Below are positions 1 to 64,000 of a stretch of 64,000 bases of DNA, piece after piece. The notes beneath the pieces were generated by a model. The model made no database searches and was not told where the DNA came from. It saw only the letters and a program-made list of their open reading frames with translations. How positions within the stretch are numbered: position 1 is the first letter of the stretch; each line of letters begins with the position of its first letter. The stretch comes from an uncultured Lachnospiraceae bacterium (lineage in GTDB: Bacteria; Bacillota; Clostridia; Lachnospirales; Lachnospiraceae): positions 372,001 to 436,000 of the forward strand of contig CAKXYI010000001.1 of the NCBI GenBank assembly GCA_934899185.1, written 5' to 3'. The position numbers and the translations under genes were made by a program.

Positions 1-4
1 TTAT

Positions 5-985
5 TTAATATGTAATATCCGTTCTCATCTGATGTTTAACAATCTGCTGTGCCTCCACAAATTCTCGCCCATACATTTTGATATATTCATTCTTAACAGT
101 CTCAGTCGCGTCTAATTTGATAAAATTACACAATATGTCCTGATAATCAACATCCTTATAATTAGATACAATTCCCGGGTAATATTTTCCCATAGTCAAT
201 CCATTAAAAACCTCTTCATCTACAATATATACGTTATGTAATTCCTTCTTTCTTCTTTTCACAACTTCTTCCAGAAATTGGTATACCGAATACAATTGAT
301 GTGCCCCTGTGGCTCCAACTTGACTATGAAACACATAATGTGTTCGATAAACAATATATTTTATATCATCGACTCTTTTGGCCACTACCATTTCTCGCCG
401 AGTATTACATTTTTTTAGAACAAAGATATACTCCCCTTCATCCTTGACTTCGACTAATCGGTCTGCATAACCAGCATCTTGTGTATCCACCGCTTTAAAT
501 GGGCGCAAATCTTCTCCATGTTTCATCCACGATTGATCAACCCCTAATCGTTCCGCAATTACCTCTAAAAACGAATATTCTGGCTCCTCATTATTTATGT
601 AGTATCGTTTTAATTCATTGACAGAATTATACCCTAACCATTCTCCTAAGTACTCTAGATTAATTCGGGGTGTATTATAATATGTTTTCCTCTGATTCAT
701 TAAATACATCACATAATCCAATCTCTTTGCAAAATTTGTATTGTATAATTCTTTTCCTAATGTTGCAATGACTTCCTCGTCATTTAATAGATTATTCACA
801 GTCTGTTCTTTTTCATCCAACTGTTCTTTTTTATTAATTTGATCTATAAAGTCAGAATATAGTGTATTGTTTACATTCATATCCTTTCCATAGAAATTTC
901 CAAAAACACTTTCATATGTTAATTTTACCCCCGCTTTCAATACATCATATATTATTCCAGATAGTATTGCGCTTACAATATCCAT
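5..985 (-). CDS. Putative helix-turn-helix protein of unknown function
   Basis: A 326-residue protein that I do not recognise as a named family. Residues about 105-160 read like an XRE-type helix-turn-helix or a degenerate copy of one, with the segments LGEWLGYNSVNELK and IAERLGVDQSWMKHGE. The latter resembles the conserved end of Cro/CI-like domains. The N-terminus (DIVSAILSGIIYDVLKAG) is hydrophobic but too weak to call a membrane anchor. The C-terminal half has no motif I can name. The start is placed at 985 because AGAGGAGGAG lies about 7 bases upstream; an in-frame start at 1009 has no such site. It follows the GNAT/antitoxin-like pair on the same strand after 60 bases and may be cotranscribed with it. 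It could be a regulator or an accessory-island effector; the function is unknown. Confidence 0.6.
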   Translation of the reverse strand: MDIVSAILSGIIYDVLKAGVKLTYESVFGNFYGKDMNVNNTLYSDFIDQINKKEQLDEKEQTVNNLLNDEEVIATLGKELYNTNFAKRLDYVMYLMNQRKTYYNTPRINLEYLGEWLGYNSVNELKRYYINNEEPEYSFLEVIAERLGVDQSWMKHGEDLRPFKAVDTQDAGYADRLVEVKDEGEYIFVLKKCNTRREMVVAKRVDDIKYIVYRTHYVFHSQVGATGAHQLYSVYQFLEEVVKRRKKELHNVYIVDEEVFNGLTMGKYYPGIVSNYKDVDYQDILCNFIKLDATETVKNEYIKMYGREFVEAQQIVKHQMRTDITY

Positions 986-1045
986 CGCTTTCTCTCCTCC
1001 TCTTACCAACTCAATAATTTCTAGTTCTACTCAATTAATTCCATA

Positions 1046-1651
1046 TCACACCGAAAATCTATTCCAATATTCCTGAAAATCTATTCTCTTATAAAGTGTA
1101 AAGAGACCATCCTCACTCAATTCATCGTACAATTTCAAATAAGATTGCTTCTGGTAGAATTTCTCATACATATGTTCTCTGCATTCCAACACAATCAACT
1201 GTCCACCAACAATGCGCGCAGCAATGCTGATAGAATGATAACATTCGTTTAATATTGTCTCCCCATCCATTTCGTCATGCGTATATATGTCATTGCGCCC
1301 TATCTGTCCTATCAAATATGCAGACATTGAATGCATTTGATCTCTTCCGGGTTGACCACCCAAAACTTTTCTTCGCCGCTTCTTGGATAAATGCGTAATA
1401 TCTAATGATTTTAGTGCAATCGTATAGTACGCAATAATCTGAAAATTGCCATGCTCCAATTGTTTCTTATCTAACAATAAAAATGTCTTCCCATACTGGG
1501 AGTTCTCATACAATATTGCTTTATTAACCAAAAAATTCTCTAAATCAACTTCCTGTTGACAAGAGAATTTTTTGAATGCTTCTTCGACTTTATCTCTATC
1601 CACTCCTGTAGATAGGATATCCCCCAAAGATACAACTATATAGTCGACCAT
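1046..1651 (-). CDS. GNAT-fold acetyltransferase, probable toxin of a toxin-antitoxin pair
   Basis: A 201-residue protein whose C-terminal half carries the GNAT acetyl-CoA-binding pattern: a strand ending in LIVLECRE followed by YEKFYQKQSYLKL, the usual 'FYek.Gf' helix. A GNAT enzyme of this size, preceded at 8 bases by a very small gene on the same strand, is the usual layout of GNAT toxin-antitoxin systems, in which the toxin acetylates aminoacyl-tRNA. That role is inferred from layout and fold only. A basic patch (KKRRRKVLGGQPGRDQ) at about residues 90-105 overlaps the region where GNAT proteins bind the acetyl-CoA pyrophosphate. An ordinary small-molecule acetyltransferase cannot be excluded. 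Confidence 0.6.
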   Translation of the reverse strand: MVDYIVVSLGDILSTGVDRDKVEEAFKKFSCQQEVDLENFLVNKAILYENSQYGKTFLLLDKKQLEHGNFQIIAYYTIALKSLDITHLSKKRRRKVLGGQPGRDQMHSMSAYLIGQIGRNDIYTHDEMDGETILNECYHSISIAARIVGGQLIVLECREHMYEKFYQKQSYLKLYDELSEDGLFTLYKRIDFQEYWNRFSV

Positions 1652-1659
1652 ATGCTTCT

Positions 1660-1839
1660 CTACTTTCGTAATGCTGATAACAACTGTCCTCTTAATTCTT
1701 TACTCTGATGTATAGATTCACTATGAGAGACAAATGTTTTAGAAAGCGTTGCCATTGCCGGTTGTTCAAAAGACTTCACAAAATCTTCGGCTTTCTCTTT
1801 TTTGACTGTAAACTGTTTATCAAATGATGCAGTTGCCAT
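1660..1839 (-). CDS. Small protein, probable antitoxin partner of the GNAT protein
   Basis: A 59-residue protein beginning MATASFDKQF. It is charged, without a signal peptide or membrane segment. The start at 1839 is chosen because GAGAGGAG sits 8 bases upstream; a longer reading frame to 1902 would run through the promoter. It ends 8 bases before the GNAT gene, so the two should be cotranscribed and perhaps translationally coupled. Lachnospiraceae genomes hold many small proteins that begin MATASF next to GNAT genes, but I recall this only as a trend. No ribbon-helix-helix or other DNA-binding fold can be recognised with confidence, so antitoxin is an inference from size and position. Confidence 0.5.
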   Translation of the reverse strand: MATASFDKQFTVKKEKAEDFVKSFEQPAMATLSKTFVSHSESIHQSKELRGQLLSALRK

Positions 1840-1866
1840 AAAATCATCTCCTCTCTTGTTTTCTCT

Positions 1867-1896
1867 ATTATACTCTGGAATATCATCTAGGTGCAA
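1867..1896 (-). promoter_or_regulatory. Sigma-70-like promoter of the toxin-antitoxin-like pair
   Basis: On the minus strand TTGCAC (1891-1896) and a perfect TATAAT (1867-1872) are separated by 18 bases, about 30 bases before the small gene's start. The spacing and position fit a housekeeping promoter that serves the two- or three-gene cassette to its left. Confidence 0.55.
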
Positions 1897-1910
1897 CCAC
1901 AAGATATAGT

Positions 1911-1923
1911 GAGTGTCACACTC
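1911..1923. promoter_or_regulatory. Perfect 13-bp palindrome upstream of the TA-like promoter
   Basis: GAGTGTCACACTC is fully self-complementary around one central base. It lies about 15 bases upstream of the -35 box of the small-gene promoter and directly after the histidine-phosphatase stop codon. It could be an operator for autoregulation. The one-base centre makes it a poor terminator hairpin. Confidence 0.3.
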
Positions 1924-1928
1924 CCCCC

Positions 1929-2624
1929 CTAATACATCACCTGATTATACTCCACCAACTCCATCTTTCCATGGCTGACCTTGATCACCGTCACGCTCAA
2001 ATTCGCAATATCCTGCCCTTCCAATTCCGGGAATTGCTTTTCCAGCCAAAATTGCATCGAAGAATGCGCCACAACAAGGACATTCTCCCCGGGCTTGATA
2101 GCGTCAATGATCTGCTGCATCCCATTATCAAACCGTTGATAAAAATGATACTTGGTCTCTGCATGGATAGGAGACACATAATCTGCATCGTCCACCGAAC
2201 CAAAAGCATCCGGAAAGACATCTAATTGGTTTTGCTCCATAAACTCCTGACTGGTATAGCCTTCCGCATCTCCCCAGGAAATGTCATCCAAAGCATCCAT
2301 CTGTTGCCGGTCTACACTCTCCTGCCCTGCTCCTTCTAATAAATAACTTGCCGTATCAATGGTTCTTCCCAAAGTACTGGTATAGACTTTTCCAAAGGAG
2401 ACATCCGCTAAAGCCTGTCCCACTGTCTTGGCCTGCTCTACTGCCTCCGGTGTCAGATCAGCGTTGCCGTCTCCACCCATAAGCAATCCCTGCTCGTTTG
2501 CATAGGTTCTCCCATGGCGTACCATATAAATATAACTTGGTCGCTGCGCCATACCAAAGAGGGACACAGCAATCCCCAACGCGCAGACCGCTCCTACCAG
2601 TCCGATCCAGAATTTCTTTTTCAA
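1929..2624 (-). CDS. Membrane-anchored histidine phosphatase (phosphoglycerate-mutase fold)
   Basis: A 231-residue protein with an N-terminal hydrophobic segment (about residues 4-24, after a KKK start) and then a histidine phosphatase domain. The catalytic RHG motif is present in MVRHGRT, the second arginine region in TSTLGRTIDTAS, and the second catalytic histidine in VVAHSS. The topology puts the phosphatase domain outside the membrane, where a lipid phosphate or glycan phosphate could be the substrate; this is inference. The start is a TTG at 2624 with GAGGAG 6 bases upstream. An upstream ATG at 2711 would lie inside the preceding gene and would precede the anchor with an unlikely sequence. 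It is the last gene of the left operon, 22 bases after the GT-C gene. No clear terminator follows it. Confidence 0.8.
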   Translation of the reverse strand: MKKKFWIGLVGAVCALGIAVSLFGMAQRPSYIYMVRHGRTYANEQGLLMGGDGNADLTPEAVEQAKTVGQALADVSFGKVYTSTLGRTIDTASYLLEGAGQESVDRQQMDALDDISWGDAEGYTSQEFMEQNQLDVFPDAFGSVDDADYVSPIHAETKYHFYQRFDNGMQQIIDAIKPGENVLVVAHSSMQFWLEKQFPELEGQDIANLSVTVIKVSHGKMELVEYNQVMY

Positions 2625-2646
2625 TCTATTCTCCTCAAATATCCCT

Positions 2647-4527
2647 TTAGTGTACCAGTTCCAGACACAATGGTATAATGCCCCATACCACAAAAGACAA
2701 CATGCCTGCACAAACGATCAATGTCTGTGAAACCGTATATGTCTTTTTCTCCCAAACCTGACTATCTGACAAAATATAAACCTCTCCCAAAATACAAGGC
2801 AACATATACCTTCCCTGTGCCTGATAGTCCTGCGTCCACATCTGGTATACGGTTCCTACACACAAGAAAGAGATTGTTACCACGATGGCAACAATGTGTT
2901 TTCTTTCTTTGCAGGCTCTCCATGTCGATACTATATTCACAATATATAAAACCAACATGATATACACATAGATATTTGCGCTATACAAAGACATCCAACC
3001 ATAGCGTCCCACGAAAGAGTTAAACATGGTCGGGAACAATCCATCATCAATCGCCGTCAAAGTCTGCAAATAAGTGTAGCCCTGCTGCTTCAAGGATTGC
3101 ATTTCGACGATTTCCTGTGACTGATGTTTTAGGTGTTCTGCTCGATACAAATAGCCCTTTCCCTCCGGATATCTCCACAGGTCAATTCCCGCTCGTATCG
3201 CATAAAAGCCAAAGACCATTCCCAAAATCATCATATACTTTAAGAATAACTGCTTCTTGTTCTCCGCATCCCACAATTTAAACAATAAAACCACAAAGGC
3301 AAACAGAAGGATGATCAGATAATTTTTCTTTCCCATTAAGGTCTGCGCACAGAGGAAGGCATACAAAAACATTCCGCCAAATTGTCTCCACGAAAATCCT
3401 TCTTTCCACACACCGGCGATCAGACCATCTTCACGAATGGCTTCTGTCACGACAAAAAATCCGATAAAAATATCCCAGGCATCCGAAGTGGCATAGGAAA
3501 ACAGATACCACAACTGTGGCGTTGCAAACAAGAATGCAAACATCCATTTGTCTTTGCGCCCTTTTATAAGAATCCAGGCAACCAAAAGAACCAGCAGCAA
3601 TACATTAAACATCCGATAGTATGCTGAAATATGAAAAATATTTTTGCAGATCCATCCAAACTTCCCGGCTAAAATATAATAAAAACTCCGTTCCGCCAAT
3701 CGGATCGTGCCATAATTGGAATAAGCATTTTGCAGAGATATATCATCAAAATCCGGCAAGCCCCAATGGGTCAGATAGTAGTCAATACTACCTCTCGTCT
3801 CATCTTCATCCGGATGTCCATAGGTGATGCTAAATAAGGACATGACAAAAACAGCAATAACAATAGCAATGCTAAGCCAAGAAAAGAGTTTATAGACACG
3901 GTCACTCTTTTCTGGCTTTAACCAAATCTCCAGACCTGCCAATAAGAAAAGACTAACAATAAATAGTGCCAACAGACCTATTTTACACCAGCGGTCAGAT
4001 TGTAAACGTGCCATAAAATCAGGTGCATTATTCTGATCCAACACCAGATAAGGATCACCCGAGGTCGGTGTGATCCAGACATGATCGTCCTCTACCTGTA
4101 GGCTGCAATTCTGCCAGATGGCACTTCTTGCCAGATCTGCCCCAGAGATTGTATAAGTCGCAAACATCCCACTGCGCACCTGGATCCTTGCAATGCCAAT
4201 CTCTTCATCGCTGGCTGAAAAATCCACGCGCACGCTCTGCAATCCTTGTCCTTCATTTTTGTAAGGAAACACCGCTAAACGTTTGAATACAGAATAAAAG
4301 GAGGAATTTTCCTCGCTATACCCACTCCCGGTGTCCCAAAAGATCTGCGCCATCTCTCCCTGATAACTGCTACTATTGTTGCCATAATAATAGACTTCCA
4401 ATTGGTTTGAAAAATCCATACACTTTAAAAGGCCAGCAAAAATAAGAATCAGCATAAGCAAAATACATATGTTTTTTGCCAATATTCGGTTTTGTATTTT
4501 CTTGTCTGTTACATTACATGCATCCAT
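2647..4527 (-). CDS. GT-C-like multispanning membrane protein with a large extracytoplasmic loop
   Basis: A 626-residue protein with a first membrane helix at about 18-34, an external domain at about 38-180, and then roughly ten further helices. After the third helix comes HPDEDE (about 238-243), an acidic motif in the position where GT-C glycosyltransferases and DUF2142-type proteins bind metal and the lipid-phosphate sugar. Established GT-C enzymes transfer sugars from polyprenyl phosphate on the outer face of the membrane; that role is inferred here. It overlaps the preceding gene by 19 bases, with GGAG about 13 bases before its ATG, so translation is probably coupled. It is one of three GT-C-like proteins in this operon, which also supplies a GtrB-like Und-P-sugar synthase and a flippase. 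Confidence 0.65.
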   Translation of the reverse strand: MDACNVTDKKIQNRILAKNICILLMLILIFAGLLKCMDFSNQLEVYYYGNNSSSYQGEMAQIFWDTGSGYSEENSSFYSVFKRLAVFPYKNEGQGLQSVRVDFSASDEEIGIARIQVRSGMFATYTISGADLARSAIWQNCSLQVEDDHVWITPTSGDPYLVLDQNNAPDFMARLQSDRWCKIGLLALFIVSLFLLAGLEIWLKPEKSDRVYKLFSWLSIAIVIAVFVMSLFSITYGHPDEDETRGSIDYYLTHWGLPDFDDISLQNAYSNYGTIRLAERSFYYILAGKFGWICKNIFHISAYYRMFNVLLLVLLVAWILIKGRKDKWMFAFLFATPQLWYLFSYATSDAWDIFIGFFVVTEAIREDGLIAGVWKEGFSWRQFGGMFLYAFLCAQTLMGKKNYLIILLFAFVVLLFKLWDAENKKQLFLKYMMILGMVFGFYAIRAGIDLWRYPEGKGYLYRAEHLKHQSQEIVEMQSLKQQGYTYLQTLTAIDDGLFPTMFNSFVGRYGWMSLYSANIYVYIMLVLYIVNIVSTWRACKERKHIVAIVVTISFLCVGTVYQMWTQDYQAQGRYMLPCILGEVYILSDSQVWEKKTYTVSQTLIVCAGMLSFVVWGIIPLCLELVH

Positions 4528-6089
4528 ATCATGAAATCGTCTCCTATATTGACATTGTCTATCGGCTGGTCAATGTTCCAGCCCGCCGGGCAGGTACATA
4601 TATTGTAAAGCGGTATCAACGTATACGCACCATCGATCACAACTAAATTCTTATCTGCGATCAAGCCTTCATCATAACGGCAGAAAGCAGAATAGGATTT
4701 CAAATACTCATTCAAGCAAACAGCATGCCACGGTTGTCCTAATCCTTCCACTGTCCGTGTCAAATCTTCGTTGATATTTTCCTTATTTGTTACTGTTATA
4801 ATACTGCTTCCCATACCCTGATATAAAACGATTGTTCCCAGTACCAGATAGATCAAGGCGCTGCGTCTTTCTTCCTTGGTCGCCTGCATATCATTGCCAT
4901 TCATCAATGCGCATATTCCCACCGGTAATAAAATCAGGAAATGAACCATGGATGTACTGCAAGATGCTAAAATAAACATAATGAGATAGCCTAAACCTGT
5001 GACAATAACGGTTGCTGCCAACATGACCTTCTCTCTATCCATATGTGAAAAAAAGAGCAACAACCACAATACGAACATCCCATAGAACATACTGACCTGA
5101 ATCAAACTCACCGGAACGGTTCGCATAAAACGCAAAATATTCTTTCCTGACAGATCATGCCCCGCTTGGGTCAACTCTTCCAATTTTTCAAAGGCGCTCC
5201 ATTCAGAAGTAATATAATGACCATCTACCAGTATATTATATTGATATTCCTGTAATTCTAATTTTTCCCCCAGATCTGCCCGATAGGTCGGTGCTCTAAA
5301 CATTCCCACCTGTTCCACAGCACTTCTGTACTGGTTTACCTGCGCCCAATCATCCGTTTTCTGATATTCCCTATAGTCCAGTGCCTGCAAAATGACAAGC
5401 AGAACCAATGCACTGACAAATGGCATCCATAATTCTTTGCCCAGTTCTTTATCAATTTTCACCTTTCTAACAAGCATATACAGAATAATATATACGATCG
5501 TCAGGCTTCCGCTTAATAACAAGGCTTTCCAACTGATTAAGCCTGCCAACAATAATGCCACCCCAATATAAAAATGCTGCAGCCAGCGTTTCTGAGTAAA
5601 TTCTCCTACAAGTATTCCCCAGCACACATATAAAGCACTCACACTTAATATTGCAGCCGTTTTCATGTAACTTGGGCAAATATAACATTCATACCCTATA
5701 AACAAAGCAAAGATCAGAAAGGTCAGGTTTGCAATTCGTGAAAAATTCCTTTTCAAAAATAGTTGCCCTATTTTCCAGAGTGCCATGAATGTCAGCACAT
5801 ACTGAAATACGGTATACCAATTTACACCTGTCATAAACTCGCAAAGCAACTTTAGGAAACGACCTATATACAGATTACTAAATACAATCATACCCGTAGA
5901 CCATGCGCCACTAATATTAAACAGTTGTGCCTGCATCATAACATCCATATCATATTCATAATGTGGTGCTCCGATCAACGACACGACAACAAGAGCAAGC
6001 ACATTCAGTAATAATGATCTTGCCTGTGGCTTGTTGTATAATTGTTTTGCTTTGTCTAGTATTAACTCTTTTTTCATAATATTTCTCAC
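4509..6089 (-). CDS. GT-C-like multispanning membrane protein
   Basis: A 526-residue polytopic membrane protein. A first helix at about 26-42 is followed at once by HYEYDMDVMMQ, whose acidic pair (about 47-49) sits where GT-C enzymes keep their catalytic aspartates. About ten helices follow, with a soluble external segment at the C-terminus (about 430-526). The opening layout matches the 685-residue protein at 11963-14020 (SDDYDM after helix 1, then a matching FxxxWYxVLQY segment), so the two are probably paralogues. The start is a GTG at 6089 that overlaps the stop of the FkbH-like gene, with GGTGG 6 bases before it. An in-frame ATG four codons later is the alternative. A glycosyltransferase that uses an Und-P-sugar donor is the best guess. 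Confidence 0.6.
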   Translation of the reverse strand: MRNIMKKELILDKAKQLYNKPQARSLLLNVLALVVVSLIGAPHYEYDMDVMMQAQLFNISGAWSTGMIVFSNLYIGRFLKLLCEFMTGVNWYTVFQYVLTFMALWKIGQLFLKRNFSRIANLTFLIFALFIGYECYICPSYMKTAAILSVSALYVCWGILVGEFTQKRWLQHFYIGVALLLAGLISWKALLLSGSLTIVYIILYMLVRKVKIDKELGKELWMPFVSALVLLVILQALDYREYQKTDDWAQVNQYRSAVEQVGMFRAPTYRADLGEKLELQEYQYNILVDGHYITSEWSAFEKLEELTQAGHDLSGKNILRFMRTVPVSLIQVSMFYGMFVLWLLLFFSHMDREKVMLAATVIVTGLGYLIMFILASCSTSMVHFLILLPVGICALMNGNDMQATKEERRSALIYLVLGTIVLYQGMGSSIITVTNKENINEDLTRTVEGLGQPWHAVCLNEYLKSYSAFCRYDEGLIADKNLVVIDGAYTLIPLYNICTCPAGWNIDQPIDNVNIGDDFMIWMHVM

Positions 6090-7864
6090 AGTGTTTCCAC
6101 CTGCATATATACCTCTCGTTCCGTATAATGGTCTACCTGAAGTTCATCTACATTTTGCTTTTCCGTTTCTTCAATCCTTGTAAATCCTTCATTAACAAAA
6201 AAATCCTTGACCATTCCATTTTTTGCGGTAGGATAATAATACCCTCGCATTGTCTTGATGCCACGTTGTCTGGCTAATCGAACAAGTTCATTCATCATTA
6301 CGTCTTCCATGCCTCGTTTCAGCACACGACAACTCATAAGCCATAATTGAATAGATAAGACCTCATCTTCGATTTTGCCGGCAACAACGGAAACAATTCC
6401 ATTGTCCCCAAATTTATCTTTTAAACGCCCGCACAGACATACATATTCGTCAGATTCCTGCATATGTCTTATATCCTCTTCCGAACACCTTTTCGTCGTT
6501 AAATTAAATTGGTTCGATTTGTTCGTCAACTGTGCAATGCGCTGAATATACATCGGCTGAAAATCTGTCAAAACAGCCGTCATTTCTAACGATCTTAGAT
6601 AATCAGAATAATCAGCAAATGCCGCTACTTGTCTCACTGCCTCAACCTTTGCCTGATATAATTTTGTCTTTTCGGTATCTTCTTTTGATAATGCGGTAAC
6701 TTCAAAATATCCACTGTGATCCAATACTGAAATATAATTTTCTGGTTTATCCATAACAGGTACAGCCACTTCCGGTATTTGCTTTTTCACGATTTCTCGT
6801 TCTGCCGGATTATCATCAACAAATACAAAACTATCTAACCCTAGAGCTAATTCCTGTGCCATATTCTGAATATTCTGGTCCTTTGGCTCCCAATTCGCTT
6901 TGATACTCACAAAGTCTTCTGGTCGCAATGTACCGCTAGGATGGTTTAGGCCTGCAATAGCATTTTTCTCATCATTCTTAGAGACAACAGATAAAACTAC
7001 TCCTATATCCTTAAGCCGCTTACAATATGCTTGAAATTCTGAAAACATCTGTCCCACTGGCACTTCTGGTCCGATTTTTATGCCTTCCACACCATCGTCA
7101 CCTACTACACCGCCCCAAAGCGTATTATCCAAGTCCAAAGAAATGATCTTTTTATTCTTACCATAAATAGACTTAACAATATCTGATATGCTCTTTGCCA
7201 CATATGGAATAGCCTCTAAATTCATAGCATATTTATACATATTCCAATACAACGTATTGTTCCAATTACTAATGCCATAGTCCTGCGCCAAATAATCTAT
7301 ATCATTGATGTAAAAATTGCTATGTGTTTGCGCATAACTATAAAGTTTTTGATTTAGACGTGAAATATAATTACATGTTCCACGATAATCCCATATATCG
7401 CGATTCCCCATCAAGCGATAATTCGGACGTTCAAAATTGTTCTGAATGATCGTACACTGATACTTGTCTGACAGATGTTCCCACATTATATTCCAGCGCT
7501 CACCTTCTGCCTCCAACATTGCATTGACCTCATCCACACTATGATCAATTTCCGGGAATTTTTGTATATTTCTCCAATTGGTATGAATATAGATAATATC
7601 AGGAGCAAACGTGTCCAACACCTCCGTCCCAAACATAGCATCTTGCCAATACTGTCCATATTCTGATTGATAAAATTCAGCCTTTATACCGCATGTCAGT
7701 AGTGCCAATTCTAATTGATCTACCAATTCATTTGTTGTTGATCCACCCAAAACTGCTACCTTTTTCGTTATCCAATTTACCGACTCATTCAAAAGTTCTT
7801 TTTTTAGTCCTCTTTTTTTTCGCAATAACATTTTTGTATCTAGCGGATATTCATAACAATTCAT
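6086..7864 (-). CDS. FkbH-like protein (HAD-IIIC phosphatase-like, ACP-dependent acyl activation)
   Basis: A 592-residue FkbH-family protein. Residues about 30-235 form the SGNH-like N-terminal part (VAVLGGSTTNELVDQLE). The HAD domain follows with the nucleophile motif DLDNTLWGG (D244, D246), SVVSKNDE and FVDDNPAERE. A C-terminal region (about 440-592) with LTNKSNQFNLTTKR completes the family pattern. Known FkbH proteins dephosphorylate 1,3-bisphosphoglycerate and load the glyceryl group onto an acyl carrier protein. An ACP gene lies three genes upstream in the same operon, so a glyceryl- or hydroxyacyl-ACP made here probably feeds an acyltransferase that decorates a sugar. RBS AGGAG is 6 bases before the ATG. 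A run of eight A's lies near codon 16. Family assignment is secure; the product is inferred. Confidence 0.85.
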   Translation of the reverse strand: MNCYEYPLDTKMLLRKKRGLKKELLNESVNWITKKVAVLGGSTTNELVDQLELALLTCGIKAEFYQSEYGQYWQDAMFGTEVLDTFAPDIIYIHTNWRNIQKFPEIDHSVDEVNAMLEAEGERWNIMWEHLSDKYQCTIIQNNFERPNYRLMGNRDIWDYRGTCNYISRLNQKLYSYAQTHSNFYINDIDYLAQDYGISNWNNTLYWNMYKYAMNLEAIPYVAKSISDIVKSIYGKNKKIISLDLDNTLWGGVVGDDGVEGIKIGPEVPVGQMFSEFQAYCKRLKDIGVVLSVVSKNDEKNAIAGLNHPSGTLRPEDFVSIKANWEPKDQNIQNMAQELALGLDSFVFVDDNPAEREIVKKQIPEVAVPVMDKPENYISVLDHSGYFEVTALSKEDTEKTKLYQAKVEAVRQVAAFADYSDYLRSLEMTAVLTDFQPMYIQRIAQLTNKSNQFNLTTKRCSEEDIRHMQESDEYVCLCGRLKDKFGDNGIVSVVAGKIEDEVLSIQLWLMSCRVLKRGMEDVMMNELVRLARQRGIKTMRGYYYPTAKNGMVKDFFVNEGFTRIEETEKQNVDELQVDHYTEREVYMQVETL

Positions 7865-7873
7865 AGTTTTCTC

Positions 7874-8857
7874 CTAATTCGGTCTGTCCTGATCTCCATC
7901 GCCTTTAAATAGAATAATATCTTCATCCGACGAAAAATAATATATCTCTATATTCTTCATTTCAAATGGGGAAAAATAATTAGGAATAATATTTGAGGTT
8001 TCTTCTCTCTTCACCCATCCTCCCTGTTTGAATAAGTCCTCAGCCACTCCCGTTTCATAGCAATCGATATATTCTGCATTATATTGTTTTAACAAATCAT
8101 CTAGCAAATTAGCCATACTTTCTATCACAGACACATCTCCGATGATATCTACCAGTCTTATAACCATCGAATAATCAACTGATTGTTTTCTAAAAATTAG
8201 CATTGTCCTTATCTTATCTTCGTTATTTTTAATGCCATATACTAGATATGTATATTTTGGATGAGCAAAGTATCTCTTTTTTATATACCATTGTTCCTTT
8301 AATGGCTTAGGATTCCCCTTATAGTAACTATCAAAATCAAAATTATTTTCTACTGCGCTCCAATCCTCCAGAAGAACATATTCACATGTTTTGGTTATGG
8401 TACTGGGACTATCTTCTTCTATTCTAGCCACCTTATAATGCTCAATATCAGCATTTAGCCTATACCACTGTGTCATTTTTCCAAATGAATACCCCAAATA
8501 TTTATATATTCCCTTTAATTTCGGGTTGCTACCTGGCGATGCTATAATTCTCACATCGCCATTTTTCTTAAGAAAATCGAACAATTCCAATCCTAGTGCC
8601 GGAGATGCTGTATGATTTGCTTTCCACATTACCGTCATCACATCTCGATTTTTCTTTCCATATGGAATATACCCCAGAATTGCATTAATTTTATTTGTCT
8701 GTTCATCTACAGAAATGACATATGAAACGCTATCTCCAAATCTATGCTCATACTCAAAAAACATTTTGTCTACTGCCAACAAATGATTCTCTTTCCAATA
8801 ATCATTTATAAACTGCATGATTTGTAATATATCTTCTTTTGTGGCAAATCTAATCAT
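7874..8857 (-). CDS. GNAT-type acyltransferase, probable two-domain
   Basis: A 327-residue protein starting MIRFATKEDILQIMQFIND, the classic first strand and helix of GNAT enzymes. GSNPKLKGIYKYLGYSFGKM at about 112-131 is the acetyl-CoA-side helix and strand. A second weaker GNAT-like half occupies about 170-327 (YLVYGIKN...MLIFRK...LFKQGGWVKRE). Proteins of this shape recur in FkbH/ACP-containing glycan clusters. A role in moving the acyl group from the carrier protein onto an amino or hydroxyl group of a sugar is plausible but inferred. It lies between the VOC gene (3 bases) and the FkbH gene (9 bases). Confidence 0.6.
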   Translation of the reverse strand: MIRFATKEDILQIMQFINDYWKENHLLAVDKMFFEYEHRFGDSVSYVISVDEQTNKINAILGYIPYGKKNRDVMTVMWKANHTASPALGLELFDFLKKNGDVRIIASPGSNPKLKGIYKYLGYSFGKMTQWYRLNADIEHYKVARIEEDSPSTITKTCEYVLLEDWSAVENNFDFDSYYKGNPKPLKEQWYIKKRYFAHPKYTYLVYGIKNNEDKIRTMLIFRKQSVDYSMVIRLVDIIGDVSVIESMANLLDDLLKQYNAEYIDCYETGVAEDLFKQGGWVKREETSNIIPNYFSPFEMKNIEIYYFSSDEDIILFKGDGDQDRPN

Positions 8858-8860
8858 TGC

Positions 8861-9274
8861 TTATTCTACTCCTTGTACTAATTCAATGATTCCTATTCTG
8901 CTATGCATCAAAAATGCAACCTCTGCATGACTAGAAATAACAGGTGCTTTTTCTATATCCTTAAAAATCAAAAATCCTATCTCTTTTAATTTGCTTATAG
9001 CCGCTTGTAGATTGTCCACTTTATAACATATATGATAAGGCGTGTTCACATACTTTTTCATAAGCGGACATAATTCCGATTCTCGAGTCGGTTCTATTAA
9101 CTCGATACATTCTCCTTTACCTTTTAAAAAACATAAATAAGATTTTCGAATTTCATCATATTTTTTTTCAGTAACTAATTCAAATCCTAACTGTTGATAT
9201 AGCGAAAGCGTTTTGTCAATATTCTTAACCAAATATCCTATATGATGAGTTTCTCCTATAATAGTTTGCATCAT
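8861..9274 (-). CDS. VOC-superfamily protein (glyoxalase / methylmalonyl-CoA epimerase-like)
   Basis: A 137-residue single VOC module pair. HHIGYLV at the start and YHICYKV at about 82-88 supply two metal-ligand histidines, GECIELIEP supplies a glutamate, and the last strand IGIIELVQ gives the fourth ligand position. This is the ligand pattern of glyoxalase I and methylmalonyl-CoA epimerase. The start overlaps the ACP stop codon (ATGATG, first ATG at 9274), so the two are translationally coupled. In ACP/FkbH operons such proteins may epimerise or rearrange the carrier-bound acyl group; this is inference. Confidence 0.75.
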   Translation of the reverse strand: MMQTIIGETHHIGYLVKNIDKTLSLYQQLGFELVTEKKYDEIRKSYLCFLKGKGECIELIEPTRESELCPLMKKYVNTPYHICYKVDNLQAAISKLKEIGFLIFKDIEKAPVISSHAEVAFLMHSRIGIIELVQGVE

Positions 9275-9507
9275 ATTTTCTCCCTAATAGCAGCTACAAT
9301 ATCACCGACATTTTTCATTGCGACTATCTCATCAATTTCAAAACTAACATCAAATTCATCCTGCACAGCCGCTAAAATGCTTATCTGCATCAGACTATCC
9401 CATTCCTCTATATCAGCAGGGCTCATTTGATCTGATAAAGCAATTTCTTCGTCAAATAAATCCGAAAAAATTTCTTCTAACTTTTTAACTATTTCTTCTC
9501 TTCTCAT
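9271..9507 (-). CDS. Acyl carrier protein
   Basis: A 78-residue acidic protein with the phosphopantetheine attachment motif EEWDSLMQI, in which S38 is the modified serine. The helix II continuation and closing helix (VGDIVAAIREKI) match stand-alone acyl carrier proteins of specialised pathways, not fatty-acid AcpP, which has DSLD. AAAGGAG lies 9 bases before the ATG. It starts directly after the deacetylase gene (1 base) and overlaps the VOC gene, so it is the head of an ACP-VOC-GNAT-FkbH acyl module. It needs a phosphopantetheinyl transferase that is not in the window. Confidence 0.9.
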   Translation of the reverse strand: MRREEIVKKLEEIFSDLFDEEIALSDQMSPADIEEWDSLMQISILAAVQDEFDVSFEIDEIVAMKNVGDIVAAIREKI

Positions 9508-9508
9508 T

Positions 9509-10474
9509 TTACATATTCTCCTTTATTTTTTTGTAATTTTTACTTTTCGGTGGGAAATCATTGCAATCTAAACGTGGTAATTCTAATGCCTTATCTTTTC
9601 CAATCTGTGCCACTCTGGCTTCTGTAGTTAGCCCAACACACGCCCCTTGCGTCTTGATATAGTCCAAAACATCTTGGTTATAATTTCCATATGGGTAATT
9701 CATTACCCACCGTTTTCTATCTATAAACTCATCTAATGTATCTAACGCTAATGCGATATCCTGTTGCATTTGATCTTTGGACAAATTTCCTAGCCAATAA
9801 TGATCATATCCATGCAAACCGATAAACATGCCATGACGCTTCATTGTACGGATCTGTTCTTCTGTCATATATAGTTCATAAGCCAACTGTTCTTCTGTAA
9901 CGCCAACATACCTTTTAAACAGATCACTGGATATCTGATTACGCAATCGCTCCGGCAGAACAGTCTGTAGCATCCTCTTAACAAAAATTGTTTCCTTACA
10001 ATCCCATCGGTTTGCCACCGCATATTGCTTCCAAAGATCTTCCGTTTCCGGGAAATCGAATTCTTTTCCCCTATAGAAATCCATTTGTTTCTTCACATCT
10101 TGGACCAATTCATAAATGTCTGCGCTAGCAAGCATATAATGAATTTTATTTACATCCAATAACTGATGTGTAGCAAAGGTTTTTCCCGGGATGAAAAATG
10201 ATCCCTGCACGCCAAATTCTTCTAATAAGGGCAATGCATAGATATAGTTGTCCACATAACCATCATCAAACGTCAATAATAACGCTTTTAAAGGTAACTC
10301 GCATTTTCCCTCAACAGCATCCATCACCTGTTCCATCGTTACAATGTTAAAATTCTTCTTCATATATTCCAATTGCCGACGAAACAACGGCTGATCTAGT
10401 CCTTTTATTTCCGGATACCGACTATGTGTAATATCTCTTGTATAATGGTACATTGATATATATAGTTCCTGCAT
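9509..10474 (-). CDS. Polysaccharide deacetylase (NodB-fold, CE4-like)
   Basis: A 321-residue protein with the NodB motif 1 TFDDGYVDN (D70, D71) and a motif 2 variant HGYDHYWLG. The PYGNYNQ motif near residue 255 corresponds to the family's RxPxG/Y segment. An inserted region at about 115-200 lengthens it relative to a minimal domain. There is no signal peptide, so it probably acts in the cytoplasm on a sugar nucleotide or lipid-linked sugar, unlike secreted peptidoglycan deacetylases. Removing an N-acetyl group would free an amine for the ACP-dependent acyl module directly downstream; this link is inference. RBS AGGAGG is 5 bases before the start. Confidence 0.82.
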   Translation of the reverse strand: MQELYISMYHYTRDITHSRYPEIKGLDQPLFRRQLEYMKKNFNIVTMEQVMDAVEGKCELPLKALLLTFDDGYVDNYIYALPLLEEFGVQGSFFIPGKTFATHQLLDVNKIHYMLASADIYELVQDVKKQMDFYRGKEFDFPETEDLWKQYAVANRWDCKETIFVKRMLQTVLPERLRNQISSDLFKRYVGVTEEQLAYELYMTEEQIRTMKRHGMFIGLHGYDHYWLGNLSKDQMQQDIALALDTLDEFIDRKRWVMNYPYGNYNQDVLDYIKTQGACVGLTTEARVAQIGKDKALELPRLDCNDFPPKSKNYKKIKENM

Positions 10475-10518
10475 CTTTTCCTCCTATCCTACATCTATTG
10501 ATGTTTCTTTGCCTTTCG

Positions 10519-11946
10519 CTATTCTAAATTAAAATTTGGCTTGCCATACCGCCTATATAAAACATACGCTATTAACGCAATAATGCCCTCACATATAAAA
10601 CCAATCAAAATTCTGTATAGCAGTGAATCTAAACACGCATGCAAAACAAATGTCATACCCAACATCAATATAACAATGGCTATAACAAAAGCATTATCTG
10701 TTACATTTTTCTTTAATACCGAATTGACGATTATCATATGAAAAAACAACAATGCCAAATATGACAACAAGGTTGACACTGCACCAAACTGATACCCAAA
10801 TCGTTTTAAAAACAATATATTCAAAAAAACATTGACAATAGCTGCCATAATTGTTCCAACTGATATTAGCATTGTCTTTTTATAGAAAAACTCAACATTA
10901 ACATATAGAGTATATGCAAAATTAATAAATGTAGCATATACAACCCACATGACCATAGGAATACCTTCCCAATAATCTTTTGCTCCAACGGCTTTTATAA
11001 TTTCTGGAGATATTGCTAATACACCAATAGTAACTACACAATACATTAGCAAATAATATTTCTGGACATAGCGGATTGTTTCATTAGCGCCCTTTTTTAA
11101 CTGGCGAAATAGCCACGGTCCAAACACATTGTTCATTGCTTCCATCATTACCTGTATCATCATTCCCAACGTATAGACCAGACTGTAAATTCCACTGGCA
11201 GAAGCACTGATCATACTATTGATCATTACTTTGTCTGCACTTGATAGTACCATATGGGATAAGTTATGCGGAATTAAAGGAACACCAAATTCCAACGCAT
11301 AGCGCACATGGTCTTTTTTCATAGTCCAATGTCCTCGTCTCGCCAATCGGAAATAAACAAAAATTCCGATAAGCAAAGTCGGCATCATTGCCCCTATAAT
11401 TCTCCCCCAAAACTTTGAAGTTCTGAATATAGTCTCTATAAGTACAACGGATAATGCAAAATTCCCCAGTGCAACGCTTAGACTCATTGCCATATTCTTT
11501 TTGTACTCATAATAGAAATTATACTCGGCTGACCTATATGAAATAATAAACAGAGCATAACTGTAGAGCAACATGATATTCGTTGTCAGCCGGTCCATTC
11601 CAAGAGCCACCTGGATAAGCGGAAAAACAAGGTTGATGATCAGCACTACACCAACAGAAAATATCGTTGTAAATAACAGACTAGATGTAATATATTCATC
11701 AGCATCTTCTTCATGGTCTAATCTCCCCTTGCCAACAGCCCCAACGAAATCCAACCCCAGGATGATCATAAAGATATTTACATAGGTCATAAAGACATCT
11801 ACCTGACCATACTCGCTAGTCGTAAGTAAGCGCGAAAATACCGGGATACTGATCAAGTTTACTGCCTTAACTAATACCGTTCCAAGTAAACTAAGCGAAC
11901 CTGTTTTTAAAACCTTATTTATTAACACATTTCCTTCTTGTTTCAT
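10519..11946 (-). CDS. Oligosaccharide flippase (Wzx/MOP superfamily)
   Basis: A 475-residue protein with about 12-14 membrane helices. The opening VLKTGSLSLLGTVLVKAVNLISIPVFSRLLTTSEYG is typical of polysaccharide flippases, with the cytoplasmic 'R.L...eyG' signature. It would move an undecaprenyl-linked sugar or oligosaccharide across the membrane. It sits between a GT-C gene and the deacetylase gene. The ATG at 11946 has only a weak upstream site; AGAAGGAA lies just after it, 2 bases before a GTG, which is too close to be a better start. The right operon has its own flippase at 35616-36833. Confidence 0.9.
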   Translation of the reverse strand: MKQEGNVLINKVLKTGSLSLLGTVLVKAVNLISIPVFSRLLTTSEYGQVDVFMTYVNIFMIILGLDFVGAVGKGRLDHEEDADEYITSSLLFTTIFSVGVVLIINLVFPLIQVALGMDRLTTNIMLLYSYALFIISYRSAEYNFYYEYKKNMAMSLSVALGNFALSVVLIETIFRTSKFWGRIIGAMMPTLLIGIFVYFRLARRGHWTMKKDHVRYALEFGVPLIPHNLSHMVLSSADKVMINSMISASASGIYSLVYTLGMMIQVMMEAMNNVFGPWLFRQLKKGANETIRYVQKYYLLMYCVVTIGVLAISPEIIKAVGAKDYWEGIPMVMWVVYATFINFAYTLYVNVEFFYKKTMLISVGTIMAAIVNVFLNILFLKRFGYQFGAVSTLLSYLALLFFHMIIVNSVLKKNVTDNAFVIAIVILMLGMTFVLHACLDSLLYRILIGFICEGIIALIAYVLYRRYGKPNFNLE

Positions 11947-11962
11947 TATTTACGCTCATTTC

Positions 11963-14020
11963 TTACTTTAATAAAAACAAACCATTTTCATTTTCCAGAT
12001 ATATCTCTACGCTATAGGTACCCATTTCATTCTCTGGTAATTCTATTACACTTTCAAATTGTGAATATAGTCCATGACATAAATCTGACTCGTTCTTATC
12101 ATCATTCCTTGACAATGTAGCCATATACCAACGACTTGTCTCATCATTCTCATTTATAAGTTTAATATATACTTTTTCTAAATATGAATTGGTATCATCT
12201 TGATATGCATAGCCCGATATATTTATCATATTATCAATACGTTTTTCATCAATCTGAGTGTCAAACGTATCATCACTAACTTCAGGTGTTTCACCAGACA
12301 AATCATATTCTTCATAAAATTGATATATATTAAGTTGATCTAATTGCATAACCAGTTGGATTTTTGCATTAGGATTATAATTCTCCCGAATGTACTCCAA
12401 CATTACATTCTTGTTCTGGTCTGTGTATTTTGATGTAACATAATAAATCACATCACTATCCGTTATTTCTGCATATAGGTTATCAATGTTATATTTCTTC
12501 AATTCGTCCTCATATATTTTTATATGATTCATATTCTGCCGATAAATATTGCTATAAAAGTTTTTTTCAATCACTTGTAGCGGTAAGAAACACGGATATG
12601 TAGTATTCGTATCAGCCGCTTCTACTACATACAAATGCTCTTTGTCATTTGAAAGCAATGAATTATCACGATAATTATTTTTATAATGCTCTTCTTCTAT
12701 CGTTGAGGACATGGGTAACGCATTTCCATAATATGAATTTGAAAGCAGTTCACCAGAAAATACATTACAAAAAGTGATCCCTACAAGGATTGTAGCAATC
12801 CCTAACCCCACTTTTGTTTTCTTTTGACATTGTGAGAAATCTGCAAAATATAATACAACAAAAACTACCCCAAGCATTAATACGGCATCAATGTGATGCT
12901 GTGTTCTTCCCGCCTTCATCATATAGACATAGCAGAAAATAAAATCTGACGTCATTACCGCTAGAGTTATGAAATTCCAGCGACAATAAATCAAAAAGCA
13001 CGCCAGCATTACAACCAAAAATACAAATGTCACCGTATTACTTTCCAAATAATTAAATAGATTTCTTATCGCACTGATAAGAAAATTATTTTGCGATGCC
13101 TCATTTTGGGGTATCAATCCTGCGATCTGCTTATACAAATTTTGCGTAAGTCGCTCAGAATCTCCTCTATTCGCATTGACAAACCACATTGTGTAATCAT
13201 TGTAAGAAATTCCTAAGTCTTTGTATCCATCTTCATATGTCTCATAATCTGGTATTACATAGTCGACCACAGCGGCTCTGGCAGAATTATATGCAAGATA
13301 CCCCTCCCATTTTTCATCCTGTCCATAATGCCAAAGACTATATTTTGTAATCCCCCAACACATAGTCAAAAGTGCTATTCCAACACACCCAAATGTGACC
13401 ATTTGTTTTAACACTTGTTTTTTATCTTTTAACTTAACGCTTGAAAGAACAACCGCTCCAAAGAAGATAGCAGAAACCATCAAAAAATAGTTCATACTCA
13501 AACGTATGATCATTCCCATAAACAGAAAGAACACACCTCCAAGAAAATCCACGTATTTTCTTTTATGTTCTATCGCATTTAAAAGGACTATATAGCCCGC
13601 TATCATAAGAATGCCAGCCGTCTTAGAAAACGTCAGGCGGATCATAAATTCATATGTCAAAAATAGTGCCAGACCAAATAACCACGTTCCATAGTTCTTG
13701 TTTCTTTTCAACAAGATTACATCCACCCATATCATTGCACATATAATAAGAATGTATTGTAAAACTGCATACCATGCTATAGATGGAAAGATATGTAACA
13801 GCCACACCAGCATCTTGCCCCATATGATACTGCTGTATAATAATTGACTTTCATACTGTCCATTAACTCCGCCGTATAACAAGTTGCACATATCATAATC
13901 GTCACTTTTCATTGTAGGTTCAAAAAGTAAAAAGATTATAATAACTGCCAGCAAATTGAGCAATATAGATATAAGAAGTGGTGCATTCTTGGTCTTTTTC
14001 TCTATTCTCTCATATAGCAT
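11963..14020 (-). CDS. GT-C-like multispanning membrane protein, large
   Basis: A 685-residue membrane protein. Helix 1 (about 14-34) is followed by KSDDYDM (about 38-44), the acidic GT-C position, then about ten helices to residue about 435, then an external C-terminal domain of about 240 residues ending in short beta-rich segments. It resembles the protein at 4509-6089 in layout and motif but has the extra external domain. The S/D-D-Y motif is shared with GtrII/DUF6056-type glucosyltransferases, although I cannot confirm membership. It lies between neuC and the flippase, so transfer of a nonulosonate-containing or related unit on the outer face is possible. RBS GGAG is about 12 bases upstream of the ATG. 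Confidence 0.6.
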   Translation of the reverse strand: MLYERIEKKTKNAPLLISILLNLLAVIIIFLLFEPTMKSDDYDMCNLLYGGVNGQYESQLLYSSIIWGKMLVWLLHIFPSIAWYAVLQYILIICAMIWVDVILLKRNKNYGTWLFGLALFLTYEFMIRLTFSKTAGILMIAGYIVLLNAIEHKRKYVDFLGGVFFLFMGMIIRLSMNYFLMVSAIFFGAVVLSSVKLKDKKQVLKQMVTFGCVGIALLTMCWGITKYSLWHYGQDEKWEGYLAYNSARAAVVDYVIPDYETYEDGYKDLGISYNDYTMWFVNANRGDSERLTQNLYKQIAGLIPQNEASQNNFLISAIRNLFNYLESNTVTFVFLVVMLACFLIYCRWNFITLAVMTSDFIFCYVYMMKAGRTQHHIDAVLMLGVVFVVLYFADFSQCQKKTKVGLGIATILVGITFCNVFSGELLSNSYYGNALPMSSTIEEEHYKNNYRDNSLLSNDKEHLYVVEAADTNTTYPCFLPLQVIEKNFYSNIYRQNMNHIKIYEDELKKYNIDNLYAEITDSDVIYYVTSKYTDQNKNVMLEYIRENYNPNAKIQLVMQLDQLNIYQFYEEYDLSGETPEVSDDTFDTQIDEKRIDNMINISGYAYQDDTNSYLEKVYIKLINENDETSRWYMATLSRNDDKNESDLCHGLYSQFESVIELPENEMGTYSVEIYLENENGLFLLK

Positions 14021-14046
14021 GCCATCTAACTTCTCCTATTTTCCTA

Positions 14047-15201
14047 TTACAGATCATAAAACCTCTTCGGCTCTTTAATATCATCCTGTAATTTTTCTAA
14101 TAATTGCTTTGTTTTCTTATAATAATTCTCTGCTGTATGCTCCTTATAGTACGGGTTTACAGGTTTGATCGTCGCATACACCTCAAGTACCTTATCCAAA
14201 GCATCCGAAATGTCTTTTTGCTTACAAGGTACATCTATAACACTATTTCCTCTCACACGTCCATCTTGGCGATTTCCTATATTGATTGTATAAATTCCAA
14301 GGCTCGGTGCTTCAATAATACCTGAAGATGAATTACCAACAAGGGCTATGCTGTGTTTCAACAAGTAATGATATGCATCCGTATGCAGGTTTTCAAAATA
14401 CACAGCATTTTTCTTACTTTCCACAAACTCCTTTACTCGTTTGCGTATGATATCAGAATGCGTATCTGCATTAGTCCCCAAAAAAACATACTGATATCCT
14501 CTATGTTCCTCCACCGCAGCCAAGACTTGTTCAATTTGTACCAAGGGATTTTCAGTGGTTAAGGTTTCCGGGTGAAATAACACAACAAAATACTGCCGAT
14601 CTTGCAGATTCGTCACACAATCCGGAACATTCTTTAAATCTATCTCCAAGCAATTTTCTGCTCCTAGTGCTCCCAAATAGAATACCCGTTCCGGCTGTTC
14701 TCCCAGTTGTATAACCCTTTTCCTGTACTCGTCCGTAGCAGTATAATGATACAAACTCATTTTAGTAATACTGTGGCGTATAAACTCATCATAATTTGCA
14801 AAGGTCGCCTCTCCACCATGAATATGCAAAATCGGTATCTTCTGCATGGCTGCTGCTATAGCAACAGAAAGCATCTCATACCGATCTCCTAAGATCATCA
14901 GCAGGTCCAACTTTACTCGCGCAAAATAGTCTGCGAAATCTTCCTGTATCTCTGACATCATATGTATGATGCTGACATCTGAATGCGTATCAATGTTTGT
15001 TTTAACTTCGATATCTACGTGAAACCCATCCTGATATATTAAATCCACCTGATGTCCATATTCATCATCCAAAAGGGCTCCTGTGGTTAATATCTTTAAG
15101 TCAATTTCTGAATCCTGCTCTAATAATTTCAGAAAGTTTTTCATAATACCGTAGTCTGCCCTAGACCCTGTCGCAAAAGCGACTGTATATTTCTTACTCA
15201 T
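14047..15201 (-). CDS. neuC: UDP-N-acetylglucosamine 2-epimerase (hydrolysing), NeuC type
   Basis: A 384-residue protein with the hydrolysing-epimerase N-terminal motif FATGSRADYG and GDRYEML, HIHGGE and GNSSSGIIEAPS, which surround the nucleotide site. It converts UDP-GlcNAc (or a related UDP sugar) to free ManNAc-type sugar plus UDP, the first step toward a nonulosonic acid. Co-occurrence with neuB, neuA and neuD in overlapping order defines the pathway. No 4,6-dehydratase/aminotransferase pair of the LegB/LegC kind is present, so Neu5Ac is the simplest product. The legionaminic acid pathway also uses a homologous enzyme (LegG), so the exact sugar is not fixed. It overlaps neuA by 8 bases. 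Confidence 0.88.
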   Translation of the reverse strand: MSKKYTVAFATGSRADYGIMKNFLKLLEQDSEIDLKILTTGALLDDEYGHQVDLIYQDGFHVDIEVKTNIDTHSDVSIIHMMSEIQEDFADYFARVKLDLLMILGDRYEMLSVAIAAAMQKIPILHIHGGEATFANYDEFIRHSITKMSLYHYTATDEYRKRVIQLGEQPERVFYLGALGAENCLEIDLKNVPDCVTNLQDRQYFVVLFHPETLTTENPLVQIEQVLAAVEEHRGYQYVFLGTNADTHSDIIRKRVKEFVESKKNAVYFENLHTDAYHYLLKHSIALVGNSSSGIIEAPSLGIYTINIGNRQDGRVRGNSVIDVPCKQKDISDALDKVLEVYATIKPVNPYYKEHTAENYYKKTKQLLEKLQDDIKEPKRFYDL

Positions 15202-15883
15202 TCTTGCCTCTCATCATCAAAACTTTTGCCAGTTCATAATCTATCTGATCGTCAATATCCGCCGAACTATATTTATCCATAATATATCCAACACTTCTTT
15301 CTCCGAAAAAGTGCTTCTGTTCCAGATAGGCATCTGGCTTTGCAATAAATATCGCCCCATTCGGACTATATTCCTTATATCCTTGACGACGATAAGTAGA
15401 AAAATCCGTATCAAAATGTTTCAGACTCATATCCTCTTCAATAGGTCTCACTAGCACTGAGGCATGTTCTGCTTCCTTAACAGATGCCAAAAAGTCAAAT
15501 TTTTCTAATTTTTCTTCAAATAATTGCACTGCTTCTCTAATATGTTCTTCATTCCTCAGTGGAGAAGTGGGCTGTAATAGGACAAAATAATCTATATCTC
15601 CCATTTTTTTCAAAATGTTTTCCACAACCATATATGTTGTAGCCGTATCCGATGCCAGTTCTTCGTCTCGCATCATTACTTCCGCACCATAGTCTTTTGC
15701 AATTTCTGCATATCTTTCCGAGTCGGTAGATACAATAACCCTTGAAAACACTTCAGCCTTTAGGGCTGCTTCAATAGAGTATGCCATAAGTGGCTTTCCA
15801 CATAAATCAATAATATTTTTGTTTTTCAGTCCCTTTGATCCCGCTCTCGCCGGAATAATCGCAACGATATTTTTCAATTTCAT
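15194..15883 (-). CDS. neuA: CMP-nonulosonate (N-acylneuraminate) cytidylyltransferase
   Basis: A 229-residue nucleotidyltransferase with IPARAGSKGLKNKN, the CTP-binding loop of CMP-sialate synthases, and LLQPTSPLRNEEHI. It activates the nine-carbon acid to its CMP form, the donor of sialyltransferases. Its length equals the minimal catalytic domain without the C-terminal esterase domain seen in some NeuA proteins. It overlaps the neuB stop by an ATGA junction, with GGGAG a few bases before. Family members also act on legionaminic and pseudaminic acids, so the substrate is inferred from neighbours. Confidence 0.87.
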   Translation of the reverse strand: MKLKNIVAIIPARAGSKGLKNKNIIDLCGKPLMAYSIEAALKAEVFSRVIVSTDSERYAEIAKDYGAEVMMRDEELASDTATTYMVVENILKKMGDIDYFVLLQPTSPLRNEEHIREAVQLFEEKLEKFDFLASVKEAEHASVLVRPIEEDMSLKHFDTDFSTYRRQGYKEYSPNGAIFIAKPDAYLEQKHFFGERSVGYIMDKYSSADIDDQIDYELAKVLMMRGKNE

Positions 15884-16917
15884 TCATCTCCCTGCCACTC
15901 AAATTCTGAATGTATGATTAATTCATCCTCTTGAAAATCTTGTTCAGCAACCTTTCCCATGATTTCATCCCATTTCATCGGACTGATTCCATTTCCCGGT
16001 CTTTTACATGTAATCGTCTCTTCTGTAAATCTTTCGCCCTGCTTGATATTTCTCTTGGCAACAATCGACTTTCGAGCAACTATTTTATTCTTTCTTTCAG
16101 AAGGAGTAACTTTCTTTTTTCCATCGCCTTTCATCACTTCTATTCGGCGAACATTTTCACATAACTCTTTTAACTCTTCTGGTGTTGCGGATGCTTTATG
16201 ATCCGGTCCCGGAAGATTTTTATCTAGGGTAAAGTGCTTTTCAATCATACAAATATCCAACATAGCAGCCCCTATCGCAGCAACTGCTCCAACAGAATGA
16301 TCTGAAAATCCTATTTTCAAATCTGGGAATTCCTTATGTAACTCACTAATGGCAGAAACATTCACATCGCAGTCCGGTGTTGGATATTCTGTATTACAGT
16401 GCAAAATAACAATATCCTGTTTACAGCCAGCCTCACGCTTTAAAATATCCACACAAGTATGCATCTCATCAATCGTTGCCATTCCTGATGATAAAATAAT
16501 CATCTTATGATCACACTTGTACTGTGCAATTTTGCGCAAATATGGCAAATTAGTCACTTCACCAGATGGTATCTTCCACATAGTTTGCCCGCACTCTTCC
16601 AAGAACTCCACTGATCCCATATCAAACGGTGTAGAAAATACTTCCAATCCCAGAGACTGCGCATACTCACGAAGTTCCAGAAAATCCGCTCTGGGGAGTT
16701 CCAACTTACGGGTCATTTCCAACTGCGAATCTTCGGTTCCCGTAGTTTTTTCCTGATATTTTGCCTTAGGAGCATATTTAGAAATCAGCGCATCTGCACT
16801 GAATGTTTGGAATTTGATTGCATCTGCCCCACACTCTTTTGCCTTGGCAACCATTTTTCGCGCCAGTTCTTTGCTTCCGTTATGATTGCAGCCAATTTCT
16901 GCTATTATCTTTATCAT
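15880..16917 (-). CDS. neuB: N-acetylneuraminate (nonulosonate) synthase
   Basis: A 345-residue protein with the NeuB barrel (EIGCNHNG, KFQTFSADALI, SDHSVG, EKHFTLDKNLPGPDH) and a C-terminal SAF antifreeze-like domain (about 285-345, AKRNIKQGERF and RPGNGISP). It condenses the N-acylmannosamine product of NeuC with phosphoenolpyruvate. The full family length and all recognisable metal/PEP motifs are present. It overlaps neuD and neuA by four bases each and has AAAGGA about 7 bases before the start. Confidence 0.9.
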   Translation of the reverse strand: MIKIIAEIGCNHNGSKELARKMVAKAKECGADAIKFQTFSADALISKYAPKAKYQEKTTGTEDSQLEMTRKLELPRADFLELREYAQSLGLEVFSTPFDMGSVEFLEECGQTMWKIPSGEVTNLPYLRKIAQYKCDHKMIILSSGMATIDEMHTCVDILKREAGCKQDIVILHCNTEYPTPDCDVNVSAISELHKEFPDLKIGFSDHSVGAVAAIGAAMLDICMIEKHFTLDKNLPGPDHKASATPEELKELCENVRRIEVMKGDGKKKVTPSERKNKIVARKSIVAKRNIKQGERFTEETITCKRPGNGISPMKWDEIMGKVAEQDFQEDELIIHSEFEWQGDE

Positions 16918-17543
16918 ATACTGTCCTTTCTCCCAATTACTTTCGCTGGAATCCCCGCTACTGTTGTGTTCGACTCCACATCACGAACCACTACTGCACC
17001 TGCTCCCACAGTAGACCAAGCCCCTATTTTTAGTTGTCCGATTGTCACAGATGAACTACCAACAAATGCCCCATCCTCAACATAAACATCTCCATTCAAT
17101 ACCGAATTCGTTGAGATATTTACATGTCGCTCCAAATGGCATCCATGCTCTAAAAGAGCCTTCGTATTCACAATGCAATTATCTCCTACGACTGCATTGC
17201 TATTAACAATCGCCATCTTACCTATAAAACATCCATTTCCCACATCAGCATGTGGTGAGACGATAGCCGTTCTATCCACTACATTCACCAGACGTAAATT
17301 CAATTTCTGTAATCGTTCAAACCATTCTTTTCTGGCTGCATTATTGCCTATTGCAATAATATAGACATATTTTTCTTTTTGATCCAATTCTTCTAACGAG
17401 TTGGCTAAAATTGGATAGCCCAAATGTTCCTTGTCCTTCTTATACTCATCCAAAAAACCAACCATTTCATAATTGAAATAATCTACGGAATCTAATACCG
17501 ACTTGGCATATCCGCCAGCGCCTATAATAATTAATTTTTCCAT
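16914..17543 (-). CDS. neuD: NeuD-like sugar O- or N-acetyltransferase (left-handed beta-helix)
   Basis: A 209-residue protein with an N-terminal nucleotide-sugar-binding fold (LIIIGAGGYAKSVLDSVDY) and a C-terminal hexapeptide-repeat helix (about 90-205: IVSPHADVG, VVGDNCIVN, STVGAGAVVV, VAGIPAKV). The terminal AGIPAKV is characteristic of NeuD/PglD acetyltransferases. In sialic acid operons NeuD O-acetylates the sugar or stabilises NeuB; PglD-type relatives N-acetylate 4-amino sugars. Because this operon also makes a 4-amino sugar through WecE, either substrate is possible. The ribosome site is weak (AAGAG). Confidence 0.85.
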   Translation of the reverse strand: MEKLIIIGAGGYAKSVLDSVDYFNYEMVGFLDEYKKDKEHLGYPILANSLEELDQKEKYVYIIAIGNNAARKEWFERLQKLNLRLVNVVDRTAIVSPHADVGNGCFIGKMAIVNSNAVVGDNCIVNTKALLEHGCHLERHVNISTNSVLNGDVYVEDGAFVGSSSVTIGQLKIGAWSTVGAGAVVVRDVESNTTVAGIPAKVIGRKDSI

Positions 17544-17549
17544 AATCTC

Positions 17550-18689
17550 TTAAGTTCTATCCTTTGCTTTATCTTCATATATGTCTATCAAATACTCTGA
17601 GCCAAATTCAATGGTTTTCATAGCATCCAAAATTCTTTGTGGATTATATGTACCGCTTTTTTCCTTTGAATCAAACAATATCTTAGGACTACTTGCCCTC
17701 ATTTCTTGCATGATTGTTGATGGATATGTAAAGTACACTTGAGTTCCATTCAGGATTCCAAGCAATAACTCCGCCGGCACATTCTTCGGTACCTCTATCA
17801 CTTCTACTCCATCCGGAAATTGATACGACATCTCATCTCTCGGATGTTTCTTAAGCAATAGTCTGCCTTTTCCCATTTTTCCCACAATGTACCGGACAAA
17901 ATCTTGTGTAATCTTCTCATCAACCTGAAGATCTTCTTTCAGCGGTGCGGTAAACAATGCATAATCTGCTTGTACCCCCGTGACATCATAATCAAATGTC
18001 TTTTCAACTAGGGCTTGATACGCTTTCTTGTCTACTAACGACATATCATTTAATTGAAAGATTTCCTTATAATCTCTATACAACAGTTTTTCTGGTCGCG
18101 AGGAAAATTTTACACATCTCTTTGTCGGCGCGAAATTATACATTGTTGTCGTATCCGCATATCCCAATTTTGACAAGATACATCCTGCAATCTCATATTG
18201 CCAACCCTCTCTTTTTATCCAATATCTCGTCGGCCAACTCCGATGCGGTTCATAATCTCTCGCTCCGTCTTCCAGCAACACCACTTCCAAGTACTTTGAT
18301 AAAACAACCAGTTCTCCCGAAAAAATAGTAGGTAAGAAAACAGTAACAATCTGTTTATATCTTTTACAATCAATCCATGGTTTTAATACTTTCGCACAAT
18401 ATTCTGGTTGGCGTCGCAAAATTGCATTCCATCCCATATCAATAACTGTTTTGATTTTTAACCACAACCCCTTATCAATATACGCGCCATCATAAATTGT
18501 AATTTCATGAAAAATTCCTGTATTTAACGCGAAATCATAAATTCTAACGCTCCAGTTTCCATTTAAATCCATACCTGCCGGTAAAATGAGCAAATCATAT
18601 TCATATTTCTTCTTTCCATAAGCCTCATAGTACCACAAAAAATCTAATAGAGATTTTGGAGACCATAATACCGCTAATGCTTTTTCCAT
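17550..18689 (-). CDS. Sialyltransferase-like glycosyltransferase (GT52/GT38-type motifs)
   Basis: A 379-residue protein, 6 bases upstream of neuD. It shows the three short motifs shared by bacterial sialyltransferases of families GT38, GT52 and GT80: an acidic E/D-D-G in LLEDGARDYE (about 140-142), HP in LLKKHPRDEM (282-283), and a serine/threonine pair in YPSTIMQE (about 324-325). The spacing fits the two-domain GT-B fold of that group. With the CMP-nonulosonate genes next door, transfer of the CMP-activated acid is the natural role. The start is set at 18689 because AAAGGA is 9 bases upstream; the ATG at 18698 abuts the ribosome site. The linkage and acceptor cannot be read from sequence. 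Confidence 0.7.
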   Translation of the reverse strand: MEKALAVLWSPKSLLDFLWYYEAYGKKKYEYDLLILPAGMDLNGNWSVRIYDFALNTGIFHEITIYDGAYIDKGLWLKIKTVIDMGWNAILRRQPEYCAKVLKPWIDCKRYKQIVTVFLPTIFSGELVVLSKYLEVVLLEDGARDYEPHRSWPTRYWIKREGWQYEIAGCILSKLGYADTTTMYNFAPTKRCVKFSSRPEKLLYRDYKEIFQLNDMSLVDKKAYQALVEKTFDYDVTGVQADYALFTAPLKEDLQVDEKITQDFVRYIVGKMGKGRLLLKKHPRDEMSYQFPDGVEVIEVPKNVPAELLLGILNGTQVYFTYPSTIMQEMRASSPKILFDSKEKSGTYNPQRILDAMKTIEFGSEYLIDIYEDKAKDRT

Positions 18690-18715
18690 ACTTGTCATTC
18701 CTTTAATGGTTTTAC

Positions 18716-19549
18716 TTAGAACCGTGACAATTCATCATATATTCCTTTTGGAACTGTAACACCTGTCTGTTCATATATTCTTTCATCACACTGGAAAAAT
18801 CTTTCAATGATATCCGGTTTTTCCCTCAAGAACTCTATCTTGCTGTTCCTGTGATAAAAACGATTTAAGTCCGCTACGATTTCTGTCAATGTCTGGTTCT
18901 CTTTACATACCACATTATAGATACCGGTCACATGTTCCCGAATCACTCCTGCCAAAATCTCCGACAGCGTGTTTATATGGATGTAATTCCTGTGAGCATC
19001 ACATTTTCCATAGATTGTTACCGTATCGTCCTTTTTTACTTTTTCCATCATGCCATATAGCAGCCTCTGATGAGTCGCAAACATATCCTCTCCATAAATA
19101 GCCGCCGGTCTCAAAATACACAAATCCACACGCATCTGCTCACAATAACATTCCAAAAATTCCTCTGCACTTTTTTTACTCTGTGCATAAAATCCATAGT
19201 AGGCATCATCCGCCCTATATGTTGCTGAGATAGATGACATATTTATAAATTGAGAAATCTGATATTGATGACAAATTTCCGCCAGATAAAGTGCTCCCAG
19301 TACATTCACATTTACCAAATCAAGAATCGCCTGATCCGTTGTATCATCAACCTGTGCCGACAGATTGATCAAAACATCACATCCTCGTAATTTATCTATG
19401 TCACCCTTTAACTCGCGTTCTTTTAGATCTATATATATATCTGCATCATTTCTTCTACCCAGTTTAACAAATTCAAATTGGGTATCATACCTAGATATGA
19501 ATCCCCTTCCCACACTGGATGAGTATCCGCAAATAGCAATTTTGCTCAT
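18716..19549 (-). CDS. Extended-SDR NAD(P)-dependent epimerase/dehydratase-like protein
   Basis: A 277-residue protein of the extended short-chain dehydrogenase type. The dinucleotide loop is atypical (GYSSSVGRGF instead of GxxGxxG), but NMSSIS with a YxxxK active-site pair (YAQSKK, about residue 160) is present, as is RPAAIYG downstream. It ends in a substrate domain with DECERIY-like closing segments. The likely role is reduction or epimerisation of a nucleotide-linked keto sugar, perhaps acting on the dTDP-4-keto-6-deoxyglucose branch. AGGAG is 6 bases before the start. It lies between an ATP-grasp gene and the sialyltransferase-like gene. Confidence 0.72.
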   Translation of the reverse strand: MSKIAICGYSSSVGRGFISRYDTQFEFVKLGRRNDADIYIDLKERELKGDIDKLRGCDVLINLSAQVDDTTDQAILDLVNVNVLGALYLAEICHQYQISQFINMSSISATYRADDAYYGFYAQSKKSAEEFLECYCEQMRVDLCILRPAAIYGEDMFATHQRLLYGMMEKVKKDDTVTIYGKCDAHRNYIHINTLSEILAGVIREHVTGIYNVVCKENQTLTEIVADLNRFYHRNSKIEFLREKPDIIERFFQCDERIYEQTGVTVPKGIYDELSRF

Positions 19550-19557
19550 TTTTTCTC

Positions 19558-20736
19558 CTATTCCAAAATGATTTTGATGCGCTCATTAAATGTCATAGCA
19601 GCCTGACGTATCTCATCGGGAGTATCATATTGATAATAAATATAGCCCAAGCGTTCGCTGAGATATTTTTCCAATATTTCTCCCTTGGAATACAATTCCA
19701 CATATTCAAACACATGGCTCATAATATCATCCGGTATTTCTGTACCCATGTACTTTCCATTTCTCTCTGCCATAATTGCATGATGCCCGGCATACTTAGC
19801 CATAGGTTCCTCTGCCTTCAATCCGCTACAATCCATCCCCAATTCAGCCATTACAAGCGCTTTATGGAATGGGAACCCTGTAACCGCAGTAACCGGTGTC
19901 AAAAACCGATTACCTAAGCATCTTCGCATAGTTTCAATCACATAAGGTTTGCCATCCTTCACGATATATTGGATAGTGATAAGACCATCCACTAAATCCA
20001 ATTTCCGAAACAGTTTCTCTGTTATTTCTACTAATTCATCTCTGACTTCAGAAAAATGATCGCTCGGCATTGTCTCTGTCTGTATCAAATACGGGTTAAT
20101 CGGTGAATAACAATTACATGCCGTGCAAGAAACCACTTTTTTACCGACTACAAAAGCCACAAACGATTCTTGATTTCCAACAATAAATGGTTCTATCACG
20201 ATTCTCTTCATTCGAGATTTTTCAAATGAGTTATGTATTGCCTCTATTGCCTCTGCACGATTGTCTGCGCGACAGATTCCAACACCACTGGTTTGATCTA
20301 CCGCCTTGCAAATAATCGGATACTCAACGCTATCCAAAAAAGCAACCGCATCTTTTTCCAGATCAAAACATGTAGACAGCGGTGAACGAATACCAAGTTT
20401 CACACACAATTCCTTAAATTGATCTTTCTCATGTAACAACATAGTGTTTTTGAGACTGTCATGCCCTTTCCATCCCATTTGCTCAGCAACATATGCAGCC
20501 GTAACCATCCCATAGTCATGTGCACAGGATACGATACCATCAATTTTTTCCTCTTTTACCATTTCTAATATCGCATCTTTGTCGGAATAGTCTGCCTGAA
20601 TATATTGATCTGCCTCTTTATGCCCAGGCATGTCCGGTCGATTGCCAGATGTTACCAAATAAACTCCTAATTGTTTCAGTTCTTTTATCAGCGGTTCTTC
20701 TGTATGTCCAGCGTTTAACAATAAGACTTTTTTCAT
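19558..20736 (-). CDS. ATP-grasp ligase (carbamoyl-phosphate synthase/PurK-like fold)
   Basis: A 392-residue ATP-grasp protein. The N-terminal Rossmann-like part (VLLLNAGHTEEPLIKELKQLG) is followed by the grasp domain: YPIICKAVDQTSGVGI (ATP lysine and glycine loop, about 138-153), IVIEPFIVGNQESFVAF, and IETMRRCLGNRF, where the usual metal-binding IE.N.R pattern has an R/C-containing variant. Such enzymes join a carboxylate to an amine with ATP. Together with the related gene at 21702-22844 and the aminotransferase at 22858 it may aminoacylate the 4-amino sugar. The substrate is unknown. Confidence 0.75.
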   Translation of the reverse strand: MKKVLLLNAGHTEEPLIKELKQLGVYLVTSGNRPDMPGHKEADQYIQADYSDKDAILEMVKEEKIDGIVSCAHDYGMVTAAYVAEQMGWKGHDSLKNTMLLHEKDQFKELCVKLGIRSPLSTCFDLEKDAVAFLDSVEYPIICKAVDQTSGVGICRADNRAEAIEAIHNSFEKSRMKRIVIEPFIVGNQESFVAFVVGKKVVSCTACNCYSPINPYLIQTETMPSDHFSEVRDELVEITEKLFRKLDLVDGLITIQYIVKDGKPYVIETMRRCLGNRFLTPVTAVTGFPFHKALVMAELGMDCSGLKAEEPMAKYAGHHAIMAERNGKYMGTEIPDDIMSHVFEYVELYSKGEILEKYLSERLGYIYYQYDTPDEIRQAAMTFNERIKIILE

Positions 20737-20741
20737 ACCCT

Positions 20742-21683
20742 TTATTCCTCATTCTCCTTTGCCACTTCCTTGACAATATACTGCGGTGTATTATTGATAC
20801 ACATATATATTCTTCCAACATATTCGCCTATCATTCCAAGGACACACAGAATAATTCCACTCATGAATAATAAAATTGCAATTGTAGAACTCCATCCCGC
20901 CGGAATGTTAGAAGCAACCAATTTTCTTATAATAATGAAAATTCCATAAACGAAGCCTACCAGTGCACTAAATACCCCCAAATAAGTTGCAATACGAAGC
21001 GGAACCACCGAAAAAGCTGTAAATCCGTTCATCCAAAGACTCATCAATTTGCGAAAAGAATAGCCCGATACACCATTTTGTCTGTCCAGTTGTTCGGTTT
21101 GAACCACTCCGATATTATGAGAGGTTCTTAATATCAAGCCGGGAATATGAGGATACGGATTATCATATTTGATAACTTCATCTATGATAAACCTCTTTGC
21201 CATAAAGAAAATGGAAACAGCAACTCCTTTTGGTGCTTTCAACAAAACTTCATTCATCCAATCACTCAACTTGGTTCCCATCTTTCTTATCAAGGATCTC
21301 TTGGATTTTGTCGTCCACTCGGTTGTGACTACATCATACCCCTCTTGAATTTTCTCCATCATTTCTCCGACCACTTCCATTTTGGTCTGACCATCATCAT
21401 CACTCACCACCACATAATCACCTGTTACATAGTGAAATCCAGCCATGATAGCCCCGTGCTGTCCGCAGTTCTTTGCCAGATTTATGCTGACAATATGTGC
21501 ATTTTCCTGCGCCATCTGCTTGATCAATTCCCATGTGTTATCTTTTGAGCAATCATTCACCAGGATAAACTCGTATTGTTCTACGGCTAATTCTTTAAAA
21601 ATTTCTATATCTTTCTGAATAACGCTCTGTATATTTTGTTCAGAATTGTAACATGGTATTACAACTGATAATTTTCCTTTCAC
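20742..21683 (-). CDS. GtrB/CsbB-like family 2 glycosyltransferase with two C-terminal membrane helices
   Basis: A 313-residue GT2 protein beginning MKGKLSVVIPCYNSEQN, with VNDCSKDNTWE, the metal motif VSDDDGQ and RQNGVSGYSFRKL, then two C-terminal helices (about 230-250 and 262-285). This layout is that of DPM1/GtrB/CsbB enzymes, which move a hexose from a nucleotide donor to undecaprenyl phosphate. I place the start at the GTG at 21683 because AAGGAG lies 6 bases upstream and it gives the family's usual N-terminus; the ATG at 21701 has no ribosome site. It probably supplies the lipid donor for the GT-C-like proteins of this operon. Confidence 0.87.
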   Translation of the reverse strand: MKGKLSVVIPCYNSEQNIQSVIQKDIEIFKELAVEQYEFILVNDCSKDNTWELIKQMAQENAHIVSINLAKNCGQHGAIMAGFHYVTGDYVVVSDDDGQTKMEVVGEMMEKIQEGYDVVTTEWTTKSKRSLIRKMGTKLSDWMNEVLLKAPKGVAVSIFFMAKRFIIDEVIKYDNPYPHIPGLILRTSHNIGVVQTEQLDRQNGVSGYSFRKLMSLWMNGFTAFSVVPLRIATYLGVFSALVGFVYGIFIIIRKLVASNIPAGWSSTIAILLFMSGIILCVLGMIGEYVGRIYMCINNTPQYIVKEVAKENEE

Positions 21684-21701
21684 AGCAATCTCCTTAAGCA
21701 T

Positions 21702-22844
21702 TTATTGCGCAACAAATTTTCGCGCTGATTCGTAATTATCAAAATACGTCAGGCAATATCCCCATCGACTTGCGCTATCTGTCACATCTGCCCCATCTTC
21801 AACTTCTATTTCATATGCAACCACTCTATCTCCGTGCTTATCAATGTACTTATTTATTTCCTCTTTATCAGAATGATTTAGGATAAAGCGAACCGCAGCA
21901 ACCTTTTTTGTATCTATAGGATTGATGTCCGGTTTCTCTCCTAAAGCACACTTAATTACTGCTTCTACAAAGTCAACTCCCGTAGATAGTTTTACCAAAT
22001 GGCTGCCTATGAAATCACCGCCCATACGACCGCCTATTTCTATAATTTTAATATTCCCATCCTCATCAATCTTGATTTCCGAATGAGATGCACCTACTTG
22101 AATACCTAAACTATCCAAAGCATGGCAAATGACGCGTTCGACTTTTTTCAACTGCTCGCCTTTAATATCGGCTGGTTGAATATGTCCCGTCTCGACATAC
22201 CCCGGTGCTCCTGTTGTAAATTTTTCCGTCAGGGCTAAAAATGTATGTTTCCCCTGCCAAGAAATAAATTCAACACTATATTCCTGCCCATCTGCAAATT
22301 CTTCGACTAGGGCTTTTTTCTCAAATCCCTGGTCTTTTGCCTTCTCAATCGCTGGTGCCAATTCCTCAAAATGATTTATTTTGGTAATGCCTCTGCTACC
22401 AGATCGATCCAATGGTTTCACAATCAAAGGATACTCTAATTCTATGTCTTTTAAGTCATCCACTGTTTCCACCAAAATACTCCTTGGTGATGGATCATCA
22501 TGCCTCTCGAAACATTTTCTCATCTCATGTTTATTTGTGGATACCAATCCTGTTTGTATGGAATTACCTGAAAGTCCCATCTTTTCTGCCACATAGCAAA
22601 CAGTAACCGCCGCCAGATCCGACGCTATCGTACAAATACCATCCACCTGGATTTCTTGGCATTTCTGTAATATTTCTTTTTTCTCCACAATACTGATAGG
22701 ATAAAAATAGTCTGCAAGTTTTTCTCCTACATCGCCCACCTGCCATGCAAATACATGTGTTTCTATCCCCATCTCTTTTGCTTTACTAATTAGGGGCTCC
22801 TGCAAATACGAAGCCCCTATAATTGCGATTTTTTTATTTTTCAT
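21702..22844 (-). CDS. ATP-grasp ligase (D-Ala-D-Ala ligase/PurK-like fold)
   Basis: A 380-residue ATP-grasp protein with KIAIIGASYLQEPLISKAKEMG at the N-terminus, YPLIVKPLDRSGSRGI (ATP-binding lysine and loop, about 139-154), ALVEEFADGQEYSVEFIS, and IKIIEIGGRMGGDFIG, the metal-binding motif. It is clearly related to the ligase at 19558-20736 but diverged. It lies between the WecE-type aminotransferase (13 bases) and the GtrB-like gene. Amide-bond formation between an amino sugar and a carboxylate is a reasonable inference. The ribosome site is weak (GTGGT). Confidence 0.77.
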   Translation of the reverse strand: MKNKKIAIIGASYLQEPLISKAKEMGIETHVFAWQVGDVGEKLADYFYPISIVEKKEILQKCQEIQVDGICTIASDLAAVTVCYVAEKMGLSGNSIQTGLVSTNKHEMRKCFERHDDPSPRSILVETVDDLKDIELEYPLIVKPLDRSGSRGITKINHFEELAPAIEKAKDQGFEKKALVEEFADGQEYSVEFISWQGKHTFLALTEKFTTGAPGYVETGHIQPADIKGEQLKKVERVICHALDSLGIQVGASHSEIKIDEDGNIKIIEIGGRMGGDFIGSHLVKLSTGVDFVEAVIKCALGEKPDINPIDTKKVAAVRFILNHSDKEEINKYIDKHGDRVVAYEIEVEDGADVTDSASRWGYCLTYFDNYESARKFVAQ

Positions 22845-22857
22845 TTTTCATACCACA

Positions 22858-23985
22858 TTATTTATAAAATGTCTTTATAAATTCGACTACCAAGTCGATC
22901 TCTATATCCTTAAGTCCATAATACATTGGCAATCTCATAAGTCTTTCACTTTCCTTTGTCGTGTACTTATCTTGTCCCACAAACTTTCCAAATCTTCTAC
23001 CTGCCGGTGCGCTATGTAATGGAATATAATGGAACACTGCTCCAACGCCATGGCTTTTCAAATACTCAATCAGTTTTGTTCTTTCTTCCAAATCCTTTGC
23101 CTTGATATAGAACATATGTGCATTATGTACACATTCCTCTGGAACATACGGCAGTTCAATATATCCAGCCTCTGCCAATGGCTTTAACATCTCATAATAC
23201 TGATTCCAACTATTCATGCGATCATCATAAATCTCCTGCGCCTTTTCTAGTTGTGCCCAGAGATATGCTGCGTTAAGCTCGCTTGGCAAATATGAGGATC
23301 CTGCATCAACCCATGTATATTTATCAATCTGTCCACGGAAGAACTTGCTTCGATTCGTACCCTTTTCACGGACAATTTCTGCCCGGTCAATGTAATCCGG
23401 ATTTTTAATCAGCAAAAGTCCGCCTTCGCCCATGCTATAATTCTTTGTTTCATGGAAACTATAACATCCGAAGTCGCCTATTGTACCGAGTGCTTTTCCC
23501 TTATATGTACTCATAACACCCTGTGCTGCATCCTCAACAACCAGAAGGTTATGTCTGCGTGCAATATCCATGATCGTATCCATCTCACAGGAAACTCCTG
23601 CGTAATGAACAGGAACGATTGCCCTGGTTTTTTTGGTAATCGCATCCTCAATCAACTTTTCATCTATATTCATCGTGTCCGGTCGGATATCTACGAATTT
23701 GACCCTAGCACCACGCAAAACAAAGGCATCTGCTGTCGATACAAAAGTATACGACGGCATAATGACTTCATCCCCCGGCTGAATATCCGCCAGAATGGCT
23801 GCCATCTCCGTCGCATGTGTACAAGAAGTCGTCAGTAACGCCTTTTCTGTTCCTGTAGTATCTTCAAACCACTTTGCACATCTCTTGCAAAAAGGTCCGT
23901 CACCGCATATTTTATGATTGCCAATCGCCTCGGCAATATACTTCTCTTCGTCTCCCACATGAGGCGGTACATTAAAATTAATCAT
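22858..23985 (-). CDS. rffA: dTDP-4-amino-4,6-dideoxygalactose transaminase (WecE/RffA type)
   Basis: A 375-residue PLP-dependent sugar aminotransferase, very close in my recollection to Escherichia coli WecE through most of its length: GDEVIMPSYTFVSTADAFV, VVEDAAQGVMSTYKG and FHETKNYS, where K181 is the PLP lysine. WecE converts dTDP-4-keto-6-deoxyglucose and glutamate to dTDP-Fuc4N. The rfbA fragment at the right edge of the window indicates that the dTDP-glucose pathway exists nearby. This is the first gene of the left operon: its ATG lies 27 bases outside the left inverted repeat and about 56 bases from the -10 box in the invertible segment. RBS AGAGAG. Confidence 0.9.
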   Translation of the reverse strand: MINFNVPPHVGDEEKYIAEAIGNHKICGDGPFCKRCAKWFEDTTGTEKALLTTSCTHATEMAAILADIQPGDEVIMPSYTFVSTADAFVLRGARVKFVDIRPDTMNIDEKLIEDAITKKTRAIVPVHYAGVSCEMDTIMDIARRHNLLVVEDAAQGVMSTYKGKALGTIGDFGCYSFHETKNYSMGEGGLLLIKNPDYIDRAEIVREKGTNRSKFFRGQIDKYTWVDAGSSYLPSELNAAYLWAQLEKAQEIYDDRMNSWNQYYEMLKPLAEAGYIELPYVPEECVHNAHMFYIKAKDLEERTKLIEYLKSHGVGAVFHYIPLHSAPAGRRFGKFVGQDKYTTKESERLMRLPMYYGLKDIEIDLVVEFIKTFYK

Positions 23986-24011
23986 AATTTCTCTCTTTCA
24001 GGGTAAACTAT

Positions 24012-24032
24012 CCTCATTGAAAACCAATAAGG
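24012..24032. repeat. Left 21-bp inverted repeat of the invertible segment
   Basis: This 21-base sequence begins CCTCATTGAAAACC and ends AATAAGG. It is the exact reverse complement of 26080-26100. The flanking bases differ on both sides, so the identity ends sharply, as expected for recombination sites. It lies in the expected 5' untranslated region of the left operon. Confidence 0.92.
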
Positions 24033-24040
24033 TCATTCCT

Positions 24041-24069
24041 ACTATACTCCTATTGTCGGATTTTGTCTA
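24041..24069 (-). promoter_or_regulatory. Outward-facing promoter inside the invertible segment, now driving the left operon
   Basis: On the minus strand TAGACA (24064-24069) and TATAGT (24041-24046) are separated by exactly 17 bases, each one mismatch from the sigma-70 consensus. The start point would fall next to the left repeat, which therefore becomes 5' leader. After inversion the same promoter would sit in front of rfbF at 26135. Confidence 0.75.
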
Positions 24070-24076
24070 GTTTGTG

Positions 24077-24120
24077 GAAAAATCAGATACCAAAGAATTT
24101 TCCATGATATCTGATTTTTC
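24077..24120 (-). terminator. Hairpin after the Rpn-family gene
   Basis: A perfect 13-bp stem (24077-24089 with 24108-24120, GAAAAATCAGATA and its complement) with an 18-base loop lies just after the nuclease stop codon and before the outward promoter. It has a T-rich arm but no long trailing T-run. It would insulate the promoter from recombinase/nuclease transcription. Confidence 0.5.
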
Positions 24121-24134
24121 TATCCCTATATTTG

Positions 24135-25025
24135 TTATCTAATGGTTTTCGCAAGAGCCAAGGTTTTTTCGTCAATACCTGTTTGTAAGATTTCTGCGTC
24201 AGATTTGCCGTTTCTTAGGAACTGAATGGCTTTGACCAGATCATTTTGTCCCTCAGATCTACCAACCAAGCGCCCCTCCAGCAGTCCCTCTTGAAGTCCT
24301 TCCAATCGTCCCTTGTTTTCAAGTCTTTCAGCAACGTCACACATATTCGTCACATCCTTTCCCTCATATGATAAAATTTCCTCATATCTATGATCTCCAG
24401 TCATTACAGATAGTAATTTTAATACCTCATCTACATGTTTTATTATTTTCCGATCATTCGGCACATAATCTTTATTTTTTCGCTTTTCACAGAAAAATCT
24501 TGCCACAATTCCAAAATCACTTTGAAACATATTGATTTGTTCTTCCGTCATCCACGCCACATTAACCACATGCATTTTATAATCATTGACATATTTATCA
24601 AGTCCTACCGGAATATCCAATAATTCTTTTAGGCTGGTTGGTTCATCCCATTTCTTTTGCGTCCCAAAATACAAGACCAAGGTTACAACTGGTATAGGTT
24701 TTATGTCCGAAGATAGAAGTTGGCTTCTATACGACATCCCATCATATCCTATAACTCTCAATGGCATATATTTTTCAACTTTCGTTTGATTTTCAATGCC
24801 ACAAATAGAAAGTGCCACATTCTGTTCTTTCCATATTTTAGAGATATCTCTTTCCAGTTCATGCAAGGCTGAATCTGCAGCTCGATACTGAGAATGCACT
24901 CCCGTATCTTGCAGTGACATTGGTTGTATTCTCTGTTGCCCTTTGAAAATAATGGTATTGAAGATATCGGCAAACACATCATTATAATCTTCAAGTATCT
25001 TTTCTGTTAAATCTTTCTCACCCAT
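24135..25025 (-). CDS. Rpn-family (PD-(D/E)XK) recombination-promoting nuclease/putative transposase
   Basis: A 296-residue protein of the Rpn/PF12784-type group. It has an N-terminal DVFADIFNTIIFKGQQRI segment, the core strands SICGIENQTKVEKYMPLRVIGYDGMSY, in which E and the Q/T-K pair form the nuclease active-site pattern, and PVVTLVLYFG. The C-terminus has the typical charged repeat-like helix (KGRLEGLQEGLLEGRLVGRSEGQ). Rpn proteins are known to cut DNA and promote recombination in E. coli, and some have been linked to phage defence. The start at 25025 follows GAGGGGGAG; a longer frame reaches back into the recombinase gene. It follows the recombinase by 47 bases inside the inverted repeats, which is unusual cargo for a promoter switch. 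Confidence 0.8.
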   Translation of the reverse strand: MGEKDLTEKILEDYNDVFADIFNTIIFKGQQRIQPMSLQDTGVHSQYRAADSALHELERDISKIWKEQNVALSICGIENQTKVEKYMPLRVIGYDGMSYRSQLLSSDIKPIPVVTLVLYFGTQKKWDEPTSLKELLDIPVGLDKYVNDYKMHVVNVAWMTEEQINMFQSDFGIVARFFCEKRKNKDYVPNDRKIIKHVDEVLKLLSVMTGDHRYEEILSYEGKDVTNMCDVAERLENKGRLEGLQEGLLEGRLVGRSEGQNDLVKAIQFLRNGKSDAEILQTGIDEKTLALAKTIR

Positions 25026-25046
25026 TTTACTCCCCCTCGTTTTTAT

Positions 25047-25065
25047 TGTTACCTGTATTGTAACA
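25047..25065. promoter_or_regulatory. Small inverted repeat between recombinase and nuclease genes
   Basis: TGTTAC and GTAACA (25047-25052 and 25060-25065) form a 6-bp dyad with a 7-base centre just before the nuclease ribosome site. It could be an operator or a weak attenuator. It is short enough to occur by chance. Confidence 0.2.
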
Positions 25066-25072
25066 CGGCTAA

Positions 25073-26032
25073 TCAACATATCTCAACTGTATTGCCTATC
25101 ATTTCCACAATTTCTCTTTTTTGCTCCATTCTGGGATGAACATAGCGATCCATGGTGATTTTTATAGAACTATGTCCAAGGATTTCACTGATGCATTTAT
25201 AATCGCCACCATTCTCAACACATCTTGTAGCGAATGTGTGTCTCGAGCAGTGAAAATTGCGATAGGGAATTTCTAGCCTATTCAAAATCTTTTCATAGAT
25301 TCTGCGATACTTTCTTGGCTCAAATGGTATTTTTGTACCACTTAGAAAATATAAATCCCCATCGATGCCAAAATCCTGCATGTCTCGGATTAGTTGGCAG
25401 ATACTACTTGATAAGGGGATGAGTCGAATGGACGAAATCGACTTCGGTGCCGTGATAACCAACTTCGTGCGTGGTATGCTTTCCTTATTATATATACGTT
25501 GAAGGGTTTTGGTAATATAAACCACCTGATTCTCCATATCAATGTCCTTCCATTGCAAGGCACAGATCTCGCCAATACGCAGACCACTGCTCAGGCACAG
25601 GGCAATGCCTACAACCTGAGGTGTAAGATCTGTCGTAGCATAACGGATAATTTTCTGTTGTTCGGCAGCAGTGAAGATATATTCTTCTTCCCAATTTGCT
25701 TTTTGTTTCTTATTGGGTGCGATGTAGATATGCACCTTAAATTGCGTCAGATAACCTTTGCGCACAGCATAGTTCAATGTCTGCTTTACAAGCACGACCC
25801 AATTTTGTATCACGCTGTTTTTTCTTGGTTTACCATCACGCAGACGCATTTCCTGCCATTGAAATGTACATTCCTGCAATATTTCTTCTGTGATATCAAC
25901 TAGTTCATACTCTTCCAGCATAGGGAGGATGTAGGTACACATTTCATAGGCATACAAGGCATAGGTCGATTCCTTCACATAACGCTTCTTTTCTTTCAGC
26001 CATTCTTCCGCTAATTCTTTATACTTCATCAT
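25073..26032 (-). CDS. Tyrosine site-specific recombinase (probable invertase of the flanking repeats)
   Basis: A 319-residue phage-integrase-family protein. It has an N-terminal SAM-like core-binding domain (about 1-105) and a complete catalytic domain: R152 in SGLRIGEICALQW, K197 in TAPKSISSIRLIP, H261-x-x-R264 in HCSRHTFATR, H287 in LGHSS and the nucleophile Y297 in MDRYVH. All six signature residues are present, so it should be active. The start is set at 26032 because AGGAGG is 7 bases upstream; the ATG at 26038 abuts it. Its promoter's -35 box overlaps the right inverted repeat. Its position inside perfect inverted repeats points to self-directed inversion. It lacks excisionase or phage neighbours. 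Confidence 0.92.
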   Translation of the reverse strand: MMKYKELAEEWLKEKKRYVKESTYALYAYEMCTYILPMLEEYELVDITEEILQECTFQWQEMRLRDGKPRKNSVIQNWVVLVKQTLNYAVRKGYLTQFKVHIYIAPNKKQKANWEEEYIFTAAEQQKIIRYATTDLTPQVVGIALCLSSGLRIGEICALQWKDIDMENQVVYITKTLQRIYNKESIPRTKLVITAPKSISSIRLIPLSSSICQLIRDMQDFGIDGDLYFLSGTKIPFEPRKYRRIYEKILNRLEIPYRNFHCSRHTFATRCVENGGDYKCISEILGHSSIKITMDRYVHPRMEQKREIVEMIGNTVEIC

Positions 26033-26064
26033 TTTCATTCCTCCTGCAAAATATTTTCCACTCT

Positions 26065-26095
26065 ATTATAAATTTCTGTCCTTATTGGTTTTCAA
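26065..26095 (-). promoter_or_regulatory. Recombinase promoter overlapping the right inverted repeat
   Basis: On the minus strand TTGAAA (26090-26095, inside the repeat) and TATAAT (26065-26070) are separated by 19 bases, slightly long. Because the -35 box lies in the repeat, it is restored in both orientations of the segment, and recombinase binding at the repeat would also repress its own promoter. Confidence 0.5.
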
Positions 26096-26100
26096 TGAGG
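26080..26100. repeat. Right 21-bp inverted repeat of the invertible segment
   Basis: This sequence begins CCTTATTGGTTTTC and is the exact reverse complement of 24012-24032. It ends 34 bases before the rfbF start codon, so it would be the leader of the right operon when the promoter is flipped. Confidence 0.92.
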
Positions 26101-26134
26101 TCACATTACACAAGAAAGATTAAGAGGATATGTT

Positions 26135-26917
26135 ATGAAGGTAGTTTTACTGGCTGGTGGCTTAGGCACGCGCATCAGCGAAGAAAGCCATTTGCGCCCA
26201 AAGCCAATGGTCGAAATAGGAGGCAAGCCAATCCTTTGGCACATCATGAAAGAATACTCCTACTACGGATTAAATGAATTTATCATCTGTGCAGGATATA
26301 AGCAGCATGTCATCAAAGAATGGTTTTCAGACTATTATCTGCACAACAGTGATATCACCTTTGATTTTACAAATGGAGGCGTCACAGAGATACATAGCAA
26401 TGTTGCCGAGCCGTGGAAAGTCACGATCGTTGACACCGGGCTTAATACCATGACCGGCGGACGTGTAAAGCGCATCCAGAAATATGTCGGAGATGAACCT
26501 TTTATGCTCACCTACGGAGACGGCGTATCTGATATCAATATTCAGGAACTACTCAAATACCATCAGGAAAAAGGCAAACTTGCCACTATGACTGCGGTTC
26601 GTGTCAGCCAGCGTTTTGGCGTCTTAGACATCGACAAGAATACTATGTCAGTCAAGTCATTCCGCGAAAAATCCGAAGCCGATGTATCCCGCATCAATGC
26701 CGGGTACATGGTCTTAGAACCGGAAGTATTTAACTACATTGATGGTGATGACACCGTATTCGAACAGGCGCCTTTACGCACACTTGCCAAAGAGGGGCAA
26801 CTTGTCGCCTACAAATACAATGGTTTTTGGCAGTGTATGGATACCAAACGTGAAATGGAAGAACTTGACAAGATGATCGCAGACGGCACTGCCCCTTGGA
26901 TGGTTTGGGAGAAGTAG
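26135..26917 (+). CDS. rfbF: Glucose-1-phosphate cytidylyltransferase
   Basis: A 260-residue nucleotidyltransferase beginning MKVVLLAGGLGTRISEES, with LRPKPMVEIGGKPILWHIM and the downstream SDINIQELL and GFWQCMDTKREMEEL segments typical of RfbF. It makes CDP-glucose from CTP and glucose-1-phosphate, the entry to 3,6-dideoxyhexoses. Length matches the family. It is the first gene of the right operon. AGAGGA lies 8 bases before the ATG, and the right inverted repeat lies directly upstream. Only 34 bases separate repeat and start, with no promoter visible there. Confidence 0.95.
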   Translation: MKVVLLAGGLGTRISEESHLRPKPMVEIGGKPILWHIMKEYSYYGLNEFIICAGYKQHVIKEWFSDYYLHNSDITFDFTNGGVTEIHSNVAEPWKVTIVDTGLNTMTGGRVKRIQKYVGDEPFMLTYGDGVSDINIQELLKYHQEKGKLATMTAVRVSQRFGVLDIDKNTMSVKSFREKSEADVSRINAGYMVLEPEVFNYIDGDDTVFEQAPLRTLAKEGQLVAYKYNGFWQCMDTKREMEELDKMIADGTAPWMVWEK

Positions 26918-26920
26918 TTT

Positions 26921-27994
26921 ATGAAATTAGATTTAAAATGGTTTAAAGATAAAAAGATACTCGTCACCGGACATACCGGTTTTAAGGGTTCCTGGCTGTG
27001 CAAGATCTTGATCGATGCAGGTGCGGAAGTGACTGGATATTCCCTAGCCCCATCTACGACGCCCGCCCTTTTTTACATCGCTGATATTGAAAACAAGATG
27101 AACTCTATCATAGGCGATATCCGTGATCTGAATCACCTAATGAAAGTTTTTGATCAGGTACAGCCGGAGATCGTATTGCATCTGGCAGCCCAGCCTATTG
27201 TCCGTGATTCTTACAAGGATCCTGTCTACACATACGAAACAAATGTCATGGGGACCGTCAACATCTGTGAATGTGTACGATTACACCCCTGCGTCAAATC
27301 ATTTTTGAATGTGACAACGGACAAGGTCTATCAAAATAATGAATGGGAATGGGGCTATCGTGAAAACGAGCCTTTGGATGGATTTGATCCCTATTCCAAT
27401 AGCAAATCATGCTCCGAATTGGTGACACACTCTTATATCAACTCCTTTTTCTGTGACCGGGAACTTGCTGTTTCCACAGCCCGCGCTGGAAATGTGATCG
27501 GCGGCGGCGATTTTGCCAATGATCGTATCATCCCGGATTGTGTGCGTGCTGCCATGGTCGGACGTGATATTGTTGTGCGCAATCCGCACTCCACCAGACC
27601 TTATCAGCATGTATTAGAACCGCTCTATATGTATCTGATGATCGCCAAGGGACAGTATGAAAATCGAAATCTTGCCGGATTTTATAATGTCGGTCCGGAC
27701 GACTGCGACTGCGTTACCACCGGCGAATTGGTAGATCTTTTCTGTGCATCCTGGAATAAGGACAACCTTAGCAGTCCTATCAAATGGATTGATCAGGCAG
27801 AAGTTAATGCCCCACACGAGGCAAACTTTTTAAAACTGGATTGTTCCAAGATCAAACATACCTTTGGATGGTCTCCGCGCTGGGGCGTAAAGGATGCCAT
27901 CGCAAAGACCGTGGAATGGTCAAAAATATATGCCGCAAATGGTGACATTTCCGGATGTATGGAAAAGCAAATAAAAGAATTTTTTGATATTTAA
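26921..27994 (+). CDS. rfbG: CDP-glucose 4,6-dehydratase
   Basis: A 357-residue extended-SDR enzyme with the NAD loop VTGHTGFKGSWL, VTTDKVYQN and the active-site YxxxK in DPYSNSKSCSE (about residue 159). RfbG converts CDP-glucose to CDP-4-keto-6-deoxyglucose. It starts 3 bases after rfbF, with GGGAG about 10 bases upstream of the ATG. The motif set is complete and the family length is normal. Confidence 0.94.
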   Translation: MKLDLKWFKDKKILVTGHTGFKGSWLCKILIDAGAEVTGYSLAPSTTPALFYIADIENKMNSIIGDIRDLNHLMKVFDQVQPEIVLHLAAQPIVRDSYKDPVYTYETNVMGTVNICECVRLHPCVKSFLNVTTDKVYQNNEWEWGYRENEPLDGFDPYSNSKSCSELVTHSYINSFFCDRELAVSTARAGNVIGGGDFANDRIIPDCVRAAMVGRDIVVRNPHSTRPYQHVLEPLYMYLMIAKGQYENRNLAGFYNVGPDDCDCVTTGELVDLFCASWNKDNLSSPIKWIDQAEVNAPHEANFLKLDCSKIKHTFGWSPRWGVKDAIAKTVEWSKIYAANGDISGCMEKQIKEFFDI

Positions 27995-28010
27995 AAACAG
28001 GAGATCCTAT

Positions 28011-29360
28011 ATGTCAGATTGGAAGAACGAAACTGAAGCACGCGAGCAGATCAAATCGCTCGTCGCAGAATACTACGAAAAATATAAAAAGCCTGAACAG
28101 GAAAAAGAATTTGTACCCGGAGATCGTCTCTCCTATGCATCTCGCGTTTACGACGAAAAAGAGATGTGTGCGCTCACAGATGCCACACTCGACTTTTGGC
28201 TAACCACCGGTCGCTTCGCAGATCAATTTGAGAAAGAATTTGCCGCATGGATCGGTGTCAAATGGGCACACCTGGTAAACAGCGGATCCTCTGCCAATTT
28301 GATCGCCTTTATGGCACTAACTGCACCGGAACTCGGTGATCGTCAGATCAAAAAAGGTGACGAGATCATCACCGTCGCCTGCGGATTTCCGACAACAATA
28401 ACACCTGCCATCCAATATGGTGCTGTCCCGGTTTTTGTAGACGTGACAGTACCGCAGTACAACATTGACGTCAACCAGTTAGAAACTGCCCTGTCTCCTA
28501 AGACAAAGGCTGTCATGATCGCACATACTCTGGGCAATCCTTTTGACCTGAAGGCTGTTCGTGCTTTCTGCGACAAACATAACCTTTGGCTCGTGGAAGA
28601 CAACTGTGATGCCCTTGGAACCAAGTACACCATTGACGGCGAGACACGTTTTTCCGGTACATGGGGTGACATCGGAACCAGCAGTTTTTATCCACCACAC
28701 CATATGACTATGGGCGAAGGTGGATGTGTATATACCAACAATCCACTCCTCCATCGCATGATCCTTTCTTTCCGCGACTGGGGACGTGATTGTATCTGCC
28801 CATCCGGACAGGATAACTTCTGTGGGCATCGTTTTGACGGACAGTACGGAGAACTGCCGACAGGATACGACCATAAATATGTATACAGTCATTTTGGATA
28901 CAACTTGAAGGTGACAGATATGCAGGCAGCCGTTGGCTGTGAACAGTTAAAGAAGTTCCCTTCTTTCATTGAACGCAGACGCCATAACTGGGATCGCCTG
29001 CGCAAAAACTTGGAAGATGTACAGAACAAGATCATTCTTCCTGAGCCTGCCGAAAACAGTGAGCCATCCTGGTTCGGATTTTTGATCAGTGTACGTGACG
29101 AAAGCGGTCTGGATCGAAATCAAGTGACCAAGTACATAGAGGATCATAATGTCCAGACACGTCTTCTGTTTAGCGGTAACCTGATCAAGCATCCATGTTT
29201 TGACCAGATCCGTGGTACGGATGCTTATCGCGTGGTCGGCAGTCTGGATACAACCGATTATGTAATGACTCACACTTTCTGGGTTGGTGTATATCCGGGA
29301 ATGACTGACGAAAAGATTGACTATATGGCACAAGTAATCAAAGAGGCTGTAAATCAATAG
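28011..29360 (+). CDS. rfbH: CDP-6-deoxy-4-keto-hexulose 3-dehydrase (E1), PMP-dependent
   Basis: A 449-residue protein of the aminotransferase fold with the two hallmarks of the 3-dehydrase. The usual PLP lysine is replaced by histidine in SFYPPHHMTMGEGG (H230/H231), and three cysteines for the [2Fe-2S] cluster lie in RDCICPSGQDNFC (C261, C263, C271). It removes the C3 hydroxyl on the way to a CDP-3,6-dideoxyhexose and needs a reductase partner (E3) that I do not see in the window. The start at 28011 has AGGAG 6 bases upstream; an in-frame start at 27984 would overlap rfbG and lacks a good site. Confidence 0.95.
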   Translation: MSDWKNETEAREQIKSLVAEYYEKYKKPEQEKEFVPGDRLSYASRVYDEKEMCALTDATLDFWLTTGRFADQFEKEFAAWIGVKWAHLVNSGSSANLIAFMALTAPELGDRQIKKGDEIITVACGFPTTITPAIQYGAVPVFVDVTVPQYNIDVNQLETALSPKTKAVMIAHTLGNPFDLKAVRAFCDKHNLWLVEDNCDALGTKYTIDGETRFSGTWGDIGTSSFYPPHHMTMGEGGCVYTNNPLLHRMILSFRDWGRDCICPSGQDNFCGHRFDGQYGELPTGYDHKYVYSHFGYNLKVTDMQAAVGCEQLKKFPSFIERRRHNWDRLRKNLEDVQNKIILPEPAENSEPSWFGFLISVRDESGLDRNQVTKYIEDHNVQTRLLFSGNLIKHPCFDQIRGTDAYRVVGSLDTTDYVMTHTFWVGVYPGMTDEKIDYMAQVIKEAVNQ

Positions 29361-29383
29361 CCGGATGTAAGTGAGGGGAAATT

Positions 29384-31216
29384 TTGAAAATAAGATTAGC
29401 TGATTATGTGGCAGATTTTTTAGTGGCACATGGGGTCACGGATTGTTTCAGTGTCGTTGGTGGTGGCGCTATGCATTTAAATGACGCGCTCGGTCACAAA
29501 GACGGTCTTACCGTGACCTACAATCACCATGAGCAGGCTTGCGCCATTGCAGCAGAAGCCTACGCTCGCATTGATAATCGCATTGCGGCTGTATGTGTCA
29601 CAACAGGTCCCGGTGGGACAAACGCTCTTACCGGTGTTCTCGGTGGATGGTTAGATTCCATCCCTATGTTTATCATCAGCGGTCAGGTGCGCTACGACAC
29701 AACTGCTCGCTACGCTTTGCAATACACCGAAACACCGCTCCGCGCCATGGGAGATCAGGAATACGACATCGTAAAATCTGTCACACCTATGACAAAATAT
29801 GCAACGATGATCGAAGATCCTTTGCAGATTCGCTATGGTCTTGAAAAAGCCTGGCATCTTGCCACAACCGGGCGTCCTGGACCTGTCTGGATCGATATTC
29901 CTGTGAATTATCAGGGATCCTATATCGAGACAGAAGACTTGACCGGCTATGATCCTGCGGAGGATGATGCCCTTTTACCTCCACCGATATCCCAAGACCT
30001 TGTCCATAAGGTACTGTATGCTATCTCACAGGCAAAAAGACCTGTGATCCACGCCGGTTACGGTATTCGTTTATCAGGGGCTTATGACATCTTCCGCTCG
30101 GTGATGGAAAAACTAAACATCCCGGTTGTGACCTATTGGAATGCTATTGATCTCATTGAAGATGCGCATCCACTGTATGTAGGTCGTGCCGGAAATATGG
30201 GCGATCGCCCGGGAAACTGGGCAATTCAAAATGCTGATCTTGTCATTGCGATCGGAACACGCATTTCCATCCGTCAGGTTGGCTATAACTGGAAAACCTG
30301 GGCGCGTGCTGCAAAGGTGATCATGGTAGATATTGATCAGGCAGAACTTAAAAAGCCCACCTTGCACGTAGACATGCCGATCTGGGCAGATGCCAAAGAT
30401 TTTCTTACTCAGTTAAACAGTGCGATCACACAAGAGCCTGTTTTTCAAAATAGGATCTGGCTTGATGCCTGCCAGAATTGGAAAAAGAATTATCCGGTTG
30501 TACAGCCAAAGCAATGGGAAGAAAACGGACGTACTGCTAACGTTTATGCCTTTGTGCATTATCTCAGCAGTCAGTTACCGGAAAACTCTCTTACGGCGGT
30601 TTCCAATGGTGCCTGCTGTGTCGTTGGGCATCAGACCTATGTCATCAAGAAAGGCAGTCGATTTGCCAACAACAGTGCTGTCGCCAGTATGGGCTATGGG
30701 CTTCCAGCTGCTATTGGCACTTGTATCGCCGGTGGACGAGCCGAGACGATATGCTTGGAAGGCGATGGCAGTATCATGATGAACTTACAGGAACTGCAAA
30801 CCATCATCACCAACAAATTACCGATCAAGATCTTCCTTATCAACAATAGCGGCTACCACTCTATTCGCATTACACAGTCCAATCTGTTTAGCGAACATTG
30901 TAAGGTTGGCATCGGTGAGGAATCCGGTGATCTGTCTTTTCCTGCTTTCCGAAAAATTGCAGATGCCTTTGGTTTTCCATATTACGAAGCACATTCCAAT
31001 GCTTCCATGAAAGAAACAGTAGATAAGGTGCTTGCCCTTGATGGTCCGGTATTCTGTGAAATCTATACCGACACAGAGCAGCGCTGGGAACCGAAAAGCA
31101 GTACCAAGCGTCTGGAAGATGGCACGCTGGTCAGTCCACCCCTTGAGGATCTGGCGCCGTTTTTGCCAAGAGAAGAACTCAAAGAAATTATGTTTATCCC
31201 TCTCCTGGAGGAATAA
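29384..31216 (+). CDS. TPP-dependent enzyme, YerE-like (acetolactate-synthase fold)
   Basis: A 610-residue thiamine-diphosphate enzyme. The activating glutamate is E50 in NHHEQACAIAAEAYAR. TTGPGGTNALTGV follows, and the cofactor motif GDGSIMMNLQELQT ends with LINN. Directly after rfbFGH, the expected member is YerE, which adds a two-carbon acetyl unit from pyruvate to C4 of CDP-3,6-dideoxy-4-ketohexose in yersiniose synthesis. The fold and neighbours support a branched-sugar role; strict orthology is not proven. The start is a TTG at 29384 with GAGGGG about 5 bases before it. A housekeeping acetolactate synthase is less likely here. Confidence 0.8.
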   Translation: MKIRLADYVADFLVAHGVTDCFSVVGGGAMHLNDALGHKDGLTVTYNHHEQACAIAAEAYARIDNRIAAVCVTTGPGGTNALTGVLGGWLDSIPMFIISGQVRYDTTARYALQYTETPLRAMGDQEYDIVKSVTPMTKYATMIEDPLQIRYGLEKAWHLATTGRPGPVWIDIPVNYQGSYIETEDLTGYDPAEDDALLPPPISQDLVHKVLYAISQAKRPVIHAGYGIRLSGAYDIFRSVMEKLNIPVVTYWNAIDLIEDAHPLYVGRAGNMGDRPGNWAIQNADLVIAIGTRISIRQVGYNWKTWARAAKVIMVDIDQAELKKPTLHVDMPIWADAKDFLTQLNSAITQEPVFQNRIWLDACQNWKKNYPVVQPKQWEENGRTANVYAFVHYLSSQLPENSLTAVSNGACCVVGHQTYVIKKGSRFANNSAVASMGYGLPAAIGTCIAGGRAETICLEGDGSIMMNLQELQTIITNKLPIKIFLINNSGYHSIRITQSNLFSEHCKVGIGEESGDLSFPAFRKIADAFGFPYYEAHSNASMKETVDKVLALDGPVFCEIYTDTEQRWEPKSSTKRLEDGTLVSPPLEDLAPFLPREELKEIMFIPLLEE

Positions 31217-31231
31217 AAAGGATCTTAATAT

Positions 31232-32146
31232 ATGAAAAAAGTAATTGTAACCGGGCCTACGGGTGCTATCGGCGTGGCGTTGATCCAAGAACTGATCACA
31301 AATAATGTAAAAGTTTATGCCGTATGCCGAAAAGACTCCAAACGCAAACGCAACATTCCCTCTCACCCACTGGTTGAGATAATTGATTGCGATTTGGATC
31401 AACTACATCATTTGCATGAACAAATACCGTCTCCATGTGATGTTTTTTATCATTTTGGCTGGGCGGCAACGATTGGTTCCGGTCGTAATGATACTTCATT
31501 ACAATTACATAATATTCAATACACCTTGGATGCCGTAGATGCCGCGCATGCTCTCGGTTGCAGACGTTTTATCGGTGCCGGTTCGCAGGCCGAATATGGA
31601 CGCGTTGAAGGAAAGATTTCCGCTTCAACACCTACTTTTCCGGAGAATGGATATGGCATTGCCAAACTATGTGCCGGGCAAATGAGTCGTATCCGTTGTG
31701 AGCAACTTGGCATGGAACACATCTGGACCAGAGTTCTCAGTATTTATGGTCCTTGCGATGGACCGAACACCATGATCCGCTCGACCATACACCAATTACT
31801 TGCAGGGCAAAAACCCGCTTTGACCGCAGGACTGCAAGAATGGGATTATCTGTATGCCAAAGATGCCGGTCTGGCTTTTTACCTTCTCGGCAAAGCCGGT
31901 CAAGCCGGAAAAGTTTACTGCATCGGCAGTGGTCGTGCTACAGAACTTAAGAATTATATAAACATCCTGCGAGATGCAATTGATCCCAGTTTGCCGTTAG
32001 GACTTGGCGAAATTCCCTATAGCCCTCTGCAAGTCATGCATCTGGAAGCAGATATTAGTGATTTACAACAAGATACCGGTTTTATACCACGCTATTCTTT
32101 TGAGAAAGGAATCCAAGAAACGATCCAGTGGTGCAAACATCACTAG
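31232..32146 (+). CDS. Extended-SDR NAD(P)-dependent reductase/epimerase
   Basis: A 304-residue SDR with the loop VTGPTGAIGVALI and the catalytic YxxxK in ENGYGIAKLCAGQ (about residue 141). AEYGRVEGKIS provides the substrate-side motif. After a YerE-like enzyme it may be the YerF-type reductase that finishes the branched sugar, or a C4 reductase of the AbeA/RfbJ kind. AAAGGA is 9 bases before the start. It is a paralogue of the protein at 36830-37747: both share the ends GIGDIPY/GLGEIPY and DTGFIPR. Confidence 0.82.
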   Translation: MKKVIVTGPTGAIGVALIQELITNNVKVYAVCRKDSKRKRNIPSHPLVEIIDCDLDQLHHLHEQIPSPCDVFYHFGWAATIGSGRNDTSLQLHNIQYTLDAVDAAHALGCRRFIGAGSQAEYGRVEGKISASTPTFPENGYGIAKLCAGQMSRIRCEQLGMEHIWTRVLSIYGPCDGPNTMIRSTIHQLLAGQKPALTAGLQEWDYLYAKDAGLAFYLLGKAGQAGKVYCIGSGRATELKNYINILRDAIDPSLPLGLGEIPYSPLQVMHLEADISDLQQDTGFIPRYSFEKGIQETIQWCKHH

Positions 32147-32166
32147 GAAGTTTTCCACATAAACCT

Positions 32167-33099
32167 ATGAAAAAAGTAAGTATTCTCATTCCATGCTATA
32201 ACGAGGAAGAAAATGTTGTCCCGATGAGTCAGGCGATCGTCAACTTATTTACAAATGAGTTGACACAATATGATTATGAACTTCTCTTTATTGACAATGA
32301 TTCCAGCGATAATACCCGCCCTCTGCTGCGTCAAATATGCGCTGCCAATCCAAAGATCAAAGCCATCTTTAATGCCAAGAATTTCGGACAGTTCAACTCG
32401 CCTTATTACGGCATCTTGCAGACAACAGGTGATTGTACGATCTCCATGGTCTGCGATTTTCAGGATCCGATCGAATTGATCCCCCAATACCTTAAAGAAT
32501 GGGAAAACGGTTATAAGATCGTCATTGGCATCAAATCCAGCAGTAAGGAAAATCCGATCATGTATCATCTGCGTAGTTTCTACTATCGCATCATCAAGAA
32601 ATTTTCTGATACAGAACAGATTGAACACTTTACCGGATCCGGACTATATGACAAAGAATTTGTGCAGGTTTTGCGTGATCTCAAAGATCCAACTCCGTTT
32701 TTGCGCGGTATTGTTGCAGAACTTGGCTATAAAAGAAAAGAAATCGAATATGAGCAGCCACAGCGCCGCGCCGGAAAGACCCACAATAATTTTATGTCGC
32801 TCTACGATGCCGCCATGCTTAGTTTTACCTCCTATACCAAAATTGGTCTGCGTCTTGCAACTTTCCTGGGTGTAGGTTGTGGCATCATCAGTTTTATTAT
32901 CGGTGTCTTTTATCTGATTGCTAAACTGATCTGGTGGAATAATTTTTCCGCCGGTATCGCACCAATCACGATTGGCATGTTCTTTTTGGGATCTGTGCAG
33001 TTATTCTTCTTAGGATTTTTAGGGGAATACATTATGAGTATCAATCAACGTGTTATGAATCGACCATTGGTAGTCGAGGAAGAAAGGATAAATTTCTAG
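32167..33099 (+). CDS. GtrB/CsbB-like family 2 glycosyltransferase with two C-terminal helices
   Basis: A 310-residue GT2 protein starting MKKVSILIPCYNEEENV, with FIDNDSSDNTR, VCDFQDP (metal-binding) and RRAGKTHNNFMSLYD, then two membrane helices at about 230-255 and 267-290. This is the Und-P-glycosyl synthase layout (GtrB, CsbB, DPM1). It would charge undecaprenyl phosphate with the sugar used by a GT-C transferase, and so matches the left-operon gene at 20742. The ATG at 32167 gives the conserved N-terminus although its ribosome site is weak; a GTG at 32128 overlaps the previous gene. Confidence 0.87.
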   Translation: MKKVSILIPCYNEEENVVPMSQAIVNLFTNELTQYDYELLFIDNDSSDNTRPLLRQICAANPKIKAIFNAKNFGQFNSPYYGILQTTGDCTISMVCDFQDPIELIPQYLKEWENGYKIVIGIKSSSKENPIMYHLRSFYYRIIKKFSDTEQIEHFTGSGLYDKEFVQVLRDLKDPTPFLRGIVAELGYKRKEIEYEQPQRRAGKTHNNFMSLYDAAMLSFTSYTKIGLRLATFLGVGCGIISFIIGVFYLIAKLIWWNNFSAGIAPITIGMFFLGSVQLFFLGFLGEYIMSINQRVMNRPLVVEEERINF

Positions 33100-33120
33100 T
33101 AATTTATGGAGATTTCAAAC

Positions 33121-34581
33121 ATGCATCAAAAAATATTGAAAAGTTTTTCTTATCTTTACCTTTTTTTACCCATTCTGATTTTTTTTGTAGGATGGATTAA
33201 ACCATTGATTTCTATACCTCTTTGTTTGGTGATTTGCTTCTGCATCTTTCGGATGATAAAAAAGCAGAACGACATATGGATGCCAGCGTTTAATAAGGAG
33301 ATTTTTTTTCAACTTCTCCCGATCATAGTTATTCTTATACTATGGGTTTATTTTTCAGGTATCGGAGGATTTGTTTTCCAAAACAAAGATCACTGGTGGC
33401 GTAATGAAACCTTTAATCTTCTTGTTCAGGAAGATTGGCCCGTTATTGTTAAAATGAATATGAAAGGTACAATGCAACCCCGTGCTCTTATTTATTACAT
33501 CGGTTTCTGGTTACCATCTGCTGTAGTAGGTAAGTTGTTTGGTCTCAATGCCGGTTATGCTTTTCAAGCGTTATGGGCTGTATTAGGACTCTTCATTATC
33601 TACTATTTGATAAGTGAACGCCTGGGCAGTTTTTCTATCAAGTCATTATTGTGCCTCATTTTTTTTAGTGGTCTGGATATTATAGGATGCTTCCTTTTAC
33701 AAATTAATCTATCTGATTTTGAACATTTTTTACACATTGAATGGTGGTCCGGATTTGAATTTTCCAGTAATACAACACAACTTTTTTGGGTATTTAATCA
33801 GTCCATATATGCTTGGTTACTTACCCTATTAATACTACGCCAAAAGGATAACCGACATCTTATCTTTTTTTGGAGTTGTGGTTTACTAGAATGCACACTT
33901 CCATTTGTCGGTATGCTTCCTTTTCTAGTATATAAAATACTTGATAATACATTTCATAGTGACATAACAATTTCGACCAGTAAATGTAAATTTTCCCTCT
34001 TAAAATTCAATCACTTGTTTAGTATCGAGAATATACTAGGCGGTGGTTGCATTGGTATTGTTTCTTTCTTATACGAAATTGGGAATATATCTGCAAATAA
34101 CCATGCCTCAGAGGTAACTTGGACTAAGGGATATTTGATGCTATACATCTTATTTTTGCTGCTAGAAGTTGGCTTATATGCCTTCGTCATCTATCAATAT
34201 CAAAAAGAAAATTTGCTGTATTGGATATCGCTCATAACACTTGCCATCTGTCCTATCCTTCACGTTGGAAGCGGTCAGGATTTTTGTCTAAAGGCTTCTA
34301 TTCCAGCATTGTTCGTACTCATGCTTTTGCTGATGGATACATGGAAGATAGCACATCGACAACATAACCATCGTATAGTTATTGCCATCACGCTATTATT
34401 GTTATGTGGTTCCATTACACCTTGCGGAGAATTTATACGCACTTTCCGCAATACCAATATATTATATCACAGTAACCAAACTATTATGGCTCAACCTGTC
34501 TCTATTGATGAGATTATGTGTTATCCAAACTTTTCCGGAAACGCAGATGAGTCGTTCTTTTTCAAATACATTGCAAAATAA
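33121..34581 (+). CDS. GT-C-like multispanning membrane protein
   Basis: A 486-residue protein with about 11-12 membrane helices and little loop sequence. After helix 2-3 comes KDHWWRNETFN (about residue 90), an acidic/aromatic stretch on the outer side that could be the metal/lipid-phosphate site of a GT-C enzyme. I do not recognise the family further; a polymerase of the Wzy type is an alternative. The start at 33121 has GGAG 9 bases upstream. Base composition becomes A+T-richer from this gene on: a spot count of one 60-base line gives 29 G+C at 28381 and 22 at 36001. Confidence 0.55.
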   Translation: MHQKILKSFSYLYLFLPILIFFVGWIKPLISIPLCLVICFCIFRMIKKQNDIWMPAFNKEIFFQLLPIIVILILWVYFSGIGGFVFQNKDHWWRNETFNLLVQEDWPVIVKMNMKGTMQPRALIYYIGFWLPSAVVGKLFGLNAGYAFQALWAVLGLFIIYYLISERLGSFSIKSLLCLIFFSGLDIIGCFLLQINLSDFEHFLHIEWWSGFEFSSNTTQLFWVFNQSIYAWLLTLLILRQKDNRHLIFFWSCGLLECTLPFVGMLPFLVYKILDNTFHSDITISTSKCKFSLLKFNHLFSIENILGGGCIGIVSFLYEIGNISANNHASEVTWTKGYLMLYILFLLLEVGLYAFVIYQYQKENLLYWISLITLAICPILHVGSGQDFCLKASIPALFVLMLLLMDTWKIAHRQHNHRIVIAITLLLLCGSITPCGEFIRTFRNTNILYHSNQTIMAQPVSIDEIMCYPNFSGNADESFFFKYIAK

Positions 34582-34590
34582 GGAGTTTCT

Positions 34591-35613
34591 ATGAAAACAA
34601 CACCATGTGTATCAATTGTATTAGTTTGTTATAATTATGCCCACTTGCTCCCACGAGCATTAGAAGGGATCGCCTCACAGACATTTCGTGATTTTGAGAT
34701 CGTGTTTGTTAATAATGGCAGCACGGATAATTCTTTACCGGTTTTTGAAGAGTTTATTGCCAAGCATTCTGATATCGCCTATCAGATATGTGACATCAAA
34801 ACAAATATCGGTGTTGCTCATGGAGATAACACCGGTGCTTATGCTGCCAAAGGTGAGTATCTGCTATTTCATGACGCAGATGACTGGATGGATCCGGATA
34901 CATTACAAAAACTCACAGACGCTGCTTATTCATGTGATGCTGACCGCGTCATTTCTGCTTTTAAAGATGTCGATGATGACGGCAATATTCTTCAAATGCA
35001 ACTATTAGCCTCAGATCCTATTTACTGGTTTTATGGCATGCAACAGGCAAATCTATTTAAACGGAGTATTTATATCCAAAATCAAATCCAGGTAAGTGAT
35101 AGTTTATGGATAGATTCCGAAAAAACATTAAAGTTCTCACAATATGTCAAGAAGGCTGCCTATGTTTATGATCCATGCTATAACTACCTTGTGCATACCG
35201 ACTCCACTTCACGCAATAGTGAATTATATAAACATATTTGGACGACTCCTCGGTATTCTTTTAGTGATTTTCTTAATATATGTATGAGTGTTTTTGACTC
35301 GTGCAGTGATAGCAAGACCCGATTTGCCATAGAATATCAAATTTGTCACAATTATTATAGTTATATTTATCAATTTTTACGCGATGCCCCATATAAAGAG
35401 AAATGCAAAAATTATGTAAGGCTTCATGAAATAATGGAGTCTGCCTTGCCAGATTATCTTCATAATCCTTACATCTGGGGAAAAAATAACCATATTCGTA
35501 AATATGCGATCCGGATTATTAGACTATCCTCACTGTTAGAACGCACTCACACCATGAAATTGGGATTATTAGGCTATCACCTTTTATCCAAGATCATGTA
35601 CTTTCAGGTTTAA
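34591..35613 (+). CDS. Family 2 glycosyltransferase (GT-A)
   Basis: A 340-residue GT2 enzyme starting with SIVLVCYNYAHLLPRALEGI, with NNGSTDNS and the metal-binding DAD motif in LFHDADDWMDPDTL (about residue 91). There are no membrane helices, unlike the GtrB-like enzyme upstream, so it transfers a sugar from a nucleotide donor in the cytoplasm to a lipid-linked acceptor. The donor could be the CDP sugar or UDP-galactofuranose made in this operon. AAGGAG is 6 bases before the ATG. Confidence 0.85.
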   Translation: MKTTPCVSIVLVCYNYAHLLPRALEGIASQTFRDFEIVFVNNGSTDNSLPVFEEFIAKHSDIAYQICDIKTNIGVAHGDNTGAYAAKGEYLLFHDADDWMDPDTLQKLTDAAYSCDADRVISAFKDVDDDGNILQMQLLASDPIYWFYGMQQANLFKRSIYIQNQIQVSDSLWIDSEKTLKFSQYVKKAAYVYDPCYNYLVHTDSTSRNSELYKHIWTTPRYSFSDFLNICMSVFDSCSDSKTRFAIEYQICHNYYSYIYQFLRDAPYKEKCKNYVRLHEIMESALPDYLHNPYIWGKNNHIRKYAIRIIRLSSLLERTHTMKLGLLGYHLLSKIMYFQV

Positions 35614-35615
35614 AT

Positions 35616-36833
35616 ATGAATTACAAAAAACAAGCTCTTTACAATACATTTGGAACTTTAATATATCTTTTTGCACAATGGCTATTAACCGTCATTACGA
35701 CAAGAATTAGTGGAATAGAAGCCGCTGGTATACTCACGCTTGCCATTTCCATTGGTAACATTTTCTACTTTATACAAATGTATGGTATGCGCTCATATCA
35801 GGCAGCCGATGTGGACAACGAATTCACATCGGCTCAATATTTAAAATCCAGATACATTACCACTGCGATTGGCTTGATTCTGGTCATATTATTACTATTC
35901 CTCCTGCATTATTCCCTCAAAAAAAGTATGGCCATTTTAGCGTATACTTTGTTTCGCAGTTTTGAGGCACTATCAGATGTTTTATTTGGAGAAATGCAGA
36001 AAATCGGTCGACTAGATATTTCTGCCAAGTCTATGTGTATAAAAAGTATAGCGATGCTTGTTATTTTTACAGTTGCGCAATTTCTTTGGAACAATGTTGC
36101 CAAATCATTATTTTGTATCACTTTAGTCGCCTTGCTGATTTATTTATTTTATGATTATCGTAACTATTGCAAGTTATTTCCAAAACCAGAGTATTCTCAT
36201 ACGCATGCTGTAGCTTTACTAAAAAATTGCTTTTTACTGTTACTGACGACACTTTTCCCTATTGTGATAACCTCGTTGCCACGAACACTGCTCGAATCCT
36301 ATTATGGAACTGAAATTTTAGGATATTATGGAAATGTTTCAACACCAACCGTATTGATTACTGCGATTGTTCCTAATTTACTTACACCTTTTATGACATT
36401 GTATGGGAAATTAGTACTTCAAAAAGACTACAAAACGCTTATGAAATACTTTTTTCTCTCCATTGCTGGAACAGTTGCATTAGGGGGGATTTTCGTCCTC
36501 GGTGTCATATTTGCCGGACAGCCAATCATGTCTCTCATATATACGCCTAGTATTACTCCTTATGTACACTATTTATATCCTCTAATTGTTGCAACCGTCA
36601 TTTATGCACTTGGCATGTGTGGTAACTCCATTCTCATATCTATGAAGAAAAATAAAGAAGTTGCGATCTTTTCGGGTATCTCATTAATTGTGTGTATCCT
36701 GATTGCAGATCCATTGATTCAACATTTTGGAATTAATGGCACCATACTAACCATGGGAATATCATATATGGCGCAAAATATACTGCAAATAATTTATATT
36801 CTAAACTACATCATTAAAGGAAGGAAAATATGA
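35616..36833 (+). CDS. Oligosaccharide flippase (Wzx/MOP superfamily)
   Basis: A 405-residue protein with about 12 membrane helices. The opening KKQALYNTFGTLIYLFAQWL and ISGIEAAGILTLA segments match Wzx-type flippases. It is shorter than the left-operon flippase (475 residues) but covers the usual core. It would export a lipid-linked sugar or oligosaccharide. It overlaps the following SDR gene by four bases and has a weak ribosome site. Confidence 0.87.
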   Translation: MNYKKQALYNTFGTLIYLFAQWLLTVITTRISGIEAAGILTLAISIGNIFYFIQMYGMRSYQAADVDNEFTSAQYLKSRYITTAIGLILVILLLFLLHYSLKKSMAILAYTLFRSFEALSDVLFGEMQKIGRLDISAKSMCIKSIAMLVIFTVAQFLWNNVAKSLFCITLVALLIYLFYDYRNYCKLFPKPEYSHTHAVALLKNCFLLLLTTLFPIVITSLPRTLLESYYGTEILGYYGNVSTPTVLITAIVPNLLTPFMTLYGKLVLQKDYKTLMKYFFLSIAGTVALGGIFVLGVIFAGQPIMSLIYTPSITPYVHYLYPLIVATVIYALGMCGNSILISMKKNKEVAIFSGISLIVCILIADPLIQHFGINGTILTMGISYMAQNILQIIYILNYIIKGRKI

Positions 36834-37747
36834 AAAAAGCAATTGTAACAGGAGCGAATGGTTTCATTGGCAACCATTTGGTAGATGCATTGTTATTAAA
36901 TAATATAGAAACCTATGCCATTATTTATCCTGGAAGTTCCTATCCAGTTACTGATTCCAAATTACATATCATTGAAATGGATTTAAACAATATTCTGGAT
37001 CACATTGAGGATTTTCCAACAGATATCGATATCTTGTATCATTTTGCCTGGATAGGAGTCAGACCAGAGTTGAGAAATGATCTGGAAGTACAAATGTCAA
37101 ATATTAATATGTCATTAGATTGTATGAAGTTTGCCATCGCAATCCATGTGAAAAAGATCATATTTCCAGGATCAACCAATGAGTATCTCTACTACGGCAA
37201 ACCGCTTAACAAAGACGCAGTTCCCTCACCTAATAATTCATATGGTGCTGCCAAAATTGCTTTACGCTACCTCTGTAGTGACTTTGCCACCAGAAATGAT
37301 ATTGAGTTCATTTATACAATCATTGCCGGTATATACGCGGCTGATCGCCGTGATAATAATGTAATCTTCTATACAATAGAAAAATTATTACATGGCGAAA
37401 AGCCATCTCTTACAAAACTCGAACAAAAATGGGATTATGTCTACATCGATGATGTGATAGATGCCCTACTGGCCATTGGTCGTAAGGGTCAAAACGGAAA
37501 AGTATATGCCATTGGTCATGGTGATAACTGGGCACTCAGTAATTATATTAGAATTATACATGAACTAATCGACCCAGCGCTGCCTTTGGGCATTGGAGAT
37601 ATCCCCTATGACTGTGAAATATTACCATCATCCTGTGTTGATCTTTCCGAAATAACAACAGATACCGGCTTTATACCTCGCGTACCTTTTGAAGTTGGGA
37701 TAAAAAAAGTCATCAATAAACTCAAGGAGGACATGAAAAATGAGTAA
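36830..37747 (+). CDS. Extended-SDR NAD-dependent epimerase/dehydratase
   Basis: A 305-residue SDR with VTGANGFIGNHLV and the YxxxK pair in NNSYGAAKIALRY (about residue 140). The C-terminus (WDYVYIDDVIDALLAIG, GDNWALSNYIRI, DTGFIPRVPFE) parallels the protein at 31232-32146, so the operon holds two paralogous SDRs, probably for two successive or alternative sugar reactions. AAAGGAAGG lies about 6 bases before the ATG. Substrate unknown. Confidence 0.8.
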   Translation: MKKAIVTGANGFIGNHLVDALLLNNIETYAIIYPGSSYPVTDSKLHIIEMDLNNILDHIEDFPTDIDILYHFAWIGVRPELRNDLEVQMSNINMSLDCMKFAIAIHVKKIIFPGSTNEYLYYGKPLNKDAVPSPNNSYGAAKIALRYLCSDFATRNDIEFIYTIIAGIYAADRRDNNVIFYTIEKLLHGEKPSLTKLEQKWDYVYIDDVIDALLAIGRKGQNGKVYAIGHGDNWALSNYIRIIHELIDPALPLGIGDIPYDCEILPSSCVDLSEITTDTGFIPRVPFEVGIKKVINKLKEDMKNE

Positions 37748-38885
37748 TTACTATATTATTGGCAGTGGTATCGTCGGTTGTGTCATTGCACGTGAATTGG
37801 CTGATCATGGTCATACTGTCACTATATATGAACGACGCAATCACATCGGAGGCAATCTTTATGATTATACTGATGAGTATGGCATTCGCGTACAACAATA
37901 TGGTCCACATATATTCCATACAAATGACGAAGATATTTATAACTATTTCACAAAATACTGTCATGTAGAAAATTATAATCTAGTCTGTGGTTCTGTTATG
38001 GATGGACAGTGTGTTCCTACTGCTTTTGACTTCCAGTCCATAGACACCTTTTTCCCTGACGAAAAAGAGGTGATAAAGGATAGGATTCAACAAATTTTCA
38101 AAGGCAGAACAAGTGCCACGGTTCTGGAACTTTTAGATTGTGATGATGAATATGTACAAAAATTTGCTAACTTTTTATATGAAAAAGATTACCGCCCATA
38201 TACTGCCAAACAATGGGGCATTTCTCCTGCTGAAATAGATAAGTCTATTTTCAAACGTGTTCCTATTCTTTTTTCATATGGAAGCAAATACTTCAATGAT
38301 CCATATCAGGTAATGCCAACCAACGGCTATATGGAATTGATTACGAATCTTGTTAATCATCCAAGTATTAATGTCCATCTTAACACTGATGGACTGGATA
38401 TTTTTTCTTTAAAAAACAATAATGTATTTAAGAACGATGCTATTATAGATGGTACTCTTATCTACACAGGACCAATTGATGAACTATTCCATTGTGATAT
38501 TGGGGAACTACCATATCGTTCCTTACGTTTCAAATGGGTGCATGAGGACATAGATAGTTTCCAAGACATGCCTGTTGTAGCATACCCACAAGCGGCAGAC
38601 TACACACGTATCACAGAATACAAAAAACTCCCTATCCAGCAAGTGTCCGGCACAACATATGCTGTAGAATACCCTCTACCTTATAAACCTGGACAAAAAC
38701 AAGAACCATATTACCCGGTACCTTCTGAGGAAAGCAATATTCTATATAACAAATATAGAGACCGTACAAAAACTATCCAAAATTTAATTTGTTGCGGCCG
38801 TTTAGCAGATTACCAATATTATAATATAGATCAGGCAATTTCACGTGCTCTAGGAATTGCTTCTGATTTAATAAATACTGATTAA
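37740..38885 (+). CDS. glf: UDP-galactopyranose mutase
   Basis: A 381-residue flavoenzyme with the FAD loop IIGSGIVGCVIARELADHG, ERRNHIGGNLYD and YGPHIFHTND, and the mid-domain YRPYTAKQWG and CGRLADYQYYNIDQA typical of Glf. It converts UDP-galactopyranose to UDP-galactofuranose, so a galactofuranose residue is expected in the right-arm glycan. Length and motifs are complete. AAGGAGG is 9 bases before the start, and it overlaps the preceding gene by 8 bases. Confidence 0.95.
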   Translation: MSNYYIIGSGIVGCVIARELADHGHTVTIYERRNHIGGNLYDYTDEYGIRVQQYGPHIFHTNDEDIYNYFTKYCHVENYNLVCGSVMDGQCVPTAFDFQSIDTFFPDEKEVIKDRIQQIFKGRTSATVLELLDCDDEYVQKFANFLYEKDYRPYTAKQWGISPAEIDKSIFKRVPILFSYGSKYFNDPYQVMPTNGYMELITNLVNHPSINVHLNTDGLDIFSLKNNNVFKNDAIIDGTLIYTGPIDELFHCDIGELPYRSLRFKWVHEDIDSFQDMPVVAYPQAADYTRITEYKKLPIQQVSGTTYAVEYPLPYKPGQKQEPYYPVPSEESNILYNKYRDRTKTIQNLICCGRLADYQYYNIDQAISRALGIASDLINTD

Positions 38886-38898
38886 GGAGATCATCTTC

Positions 38899-41800
38899 AT
38901 GCAACGCTTTCATCCATGCTTTAAATGGCTGCTTTCACTATCTTGCATCACGCTTCTTTTTATCATAATTTATCACCAATATATTTTTGGTGATAAATTA
39001 TTTATGTTTACAGATATAGGATTTGATACGATTTCCATTATTCACCCTTTTGCATCAGCAGCCGCAGATAGCCATATCGGAAGCCTGAATGACTATTCCT
39101 TTCAATCAGGATTGGGTGGCGGTTTATACACTCTGCTGATCTCCTATCTTAATCCAGCGCAAATATTAACCTATGTTGTACCATCAGCCCTGCTTCCCTA
39201 TACTTATATCCTATGTATGTATATTTCCACGATGCTTGCAGGCATTTACGGCTATCGCATTGGTAGTCTTTTCACCAAAAACAATCTCCTATGCACCATT
39301 GCTTCGATACTTTTTGCCTTCTCCGGATACATCAGTCTTTGGGGACAGCAGCCTCTTTTCGGCAGTGCTTATAGTTTAATGGTCGTTTACACTTACTATT
39401 TATTAAAATGTAAGTTCCAGGATCTGCACGAGGAATTAAAACTCCTGCTCTCTCTCTGTCTCATTTCTTTAACCGGTTATTATTTCCTGTATATGGCAGG
39501 GATTTTTTCCGCATTTTATCTTCTCATCTGTGGATTGTATATGCGGGAAAAAGTGTCTTCGATCATCAGGAAACTGCTGCATTTATTGCGCGCAGGTCTG
39601 CTTGCCGTATTATTGTGTGCCTTTTCTCTGCTACCTAATCTATATATCTTTACGCAGAGTACAAGGTCCACCAATATTTCTTCTAATGTCGCGGTAACTT
39701 TACTATACAATGTCAAATATTTAATCACTGACATTGCGAGACTCTTATCCAGCAACCTTTTGCGCATTGGTAACGATTATACCGGAGCATACAATTATTA
39801 TGAAGGAACCATCCTCTGGTGCTCCCTTCTGTCGATCATGATGCTGATCTTCTGTCTCTTCTTTCGCGGAACCCATAAGAAACGTATCATTTTCCTCTTA
39901 TGCACATTGGCACTGCTCTTTCCGGTCATCACAAAATTTTTCACATTTGACGCGACAAAACAGCGTTGGACATTTGTCTATATCATAGCGCTGATCTGTC
40001 TATGCATTTATACATTAGATGATATTACAGAACATGCTGAGCAAATCCCTCTCAAGCGCTGGCTGCTCATTAGTGATGTGATCATTTTACTTTTGCTGGC
40101 AATCGTTCTATGTTTTGTTGTAACCGGACAGGTAGAGATCAGCAAGCGTGCTTTTGTAAAAATATTGTTTATCCTGTTTTTATATAATGTTATCTTTATG
40201 GGATTTGCCAAGAAAAACCGCCGTATTGCTATGATTGGCTTATTGATCGTCGTATGTCTTGATGTTATATTGGAAACTTATCCGACCGCCAATACCAGAA
40301 CCGCCATTACTAAGGAAGAATATGTGACTGCACTGTATAATGACGGCACCAAGGAAGCCGCTGCAGACATACAGAGCAAAGACTTGGGTCTATACCGTAT
40401 TTCCAAAAGTTATACTTCCGTATTTTTGAACGATGCCAAGGTACAGCAGTACAATGGAACCACTGCCTACACTTCGGTTCCGTCCTCATCCACATCCGAA
40501 TATATGCTTTACAATGATATTCCATTTGCCAGAGCTGCCGATTATTCCAAGGCAAGCAAGTATATTTCTGTTCCTTATGACAACTACTATATCAACACAC
40601 TGCTGGGCGTAAAATATTTATTTATTAAGGATATGGCAAGCCTGCCATCACAATATACAGTGATCGAACAGGTCGGTGACATCTATGTATGCCAGAACAA
40701 TCGGCCGCTTTCCTTTGGCTATTTATATCATCAGGCTCTTTCCCATGATGGTTATGACAGGTTAAGTACGGAACAAAAAGCCTATGCTATGACTTCGGGA
40801 TTTTATTTAACAAAAACTGAAAATGAGTCAGACTTACTCTCACAGTATGCTGCCATTGACACATCTTCCCTGTGTGCAGAACAAGCCGATCTTGCACTGG
40901 AACAACTGCAAAAAGAATCCTTATATGACATATCCTATGTCGACCATGAACTAAGCGGCAAGATCAATAATACCGAGATAGCCGATGCTATGTTATGCCT
41001 CCCTATCTTTTATGATAATCGCTGGTCTGCCTATGTCGATGGGAAAAAAGTCACAGCCTATAATATTAACGGCGGACTGACAGGCATAAGTATAAGTCCC
41101 GGAGAGCACGAGATACGTTTGATATATCATGATCCTATCATATATGTCAGCATATGCATCAGCGGACTTTCAATCATCGGTATGGCTATTTATCTTCTGC
41201 TATATCGCAGACACCGCTTTTCATATACCGGGCATAAGAAACTGTATCGCTGCACAGCCGTCATTCTTATCCCCTGTATAATACTGGGTGTCCTGCTTTA
41301 TGAGCAGCGTACAAAGGAAAAGAACAGTGTTCAGGAATGCCTTGCTACCGGAGAAACGCTTATCACCCAATATGGCTATGACAGCACCACCGCAACCCAA
41401 TTTAGTTTTTGGACAATTGAAACAGCAGACTCCTTTTCCATCATTGACGGTGGCATCCCCTCCACGGCTGACCTTGTTCGCACAATCGTAAAGGAACATG
41501 ATAACCATGTGGATAATTGGATCATTACCCATCCACATCCGGATCATATGGGAGCCTTTAATCGTATCATGCAGGATGACGCCGCCTCAATCACAATCGA
41601 CCATCTGTATACAGTGGAATTTCCATTAGAGGCTTATGAACAGATTGCACGTGATGTTGACGATATCGACACCTACTATACCTTTTTAGATATCACACAA
41701 ACACTGGAAGATGAAAATATATTATCTGTCGAATATTTACATGAGGGAGACATCCTGCATCTGGGAGCCAGCCAATTAAAGGTTTATAGCGAATATAGTC

Positions 41801-42165
41801 CTGAAATTGTAGAGCGAAACCTTGACCTGCCGAATAGCTGTTCTCTCGTTTTCAAAATATCCGGTCAAAAACAAAGCATGCTATTTTTTGCAGATTTTGA
41901 AGATGCCCAGTTGGCTGCCAAACTATATGAAAAATATGGGCATGAACTCGATGCCACCTATATCCAGTTAGGGCATCACGGCAACAATGCCTTGGAGCCA
42001 TCCTACTATTTGAATCTACATCCATCTGCCGTCTACGCAGATGCGCCTTATTTTTTATACACCGGGGAACAATATAAATGTAAGAATACTTTAGAATATC
42101 TGAAAGATCACGATGTAGCTTGCTATACCTTCCATGGAGCGCCACATCGGGTGTATGTGAGGTAG
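38899..42165 (+). CDS. YfhO-family GT-C membrane protein fused to a metallo-beta-lactamase domain
   Basis: A 1088-residue protein. Residues about 1-780 are YfhO-like: helix 1, then FMFTDIGFDTISIIHPF, the acidic GT-C position, about 12 helices, an external domain (about 470-740) with YLFIKDMASLP and DNRWSAYVDGKKV, and a late helix at about 752-774. An extra helix follows (about 785-803), then a metallo-beta-lactamase domain (about 810-1088) with HPHPDH (878-883), FADFED and GHHGN as metal ligands, predicted outside the cell. YfhO with CsbB-type GT2 and a flippase glycosylates teichoic acids in Bacillus and Listeria. The hydrolase fusion is unusual. AAGGAG lies 9 bases before the ATG. It is the last gene of the right operon. 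Confidence 0.85.
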   Translation: MQRFHPCFKWLLSLSCITLLFIIIYHQYIFGDKLFMFTDIGFDTISIIHPFASAAADSHIGSLNDYSFQSGLGGGLYTLLISYLNPAQILTYVVPSALLPYTYILCMYISTMLAGIYGYRIGSLFTKNNLLCTIASILFAFSGYISLWGQQPLFGSAYSLMVVYTYYLLKCKFQDLHEELKLLLSLCLISLTGYYFLYMAGIFSAFYLLICGLYMREKVSSIIRKLLHLLRAGLLAVLLCAFSLLPNLYIFTQSTRSTNISSNVAVTLLYNVKYLITDIARLLSSNLLRIGNDYTGAYNYYEGTILWCSLLSIMMLIFCLFFRGTHKKRIIFLLCTLALLFPVITKFFTFDATKQRWTFVYIIALICLCIYTLDDITEHAEQIPLKRWLLISDVIILLLLAIVLCFVVTGQVEISKRAFVKILFILFLYNVIFMGFAKKNRRIAMIGLLIVVCLDVILETYPTANTRTAITKEEYVTALYNDGTKEAAADIQSKDLGLYRISKSYTSVFLNDAKVQQYNGTTAYTSVPSSSTSEYMLYNDIPFARAADYSKASKYISVPYDNYYINTLLGVKYLFIKDMASLPSQYTVIEQVGDIYVCQNNRPLSFGYLYHQALSHDGYDRLSTEQKAYAMTSGFYLTKTENESDLLSQYAAIDTSSLCAEQADLALEQLQKESLYDISYVDHELSGKINNTEIADAMLCLPIFYDNRWSAYVDGKKVTAYNINGGLTGISISPGEHEIRLIYHDPIIYVSICISGLSIIGMAIYLLLYRRHRFSYTGHKKLYRCTAVILIPCIILGVLLYEQRTKEKNSVQECLATGETLITQYGYDSTTATQFSFWTIETADSFSIIDGGIPSTADLVRTIVKEHDNHVDNWIITHPHPDHMGAFNRIMQDDAASITIDHLYTVEFPLEAYEQIARDVDDIDTYYTFLDITQTLEDENILSVEYLHEGDILHLGASQLKVYSEYSPEIVERNLDLPNSCSLVFKISGQKQSMLFFADFEDAQLAAKLYEKYGHELDATYIQLGHHGNNALEPSYYLNLHPSAVYADAPYFLYTGEQYKCKNTLEYLKDHDVACYTFHGAPHRVYVR

Positions 42166-42178
42166 AATGTATAACCAA

Positions 42179-42221
42179 AGAGCGTATAATGCCTTAATTG
42201 TATTAAGGCATTATACGCTCT
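42179..42221. terminator. Bidirectional hairpin between convergent operons
   Basis: A perfect 19-bp stem (42179-42197 with 42203-42221) with a five-base TTGTA loop lies 14 bases after the YfhO gene and 55 bases after the convergent zinc-protein gene. There is no strong T-run on either side, but the stem is very stable and the position fits termination from both directions. Confidence 0.75.
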
Positions 42222-42275
42222 CACTATTTGACCCAAAATGCTATGACTTATAACCATGCTGGTTGTGTTCTTGAT

Positions 42276-43022
42276 TCATTTGATAGGTACGATTTGATGT
42301 TTAGACACAATTTCTGTTTGATTGTTACTCCATGCTGCATAAATAAGAATCGGTTTCTGATATTTATATAACTCTCTATTCATTTTTCTATACAAATCTG
42401 GGGAGGAAAAATGTGCAGAAATCTTAAAATTCTTTCCCGCATATGGAAATTGGAAGTTTATAACATTCTTTGTAGCATCGTAACTATGGTAAGAACATTC
42501 TACCAATTTTACCCCTGATAGATACTTTGTATAAAAGTATGATGTCCTTCTCCCCGCGAAAATATCTTTTATCTTTATTCCATTTATTTTCTCATCGTCA
42601 TCATTCATAATACACACGGCATACAACTGGCGGATAGTATGTATATATGGTGTATGCTTTGTCTTTTCGTCAAGAGTTGTGGCAGGCCCAGGTACTTTTG
42701 TTGTCCCAACCGTCGACCTCTTATCTTTTACTTTTTGAACTTGATCCAGTAAAGACATCGGTGAAAAATCTGATGTATCATAATCCTCTTTATCTCCAGA
42801 CTCTGATATAGTCTGATCACACCAACAACCTACTATATGCTTACTACTCTTCAGTTTAACAAAGTGCGTTCTTATTTTACTTGAATGATATGACGACAGC
42901 GTAAATTTGCAATCGCACTCAGGATTTTGGCAGTAGAAGATATTCTTTTGCTCACTAGGCAGAACATCTTTTGCTTGTATTTTATGAATATGCTCCTTCT
43001 CGCTATACGCTACAAATGACAT
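42276..43022 (-). CDS. Zinc-binding-like protein of unknown function in the defence-like operon
   Basis: A 248-residue protein with a cysteine/histidine cluster near the N-terminus: FYCQNPECDC (about 29-38), THFVKL and GCWC (about 65-68). The pattern C-x4-C-x-C then H and C-x-C resembles the zinc ribbon of CoiA-like proteins, which are often nuclease-linked. I do not see a PD-(D/E)XK site in the rest. Strong RBS GAGGAGG is 7 bases before the start. It is the third gene of the ATPase-TOPRIM cassette, 25 bases downstream, and may be a sensor or an accessory. Function unknown. Confidence 0.6.
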   Translation of the reverse strand: MSFVAYSEKEHIHKIQAKDVLPSEQKNIFYCQNPECDCKFTLSSYHSSKIRTHFVKLKSSKHIVGCWCDQTISESGDKEDYDTSDFSPMSLLDQVQKVKDKRSTVGTTKVPGPATTLDEKTKHTPYIHTIRQLYAVCIMNDDDEKINGIKIKDIFAGRRTSYFYTKYLSGVKLVECSYHSYDATKNVINFQFPYAGKNFKISAHFSSPDLYRKMNRELYKYQKPILIYAAWSNNQTEIVSKHQIVPIK

Positions 43023-43047
43023 CTTGTCCCTCCTCTACACAATTTAC

Positions 43048-43659
43048 TTAATCTCCCCATAATGATTCCGCCAACTGTTCAAAGCAATATTCTACAAGTT
43101 CTAACATGTTTGTCTGCTTGACGTCTTTAATCTTTTTTGCAAACTCTCTAACCTGATTCATGGTATCAACGCTTAAAGGCTCTGTATTTATGGGAAAGAT
43201 CTTATTATAATATGTACCTTTTTGTGCATCCTCTATACGTTTTGTCATTATACCTGCTTTTAGCATTACATCTTCTAAATTGGTAATATTATAAATAGGA
43301 ACAATATACTCTTTTAAGGGATGTCCCTCAAACATAGTACCAGACATATAGTTTTCTCTTGCCTTTTCACTACAGTCATCTGTATCCATAATAATAAATA
43401 ATTTAAAATTTACCAACTTCTTTGTTTTTTTATCGTATTCAACCACGTACTCATTAGCAAAAGTTTTCAATGACCTAAAATTTCTTTGATTTAAAAATTC
43501 TAAAAGTCCATTTATTTGTATACTACCTCGTCCCTTATTCTTCGAAACAATTCTCATTGGTAAATGCAAATTAGTATAAATATACTTAACTAAAGCATAT
43601 TCCGACTTGCCATGAACGATAACTACACCTCTTGTATAATTAAATGAATTCTGAGACAT
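43048..43659 (-). CDS. TOPRIM-domain protein, RloB/AbiL-subunit-like
   Basis: A 203-residue protein with a compact TOPRIM pattern: the conserved glutamate in VVIVHGKSEYALVKYI (about residues 12-27) and the metal pair in LFIIMDTDDCS (DxD, about 107-109). RloB and AbiLii proteins have this shape and pair with an ABC-type ATPase in phage-defence modules. It begins 2 bases after the ATPase gene with GGAGG about 9 bases upstream of the ATG, so the two are coupled. The nuclease target is unknown. Assignment to a named system is not proven. Confidence 0.7.
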   Translation of the reverse strand: MSQNSFNYTRGVVIVHGKSEYALVKYIYTNLHLPMRIVSKNKGRGSIQINGLLEFLNQRNFRSLKTFANEYVVEYDKKTKKLVNFKLFIIMDTDDCSEKARENYMSGTMFEGHPLKEYIVPIYNITNLEDVMLKAGIMTKRIEDAQKGTYYNKIFPINTEPLSVDTMNQVREFAKKIKDVKQTNMLELVEYCFEQLAESLWGD

Positions 43660-43661
43660 TC

Positions 43662-45008
43662 TTATTCGCCTCCTTCTTCATTTACATCCTTGTCTAGTTC
43701 TTGAATTATCGCATCATAGTCCAAAATATCAACAATTGGGACGCCTCCAAACAACCCTTTTAAGTACATGATCCTTGGATTGTTTGTTCCTTGGATTCTT
43801 GGATATTTATCTAAACACTTAACCTCCTTATTTCCCATATAATCTACATTAATCAAATATACCGACTTAATATCAATCGTTTCTAGCATATACGTATTAT
43901 GTGTAGTGATAATCAACTGACCTGTGATATCTTCAAGCATGGATTCTAAAACATTTTTTAATAGCAAATCATGAATACCATCATCAATCTCATCATAAAC
44001 AACGGTAACACCGCAAAATGCACCTAACAAAGAATGTATGATATCCAAAATACGTTGCGTCCCGGCAGACTCTCTTGAGAATGCAACTGTTCTGATCTTT
44101 CCCCCAATCATTTTTTTTGCATACAATGTATACGCTATCGAATCCTCTTCCCTTCTTTTTTCATAATAAACATCTTTAATATCCGCATATGCCTGTGTAA
44201 AAAAATCTTTTATTATTCTCTCTGATCTATCAAGAATCTGCTCATCTTCCCTTTTAATTTTCCCTTTTTGTAAATCTCTTAACACATTTGCCGGCTTTCC
44301 AGCATCTACTTCACTACCTGATGAAGCGGATTTTTTGCAGTGTATAGTTGTATCTTCTAACATATCAATAATATCATACACATACGTCAGATAATTTTCT
44401 TTGATATAAGTTTCATTTTTTTCCTCTCGCTCTCTATTAAAAATACTCAATAATGTATGTTTTCCCCAGTATTTACTGATTTCCTCCTTTATCTCTATCT
44501 CTATTTTCTTTTCTTTAAAGAGTTTATTCGAAAAATATATTCTAGACTTTTCATCTGTATAGTCTATTTCATACAATGTTCCACGTTGTTTCCCTGTAAA
44601 ATAATATAATTTTTCATATATGAATCTTTCCTTAAAAGAAATGGTATAAATTCCTTCATGATCATTTACTCTGAATCCATATTCCAAAGTTGTTGGTTCA
44701 TCACATTCAATCATTCTACAATTATCTTTATACTTCTGGATATTGATTCCATTTAATAAAATATCTAAGATCTCTTGCGAAAATTCTTTTTCCCTTCCAA
44801 GTTCTGTAATTTTTTCCGTCTGTATAGCCATTGGAAAAGACTCTATTGTCCTCCTTAGAAAATCAATGCTAGTTACAAAATTAGATTTTCCACTTCCATT
44901 TTCCCCATAGATGGAGATAAACCTTTTCGTACCTTTTCTTCCATTTCTAAAATCAAAAGTTGCTTCTTTAAATGACATAAAATTTCTTAACTTAACATAC
45001 GTAAACAT
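43662..45008 (-). CDS. ABC-type ATPase (AAA_15/21, RloA/AbiL-like) of a defence-like operon
   Basis: A 448-residue SMC/ABC-fold ATPase. Walker A is GENGSGKSN (about 35-43), the signature-like motif is SRESAGTQRI, and Walker B is VVYDEIDDGIH followed by the switch LIITTHNT. The opening MFTYVKLRNFMSFKEATFDF is typical of OLD/RloA-type ATPases. Such ATPases act with a TOPRIM or HNH partner, and the next gene supplies a TOPRIM protein. The start at 45008 is chosen because GGAGGTGG precedes it closely; an earlier in-frame ATG at 45068 lies inside the promoter region. Defence is inferred from partner and fold. Confidence 0.75.
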   Translation of the reverse strand: MFTYVKLRNFMSFKEATFDFRNGRKGTKRFISIYGENGSGKSNFVTSIDFLRRTIESFPMAIQTEKITELGREKEFSQEILDILLNGINIQKYKDNCRMIECDEPTTLEYGFRVNDHEGIYTISFKERFIYEKLYYFTGKQRGTLYEIDYTDEKSRIYFSNKLFKEKKIEIEIKEEISKYWGKHTLLSIFNREREEKNETYIKENYLTYVYDIIDMLEDTTIHCKKSASSGSEVDAGKPANVLRDLQKGKIKREDEQILDRSERIIKDFFTQAYADIKDVYYEKRREEDSIAYTLYAKKMIGGKIRTVAFSRESAGTQRILDIIHSLLGAFCGVTVVYDEIDDGIHDLLLKNVLESMLEDITGQLIITTHNTYMLETIDIKSVYLINVDYMGNKEVKCLDKYPRIQGTNNPRIMYLKGLFGGVPIVDILDYDAIIQELDKDVNEEGGE

Positions 45009-45087
45009 TCCTTCCACCTCCATTGCCATAATACCACCTTTTGTAATCTTTTTCAATATCCATGCCAATTATGTTGTATTTTATATC

Positions 45088-45093
45088 ATTATA
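45088..45093 (-). promoter_or_regulatory. Possible -10 box for the ATPase-TOPRIM-zinc operon
   Basis: A perfect TATAAT on the minus strand lies about 80 bases before the ATPase start. The -35 region at 17-18 bases is poor, so this is a weak call. It is the best promoter candidate in this 217-base gap, which otherwise holds only the helicase terminator. Confidence 0.35.
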
Positions 45094-45154
45094 CGCAATG
45101 TTTTGCCATTCTATTCATATAACTTCTTTGTGTAATATAAGCATAGCCTAGAAT

Positions 45155-45189
45155 TTAAAAGGGACACGATTCTTAAAATCATGTCCCTT
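45155..45189 (-). terminator. Rho-independent terminator of the helicase / wall-protein operon
   Basis: Arms 45159-45170 and 45178-45189 form a 12-bp stem (one G:U pair on the minus-strand RNA) with a 7-base loop, followed on that strand by TTTTAAATT. It lies 37 bases after the helicase stop and ends the long minus-strand operon before the separate ATPase operon. Confidence 0.75.
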
Positions 45190-45225
45190 AACTTTTCACG
45201 CTTTCATAAAATAATTATCCGATTG

Positions 45226-48210
45226 TTACTCGCCAATCTCCTCACACATTTCTTCCAACAAATATGTTGCCTGACCTGCTCTTCTAGAATAACATCTTTT
45301 ATCCCCAAATACGATGAACGCATCTTTTGCGCGCGACACAGCAACATTCATCATACTTTCGTCCTTATCGATAAAATAACATTCTTCCTCACTGCCATAA
45401 ACTGTAGAAAACAAGATAACCTTTCTTTCTGCTCCTTGAAAGGTATGCACTGTTCCCACAGAAATATTTGACATTTGTTTTGCCAGCGGTGAATTTTTCA
45501 ATTCTCTTTTTATCAAAAGCGTCTGCCCCTTAAATGGTGTAATGATCCCAATTACGTCTTTAGACTCCATTTTTTTCGCTTCAATATCTTGCTGATATTG
45601 TGTCATCAGCAGTTTATAATTTTTCGTCAGCCATTTGACTAAAATCTCGGCTTCCTCTCTATTTCCTCTGCTACCTTTAATTTTTTGTGAATGTTCGGCA
45701 GAGACTTGATAATGACCCATTGGCGGAAGCACAGTTTCTCTTCCGGCTCCATGAATGCTTCCTCGTTTAGGATGTAATCTTCCTTCATAAACTAACTGAT
45801 TACAATATGAAATAATTTCATCATAACACCTTCGATGCTCACTCAAAAATAAACCATGTTCGTATTTGCTATAAGCACACGATAATGCTGCAACCTTCAT
45901 AATATTTGATTGAGAACAATTTAATCCATTATACTCTAATTGTTCAAAACATTCCACTTTATCAATCACCTTATATTGCACTGCCATAGTCTGATCTATC
46001 CCCCGGGTTACGCCCCACACTGGAGATATCTGATGCTCATCTCCGACAACTACTGCCTTCTTTGCAAGAGCAAAATTTCCGGCAATCATCTCTGGCGATA
46101 TTTGACCAGCTTCATCAACAATCAGAAGGTCTATATAATTATATAGGTAGCCTTTATCACATACCTGAAATTGCTTTGGTAACATAAATGTAGTCATAAC
46201 CATACAGGGTGCTATCATCGCCATCCTATGATAATACTCATTTATAACACTCTCATAATTGGTAGGCAATTGTTTTTTTGTGATAGTTGTATCATGTAAT
46301 AGCCATTTCCCCTCATAATAGTGTGCAGCCAACCAAAACTCTTTATATCGAATTTTATCTATCAGATCATTCAGATCCAAAGGTGTAAATTTCTTCCATA
46401 TAAATAATTGCCCTTCCTTTACATCAAATGGATATAATTCAACTAACCTCTGGTTGATTTTCTCCATCTCTTTCCTTGTGTTTTCCATCATATCGTGAAC
46501 ACTTCTGATGGTTTCTTTCAGTTGCTCAACCTGGTCACATACCGTTCTATATTCCGCACTGTATTCTGTCAATTTCTCTTGATACGTTTTCTGCACGTCA
46601 TGATACGTTACACAATTCTGTAATATATGCCCCTCTTCTAAAGTGACAAAGGTTGAGACAAATGCAGTTTCTCTGCTTTTACTCCATGGCAAGAATGAAA
46701 AAATCCTTACCCATAACGGCAATGTCTGATAGCCCTGTTGCCACGCCAAATACCGAGTTTTACATACTTCTCTGTCTTTCTTGATCAGTTCTTCTTTTTG
46801 CAAGAATTTCTCCATCCGATATTGTCCAGCGTGTAATTGTTCTTGCAAAGACTCTAAATAAGCACCACCTTCTTGTTTACCCATTGCATCAAACAACTGC
46901 TGCGCCATACCCAAAATCTGTTTTCGCCCCTGATCTATAGTGCTTAACTGTTGATAGACACTCTCTACACATCGTTCAATGTTTTGTTCATCTCGACCAA
47001 AATAAGTTTTAAACTCCTGAATATACTTTTTCCTAGAACTATCTCTATTGCATTCCGCTTCTATCTTCTCAAAGAATTCTTTTTTCCCAACACTAGAGTA
47101 TTGATATCCTCTTTCCATAGCCTGTTTTATTTGACTCGATGCCGGAAAATATATTGCAAACTTATCCGCACCTGTAATCCATTTATGCTCTAAATTCTTT
47201 ATCCCTAACTCTTCAATACTGCGAAATGATTCAATAATATTTGTAACCGGCTGATTGTTCATAGATGTTGCCACAATAAGCGGTGCATCTTTTTGCTCTA
47301 ACGCAGCATTTACATACATATCGGCAACAATCGATTGCAGTAGCGTAGTTTTCCCTGTACCTGGCGGACCACTGACCGCCAGAATATCTCCCTCTTCTAA
47401 TTCATTAAAGTGATTGATTGCTTCTCTCTGCGACAATGACAACGGATATGTTCCATTCATTTGTCCTGCATGCTGCATCATCTTTTTAACGTTATCATTA
47501 GGAATCAATTCTTTTTGCGACTCAATCTCACCATTCGTCAACTTAGCATATAACTTATTTTCATTCTGTTTTTGTAACTCATTATATAAATCCAATATAT
47601 GCTTTTTCGCATTGACCGTTGTATCCTCAAAGATATAGTATTTATTATCTAATGCAACTTTTTCCTCACCACTTTGTACAAAGTGATCCGCAAAAGAGCC
47701 ATGTGTAACAGTTTCATACATAGATATTGCGTATTGTATATATTGCTTCCACGTCTCCATCTCATAAAGTGCACTTGTCATCTTTTTTAGATACTCATCA
47801 TACGTTGCTACATCACCAATAGATAATTCCGGATCAACCATCGGACGCAAGTACTCTCTAGGGAACCATGGTACTTTCTCGACATCTGCTCTTGACAAGT
47901 TTCCCTCTCTATCTAATCTTGCTGGGACAAAGAAAATCGAACACAAATCCTCTACCTTCTCGTCTGTCCTGTCTCCATTCTCATATATGTTTGCCAAGGT
48001 TTTAAAGGCAATAATGACGTCGATCACTTGTCTCTGCTTTTGTTGTTCTGTTTCATGCTTTTCAAACAACTGCTCCAGAACAATCTCCCCTGCTTTTCCT
48101 TTCATTACTTCTTGCTCAGGAATGAAGCAAAACGCCCCCTCTTTGTAATCACATCTTAAATTTGTTTGTGCCGCTACAACATTCCTAAAATATTTTGTAA
48201 CCTCTCTCAT
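45226..48210 (-). CDS. Superfamily 1 DNA/RNA helicase (UPF1/DNA2-like AAA domain)
   Basis: A 994-residue helicase. Walker A GPPGTGKTT is at 281-289, DEAGQIS gives motif II, GDEHQISPV motif III, IGIITPFKGQ motif IV/Va, GTVHTFQGAE motif V and NVAVSRAKDA motif VI. An inserted helical region (about 390-600) separates the ATPase strands. The N-terminal 250 residues have no motif I recognise. It starts only 9 bases after the transglutaminase-like gene with AAGGA near its ATG, so it is transcribed with surface genes, an odd placement. SF1 helicases of this type occur in defence islands as well as in RNA metabolism. The role here is open. Confidence 0.85.
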   Translation of the reverse strand: MREVTKYFRNVVAAQTNLRCDYKEGAFCFIPEQEVMKGKAGEIVLEQLFEKHETEQQKQRQVIDVIIAFKTLANIYENGDRTDEKVEDLCSIFFVPARLDREGNLSRADVEKVPWFPREYLRPMVDPELSIGDVATYDEYLKKMTSALYEMETWKQYIQYAISMYETVTHGSFADHFVQSGEEKVALDNKYYIFEDTTVNAKKHILDLYNELQKQNENKLYAKLTNGEIESQKELIPNDNVKKMMQHAGQMNGTYPLSLSQREAINHFNELEEGDILAVSGPPGTGKTTLLQSIVADMYVNAALEQKDAPLIVATSMNNQPVTNIIESFRSIEELGIKNLEHKWITGADKFAIYFPASSQIKQAMERGYQYSSVGKKEFFEKIEAECNRDSSRKKYIQEFKTYFGRDEQNIERCVESVYQQLSTIDQGRKQILGMAQQLFDAMGKQEGGAYLESLQEQLHAGQYRMEKFLQKEELIKKDREVCKTRYLAWQQGYQTLPLWVRIFSFLPWSKSRETAFVSTFVTLEEGHILQNCVTYHDVQKTYQEKLTEYSAEYRTVCDQVEQLKETIRSVHDMMENTRKEMEKINQRLVELYPFDVKEGQLFIWKKFTPLDLNDLIDKIRYKEFWLAAHYYEGKWLLHDTTITKKQLPTNYESVINEYYHRMAMIAPCMVMTTFMLPKQFQVCDKGYLYNYIDLLIVDEAGQISPEMIAGNFALAKKAVVVGDEHQISPVWGVTRGIDQTMAVQYKVIDKVECFEQLEYNGLNCSQSNIMKVAALSCAYSKYEHGLFLSEHRRCYDEIISYCNQLVYEGRLHPKRGSIHGAGRETVLPPMGHYQVSAEHSQKIKGSRGNREEAEILVKWLTKNYKLLMTQYQQDIEAKKMESKDVIGIITPFKGQTLLIKRELKNSPLAKQMSNISVGTVHTFQGAERKVILFSTVYGSEEECYFIDKDESMMNVAVSRAKDAFIVFGDKRCYSRRAGQATYLLEEMCEEIGE

Positions 48211-48219
48211 TCTTCCTTC

Positions 48220-50238
48220 TTATACTCCTCTTCGTCCCTCTCGCACACCATAATTGATATAATGCATATAATACGCTTTCCAGTTATTACCATACGCCCG
48301 TTGCAGATCACTATACAGCGCACGATAAGTCTGCACGGAAAATCCTGCGCTTGCTCTTCGTCCTTCCTGCATTCCATAATTTACAAAATGCTGTAATACT
48401 GCTACATCATCATTGCCATATGCCTTATATACATCCGGATTGTTGGCTACATAATAAGAAAAATCATAGACCGCAGCATAATTAACACCTCCATAGACGG
48501 TTGTCCCACCCTGTAAGGTTGTACATCCGGTGGCCACACGTCCTTCTTTTCTTCCATAATTGATGTAGTGCATATAATAAGATTTCAGGTCGTTTCCATA
48601 GGCTCCTCGCAAATCAGCATACTGCAGGCGATAGGAATTTACGTCAAAACTGCTTTTCGCTTGACGTCCCTCTTTCATCCCATAGTTTACAAAGTGCTGC
48701 AATACCGCCAGATCATCATAGCCGTATGCTTTCTTGATGTCTGCGTACTTGTTCACATAATACTGATAATCATAGACCGCACTGTAATCTACACCGCCCA
48801 AGACTGTCACGGCTCCCTGCAAGGTCGTACATCCGACACCACTTCGTCCTTCTTTTGCACCATAATTGACATAATGCATATAATAAGATTTCAGATCCGA
48901 TCCATAGGCTCTGCGCAGATCTGCATACTGCAAACGATACGATGTCACATTAAAACTAGTCTTTGCCTGTCGTCCCTCTGCCATGCCATAATTAATAAAA
49001 TGCTGCAAGAGGCTGTTACAAGCATAACCATATGCTTGTTTCAAGTCTCCATAAGTATCTGCATAATAATATGGATCAAAGACACTGCTATAATCTACGC
49101 CATGATAAATCGCTGTATAAGAACGATTGGGGGACGAGGAATTACCGCCTGTAGTTCCACTACTGCCTGCCCCACCACCGTTGGTTGTCCCCGACGCTCC
49201 ACCGCCGGTAGACGTACCACTACCAGACGAGATATCTTCCTTGCCATAGTCATACTTGCACTCCGGACGATTGACTGTACTCCAGAAAGTCTCCGGTACA
49301 TGTGACCGGTTATTTTTCCGCAATGTCTCATCACTGACATTGTAATATGCCAAAGTGCCGGATGAATCCGCCCATGTCGGATCTACGGCATACCAATAAT
49401 TTCCAATATGCACCTGGTTCCATTCATGTGATGTACTGGTCACAATGATTGTTTCTATTCCTGCTCCGTTACAGAGTAATTCAAAGGCTTCCGCATAGCC
49501 AGCGCAAACACTCTGTCCACGCATGAAAACACTATAACAGGACTGATTATAGGCTGCGCCGTCCTTATATATCGTATTGGAGATTACTAGTTCATGGGCC
49601 TTATACTCTTTTTCCAAAACGCTTGCCTGCGCATTAATCTGGCTCATCCAGTTATCAATTACACTTTGGAACTGATCAGTATATTGTTGACGTGCTATCC
49701 CATCAACAAAATCATCATACACATCAATATACATTGTTCCTGCATTATTCTTTCCCATAATATATTCCCTGACGTAATCCTCACCATCCAGGAAATAAAA
49801 TTGCGGATTAGAATTAACAAAGGCAATCGTTGTATTGATTGCCTCTGCGTCTGTCAAGCCACTATATATCACGCCTTGTGTATATTCTCGATTTGCGTTC
49901 CTGACAGAAGTCTTTCCATTGATATCCTCCGTCCCTGTCAGATATGCCATACACATCTGATAGAGACCATCATAAAGGTTCTTCTGACTCACTGTCATTT
50001 GGTTGTAATAATAATCTGAGCCATACTTTGCCCAATAGTTGGCACCTGCATTTCTAGTATAACTCGGCTCATAAACATCGGTGTACTCCGAAACGATCTG
50101 TTCTGTGACCTGCGGTACATGGTAGCCCTCTGCATTCGCCACTTTATTAGCCGCATAGACCGGCAATGCCTCCTGCACCGACATTATCACAAATGCCGCG
50201 CTACACAATACCAGTAACAGTTCCTTCATTCGTTTCAT
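48220..50238 (-). CDS. Secreted transglutaminase-like protein with six wall-type repeats
   Basis: A 672-residue secreted protein. The signal peptide ends near PVYAANK. A transglutaminase-like domain (about 215-320) has the catalytic cysteine in GQSVCAGYAEAF, histidine in SHEWNQ and aspartate in VDPTWAD. A Ser/Gly/Thr-rich linker (about 340-370) leads to six tandem units of about 40-55 residues with YADLRxAYG, YYMHYxxYG and EGR. The domain may crosslink or cleave peptides in the wall. The ATG at 50238 is chosen because GAGGAG lies 7 bases upstream; a GTG at 50253 abuts the amidase stop. Units match those of the next two genes. Confidence 0.85.
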   Translation of the reverse strand: MKRMKELLLVLCSAAFVIMSVQEALPVYAANKVANAEGYHVPQVTEQIVSEYTDVYEPSYTRNAGANYWAKYGSDYYYNQMTVSQKNLYDGLYQMCMAYLTGTEDINGKTSVRNANREYTQGVIYSGLTDAEAINTTIAFVNSNPQFYFLDGEDYVREYIMGKNNAGTMYIDVYDDFVDGIARQQYTDQFQSVIDNWMSQINAQASVLEKEYKAHELVISNTIYKDGAAYNQSCYSVFMRGQSVCAGYAEAFELLCNGAGIETIIVTSTSHEWNQVHIGNYWYAVDPTWADSSGTLAYYNVSDETLRKNNRSHVPETFWSTVNRPECKYDYGKEDISSGSGTSTGGGASGTTNGGGAGSSGTTGGNSSSPNRSYTAIYHGVDYSSVFDPYYYADTYGDLKQAYGYACNSLLQHFINYGMAEGRQAKTSFNVTSYRLQYADLRRAYGSDLKSYYMHYVNYGAKEGRSGVGCTTLQGAVTVLGGVDYSAVYDYQYYVNKYADIKKAYGYDDLAVLQHFVNYGMKEGRQAKSSFDVNSYRLQYADLRGAYGNDLKSYYMHYINYGRKEGRVATGCTTLQGGTTVYGGVNYAAVYDFSYYVANNPDVYKAYGNDDVAVLQHFVNYGMQEGRRASAGFSVQTYRALYSDLQRAYGNNWKAYYMHYINYGVREGRRGV
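48223..49100 (-). repeat. Tandem YG..EGR repeat block of the transglutaminase-like protein (6 units)
   Basis: Six alternating units (VYD-YYV-type and F-V-SYRLQYADLR-type) fill the C-terminal 290 residues. The two unit kinds alternate strictly with a TGCTTLQG-like linker after each pair, which suggests duplication of a two-unit block. Confidence 0.8.
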
Positions 50239-50253
50239 AGGTTTTCTCCTCAC

Positions 50254-52110
50254 TTACTGTTGCACACCGCTTCTTCCTTCATTCTGTCCATATGATATGT
50301 AATGCATATAATACGCTGGTAAATCATCGCCATAGGCAGCCTGCAAGTCCGCATATCTGCTTCGATAAGGCTGCACTGCAAACGCTTCCTTTGCGCATCT
50401 GCCTTCTTTCATTCCATAATTGACAAAATGCTGCAAAACTGCCACATCGTCATTGCCAAAGGCTTTTTTCACATCTGCATTATTTGCCACATAATAGTAG
50501 TAGTCATACACAGCAGAATAATCTACACCATTATAGATGGTTGTGGCTCCCTGTACCGTCGTGCATCCCGTTGCGACACGACCTTCCTTTTTGCCATATC
50601 TCATATAATGCTCATAATAGGATTTCTGTTTCCCACCGTAAGCATTTCGCAGATCCGCATATTGTAGGCGATAAGATGTCACATTAAAATCACTACATGC
50701 CTGCCGTCCTTCATTCATACCGTAGTTGACAAAATGCTGTAAAACTGCAATATCATCATTGCCAAAGGCATTTTTGACATCTGCATTATTTGCAAGATAA
50801 TAGTCACAATTGTAAACCGAAGAATAATCCACGCCATTATACTGTGTCACATAGCCCTGGCGGGCGGTACAGCCTGTACCTTTTCTATTTTCATGGTATC
50901 CATATTTCATATAATGTTTATAATACTTTGGCAGGTCGTTTCCATATGCCTGACGCAGGTCTGCATATTGCAGTTTATAGGAGTTGACATTAAATGATGC
51001 GCAACCTTGACGTCCCTCGCTCATACCATACACCGCAAAATGCGTACAATATTTCTTCAGATCATTGCCATATGCCGCAGCCAGGTCCGGATTGTTCTTT
51101 TTATAATATGTAATATCAAAGATCGGACTTGCGACACGTCCCTCTGCCAGACCATAATTCAAGAAATGGTCAAGCAATGCCTTTTCATCATATCCGTAGA
51201 CCGCTTGCAGATCGGCATAATGATTGTAGTAATAAGACGCGTCAAAAGCCGCAGAATAGTCCTCCTTGGACAAGCCATAATAACTTGCAATACCCGCAGC
51301 ATCTGCCAGGCCAAGTTGCTGCAATCCACTTTCATTTCCCAGAAAACGCTGGATATCACTGGCATTTGTCAGATAAGCATGCTCTACAATAATACCAGGA
51401 AATCCTAACAATTTACTGTTATGATTTACACTATAATAATCTGTCGCAGATCCATCCGGGTATTTGCTTCCATCGTCTGAATTACGAGTCTTGACTCCTG
51501 CACTTGGTAAGCCAATCCACTGCAACACATTGGCTATGCTCTGTGATAGCGAATGGCTCTCCGCACTCAAATCCGGTCGGTAGCCGTTATTTTGTGCATA
51601 TACCTCCACACCGGATGTTGCCGCTGACTGCGATACATTCAAATGCAGGCTGATATATACATCTGCCCCCATATTGGAAGCCCACACCATACGATAGTAG
51701 TTATCCATGGTAGATGTGGTGCCGGGATTCGGACACGCATTTGACGATCTTGTCAAATACACATCCACTCCCTGATATTGATCTAATTCGGCTTTACAAT
51801 ACTGGGCAATCTTAAGTGTCAATTCTTCCTCATTTAAACCGGAGCGAGATGCACCATGATGTGTACTATCGTGTCCCGCATCCAGGACAACTGTCAGTCG
51901 CCCCGTATTTGCATATTTCTTTATTGCCGCCTTTTGCAAAGCCCAGTCCGCATCGCCAAAGGCTTCTTCCAATTCCTTACGCATCTGCGCTGTTGTGGAA
52001 TCATCTCCCTCTTTGGCATAAACCACACTTCCTGATGGCACATATAAACCAATGCACATAGCAAAAGCAAGCAATATCGTTATTAGTCTTTTTAAAAATT
52101 TATCTTTCAT
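50254..52110 (-). CDS. N-acetylmuramoyl-L-alanine amidase (Amidase_3) with seven wall-type repeats
   Basis: A 618-residue secreted protein. Signal peptide about 1-32 (GSVVYAKEG). The zinc amidase domain is at about 50-275 with DAGHDSTHHG (zinc histidine), LNEEELTLKIA (zinc glutamate), YISLHLNVS (zinc histidine) and IIVEHAYLTN (catalytic glutamate). The rest is seven YG..EGR repeat units. It cleaves the muramic acid to L-alanine bond of peptidoglycan. It lies between the GH25 and transglutaminase-like genes. The ribosome site is only GAAGAAA. All catalytic ligands are present. Confidence 0.92.
   Translation of the reverse strand: MKDKFLKRLITILLAFAMCIGLYVPSGSVVYAKEGDDSTTAQMRKELEEAFGDADWALQKAAIKKYANTGRLTVVLDAGHDSTHHGASRSGLNEEELTLKIAQYCKAELDQYQGVDVYLTRSSNACPNPGTTSTMDNYYRMVWASNMGADVYISLHLNVSQSAATSGVEVYAQNNGYRPDLSAESHSLSQSIANVLQWIGLPSAGVKTRNSDDGSKYPDGSATDYYSVNHNSKLLGFPGIIVEHAYLTNASDIQRFLGNESGLQQLGLADAAGIASYYGLSKEDYSAAFDASYYYNHYADLQAVYGYDEKALLDHFLNYGLAEGRVASPIFDITYYKKNNPDLAAAYGNDLKKYCTHFAVYGMSEGRQGCASFNVNSYKLQYADLRQAYGNDLPKYYKHYMKYGYHENRKGTGCTARQGYVTQYNGVDYSSVYNCDYYLANNADVKNAFGNDDIAVLQHFVNYGMNEGRQACSDFNVTSYRLQYADLRNAYGGKQKSYYEHYMRYGKKEGRVATGCTTVQGATTIYNGVDYSAVYDYYYYVANNADVKKAFGNDDVAVLQHFVNYGMKEGRCAKEAFAVQPYRSRYADLQAAYGDDLPAYYMHYISYGQNEGRSGVQQ
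50257..51260 (-). repeat. Tandem YG..EGR repeat block of the amidase (7 units)
   Basis: Seven units of about 40-55 residues end the amidase. Two consecutive VFD/IFD units without the SYRLQYADLR partner open the block, so the strict alternation starts from unit 2 or 3. Confidence 0.8.
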
Positions 52111-52130
52111 CGTTTCTTCTTTTCTAGTCC

Positions 52131-54209
52131 TTAAATTCCGCTTCTGCCTTCTTTTTTACCGAAGTTCATATAATGCAGATAGTAACTTTTCAGATCATTT
52201 CCATATGCGCTTTGTAAGTCTGCATAATTTCCACGATATATCCCTACATTGAAATCTGCTTTTGCCTGACGTCCCTCTTTCATTCCATAATTAACGAAAT
52301 GCGCAAGCACTGCCTGGTCATCATTTCCAAAAGTATTTTTTACATCGGTGTTGTATGCCACATAATAGTAGTAATCATACACAGCAGAATAATCTACGCC
52401 ATTATAGACAGTCGTAGCCCCCTGCACTGTGGTGCAACCGGTTCCTTTTCGTCCCTCTTTTGCTCCATAATTCATATAATGCAGATAGTAGTTCTTAAGG
52501 TTATTTCCATAAGCATTTCGTAGATCTACATACTGTAAACGATAAGAGTTTGCATTAAAGGTGGATTTTGCCTGTCTACCTTCCTTCATGCCGTAATTGA
52601 CAAAGTGTGCAAGCACTGCGTTTTCATCATCGCCATAGGCTTTTTTCACATCAGCGTTATTGTTTACATAATAGTTATAGTCGTAGACACTGGCATAGTT
52701 GACGCCATTATAGACCGTTGTTGCATTTTGCAGCGTCGTACAACCGGTTCCCTTTCGTCCTTCTTTCTGCCCATATTTGATGTAATGTACGTAGTAATTC
52801 TTCCAATTCTTACCATATGCACTACGAAGATCCGCATACTGTAAGCGATAAGAGGTGACGTTAAAGGTAGAAATCGCCTGACGTCCTTCTGCCATACCGT
52901 AATTTACAAAATGTTTCAAAATCGTCGCATCATCCGTACCCAACGCATTTTTCACATCGGCATTGTGCTCCAGATAATAGTAATAGTTATATACGCCGGA
53001 ATAATCAACGCCATTATATACCGTTGTCGGTCCCTGCATGGTCGTACAACCGGTTCCCTTACGTCCTTCTGCCTTTCCATAGAGCATATAGTGCTGATAG
53101 TACAAAGGCCAGTTCGTACCATAGGCATAGCGCAGATCTCCATATTGCAAGTAGTAGGATTTTGGATCAAAAGTAGCGCATCCCTGGCGTCCCTCTGCCA
53201 TACCATAATTCTTAAAATGGCTCAAAAGAGCTCCGGCATCACTGCCCACTGCACTTGCGACATCTGCGTTATGTTCTCTATAATATGTAGCATCAAATAC
53301 TGCGGAATAATCTTGACCGCTGATGGTTCCATCATCGTACCAATAGTCCAGATCTACATAACCGGTGATACCGGCTACAGATCCCTGGGAAGAAAATTGG
53401 AAGAAATCGTATGGCTGTGCATAAGAAGAAGATACCCACCATGCATAGTCTGTAGCCTGCGGTTTCATATAGTTTGCTAACCAAACACGTCCATTCGCTG
53501 CTAGTGATGCTCCATCAAAATAATTTTCCAAGGTTGATTTATTTGCATATAATGCTCCGGTATAACCATTCACTGCACATTGATTCATAAAAGCATTTGC
53601 TACAGCAGTTCTTTGTGCTGCATTCTGTCCTGAATTATACAGGCGGCATTCACCTCGATATTGTGATGGGCACCATTCATAATCCATACAGATTGGCAAA
53701 CTAATATTATACATATAAATCAAACCAGTCACATAGTTAGCTTCTTCTCTTGCTTCTGCCTCTGTAACTGCTTCTGACCAGAAATACACGCCCACACGAA
53801 GTCCTGCGGCAAGTGCGCCCTCGATATTCTCCTTGTAGCATTTGTCTGTATAGAATGAACCATCATTATAACGTCCACCAACTTTGACAATAACAAATTC
53901 AACACCGGAATTCTTTACTGCATTCCAGTCAATCGTGCCACGATCGTTCTGCCAATGTGACACATCAATTCCTTTACGAATAGCAGTATATCCTTCACGA
54001 GGATTCCCTTTTGTATAACCCATGACACTTGAGGAATCATCATCATAAAATCCCTCATCTACCTGTCCTGACATACGATAATCGTTACCATCAAAATGTG
54101 CCACGGCTGCCTTGGTTTCCAAGGTGCCGGTCTGTCCCAGTAGTGTTGTCACAGCCATTGCGCATAACAATACTGCTGACATGATTCTTTTTCTTATTGC
54201 TTTTTTCAT
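52131..54209 (-). CDS. GH25 lysozyme (muramidase) with eight wall-type repeats
   Basis: A 692-residue secreted protein. After a signal peptide (about 1-34) the GH25 barrel (about 75-285) has GIDVSHWQND, FVIVKVGGRY, and CMDYEWC with the catalytic D/E pair, then WLANYMK and FQFSSQGSV. Eight YG..EGR units follow. It hydrolyses the muramic acid to glucosamine bond. The start at 54209 has AGAGGA just upstream; an in-frame ATG at 54230 overlaps the GT gene stop. First of three adjacent wall enzymes with the same repeat module. Confidence 0.92.
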   Translation of the reverse strand: MKKAIRKRIMSAVLLCAMAVTTLLGQTGTLETKAAVAHFDGNDYRMSGQVDEGFYDDDSSSVMGYTKGNPREGYTAIRKGIDVSHWQNDRGTIDWNAVKNSGVEFVIVKVGGRYNDGSFYTDKCYKENIEGALAAGLRVGVYFWSEAVTEAEAREEANYVTGLIYMYNISLPICMDYEWCPSQYRGECRLYNSGQNAAQRTAVANAFMNQCAVNGYTGALYANKSTLENYFDGASLAANGRVWLANYMKPQATDYAWWVSSSYAQPYDFFQFSSQGSVAGITGYVDLDYWYDDGTISGQDYSAVFDATYYREHNADVASAVGSDAGALLSHFKNYGMAEGRQGCATFDPKSYYLQYGDLRYAYGTNWPLYYQHYMLYGKAEGRKGTGCTTMQGPTTVYNGVDYSGVYNYYYYLEHNADVKNALGTDDATILKHFVNYGMAEGRQAISTFNVTSYRLQYADLRSAYGKNWKNYYVHYIKYGQKEGRKGTGCTTLQNATTVYNGVNYASVYDYNYYVNNNADVKKAYGDDENAVLAHFVNYGMKEGRQAKSTFNANSYRLQYVDLRNAYGNNLKNYYLHYMNYGAKEGRKGTGCTTVQGATTVYNGVDYSAVYDYYYYVAYNTDVKNTFGNDDQAVLAHFVNYGMKEGRQAKADFNVGIYRGNYADLQSAYGNDLKSYYLHYMNFGKKEGRSGI
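52134..53310 (-). repeat. Tandem YG..EGR repeat block of the GH25 lysozyme (8 units)
   Basis: Eight units form four A-B pairs, with YYxxxNADVKxAxG and HFVNYGMxEGRQ in one kind and SYRLQYADLR with YYxHYxxYG in the other, separated by GTGCTTxQ linkers. This is the longest and most regular of the three blocks. Confidence 0.8.
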
Positions 54210-54222
54210 CTCTTCCTCTTTT

Positions 54223-56931
54223 CTATGCATTGTTTAACAAAGTATCTAATGCTGACTCTGCTGATATTTCCGGAATTATAATTCCCTTATCATACTTCTT
54301 CAATCTTTCCGCAGGTGCTCCCAGATCAAACGCCGCTACTTTCATCCCCATCTTGATAGCCTCCTCTGTAGTGTAGGAGAATGTTTCCGGCCATATTGAC
54401 GCAATGAAAACAATATCCACTTGATATTCTTTCATCAAATCTGGCAACTCATCACGGGAATATTTTCCATGGATAAGCAAATGCTCATTAGTAGAGGTAC
54501 TCAAATTCGGACCTATCACAACAATTCTTGCATTTAGTCCTTGTTCTTCTATCAGCTCTGCCATCCGAATAAGTATCTCGGAACCCTTGCTTGGCATCAT
54601 ATTCCCAATATATCCTATCGTAATGAGATCTGATGTCTTGTCTATCTTCCCCACAGGTTCTATATAGTCCACTTGATGCGGAACGACTTCATAATGTATA
54701 TCCGGATAACATTGTTCATAGTAAAATTTTGTATTTTCAGAGAAAGTGATCACATGATCACACTGGGATAAAAATCCCGCCCAAATACTTCTCCAAGAGG
54801 CAATGGATCCGTATTCCAAATTCATTTTATTCGTGTTGTTGTGATAACACTTCTCACATTCTTCCAAATTGGCTGGTAGGAAACAATGTTTTTGTTGGTC
54901 ATTTAACAAATAAATACTCGGACACACCGGATAGAAATCATGGCACAACATTGTAATTTCTGTTTTAAATTTCGTCTTCAAGCCAATAATAAATTGCTGA
55001 ACTTGAGCAATATGCTCATATGCCACTAATTCATTTATCATTACCTGTTGCACTTGATGTCCAGTTAAAACGGCGCATGTATCCTCCAACCGATCTACAC
55101 GGAATGTTGCCTCATATTCATCATAATAAACAATCATTTGCAATCCAGTATCCGCATTATCCACAATGCGCATAACAGCAGTGTTATGATTCAACATCGA
55201 CTGGATGCGATTTTCCATATACTTGCCTGCGCCACCACCCCAATCATGGTCTAGCACAACAATAAACTGTTCAACGTTATCTTGAATCATACGCATTTTA
55301 ACATATTCTCGCACCTGACAATTCGGATCCATCGCACAATATATATCTACATCCTTTTTGTACGTAGGATAACGTTTTTCCAAAATGGTTGAGTTTCTTT
55401 CAATATAACGTTTCTTATCCTCACTCAGAAAACTTCCTCCGTGTTTATGCCACACAAATAAGTTTTCCACTTGAACATTATGATACCCTGCACGGATTGC
55501 TCTCTGGCACCAATCGTTTTCCTCCCCATAGCCCTTATAAAAAGTATCTGCATCTAAGTTGCCAATTTCATCGATCACTTTACGGTTCATTCCCATACAA
55601 AATCCTACCCCTGTTGGCATTTCAACATAGTGTGGCTGAACCATCCGAAAATATCGATCTATCTCGGTCTCACTTTTGTCCATAAAAATATGGTTATTTT
55701 CACAGAAATTTGGAAATGAACAAATTGTTCCGCTATTGGTAAAAGGTGTTGTAGATGCCACTTCAGCACTATTCCAAATTGGTAGCATCAATCTTTCCAA
55801 CCATTGATCCGGTAACATCACATCTGTATTTACAAGAACAACATGATGGGATGTCTGTGCCAAGGCACGATTAACACTTTGCACGAATCCCAGATTTTCC
55901 TCATTTTCCAGCAATACGACATTTTCTCTGTTCTTGGCGTAGTCGCTTAAATACGGCAATACACGTTCATCCGGACTACAATCGTTGACCACATATAATT
56001 TGTATGGCACCGCCGTCTTCTCAATTCCGGCAAACATATTTGCCAAAAACTCATATCCGTTATAAACAGGAACAATCAAGTCAACAAACGCATCCTGTGG
56101 TATACATATATTTTCTGTATATGTCTCCACAAATTTCTCTACAAATTTATTGTAAGAATAATCTTTTCTCTTTTGTATACAAATTCCTGCTTCTTTTGTA
56201 TTAGCATTGACATCCGTTATAAATACGCGATTTTTCTGTTCTCCCTGTGTATACTCCAAGAACACGCAGGCATACTCGTTCGTAGAAAATTCTACTTCCT
56301 GTGAAAGTCCACAATAAGGGTCCGACAGATTATGCGCATTAGCAACATCTGTTCGCTGCACTAACTTTAATCCCACACTATCTTCATAATGAAGGGAATT
56401 CAATACCAATCGGACTTTATCTATTGACTGTTTATGTGAAAAAATCCAGCCGCGAATATAGAGTCTATTCCCCACTTGGGAAATAGTATCCATCTTATAC
56501 TCTACACCATCCTCCTCATAGGATCGCCCTACCCGAGGATAAAACCAAGTTTCCTTACATTGTTCTTGTTTCGATAATGTGCAAAGTAACCTTCTTTCCT
56601 TTCCTGTCTCCTTAGCATATTGTAAAAATACATCCGTTGTGTACGCAGATGCATATGCTACAGCGAATTCAAAGGCTGTTTTTGTTCTTGCAGGCAAAGA
56701 AAAAACCTCTACAATGTCTTTACGAAATGTCAAAGGCACCTCTATCACTTGCTCCGTCTGGGATTGACGCAGTACAATCTGAATCTGATTTAAGTTCGTC
56801 TGCGTAGAAAATATCCAACCTTTGACCGACATTTTTCCATCATCATTTACCAGTGAATCAATATGATATGTCACTGCATCCTGTTCCTCTGTTTTGTTGA
56901 ATTTGCTCTTAATATTTTTCCAGAAATTCAT
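54223..56931 (-). CDS. Multidomain glycosyltransferase (wing domains, GT2, GT4)
   Basis: A 902-residue cytoplasmic enzyme. Two N-terminal beta-sandwich-like domains of about 110 residues are marked by KGWIFSTQTNLNQIQIVL and RGWIFSHKQSIDKVRLVL. A GT2 domain follows (about 275-520) with VNDCSPDE, LVNTDVMLP and WCQRAIRAGYH, and then a GT4-type domain (about 610-902) with GYIGNMMPSKGSE and ETFSYTTEEAIKMG. It probably adds two different sugars in turn to the growing polymer. It overlaps the ABC ATPase gene by four bases (ATGA) with GGAG 7 bases upstream. Confidence 0.88.
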   Translation of the reverse strand: MNFWKNIKSKFNKTEEQDAVTYHIDSLVNDDGKMSVKGWIFSTQTNLNQIQIVLRQSQTEQVIEVPLTFRKDIVEVFSLPARTKTAFEFAVAYASAYTTDVFLQYAKETGKERRLLCTLSKQEQCKETWFYPRVGRSYEEDGVEYKMDTISQVGNRLYIRGWIFSHKQSIDKVRLVLNSLHYEDSVGLKLVQRTDVANAHNLSDPYCGLSQEVEFSTNEYACVFLEYTQGEQKNRVFITDVNANTKEAGICIQKRKDYSYNKFVEKFVETYTENICIPQDAFVDLIVPVYNGYEFLANMFAGIEKTAVPYKLYVVNDCSPDERVLPYLSDYAKNRENVVLLENEENLGFVQSVNRALAQTSHHVVLVNTDVMLPDQWLERLMLPIWNSAEVASTTPFTNSGTICSFPNFCENNHIFMDKSETEIDRYFRMVQPHYVEMPTGVGFCMGMNRKVIDEIGNLDADTFYKGYGEENDWCQRAIRAGYHNVQVENLFVWHKHGGSFLSEDKKRYIERNSTILEKRYPTYKKDVDIYCAMDPNCQVREYVKMRMIQDNVEQFIVVLDHDWGGGAGKYMENRIQSMLNHNTAVMRIVDNADTGLQMIVYYDEYEATFRVDRLEDTCAVLTGHQVQQVMINELVAYEHIAQVQQFIIGLKTKFKTEITMLCHDFYPVCPSIYLLNDQQKHCFLPANLEECEKCYHNNTNKMNLEYGSIASWRSIWAGFLSQCDHVITFSENTKFYYEQCYPDIHYEVVPHQVDYIEPVGKIDKTSDLITIGYIGNMMPSKGSEILIRMAELIEEQGLNARIVVIGPNLSTSTNEHLLIHGKYSRDELPDLMKEYQVDIVFIASIWPETFSYTTEEAIKMGMKVAAFDLGAPAERLKKYDKGIIIPEISAESALDTLLNNA

Positions 56932-58244
56932 TTTACTTTCTCCACTTTAACCTGAGAATTCATATCATAAAATCCAACGGTATTTTTTTCGGAAATCACT
57001 GTTATATTGATCAAATCGTACAATCGATGATATACCACAAACTCTCCCTCTCGATACCCGGTACAACTGATGGATAATAAATATTCTCCTCCTTGTAGAT
57101 TCATCTCTTGCGTAAAGGTACAAGTATATATATCCCCCGGATAAACTACATCTACATTCTTGTTTTCGTACATGGTATTAGTTCCCGTAATGGCTGTTCC
57201 ATGCACATTTTTGAATGTAAATGTAAAAATCGGATTCTGTATCTTTTCCTCAAATTTCACTTTTGAAGTAATAGAAAATCTTGTCCCTTTTTCTATAGCA
57301 TCTGTTATGAGACCATTCTCGTCACGTACCGCAAAATCAATGATATGTGCCATGCCATTACCATATTCATCCAATGACGGATTAATCTCATATCGGTTCT
57401 TCCATGTTGTTTCATTATCCATTTGCCCATTTGCAATACTATAATTCTGTTCATCTGGAACGGATTCTGTAATGGTCTCATTTACTGTTTTCTGCACTTG
57501 TTCGTCTAATTGATTCACTAACAGTTTTTTATACAAGCCTATCATTTCTTTCGGACTACCTTCAGCCTGTTTCTGACCATGGTTTAATAAGATGACGCGA
57601 TCACAATACTTTGCCACACTTCCCAAATCATGACTTACAAATAAAATCGTCTTACCCATCTTTTTAAACTCATCAAACTTGTGATAACATTTTGCCTGAA
57701 AGAAAACATCGCCGACAGATAATGCCTCATCTACTATCAGGATTTCCGGCTCAATATTGATCGCTACCGCAAATGCTAATCTGACAAACATACCACTGGA
57801 ATATGTCTTAACTGGCTGATATACAAAATCACCAATGTCTGCGAATGCCAAAATATCATCCATTTTCTTATCGATTTCTTCTCGCGAAAACCCAATCATA
57901 GTTCCATTGAGATATATGTTTTCTATGCCGGTGTACTCCATGTTAAAACCTGCACCCAATTCAAGAAGGGCAGAAATACGCCCATTGATTTCCACTTCAC
58001 CTTCTGTTGGATTTAATACGCCTGTGATAATCTTTAATATGGTTGATTTTCCTGCACCATTCGTACCAATAATACCGACACATTCTCCCGTCTTTACATC
58101 GATATTCAGATTATGAAGGGCATAATGTTCATGGTATCTAGGCGTTTTTGACAAGCCAAATGCATCAATCAATCGATCCTTGTTGCGATCATATAGTTTA
58201 TACATTTTGCTTACATTCTTTACTCGAATTGCATACTCTTCCAT
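56928..58244 (-). CDS. Polysaccharide ABC exporter ATPase (Wzt/TagH type)
   Basis: A 438-residue ATPase with Walker A GTNGAGKST (about 60-68), signature YSSGMFVRLAF, Walker B ILIVDEALSVGD and switch VSHD. The region from about 245 to the end (IDFAVRDENGL, GTRFSITSKVKF) is the Wzt-C-type domain that in O-antigen exporters reads the terminal modification of the polymer. It works with the membrane partner encoded just upstream. The start at 58244 has GAGG 8 bases before it; an in-frame ATG at 58286 overlaps the upstream gene's end and lacks a ribosome site. Confidence 0.93.
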   Translation of the reverse strand: MEEYAIRVKNVSKMYKLYDRNKDRLIDAFGLSKTPRYHEHYALHNLNIDVKTGECVGIIGTNGAGKSTILKIITGVLNPTEGEVEINGRISALLELGAGFNMEYTGIENIYLNGTMIGFSREEIDKKMDDILAFADIGDFVYQPVKTYSSGMFVRLAFAVAINIEPEILIVDEALSVGDVFFQAKCYHKFDEFKKMGKTILFVSHDLGSVAKYCDRVILLNHGQKQAEGSPKEMIGLYKKLLVNQLDEQVQKTVNETITESVPDEQNYSIANGQMDNETTWKNRYEINPSLDEYGNGMAHIIDFAVRDENGLITDAIEKGTRFSITSKVKFEEKIQNPIFTFTFKNVHGTAITGTNTMYENKNVDVVYPGDIYTCTFTQEMNLQGGEYLLSISCTGYREGEFVVYHRLYDLINITVISEKNTVGFYDMNSQVKVEKVK

Positions 58245-58269
58245 CTTTTCAACCTCATCTAATCGACTC

Positions 58270-59673
58270 TTATAAAACATCTGCAAAGTGAACTTGCAGT
58301 TTTTTAAATATCACGGATCCAATCATAAATAGTACAACTGTCACACCCCAAAAATACAAAGTTGTTTCCGGTCTGGTCCAAAACCAAATATGATTGATAA
58401 CCGAATCTCTATATCCCGAAACAATATAGTACATTGGGTTCATCTTTAAAATCGTTAGGACAATCGGCGAAATTCTATTCTGCATAGCATCCATATTCCA
58501 CATAATTGGGGTCATCCACATCAAAACCTGCAAAAGAATATTGATCAACTGTGTTAAATCTCGGAAAAATACAGTCATTGCACTGGTGGCATATACAATA
58601 CCAATGCACAAACACATCATCGCAAATGAGTAGTAGATTACCTGTAATGTATATACAGACGGATAAAATCCATAGCATGCAGACAGAATAATCATAAACA
58701 CTACAAAGAATACATGAACAAAAATACTTGATAAAACCTTTACAAACGGCAGGGCACTGATTTTAAAAACAACCTTTTTGACCAAGTAATTATACTCAAC
58801 CAAAGCGTTGCTTCCTGCGCTAAGCACCTCTGAAAAGTAAAACCAAGGAACCATACCCGCGGTAAGCCATAATGCAAATGGAGCTTCTATCCCCTCTTTT
58901 GTAATCTGCGTTCCAGAATTTAGCGCTTTATCAAAAACAAACCAATACACGACGATCGTCACAACCGGCTGTACAAAAGCCCAGATAATTCCAAAATATG
59001 ATCCTGCAAATTTAGCCTTGAAATCATTTTTTGCCAGCGATATGATCAATTTCCTATTTTCTATGATTTCCTTCGGAATGGCAAATAAAATGCTGCGTTT
59101 CCACCAAATTACCATGAGTAATAAATCAATGATAATACATAAAAAAATCTTCGCTGCCAATATTTTAGGTGCCATAGCCGTTGCTACATCTGCCAACACC
59201 TGCTCTGTCGGAATTGACCATACAATGTAAGGATCAGAATCCCCCTTACATGTTTGATACAAGTTTGCTTTTTGTTTCATATTGTTCAATTTTGTCATCT
59301 GCATTTCATCTGTCGAAACCAACACTTGTTTTTTATATGAAACAGATATTTCGGATATAGAAACATCGGCTGTACCCTCGCCCGGATCAATTCGTATTGA
59401 CTGTACCGTTGCTGGTAATACAACAGAATTTGTCTTTTCACTGGATCCCTTATAATTTATGGTAACACTTTTTGACTCGCTGAAGTCTTCTTTCGATGCC
59501 TGTCCTTTTTCTGTGTAATACACTTTAATATCAACCGCATCCTTCGATTCTACTGAAAATTCAACGTTTATTTTTTCACCCGTTGGTTTTTTTTCATATG
59601 TCGCGATTGCAAAATTACTTATGATCATTAGCGCTAAGATTAGACATAATGACAACATCTTTTTTTTCTTCAT
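58270..59673 (-). CDS. Polysaccharide ABC exporter permease (TagG/Wzm type) with N-terminal external domain
   Basis: A 467-residue permease. The C-terminal half (about 195-467) is a normal ABC-2 glycan exporter with SLAKNDFKAKFAGSYFGIIWAFVQP and about six helices. The N-terminal 190 residues are extra: a hydrophobic start (about 5-24), a beta-rich external domain (about 30-165: INVEFSVESKDAVDIKVYY, VQSIRIDPGEGTADVSISEI), then a helix at about 170-190. TagG/Wzm proteins are usually about 260-280 residues, so this is a fusion. The external domain might bind the emerging glycan. AGAGG is about 9 bases before the ATG. Confidence 0.9.
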   Translation of the reverse strand: MKKKKMLSLCLILALMIISNFAIATYEKKPTGEKINVEFSVESKDAVDIKVYYTEKGQASKEDFSESKSVTINYKGSSEKTNSVVLPATVQSIRIDPGEGTADVSISEISVSYKKQVLVSTDEMQMTKLNNMKQKANLYQTCKGDSDPYIVWSIPTEQVLADVATAMAPKILAAKIFLCIIIDLLLMVIWWKRSILFAIPKEIIENRKLIISLAKNDFKAKFAGSYFGIIWAFVQPVVTIVVYWFVFDKALNSGTQITKEGIEAPFALWLTAGMVPWFYFSEVLSAGSNALVEYNYLVKKVVFKISALPFVKVLSSIFVHVFFVVFMIILSACYGFYPSVYTLQVIYYSFAMMCLCIGIVYATSAMTVFFRDLTQLINILLQVLMWMTPIMWNMDAMQNRISPIVLTILKMNPMYYIVSGYRDSVINHIWFWTRPETTLYFWGVTVVLFMIGSVIFKKLQVHFADVL

Positions 59674-59685
59674 GCATAGTACCTC

Positions 59686-61575
59686 TTATTTTTTTACCAA
59701 TTTTTTTAGTTTTTGAACACCTTGATAACTTCGAGAATTTTTAATTTCATTCAATTCTCTCTTTAGTTCTTTATCTTCTATTTCCATCTGATCGTACATG
59801 ATCAAATCATTTTTCAACTTGTTGCACTCATTATTCATTTTCTGTAGTTGGTTTATCAAATAACTTTTCGTCTCAATTTCACAATCTAGGATTTCGTATT
59901 CTACATATATCTCATCCGCATTTTCATCCACGTCTATTCCATATGATGAATCTGTAGACAAAAAATATGCGAACTCTCCCTCTCGTTTGTATACATTTTG
60001 CGGAACTATACCTTTTAAACCTTTTGTAGATAAAATCCTGCATTTGCAAAACGTTCCTTTTTGAACATCCAAACGCACTTCCGCTCTGCCCTTAAGTTCT
60101 TGTTTATAAAATGTTATCGCGTAATGATAATCTCCTTGATCTTCCGCTTCGCGATAAATGGCATTTTCTTCACAAAATTCATCTTCTTTATTTGTTTTCC
60201 AGTATGCAGTGGCAAGGATACGTCTTCCCGGCTGCTGGTTCCACCGTATTGCATCAAGTGACAGCAGGTCTGTTTTTTTCTGATTTTGATTTGCCTGCCC
60301 TGCCCCAACATAGTTTAATGTAAAATATTGGTTCCACTGCCGGAACTTGTTGCATTTGACCTCATTCAGTTCATATTTTTCACATATCTTCTTGAAAGAT
60401 ATTACCCCCTCCATCATAGGGTGTTTTCCATAGAACTCATTTAAGGCTCTCCAAAATATAAAGTCTACCGGAACGGCACAATCAAAAATCCATTCTCCAT
60501 CAATAATACGAATATTTGTCATCTTGTGTGTATCATCCAAGAAATAAATATTATCAAAGATCAGATCTATATTAGCCGGTTGCACACATAATACTTCGGA
60601 TTCACTTTGGTTCTCTCCAAAAATCTTTGTGAACATTTCTGAATGATATGACATTACCTGCGCATTTTCAGTCAATACGGTATAATACTCATGCAACAAC
60701 ATAAATAACCGTTCTGTATCTCTTTTATTGAGTGCTTTCAGCATGACTGATTCGTAATTTTCGCCCTGTAAAAAATCATAACAAACTGTATTCTCACCTT
60801 TCAGCTTTGCAGACAACAAATGCAAGTTTGACTGTTTTGTATTCTGCCACATATGATAAATATGACTATTAGCGCTATCATCTGTAGCACTTTTTTCTAC
60901 CCATTTCTCATTTCCATCTGATATTATACATGTCTTAATACCATATTGTTTCTTTCTGTCCGTCGAGAATTTTGTATATTCTATATATTCTTTTTTTGCA
61001 TTTAACTCAATAAGAAACGCATGTGCAAACTCCTGCATGATATGCGCATCTGAGAAAGCCTGTGCTACCTTCTGCTCATTATATAACTCATATCGCCGAC
61101 CAACTAAATTCGGATATGGTCGCCCATAACCATATCGATTGATCGACATATCGCTAAAGATTTCCTCTGGATTATGATGTTCCGGATATGGATAATAAAA
61201 CCGATAGGAATAGTGTGTTCCATCAAGCACATTAACCCATTCCTGACGACTATAGGTATTATAAGTATTCGATGCACTATAATTTAATATGCCCAGAAAA
61301 TACTCTCCCGTAAAAGGTTCCGGTGCTCCATTGAAAAAACGAAGTCCCAACCTATTATAGGTTGCGATCAAAATATTTCCATCATCAACCACGACCTGTT
61401 GCAGCGCTTCTAAAATCCCGATCACTTTCTGTGGATCATTTGGGAAAATGATATCTTCTAAAACAATAACATCATAAATTTTCTTTTCCGATGCCAAAAG
61501 ATTGTTCAATTCATCCATATTATGGACGGTAACCATCTGTCCTTTATTTGCATACCACTTTTCCAACCATTTCAT
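59686..61575 (-). CDS. Methyltransferase-like protein of rhamnan-type clusters, N-terminally reduced, with coiled coil
   Basis: A 629-residue protein. Its opening (YDVIVLEDIIFPNDPQ, VVVDDGNILIATYNRLGLRF) looks like the later strands of a class I SAM methyltransferase of the kind found beside multidomain GTs. The SAM-binding GxGxG strand that should precede it is absent, and only 12 bases separate the start from the previous gene, so it has not been missed by start choice. The middle has no named motif. The end (about 570-629) is a charged coiled coil (INQLQKMNNECNKLKNDL). It may be a scaffold or a divergent enzyme. RBS AGAGGA. Confidence 0.6.
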   Translation of the reverse strand: MKWLEKWYANKGQMVTVHNMDELNNLLASEKKIYDVIVLEDIIFPNDPQKVIGILEALQQVVVDDGNILIATYNRLGLRFFNGAPEPFTGEYFLGILNYSASNTYNTYSRQEWVNVLDGTHYSYRFYYPYPEHHNPEEIFSDMSINRYGYGRPYPNLVGRRYELYNEQKVAQAFSDAHIMQEFAHAFLIELNAKKEYIEYTKFSTDRKKQYGIKTCIISDGNEKWVEKSATDDSANSHIYHMWQNTKQSNLHLLSAKLKGENTVCYDFLQGENYESVMLKALNKRDTERLFMLLHEYYTVLTENAQVMSYHSEMFTKIFGENQSESEVLCVQPANIDLIFDNIYFLDDTHKMTNIRIIDGEWIFDCAVPVDFIFWRALNEFYGKHPMMEGVISFKKICEKYELNEVKCNKFRQWNQYFTLNYVGAGQANQNQKKTDLLSLDAIRWNQQPGRRILATAYWKTNKEDEFCEENAIYREAEDQGDYHYAITFYKQELKGRAEVRLDVQKGTFCKCRILSTKGLKGIVPQNVYKREGEFAYFLSTDSSYGIDVDENADEIYVEYEILDCEIETKSYLINQLQKMNNECNKLKNDLIMYDQMEIEDKELKRELNEIKNSRSYQGVQKLKKLVKK

Positions 61576-61587
61576 GCCTACAATCCT

Positions 61588-63783
61588 CTATCTAAGAATC
61601 CATCTCTCCGTCCACTGGACAAACCAGTCCTGACGCTTATCTCCTGAGATCATAACACCGATCTGATACTTGCGATCTCTCGGATCCAATTTATTCTTGT
61701 CTATCAAGATTTCAAATCCTACATTACCGTATTTGCTGTCATAAGTCCGTCTGGCTTCCTCGGAAACAAAACGTTCCACATCCACCCGGTAACACTTACC
61801 CGACTCACCTCGCAAGACCAGATACAGATCACGTTTTCCATCCACCTTCAGACTGCCTGTGTAGAACCAGCCCACAACACGAACCATGGCATTCAGATAT
61901 TCCACACTATTGATCCGCGCCATAAAGTTAATGGATTCTGTGTCAAAATCAATGACAAAATCTTCCATGTTGCTCTCTGTCTGTAGCGGCTCATGATCTC
62001 CTGCTCCCTGCATCTGGATGCTAAAAGATATGTTATATCCTCCCAGATTACGATTGTAGAAAGGATCATACCCCTCAAATGCAGGATGATTTTTATACAA
62101 TTTACTGCGTTCCATCGCAAGGCGAAGCATCTTCTCATCATCCTGATTGTCAAGCCCACGGCTCACAGACTCATAATGATACAAGATGACATCATTACGA
62201 CATACATTATAATAACCAGCCTCTACCAATTTAAAACACAGGTCAATATCATTGTAGGCAACCGGAAATTCTTCCTCAAACCCACCGACCTCATAGAACT
62301 TTGCCCTATCAACCATCAGACAGGCGCCGGTCACTGCCAGCCAGTCATATTCCACACGATTTCTCGCGAAATAATAGGACTGTGCATCATCCATATGACT
62401 AAAGGCATGAGATGGTCCGCAAGTCAGGTTCAACACGCCATCATGTTGGATATCTGTAGAATCCGGGTATAAAAGTTTTGCACCAACGGCACCCACATGC
62501 TCCTGTGCGGCATGTCCTGCCAGACGATCAAGCCATCCCTGATGCAGGATTCCAATATCATCATTCAAGAACAGGAAATATTTTCCGGATGCATGTTCCG
62601 CACCAATATTGCACATATGTGAAAAGTTAAAAGACTGCTTCTCGTAAATGTAGTGTATATTCTTGCCTGCAATATAAGCATTGATCTTATCCTGCACATC
62701 CTGCGCACTGCCATTATCCACAATAATAACCTCATAGTTCGGATAATCCGTAAACTCTATTATGGTATCCAGACAATGCTTTAAAATGTCAAAATTATCT
62801 TTAGACGGAATGATGATACTTACCTTCTCATTTGTGTCATTGTGATAAACCAGACGATATTGATATTCGCCATCCACATATTCCACATCTGCATGTAGTC
62901 CGCGTCGTTCGATCATTTCTTCCTTTAATTTTTTCGCCACTTCCAATGCATATGGCTTAGAATTCGGATCATAAGCTACCGACTCTTTGCGTTCGCGCCA
63001 ATGGTAAAGAATTTTGTCTACATGTCCTACGCGGCGATTTGTCGTATGCTCCATAAAACGCAAGACAAAGTCATAATCCTGACTGCCATTGTACTGTGTA
63101 CGCAGACCGCCTACTTCCTTGACGATCTCGGTTCGGTACACAGACAGGTGATTGGTATAGTTCAGGCACATAAAGGCATCCGGTGACCAATCCGGCTTAA
63201 AGAAAGGCGTATGACGGTCTTTGACAGGTATCGCAAACGTGCCTGCCTTATTCGCCTGACACTCCTCGGTAATCTTGTCCTCATCGCTATAGATAAAGTC
63301 CAGTTCCTGATTTGTATTCAGCAATGCAGTCACCTCATACAATGCCTGCGGAGCCAGAACGTCATCACAATCCATAAAGGCAATGAATTCTCCTCGCACT
63401 TCTGCAAGCCCTGTATTTGTGGCTTCTGAAATATTGCCATTTTCTTCGCGATAGACCACACGGATCTTTGGCATGTCACTATACTCTGACAGCACCTGCC
63501 GGACATTGTCCCAGGAAGAATGATCGTCCACCAGTATCAATTCCCAGTTTTCATAGGTCTGCGCTCTGACGGAATCAATGCAGTCGCGCAACATCTGGCT
63601 GGAAACATTGTAAACCGGCACCACAACAGAAATCAGAGGAACATATGCTAGTTCCCCCTGACTCCAGACCGTCGGCTCTATCTCATCTATCCACTGACGG
63701 AATATATCAATATTCTGATAATTGCCGATGCGTAACACACGCTTGATCATACGCTTGGCTTTTCTTGCTACTCGTCTTATCAT
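61588..63783 (-). CDS. Double GT2 glycosyltransferase with C-terminal wing domain
   Basis: A 731-residue enzyme with two GT-A domains. The first (about 48-290) has VVPVYNVSSQMLRDCIDS, DDHSSWDN and FMDCDDVL. The second (about 325-580) has SIIIPSKDNFDILKHCLDT, VDNGSAQD and FLNDDIGI. The last about 110 residues (VVGWFYTGSLKVDG) resemble the wing domains of the GT2-GT4 enzyme at 54223. Such double GT2 proteins build rhamnan- or galactan-type backbones. It starts 7 bases after rfbA with a short spacing from GCAGG. Confidence 0.9.
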   Translation of the reverse strand: MIRRVARKAKRMIKRVLRIGNYQNIDIFRQWIDEIEPTVWSQGELAYVPLISVVVPVYNVSSQMLRDCIDSVRAQTYENWELILVDDHSSWDNVRQVLSEYSDMPKIRVVYREENGNISEATNTGLAEVRGEFIAFMDCDDVLAPQALYEVTALLNTNQELDFIYSDEDKITEECQANKAGTFAIPVKDRHTPFFKPDWSPDAFMCLNYTNHLSVYRTEIVKEVGGLRTQYNGSQDYDFVLRFMEHTTNRRVGHVDKILYHWRERKESVAYDPNSKPYALEVAKKLKEEMIERRGLHADVEYVDGEYQYRLVYHNDTNEKVSIIIPSKDNFDILKHCLDTIIEFTDYPNYEVIIVDNGSAQDVQDKINAYIAGKNIHYIYEKQSFNFSHMCNIGAEHASGKYFLFLNDDIGILHQGWLDRLAGHAAQEHVGAVGAKLLYPDSTDIQHDGVLNLTCGPSHAFSHMDDAQSYYFARNRVEYDWLAVTGACLMVDRAKFYEVGGFEEEFPVAYNDIDLCFKLVEAGYYNVCRNDVILYHYESVSRGLDNQDDEKMLRLAMERSKLYKNHPAFEGYDPFYNRNLGGYNISFSIQMQGAGDHEPLQTESNMEDFVIDFDTESINFMARINSVEYLNAMVRVVGWFYTGSLKVDGKRDLYLVLRGESGKCYRVDVERFVSEEARRTYDSKYGNVGFEILIDKNKLDPRDRKYQIGVMISGDKRQDWFVQWTERWILR

Positions 63784-63790
63784 CCTGCGA

Positions 63791-64000
63791 TTATAACCCT
63801 TCTGCGATCTCCATCAAATACTTGCCATAATCTGTTTTTAAGAGCGGCTGTGCCAGTTTGACCAACTGCTCCTTATCAATAAATCCTCTCTTGTATGCGA
63901 TTTCTTCAATACAAGAAATATAAAGTCCCTGTCTCTTCTGGAATGCAGATACGAAATCTGCTGCTGCAAGAAGCATGTCATGATTTCCTGTGTCAAGCCA
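63791..64000 (-). CDS. rfbA: Glucose-1-phosphate thymidylyltransferase, C-terminal part (cut by window edge)
   Basis: The last 69 residues of an RfbA/RmlA protein. WLDTGNHDMLLAAADF with YISCIEEIAYKRGFI and LLKTDYGKYLM is the conserved C-terminal segment of the family. It makes dTDP-glucose, the precursor of dTDP-rhamnose and of dTDP-4-keto-6-deoxyglucose, which the WecE-type enzyme at 22858 needs. The gene continues beyond position 64000. Confidence 0.9.
   Translation of the reverse strand, partial: WLDTGNHDMLLAAADFVSAFQKRQGLYISCIEEIAYKRGFIDKEQLVKLAQPLLKTDYGKYLMEIAEGL

What the first reader, a model, noticed from the sequence alone, without database searches (positions are those of the whole stretch)
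24012..26100. Self-encoded invertible promoter switch between two divergent polysaccharide operons
Seen directly: perfect 21-bp inverted repeats (24012-24032, 26080-26100), a complete tyrosine recombinase between them, and a TAGACA-17-TATAGT promoter at 24041-24069 pointing out through the left repeat into a 22-kb glycan operon. The right repeat abuts a second, divergent 16-kb glycan operon with no visible promoter of its own. Flipping would turn the left operon off and the right one on. Most known capsule invertons switch one operon on or off; an exclusive two-operon selector that carries its own recombinase would be a stronger device.
Basis: partly seen in the sequence, partly recalled or inferred. 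Interest (0 to 1): 0.95.

Follow-up and report, generated by a model that had tools for sequence, protein, structure and literature searches.

The report
Self-flipping switch between two glycan operons
In a bacterium likely of the gut family Lachnospiraceae, a 2-kb DNA segment that carries its own recombinase gene lies between two head-to-head sugar-coat operons and is predicted to flip, so that its one predicted outward promoter would switch on only one of the two coats at a time.

Summary
The gaps to the first start codons outside are 26 and 34 nt, too short for a full sigma-70 promoter. Comparison adds most. Three Lachnospiraceae relatives (L002, L003, L005) share the layout: recombinase, inverted sites, outward promoter-like sequence at the recombinase's 3' side, glycan genes running away on both sides. 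Site arms are shared (CCTTATT-N7-AATAAGG); the 7-bp spacer is identical within a locus but differs between loci, as strand exchange by a tyrosine recombinase would require. The window's left-operon head is homologous to L005's left operon, yet the promoter end faces it here and the recombinase end faces it there: both orientations at homologous junctions, but in different species. Inversion within one strain was not seen and could not be tested. One clade relative (L176) lacks the sites. Most likely this is an exclusive selector between a nonulosonic (sialic-acid-type) and a 3,6-dideoxyhexose glycan: a new variant of the invertible-promoter kind.

The parts
24012..24032 (.). Left recombination site CCTCATT-GAAAACC-AATAAGG (arms 24012-24018 and 24026-24032, 7-bp spacer 24019-24025)
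   Evidence: arms shared with L002, L003, L005
26080..26100 (.). Right recombination site, inverted copy (arms 26080-26086 and 26094-26100, spacer 26087-26093)
25073..26038 (-). Tyrosine recombinase, 321 aa; residues Arg154, His263, Arg266, His289, Tyr299 invariant in 10 aligned relatives (their catalytic role is recalled family knowledge)
   Evidence: PF00589 E 3.3e-26; alignment; PDB matches include Int protein 6en0
24135..25079 (-). Rpn/YhgA-like gene (PF04754), start overlaps the recombinase stop by 7 bp; role unknown, likely cargo or a modulator
   Evidence: E 2.3e-6
24077..24120 (-). Hairpin with an A-tract before and a T-tract at its end, likely terminator between the recombinase transcript and the promoter
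   Evidence: -22.8 kcal/mol, z -5.9; not flagged by the terminator scan
24041..24069 (-). Predicted outward promoter TAGACA-17-TATAGT; start site expected near 24034 (inferred)
   Evidence: 10 of 12; 0.013 of 300 shuffles as good; register test
26065..26095 (-). Possible recombinase promoter TTGAAA-19-TATAAT, its -35 inside the right site (weak, inferred; the spacing is long)
   Evidence: read; the scored scan was not better than shuffles (0.25)
1929..23985 (-). Left glycan operon, 20 genes, first gene WecE-type transaminase (22858-23985), with NeuB-, NeuC- and CMP-sugar-synthase-type genes at 14047-16917; predicted ON in the sequenced orientation
26135..42165 (+). Right glycan operon, 12 genes, RfbF, RfbG, RfbH, TPP enzyme, epimerases, glycosyltransferases, UDP-galactopyranose mutase, YfhO; predicted OFF in the sequenced orientation
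42179..42221 (.). 20-bp perfect hairpin just past the right operon; could end transcripts from both sides
   Evidence: flagged on the minus strand

Best explanation
A 2.09-kb segment bounded by two identical 21-bp inverted sites, carrying a tyrosine recombinase gene and lying between two head-to-head glycan operons, is likely flipped by that recombinase so that its one predicted outward promoter would drive either the left or the right operon but not both. Shown by sequence: the sites, the open recombinase frame, the hairpin, the divergent operons, and gaps of 26 and 34 nt that leave no room for a full sigma-70 promoter outside the segment. Inferred: the recombinase (with or without the coupled Rpn-like protein) pairs the two sites, exchanges strands in the identical 7-bp spacer and inverts the segment; transcription starts at the inner edge of the promoter-proximal site, so the site becomes part of the mRNA leader. 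In the sequenced orientation the left (nonulosonic-acid-type) operon would be ON and the right (CDP-3,6-dideoxyhexose-type) operon OFF; after inversion the reverse. The recombinase reads away from the OFF operon and the hairpin lies between its transcript and the promoter, so read-through would not blur the choice.
For: Perfect 21-bp inverted sites, beyond chance. Open recombinase frame with the conserved residues. L002, L003 and L005 share the layout, with glycan-type genes running away from both sites. Shared arms, spacers identical within a locus and different between loci: window GAAAACC, L002 TGGAGCG, L003 TTTAAAT, L005 ATAATCA. The outward promoter-like sequence of the window, L001, L002 and L003 ends 6-7 nt before GACC of the site; this register is the best of 200 offsets (summed match 35 against mean 23.1, sd 3.0; with L005 included 40 against 28.7, sd 3.1). 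No rightward promoter near rfbF. Homologous wecE operon heads face the promoter end in the window and the recombinase end in L005 (WecE 75%, ATP-grasp 56% aa; 68.6% DNA identity over 2,097 columns, ending at the site).
Against: No inverted read, clone or same-species relative was available. L176, in the same recombinase clade, shows no site pair (17 of 24 against a shuffle maximum of 18). L001's pair matches only 19 of 24, which unrelated loci L010 and L012 also reach in the same scan, its spacers differ, and only one side has an outward operon. Taken singly the promoter scores of L001, L002 and L003 are ordinary (0.39, 0.137, 0.317 of 300 shuffles as good), L005's promoter lies about 21 nt from GACC instead of 6-7, and in L002 the recombinase-side end scores as high as the promoter end (10.5 each). 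The loci are related by descent, so the register test is not four independent trials. The opposite orientations are in species whose recombinases share only 40%.
Confidence: 0.8

Rival explanations
1. A one-operon ON/OFF switch: the segment flips, but only the wecE operon depends on it; the rfbF operon is transcribed by other means, such as a non-sigma-70 promoter or an internal start.
For: ON/OFF switching of one operon is the usual form for capsule invertons (PMC8375218 passages; PMC13343947 passages), and L001 has an outward operon on one side only.
Against: 34 nt between the right site and the rfbF start codon, no rightward promoter-like hit nearby, and outward glycan genes on both sides in L002, L003 and L005.
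Confidence: 0.1
2. A decayed or locked switch: the sites and recombinase are relics and the promoter stays facing the wecE operon.
For: No inversion was observed; related wecE proteins P0125-P0127 have N-terminal ORF extensions that fit the promoter-side upstream sequence better than the flipped one (63-64 against 56-57 of 96 nt), a weak hint of the same orientation elsewhere.
Against: The 21-bp sites are perfect, the recombinase frame is open with conserved residues, and relatives at 79-99% identity keep full-length frames.
Confidence: 0.07
3. A mobile element inserted by chance between two operons, the inverted repeats being its termini.
For: The second gene differs between loci (Rpn-like here, PF09820 plus PF08011 in L001, AAA in L002), like cargo. 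Of 38 wecE loci examined only one has an adjacent recombinase, and that is the L005 locus (at least one of the 38, L227, has almost no upstream DNA).
Against: No direct repeat of 12 nt or more flanks the segment. Chance insertion would not put an outward promoter in a fixed register at one end, nor operon starts within tens of bases of both ends in several species.
Confidence: 0.03

Closest known systems
Invertible promoters of Bacteroides capsule operons (Mpi-type; PMC8375218, passages seen)
   Same: Promoter between inverted repeats in front of a capsule operon; phase variation of the coat.
   Different: Per those passages: segments of about 185 bp with 10-bp repeats, one operon each, serine recombinases encoded elsewhere. 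Here: 2.09 kb, 21-bp sites, tyrosine recombinase inside, an operon on each side.
Akkermansia muciniphila cps1 inverton (PMC13343947, abstract and passages seen)
   Same: Phase-variable capsule by inversion in a gut commensal.
   Different: ON/OFF of one locus; the word recombinase does not occur in the main text (0 occurrences).
Salmonella Hin segment (recalled; only named in PMC11868660 passages)
   Same: Recombinase gene and outward promoter inside the invertible segment.
   Different: Serine recombinase; one operon in cis and the alternative controlled in trans (recalled).
Recombinase-enclosing inverton next to a Providencia stuartii fimbrial locus (PMC5903667, section 13 read)
   Same: Invertible segment of 844 bp that encloses a recombinase ORF.
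   Different: Fimbrial neighbour; no two-operon choice is described in that section.
Single-promoter gene choice in mycoplasmas and ureaplasmas (vsp, vpma; PMC3047005 passages) and Campylobacter fetus sap (recalled)
   Same: Inversion links one promoter to one of several alternative surface genes.
   Different: Single surface-protein genes, not two complete glycan operons selected by a cassette with an internal recombinase.

Membership tests
DNA inverton / invertible promoter | Pair of inverted repeats bounding the segment | tested here: met
DNA inverton / invertible promoter | Promoter inside, pointing out through one repeat | tested here: inconclusive
   Predicted only: searches (10 of 12; 0.013 of shuffles), register test; activity not measurable here
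DNA inverton / invertible promoter | Both orientations found at the same locus | tested here: inconclusive
   Opposite orientation at a homologous operon head in another species (L005); no same-species relative was reachable
DNA inverton / invertible promoter | Orientation changes transcription of the neighbours | not testable with these tools
   needs RNA data
Tyrosine recombinase (PF00589) | Family profile match and conserved Arg, His-x-x-Arg, His, Tyr | tested here: met
Hin / Mpi serine-invertase systems | Serine recombinase | tested here: not met
   Pfam finds PF00589 and PF14659 in the recombinase and PF04754 in the second gene, no serine-recombinase domain
Transposon or integrative element | Direct repeats (target duplication or att sites) flanking the element | tested here: not met
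   No direct-repeat family at the segment ends (region 22500-27500, minimum 12 nt; shorter duplications not excluded)

The most novel reading that the evidence does not exclude
Lachnospiraceae carry a family of self-contained selector cassettes (own tyrosine recombinase, one promoter, a pair of sites with shared arms but a private spacer) that yoke two whole, unrelated glycan operons head to head, so that a cell makes exactly one of two coats. The private spacers keep cassettes from recombining with each other, and partner operons are exchanged between cassettes over evolution.
Probability: 0.5. Interest if true: 0.78.

Novelty: new variant of a known kind. Interest (0 to 1): 0.66.

Why it matters
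Phase variation of coats is usually framed as on/off. A cis-wired either/or choice between two complete glycans, with its own recombinase, would ensure that a cell wears one coat and only one. The predicted alternatives, a sialic-acid-type glycan and a 3,6-dideoxyhexose glycan, would look very different to phages and to the host. The cassette is compact, its site grammar (shared arms, private spacer) is explicit, and existing long-read gut metagenomes could be searched for the opposite junctions.

Tried and rejected
Own genome: not held. Viral contigs: best recombinase relative 40%, no match to the site. Whole-genome searches for closer recombinases (at E <= 1e-60 or 1e-62): 3 of 15 genomes, 3 of 12, 3 of 15 (the same 15), 1 of 37, 6 of 397, 4 of 392; none closer than 49%. 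In some searches at most 5 candidates per genome were scored, so misses are possible. Site-pattern search (one mismatch): 24 of 397 genomes with one match each and no pairs; the reversed-pattern control also matched in many genomes (not tallied), so these look like chance. The pattern is strict: L001's own genome, which was in the set, does not match it.

Screens for inverted repeats around the 80 loci. One search looked only 1.5 kb downstream and set 5 loci aside as too short; it missed L001 and L002, which came from the wider scan (seven loci). Other integrases with flanking inverted repeats of 20 bp or more (L022, L040, L045, L049, L076, L078) were not followed up; L040 and L049 may be contig or coding artefacts. 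L169-L172, L176, L179, L204 and L205 gave no site pair; L205's contig begins at the gene, and for L169 and L173, whose match is on the minus strand, the windows scanned were not turned round. L175/L177 (39%, one stop) was listed for ORFs but not screened for sites.

N-terminal extensions of wecE relatives P0125-P0127 were matched by back-translation to both orientations: promoter side 63, 64, 64 of 96 nt (shuffle maxima 59, 57, 57), flipped 56, 57, 57 (shuffle maxima 58, 60, 56). The flipped version is also near its shuffle maximum because it shares the site; only suggestive. Rfam and tRNA scans were empty. Jiang 2019 (PMC6543533) is not held.

Full report
Observation. The repeats are beyond chance: 21 bp against a maximum of 14 in 1,000 mononucleotide shuffles. 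The segment also holds an Rpn/YhgA-like gene (PF04754, 24135-25079) whose start overlaps the recombinase stop, and a hairpin (24077-24120, z -5.9) between that gene and the promoter, which the terminator scan did not flag. Read from right to left the order is: site, recombinase, Rpn-like gene, hairpin, outward promoter, site.

Wiring. The left operon (23985 to 1929, minus strand, 20 genes) starts 26 nt outside the left site; the right operon (26135 to 42165, plus strand, 12 genes) starts 34 nt outside the right site. A full sigma-70 promoter does not fit in either gap, and one search lists no rightward promoter-like hit starting between 25103 and 27310. The left operon's one long gap (234 bp) holds a short ORF below the ORF-list cut-off that looks like an acyl carrier protein, and one search finds neither promoter nor terminator there. 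The left operon encodes a WecE-type transaminase and NeuB- and NeuC-type enzymes above their curated cut-offs, a CMP-sugar-synthase-type enzyme below its cut-off and a Wzx-like protein. The right operon encodes RfbF, RfbG and RfbH above cut-off, a TPP enzyme of the acetolactate-synthase type below cut-off, epimerases and UDP-galactopyranose mutase. That the right set suggests a branched 3,6-dideoxyhexose such as yersiniose is recalled pathway knowledge.

Relatives. Four of its top five are Lachnospiraceae, L001, L002, L003 and L005 (49-40% identity), and were read in detail. L002, L003 and L005 have clear inverted sites around the recombinase (22, 22 and 24 of 24). L001's pair scores 19 of 24, which the unrelated loci L010 and L012 also reach in that scan; I accept it as a decayed pair only because it sits at the same place with the same GACC edge. 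In L002, L003 and L005 genes of glycan type run away from both sites: L002 RfbF/RfbG-type left and sugar transferase right; L003 glycerophosphotransferase-type genes on both sides, its first left gene without a Pfam match; L005 WecE-type left and Gfo/Idh plus hexose dehydratase right. In L001 only one side does. A tree of 36 recombinases puts the window, L001, L002, L003, L005 and L176 in a 23-row clade with support 100/100, apart from the Bacteroidales relatives; L005 sits on a long branch. Of these five clade relatives with DNA, three have a clear pair, L001 a doubtful one, and L176 none (17 of 24 against a shuffle maximum of 18).

Site grammar. The shared form is CCTTATT-N7-AATAAGG, usually followed by TC. 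The 7-bp spacer is the same in the two sites of one locus and differs between loci: GAAAACC in the window, TGGAGCG in L002, TTTAAAT in L003, ATAATCA in L005; in L001 the two differ (TTTAAAT, TTTAATA). Identity within a locus is what strand exchange by a tyrosine recombinase requires, and what drift would destroy.

Promoter. Scored alone against 300 shuffles of its 76-bp end, as good a match occurs in 0.013 for the window and 0.003 for L005, but in 0.137, 0.317 and 0.39 for L002, L003 and L001. Tested together at a common distance from the site, the summed match peaks 6-7 nt before GACC, the best of 200 offsets (35 against mean 23.1, sd 3.0, four loci; 40 against 28.7, sd 3.1, with L005). The loci are related, so this is not a set of independent trials. 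L005's own best promoter lies farther away, about 21 nt from GACC. At the recombinase 5' end the best outward match is ordinary in the window, L001, L003 and L005; in L002 it scores as high as the promoter end (10.5 each).

Both orientations. The window's wecE operon head matches the left operon of L005 (WecE 75%, ATP-grasp 56% aa; DNA 68.6% over 2,097 columns, window 21954-24034, ending at the site). In the window the promoter end faces it; in L005 the recombinase end does. The window's rfb operon matches the left operon of L002 (RfbF 68%, RfbG 66%, TPP enzyme 48%, epimerase 49%, glycosyltransferase 48%), and the recombinase end faces it in both. So the wecE-type head is found in both states and the rfb-type head so far in one. 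These are different species, so this is indirect support for inversion, not a demonstration. Of 38 wecE loci examined (three further matches had no locus), one has an adjacent recombinase, the L005 locus itself: the cassette is an occasional addition, not a fixed part of wecE operons.

Literature. Ten searches showed no paper that describes an invertible segment with its own recombinase selecting between two divergent glycan operons; they cover open-licence PMC papers only, most listed papers were seen only as listings, and Jiang 2019 is not held. A recombinase-enclosing inverton (PMC5903667, section 13 read) and single-promoter gene choices (PMC3047005, passages) are in print, so each ingredient is known and the combination is what appears new.

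Not shown: inversion in a strain, promoter activity, the role of the Rpn-like gene, the host species (wecE relatives at 79% are named Roseburia; the closest recombinase loci are Lachnospiraceae).

Noticed in passing
window 43662-48210: Candidate phage-defence genes between glycan loci: a large helicase matching MkoC of PADLOC (E 5.5e-268) and an ATPase matching AbiLi (E 2.8e-45).
   Followed up: partly
window 54223-63783: A third glycan locus with ABC export genes (Wzt_C 56928-58286, ABC2_membrane 58270-59673), outside the switch, homologous (63% and 58% aa) to genes in L001.
   Followed up: partly
window 24135-25079: The Rpn-like gene is coupled to the recombinase; other cassettes carry different nuclease- or ATPase-type genes at this place (L001 PF09820 plus PF08011, L002 AAA). 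Role in inversion untested.
   Followed up: partly
L178 6167-7318: A recombinase of 40% identity, outside the clade, is flanked by a 23-of-24 inverted pair with different arms, next to a gene that reads like a capsule-type PHP phosphatase (judged by eye): perhaps a one-sided relative.
   Followed up: partly
L005 9910-9964 and 11001-11055: The inverted repeat extends past the site into the leaders of both operons, ribosome-binding region included, so both operons would share nearly the same 5' leader.
   Followed up: partly
window 23985-24020: An ATG in the left site opens a short upstream frame that overlaps the wecE start; relatives P0123 and P0124 are annotated as starting there, fused in frame.
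   Followed up: no
L022 9847 and 12328: A 48-bp perfect inverted repeat flanks a related integrase in a Bacteroidales MAG.
   Followed up: no
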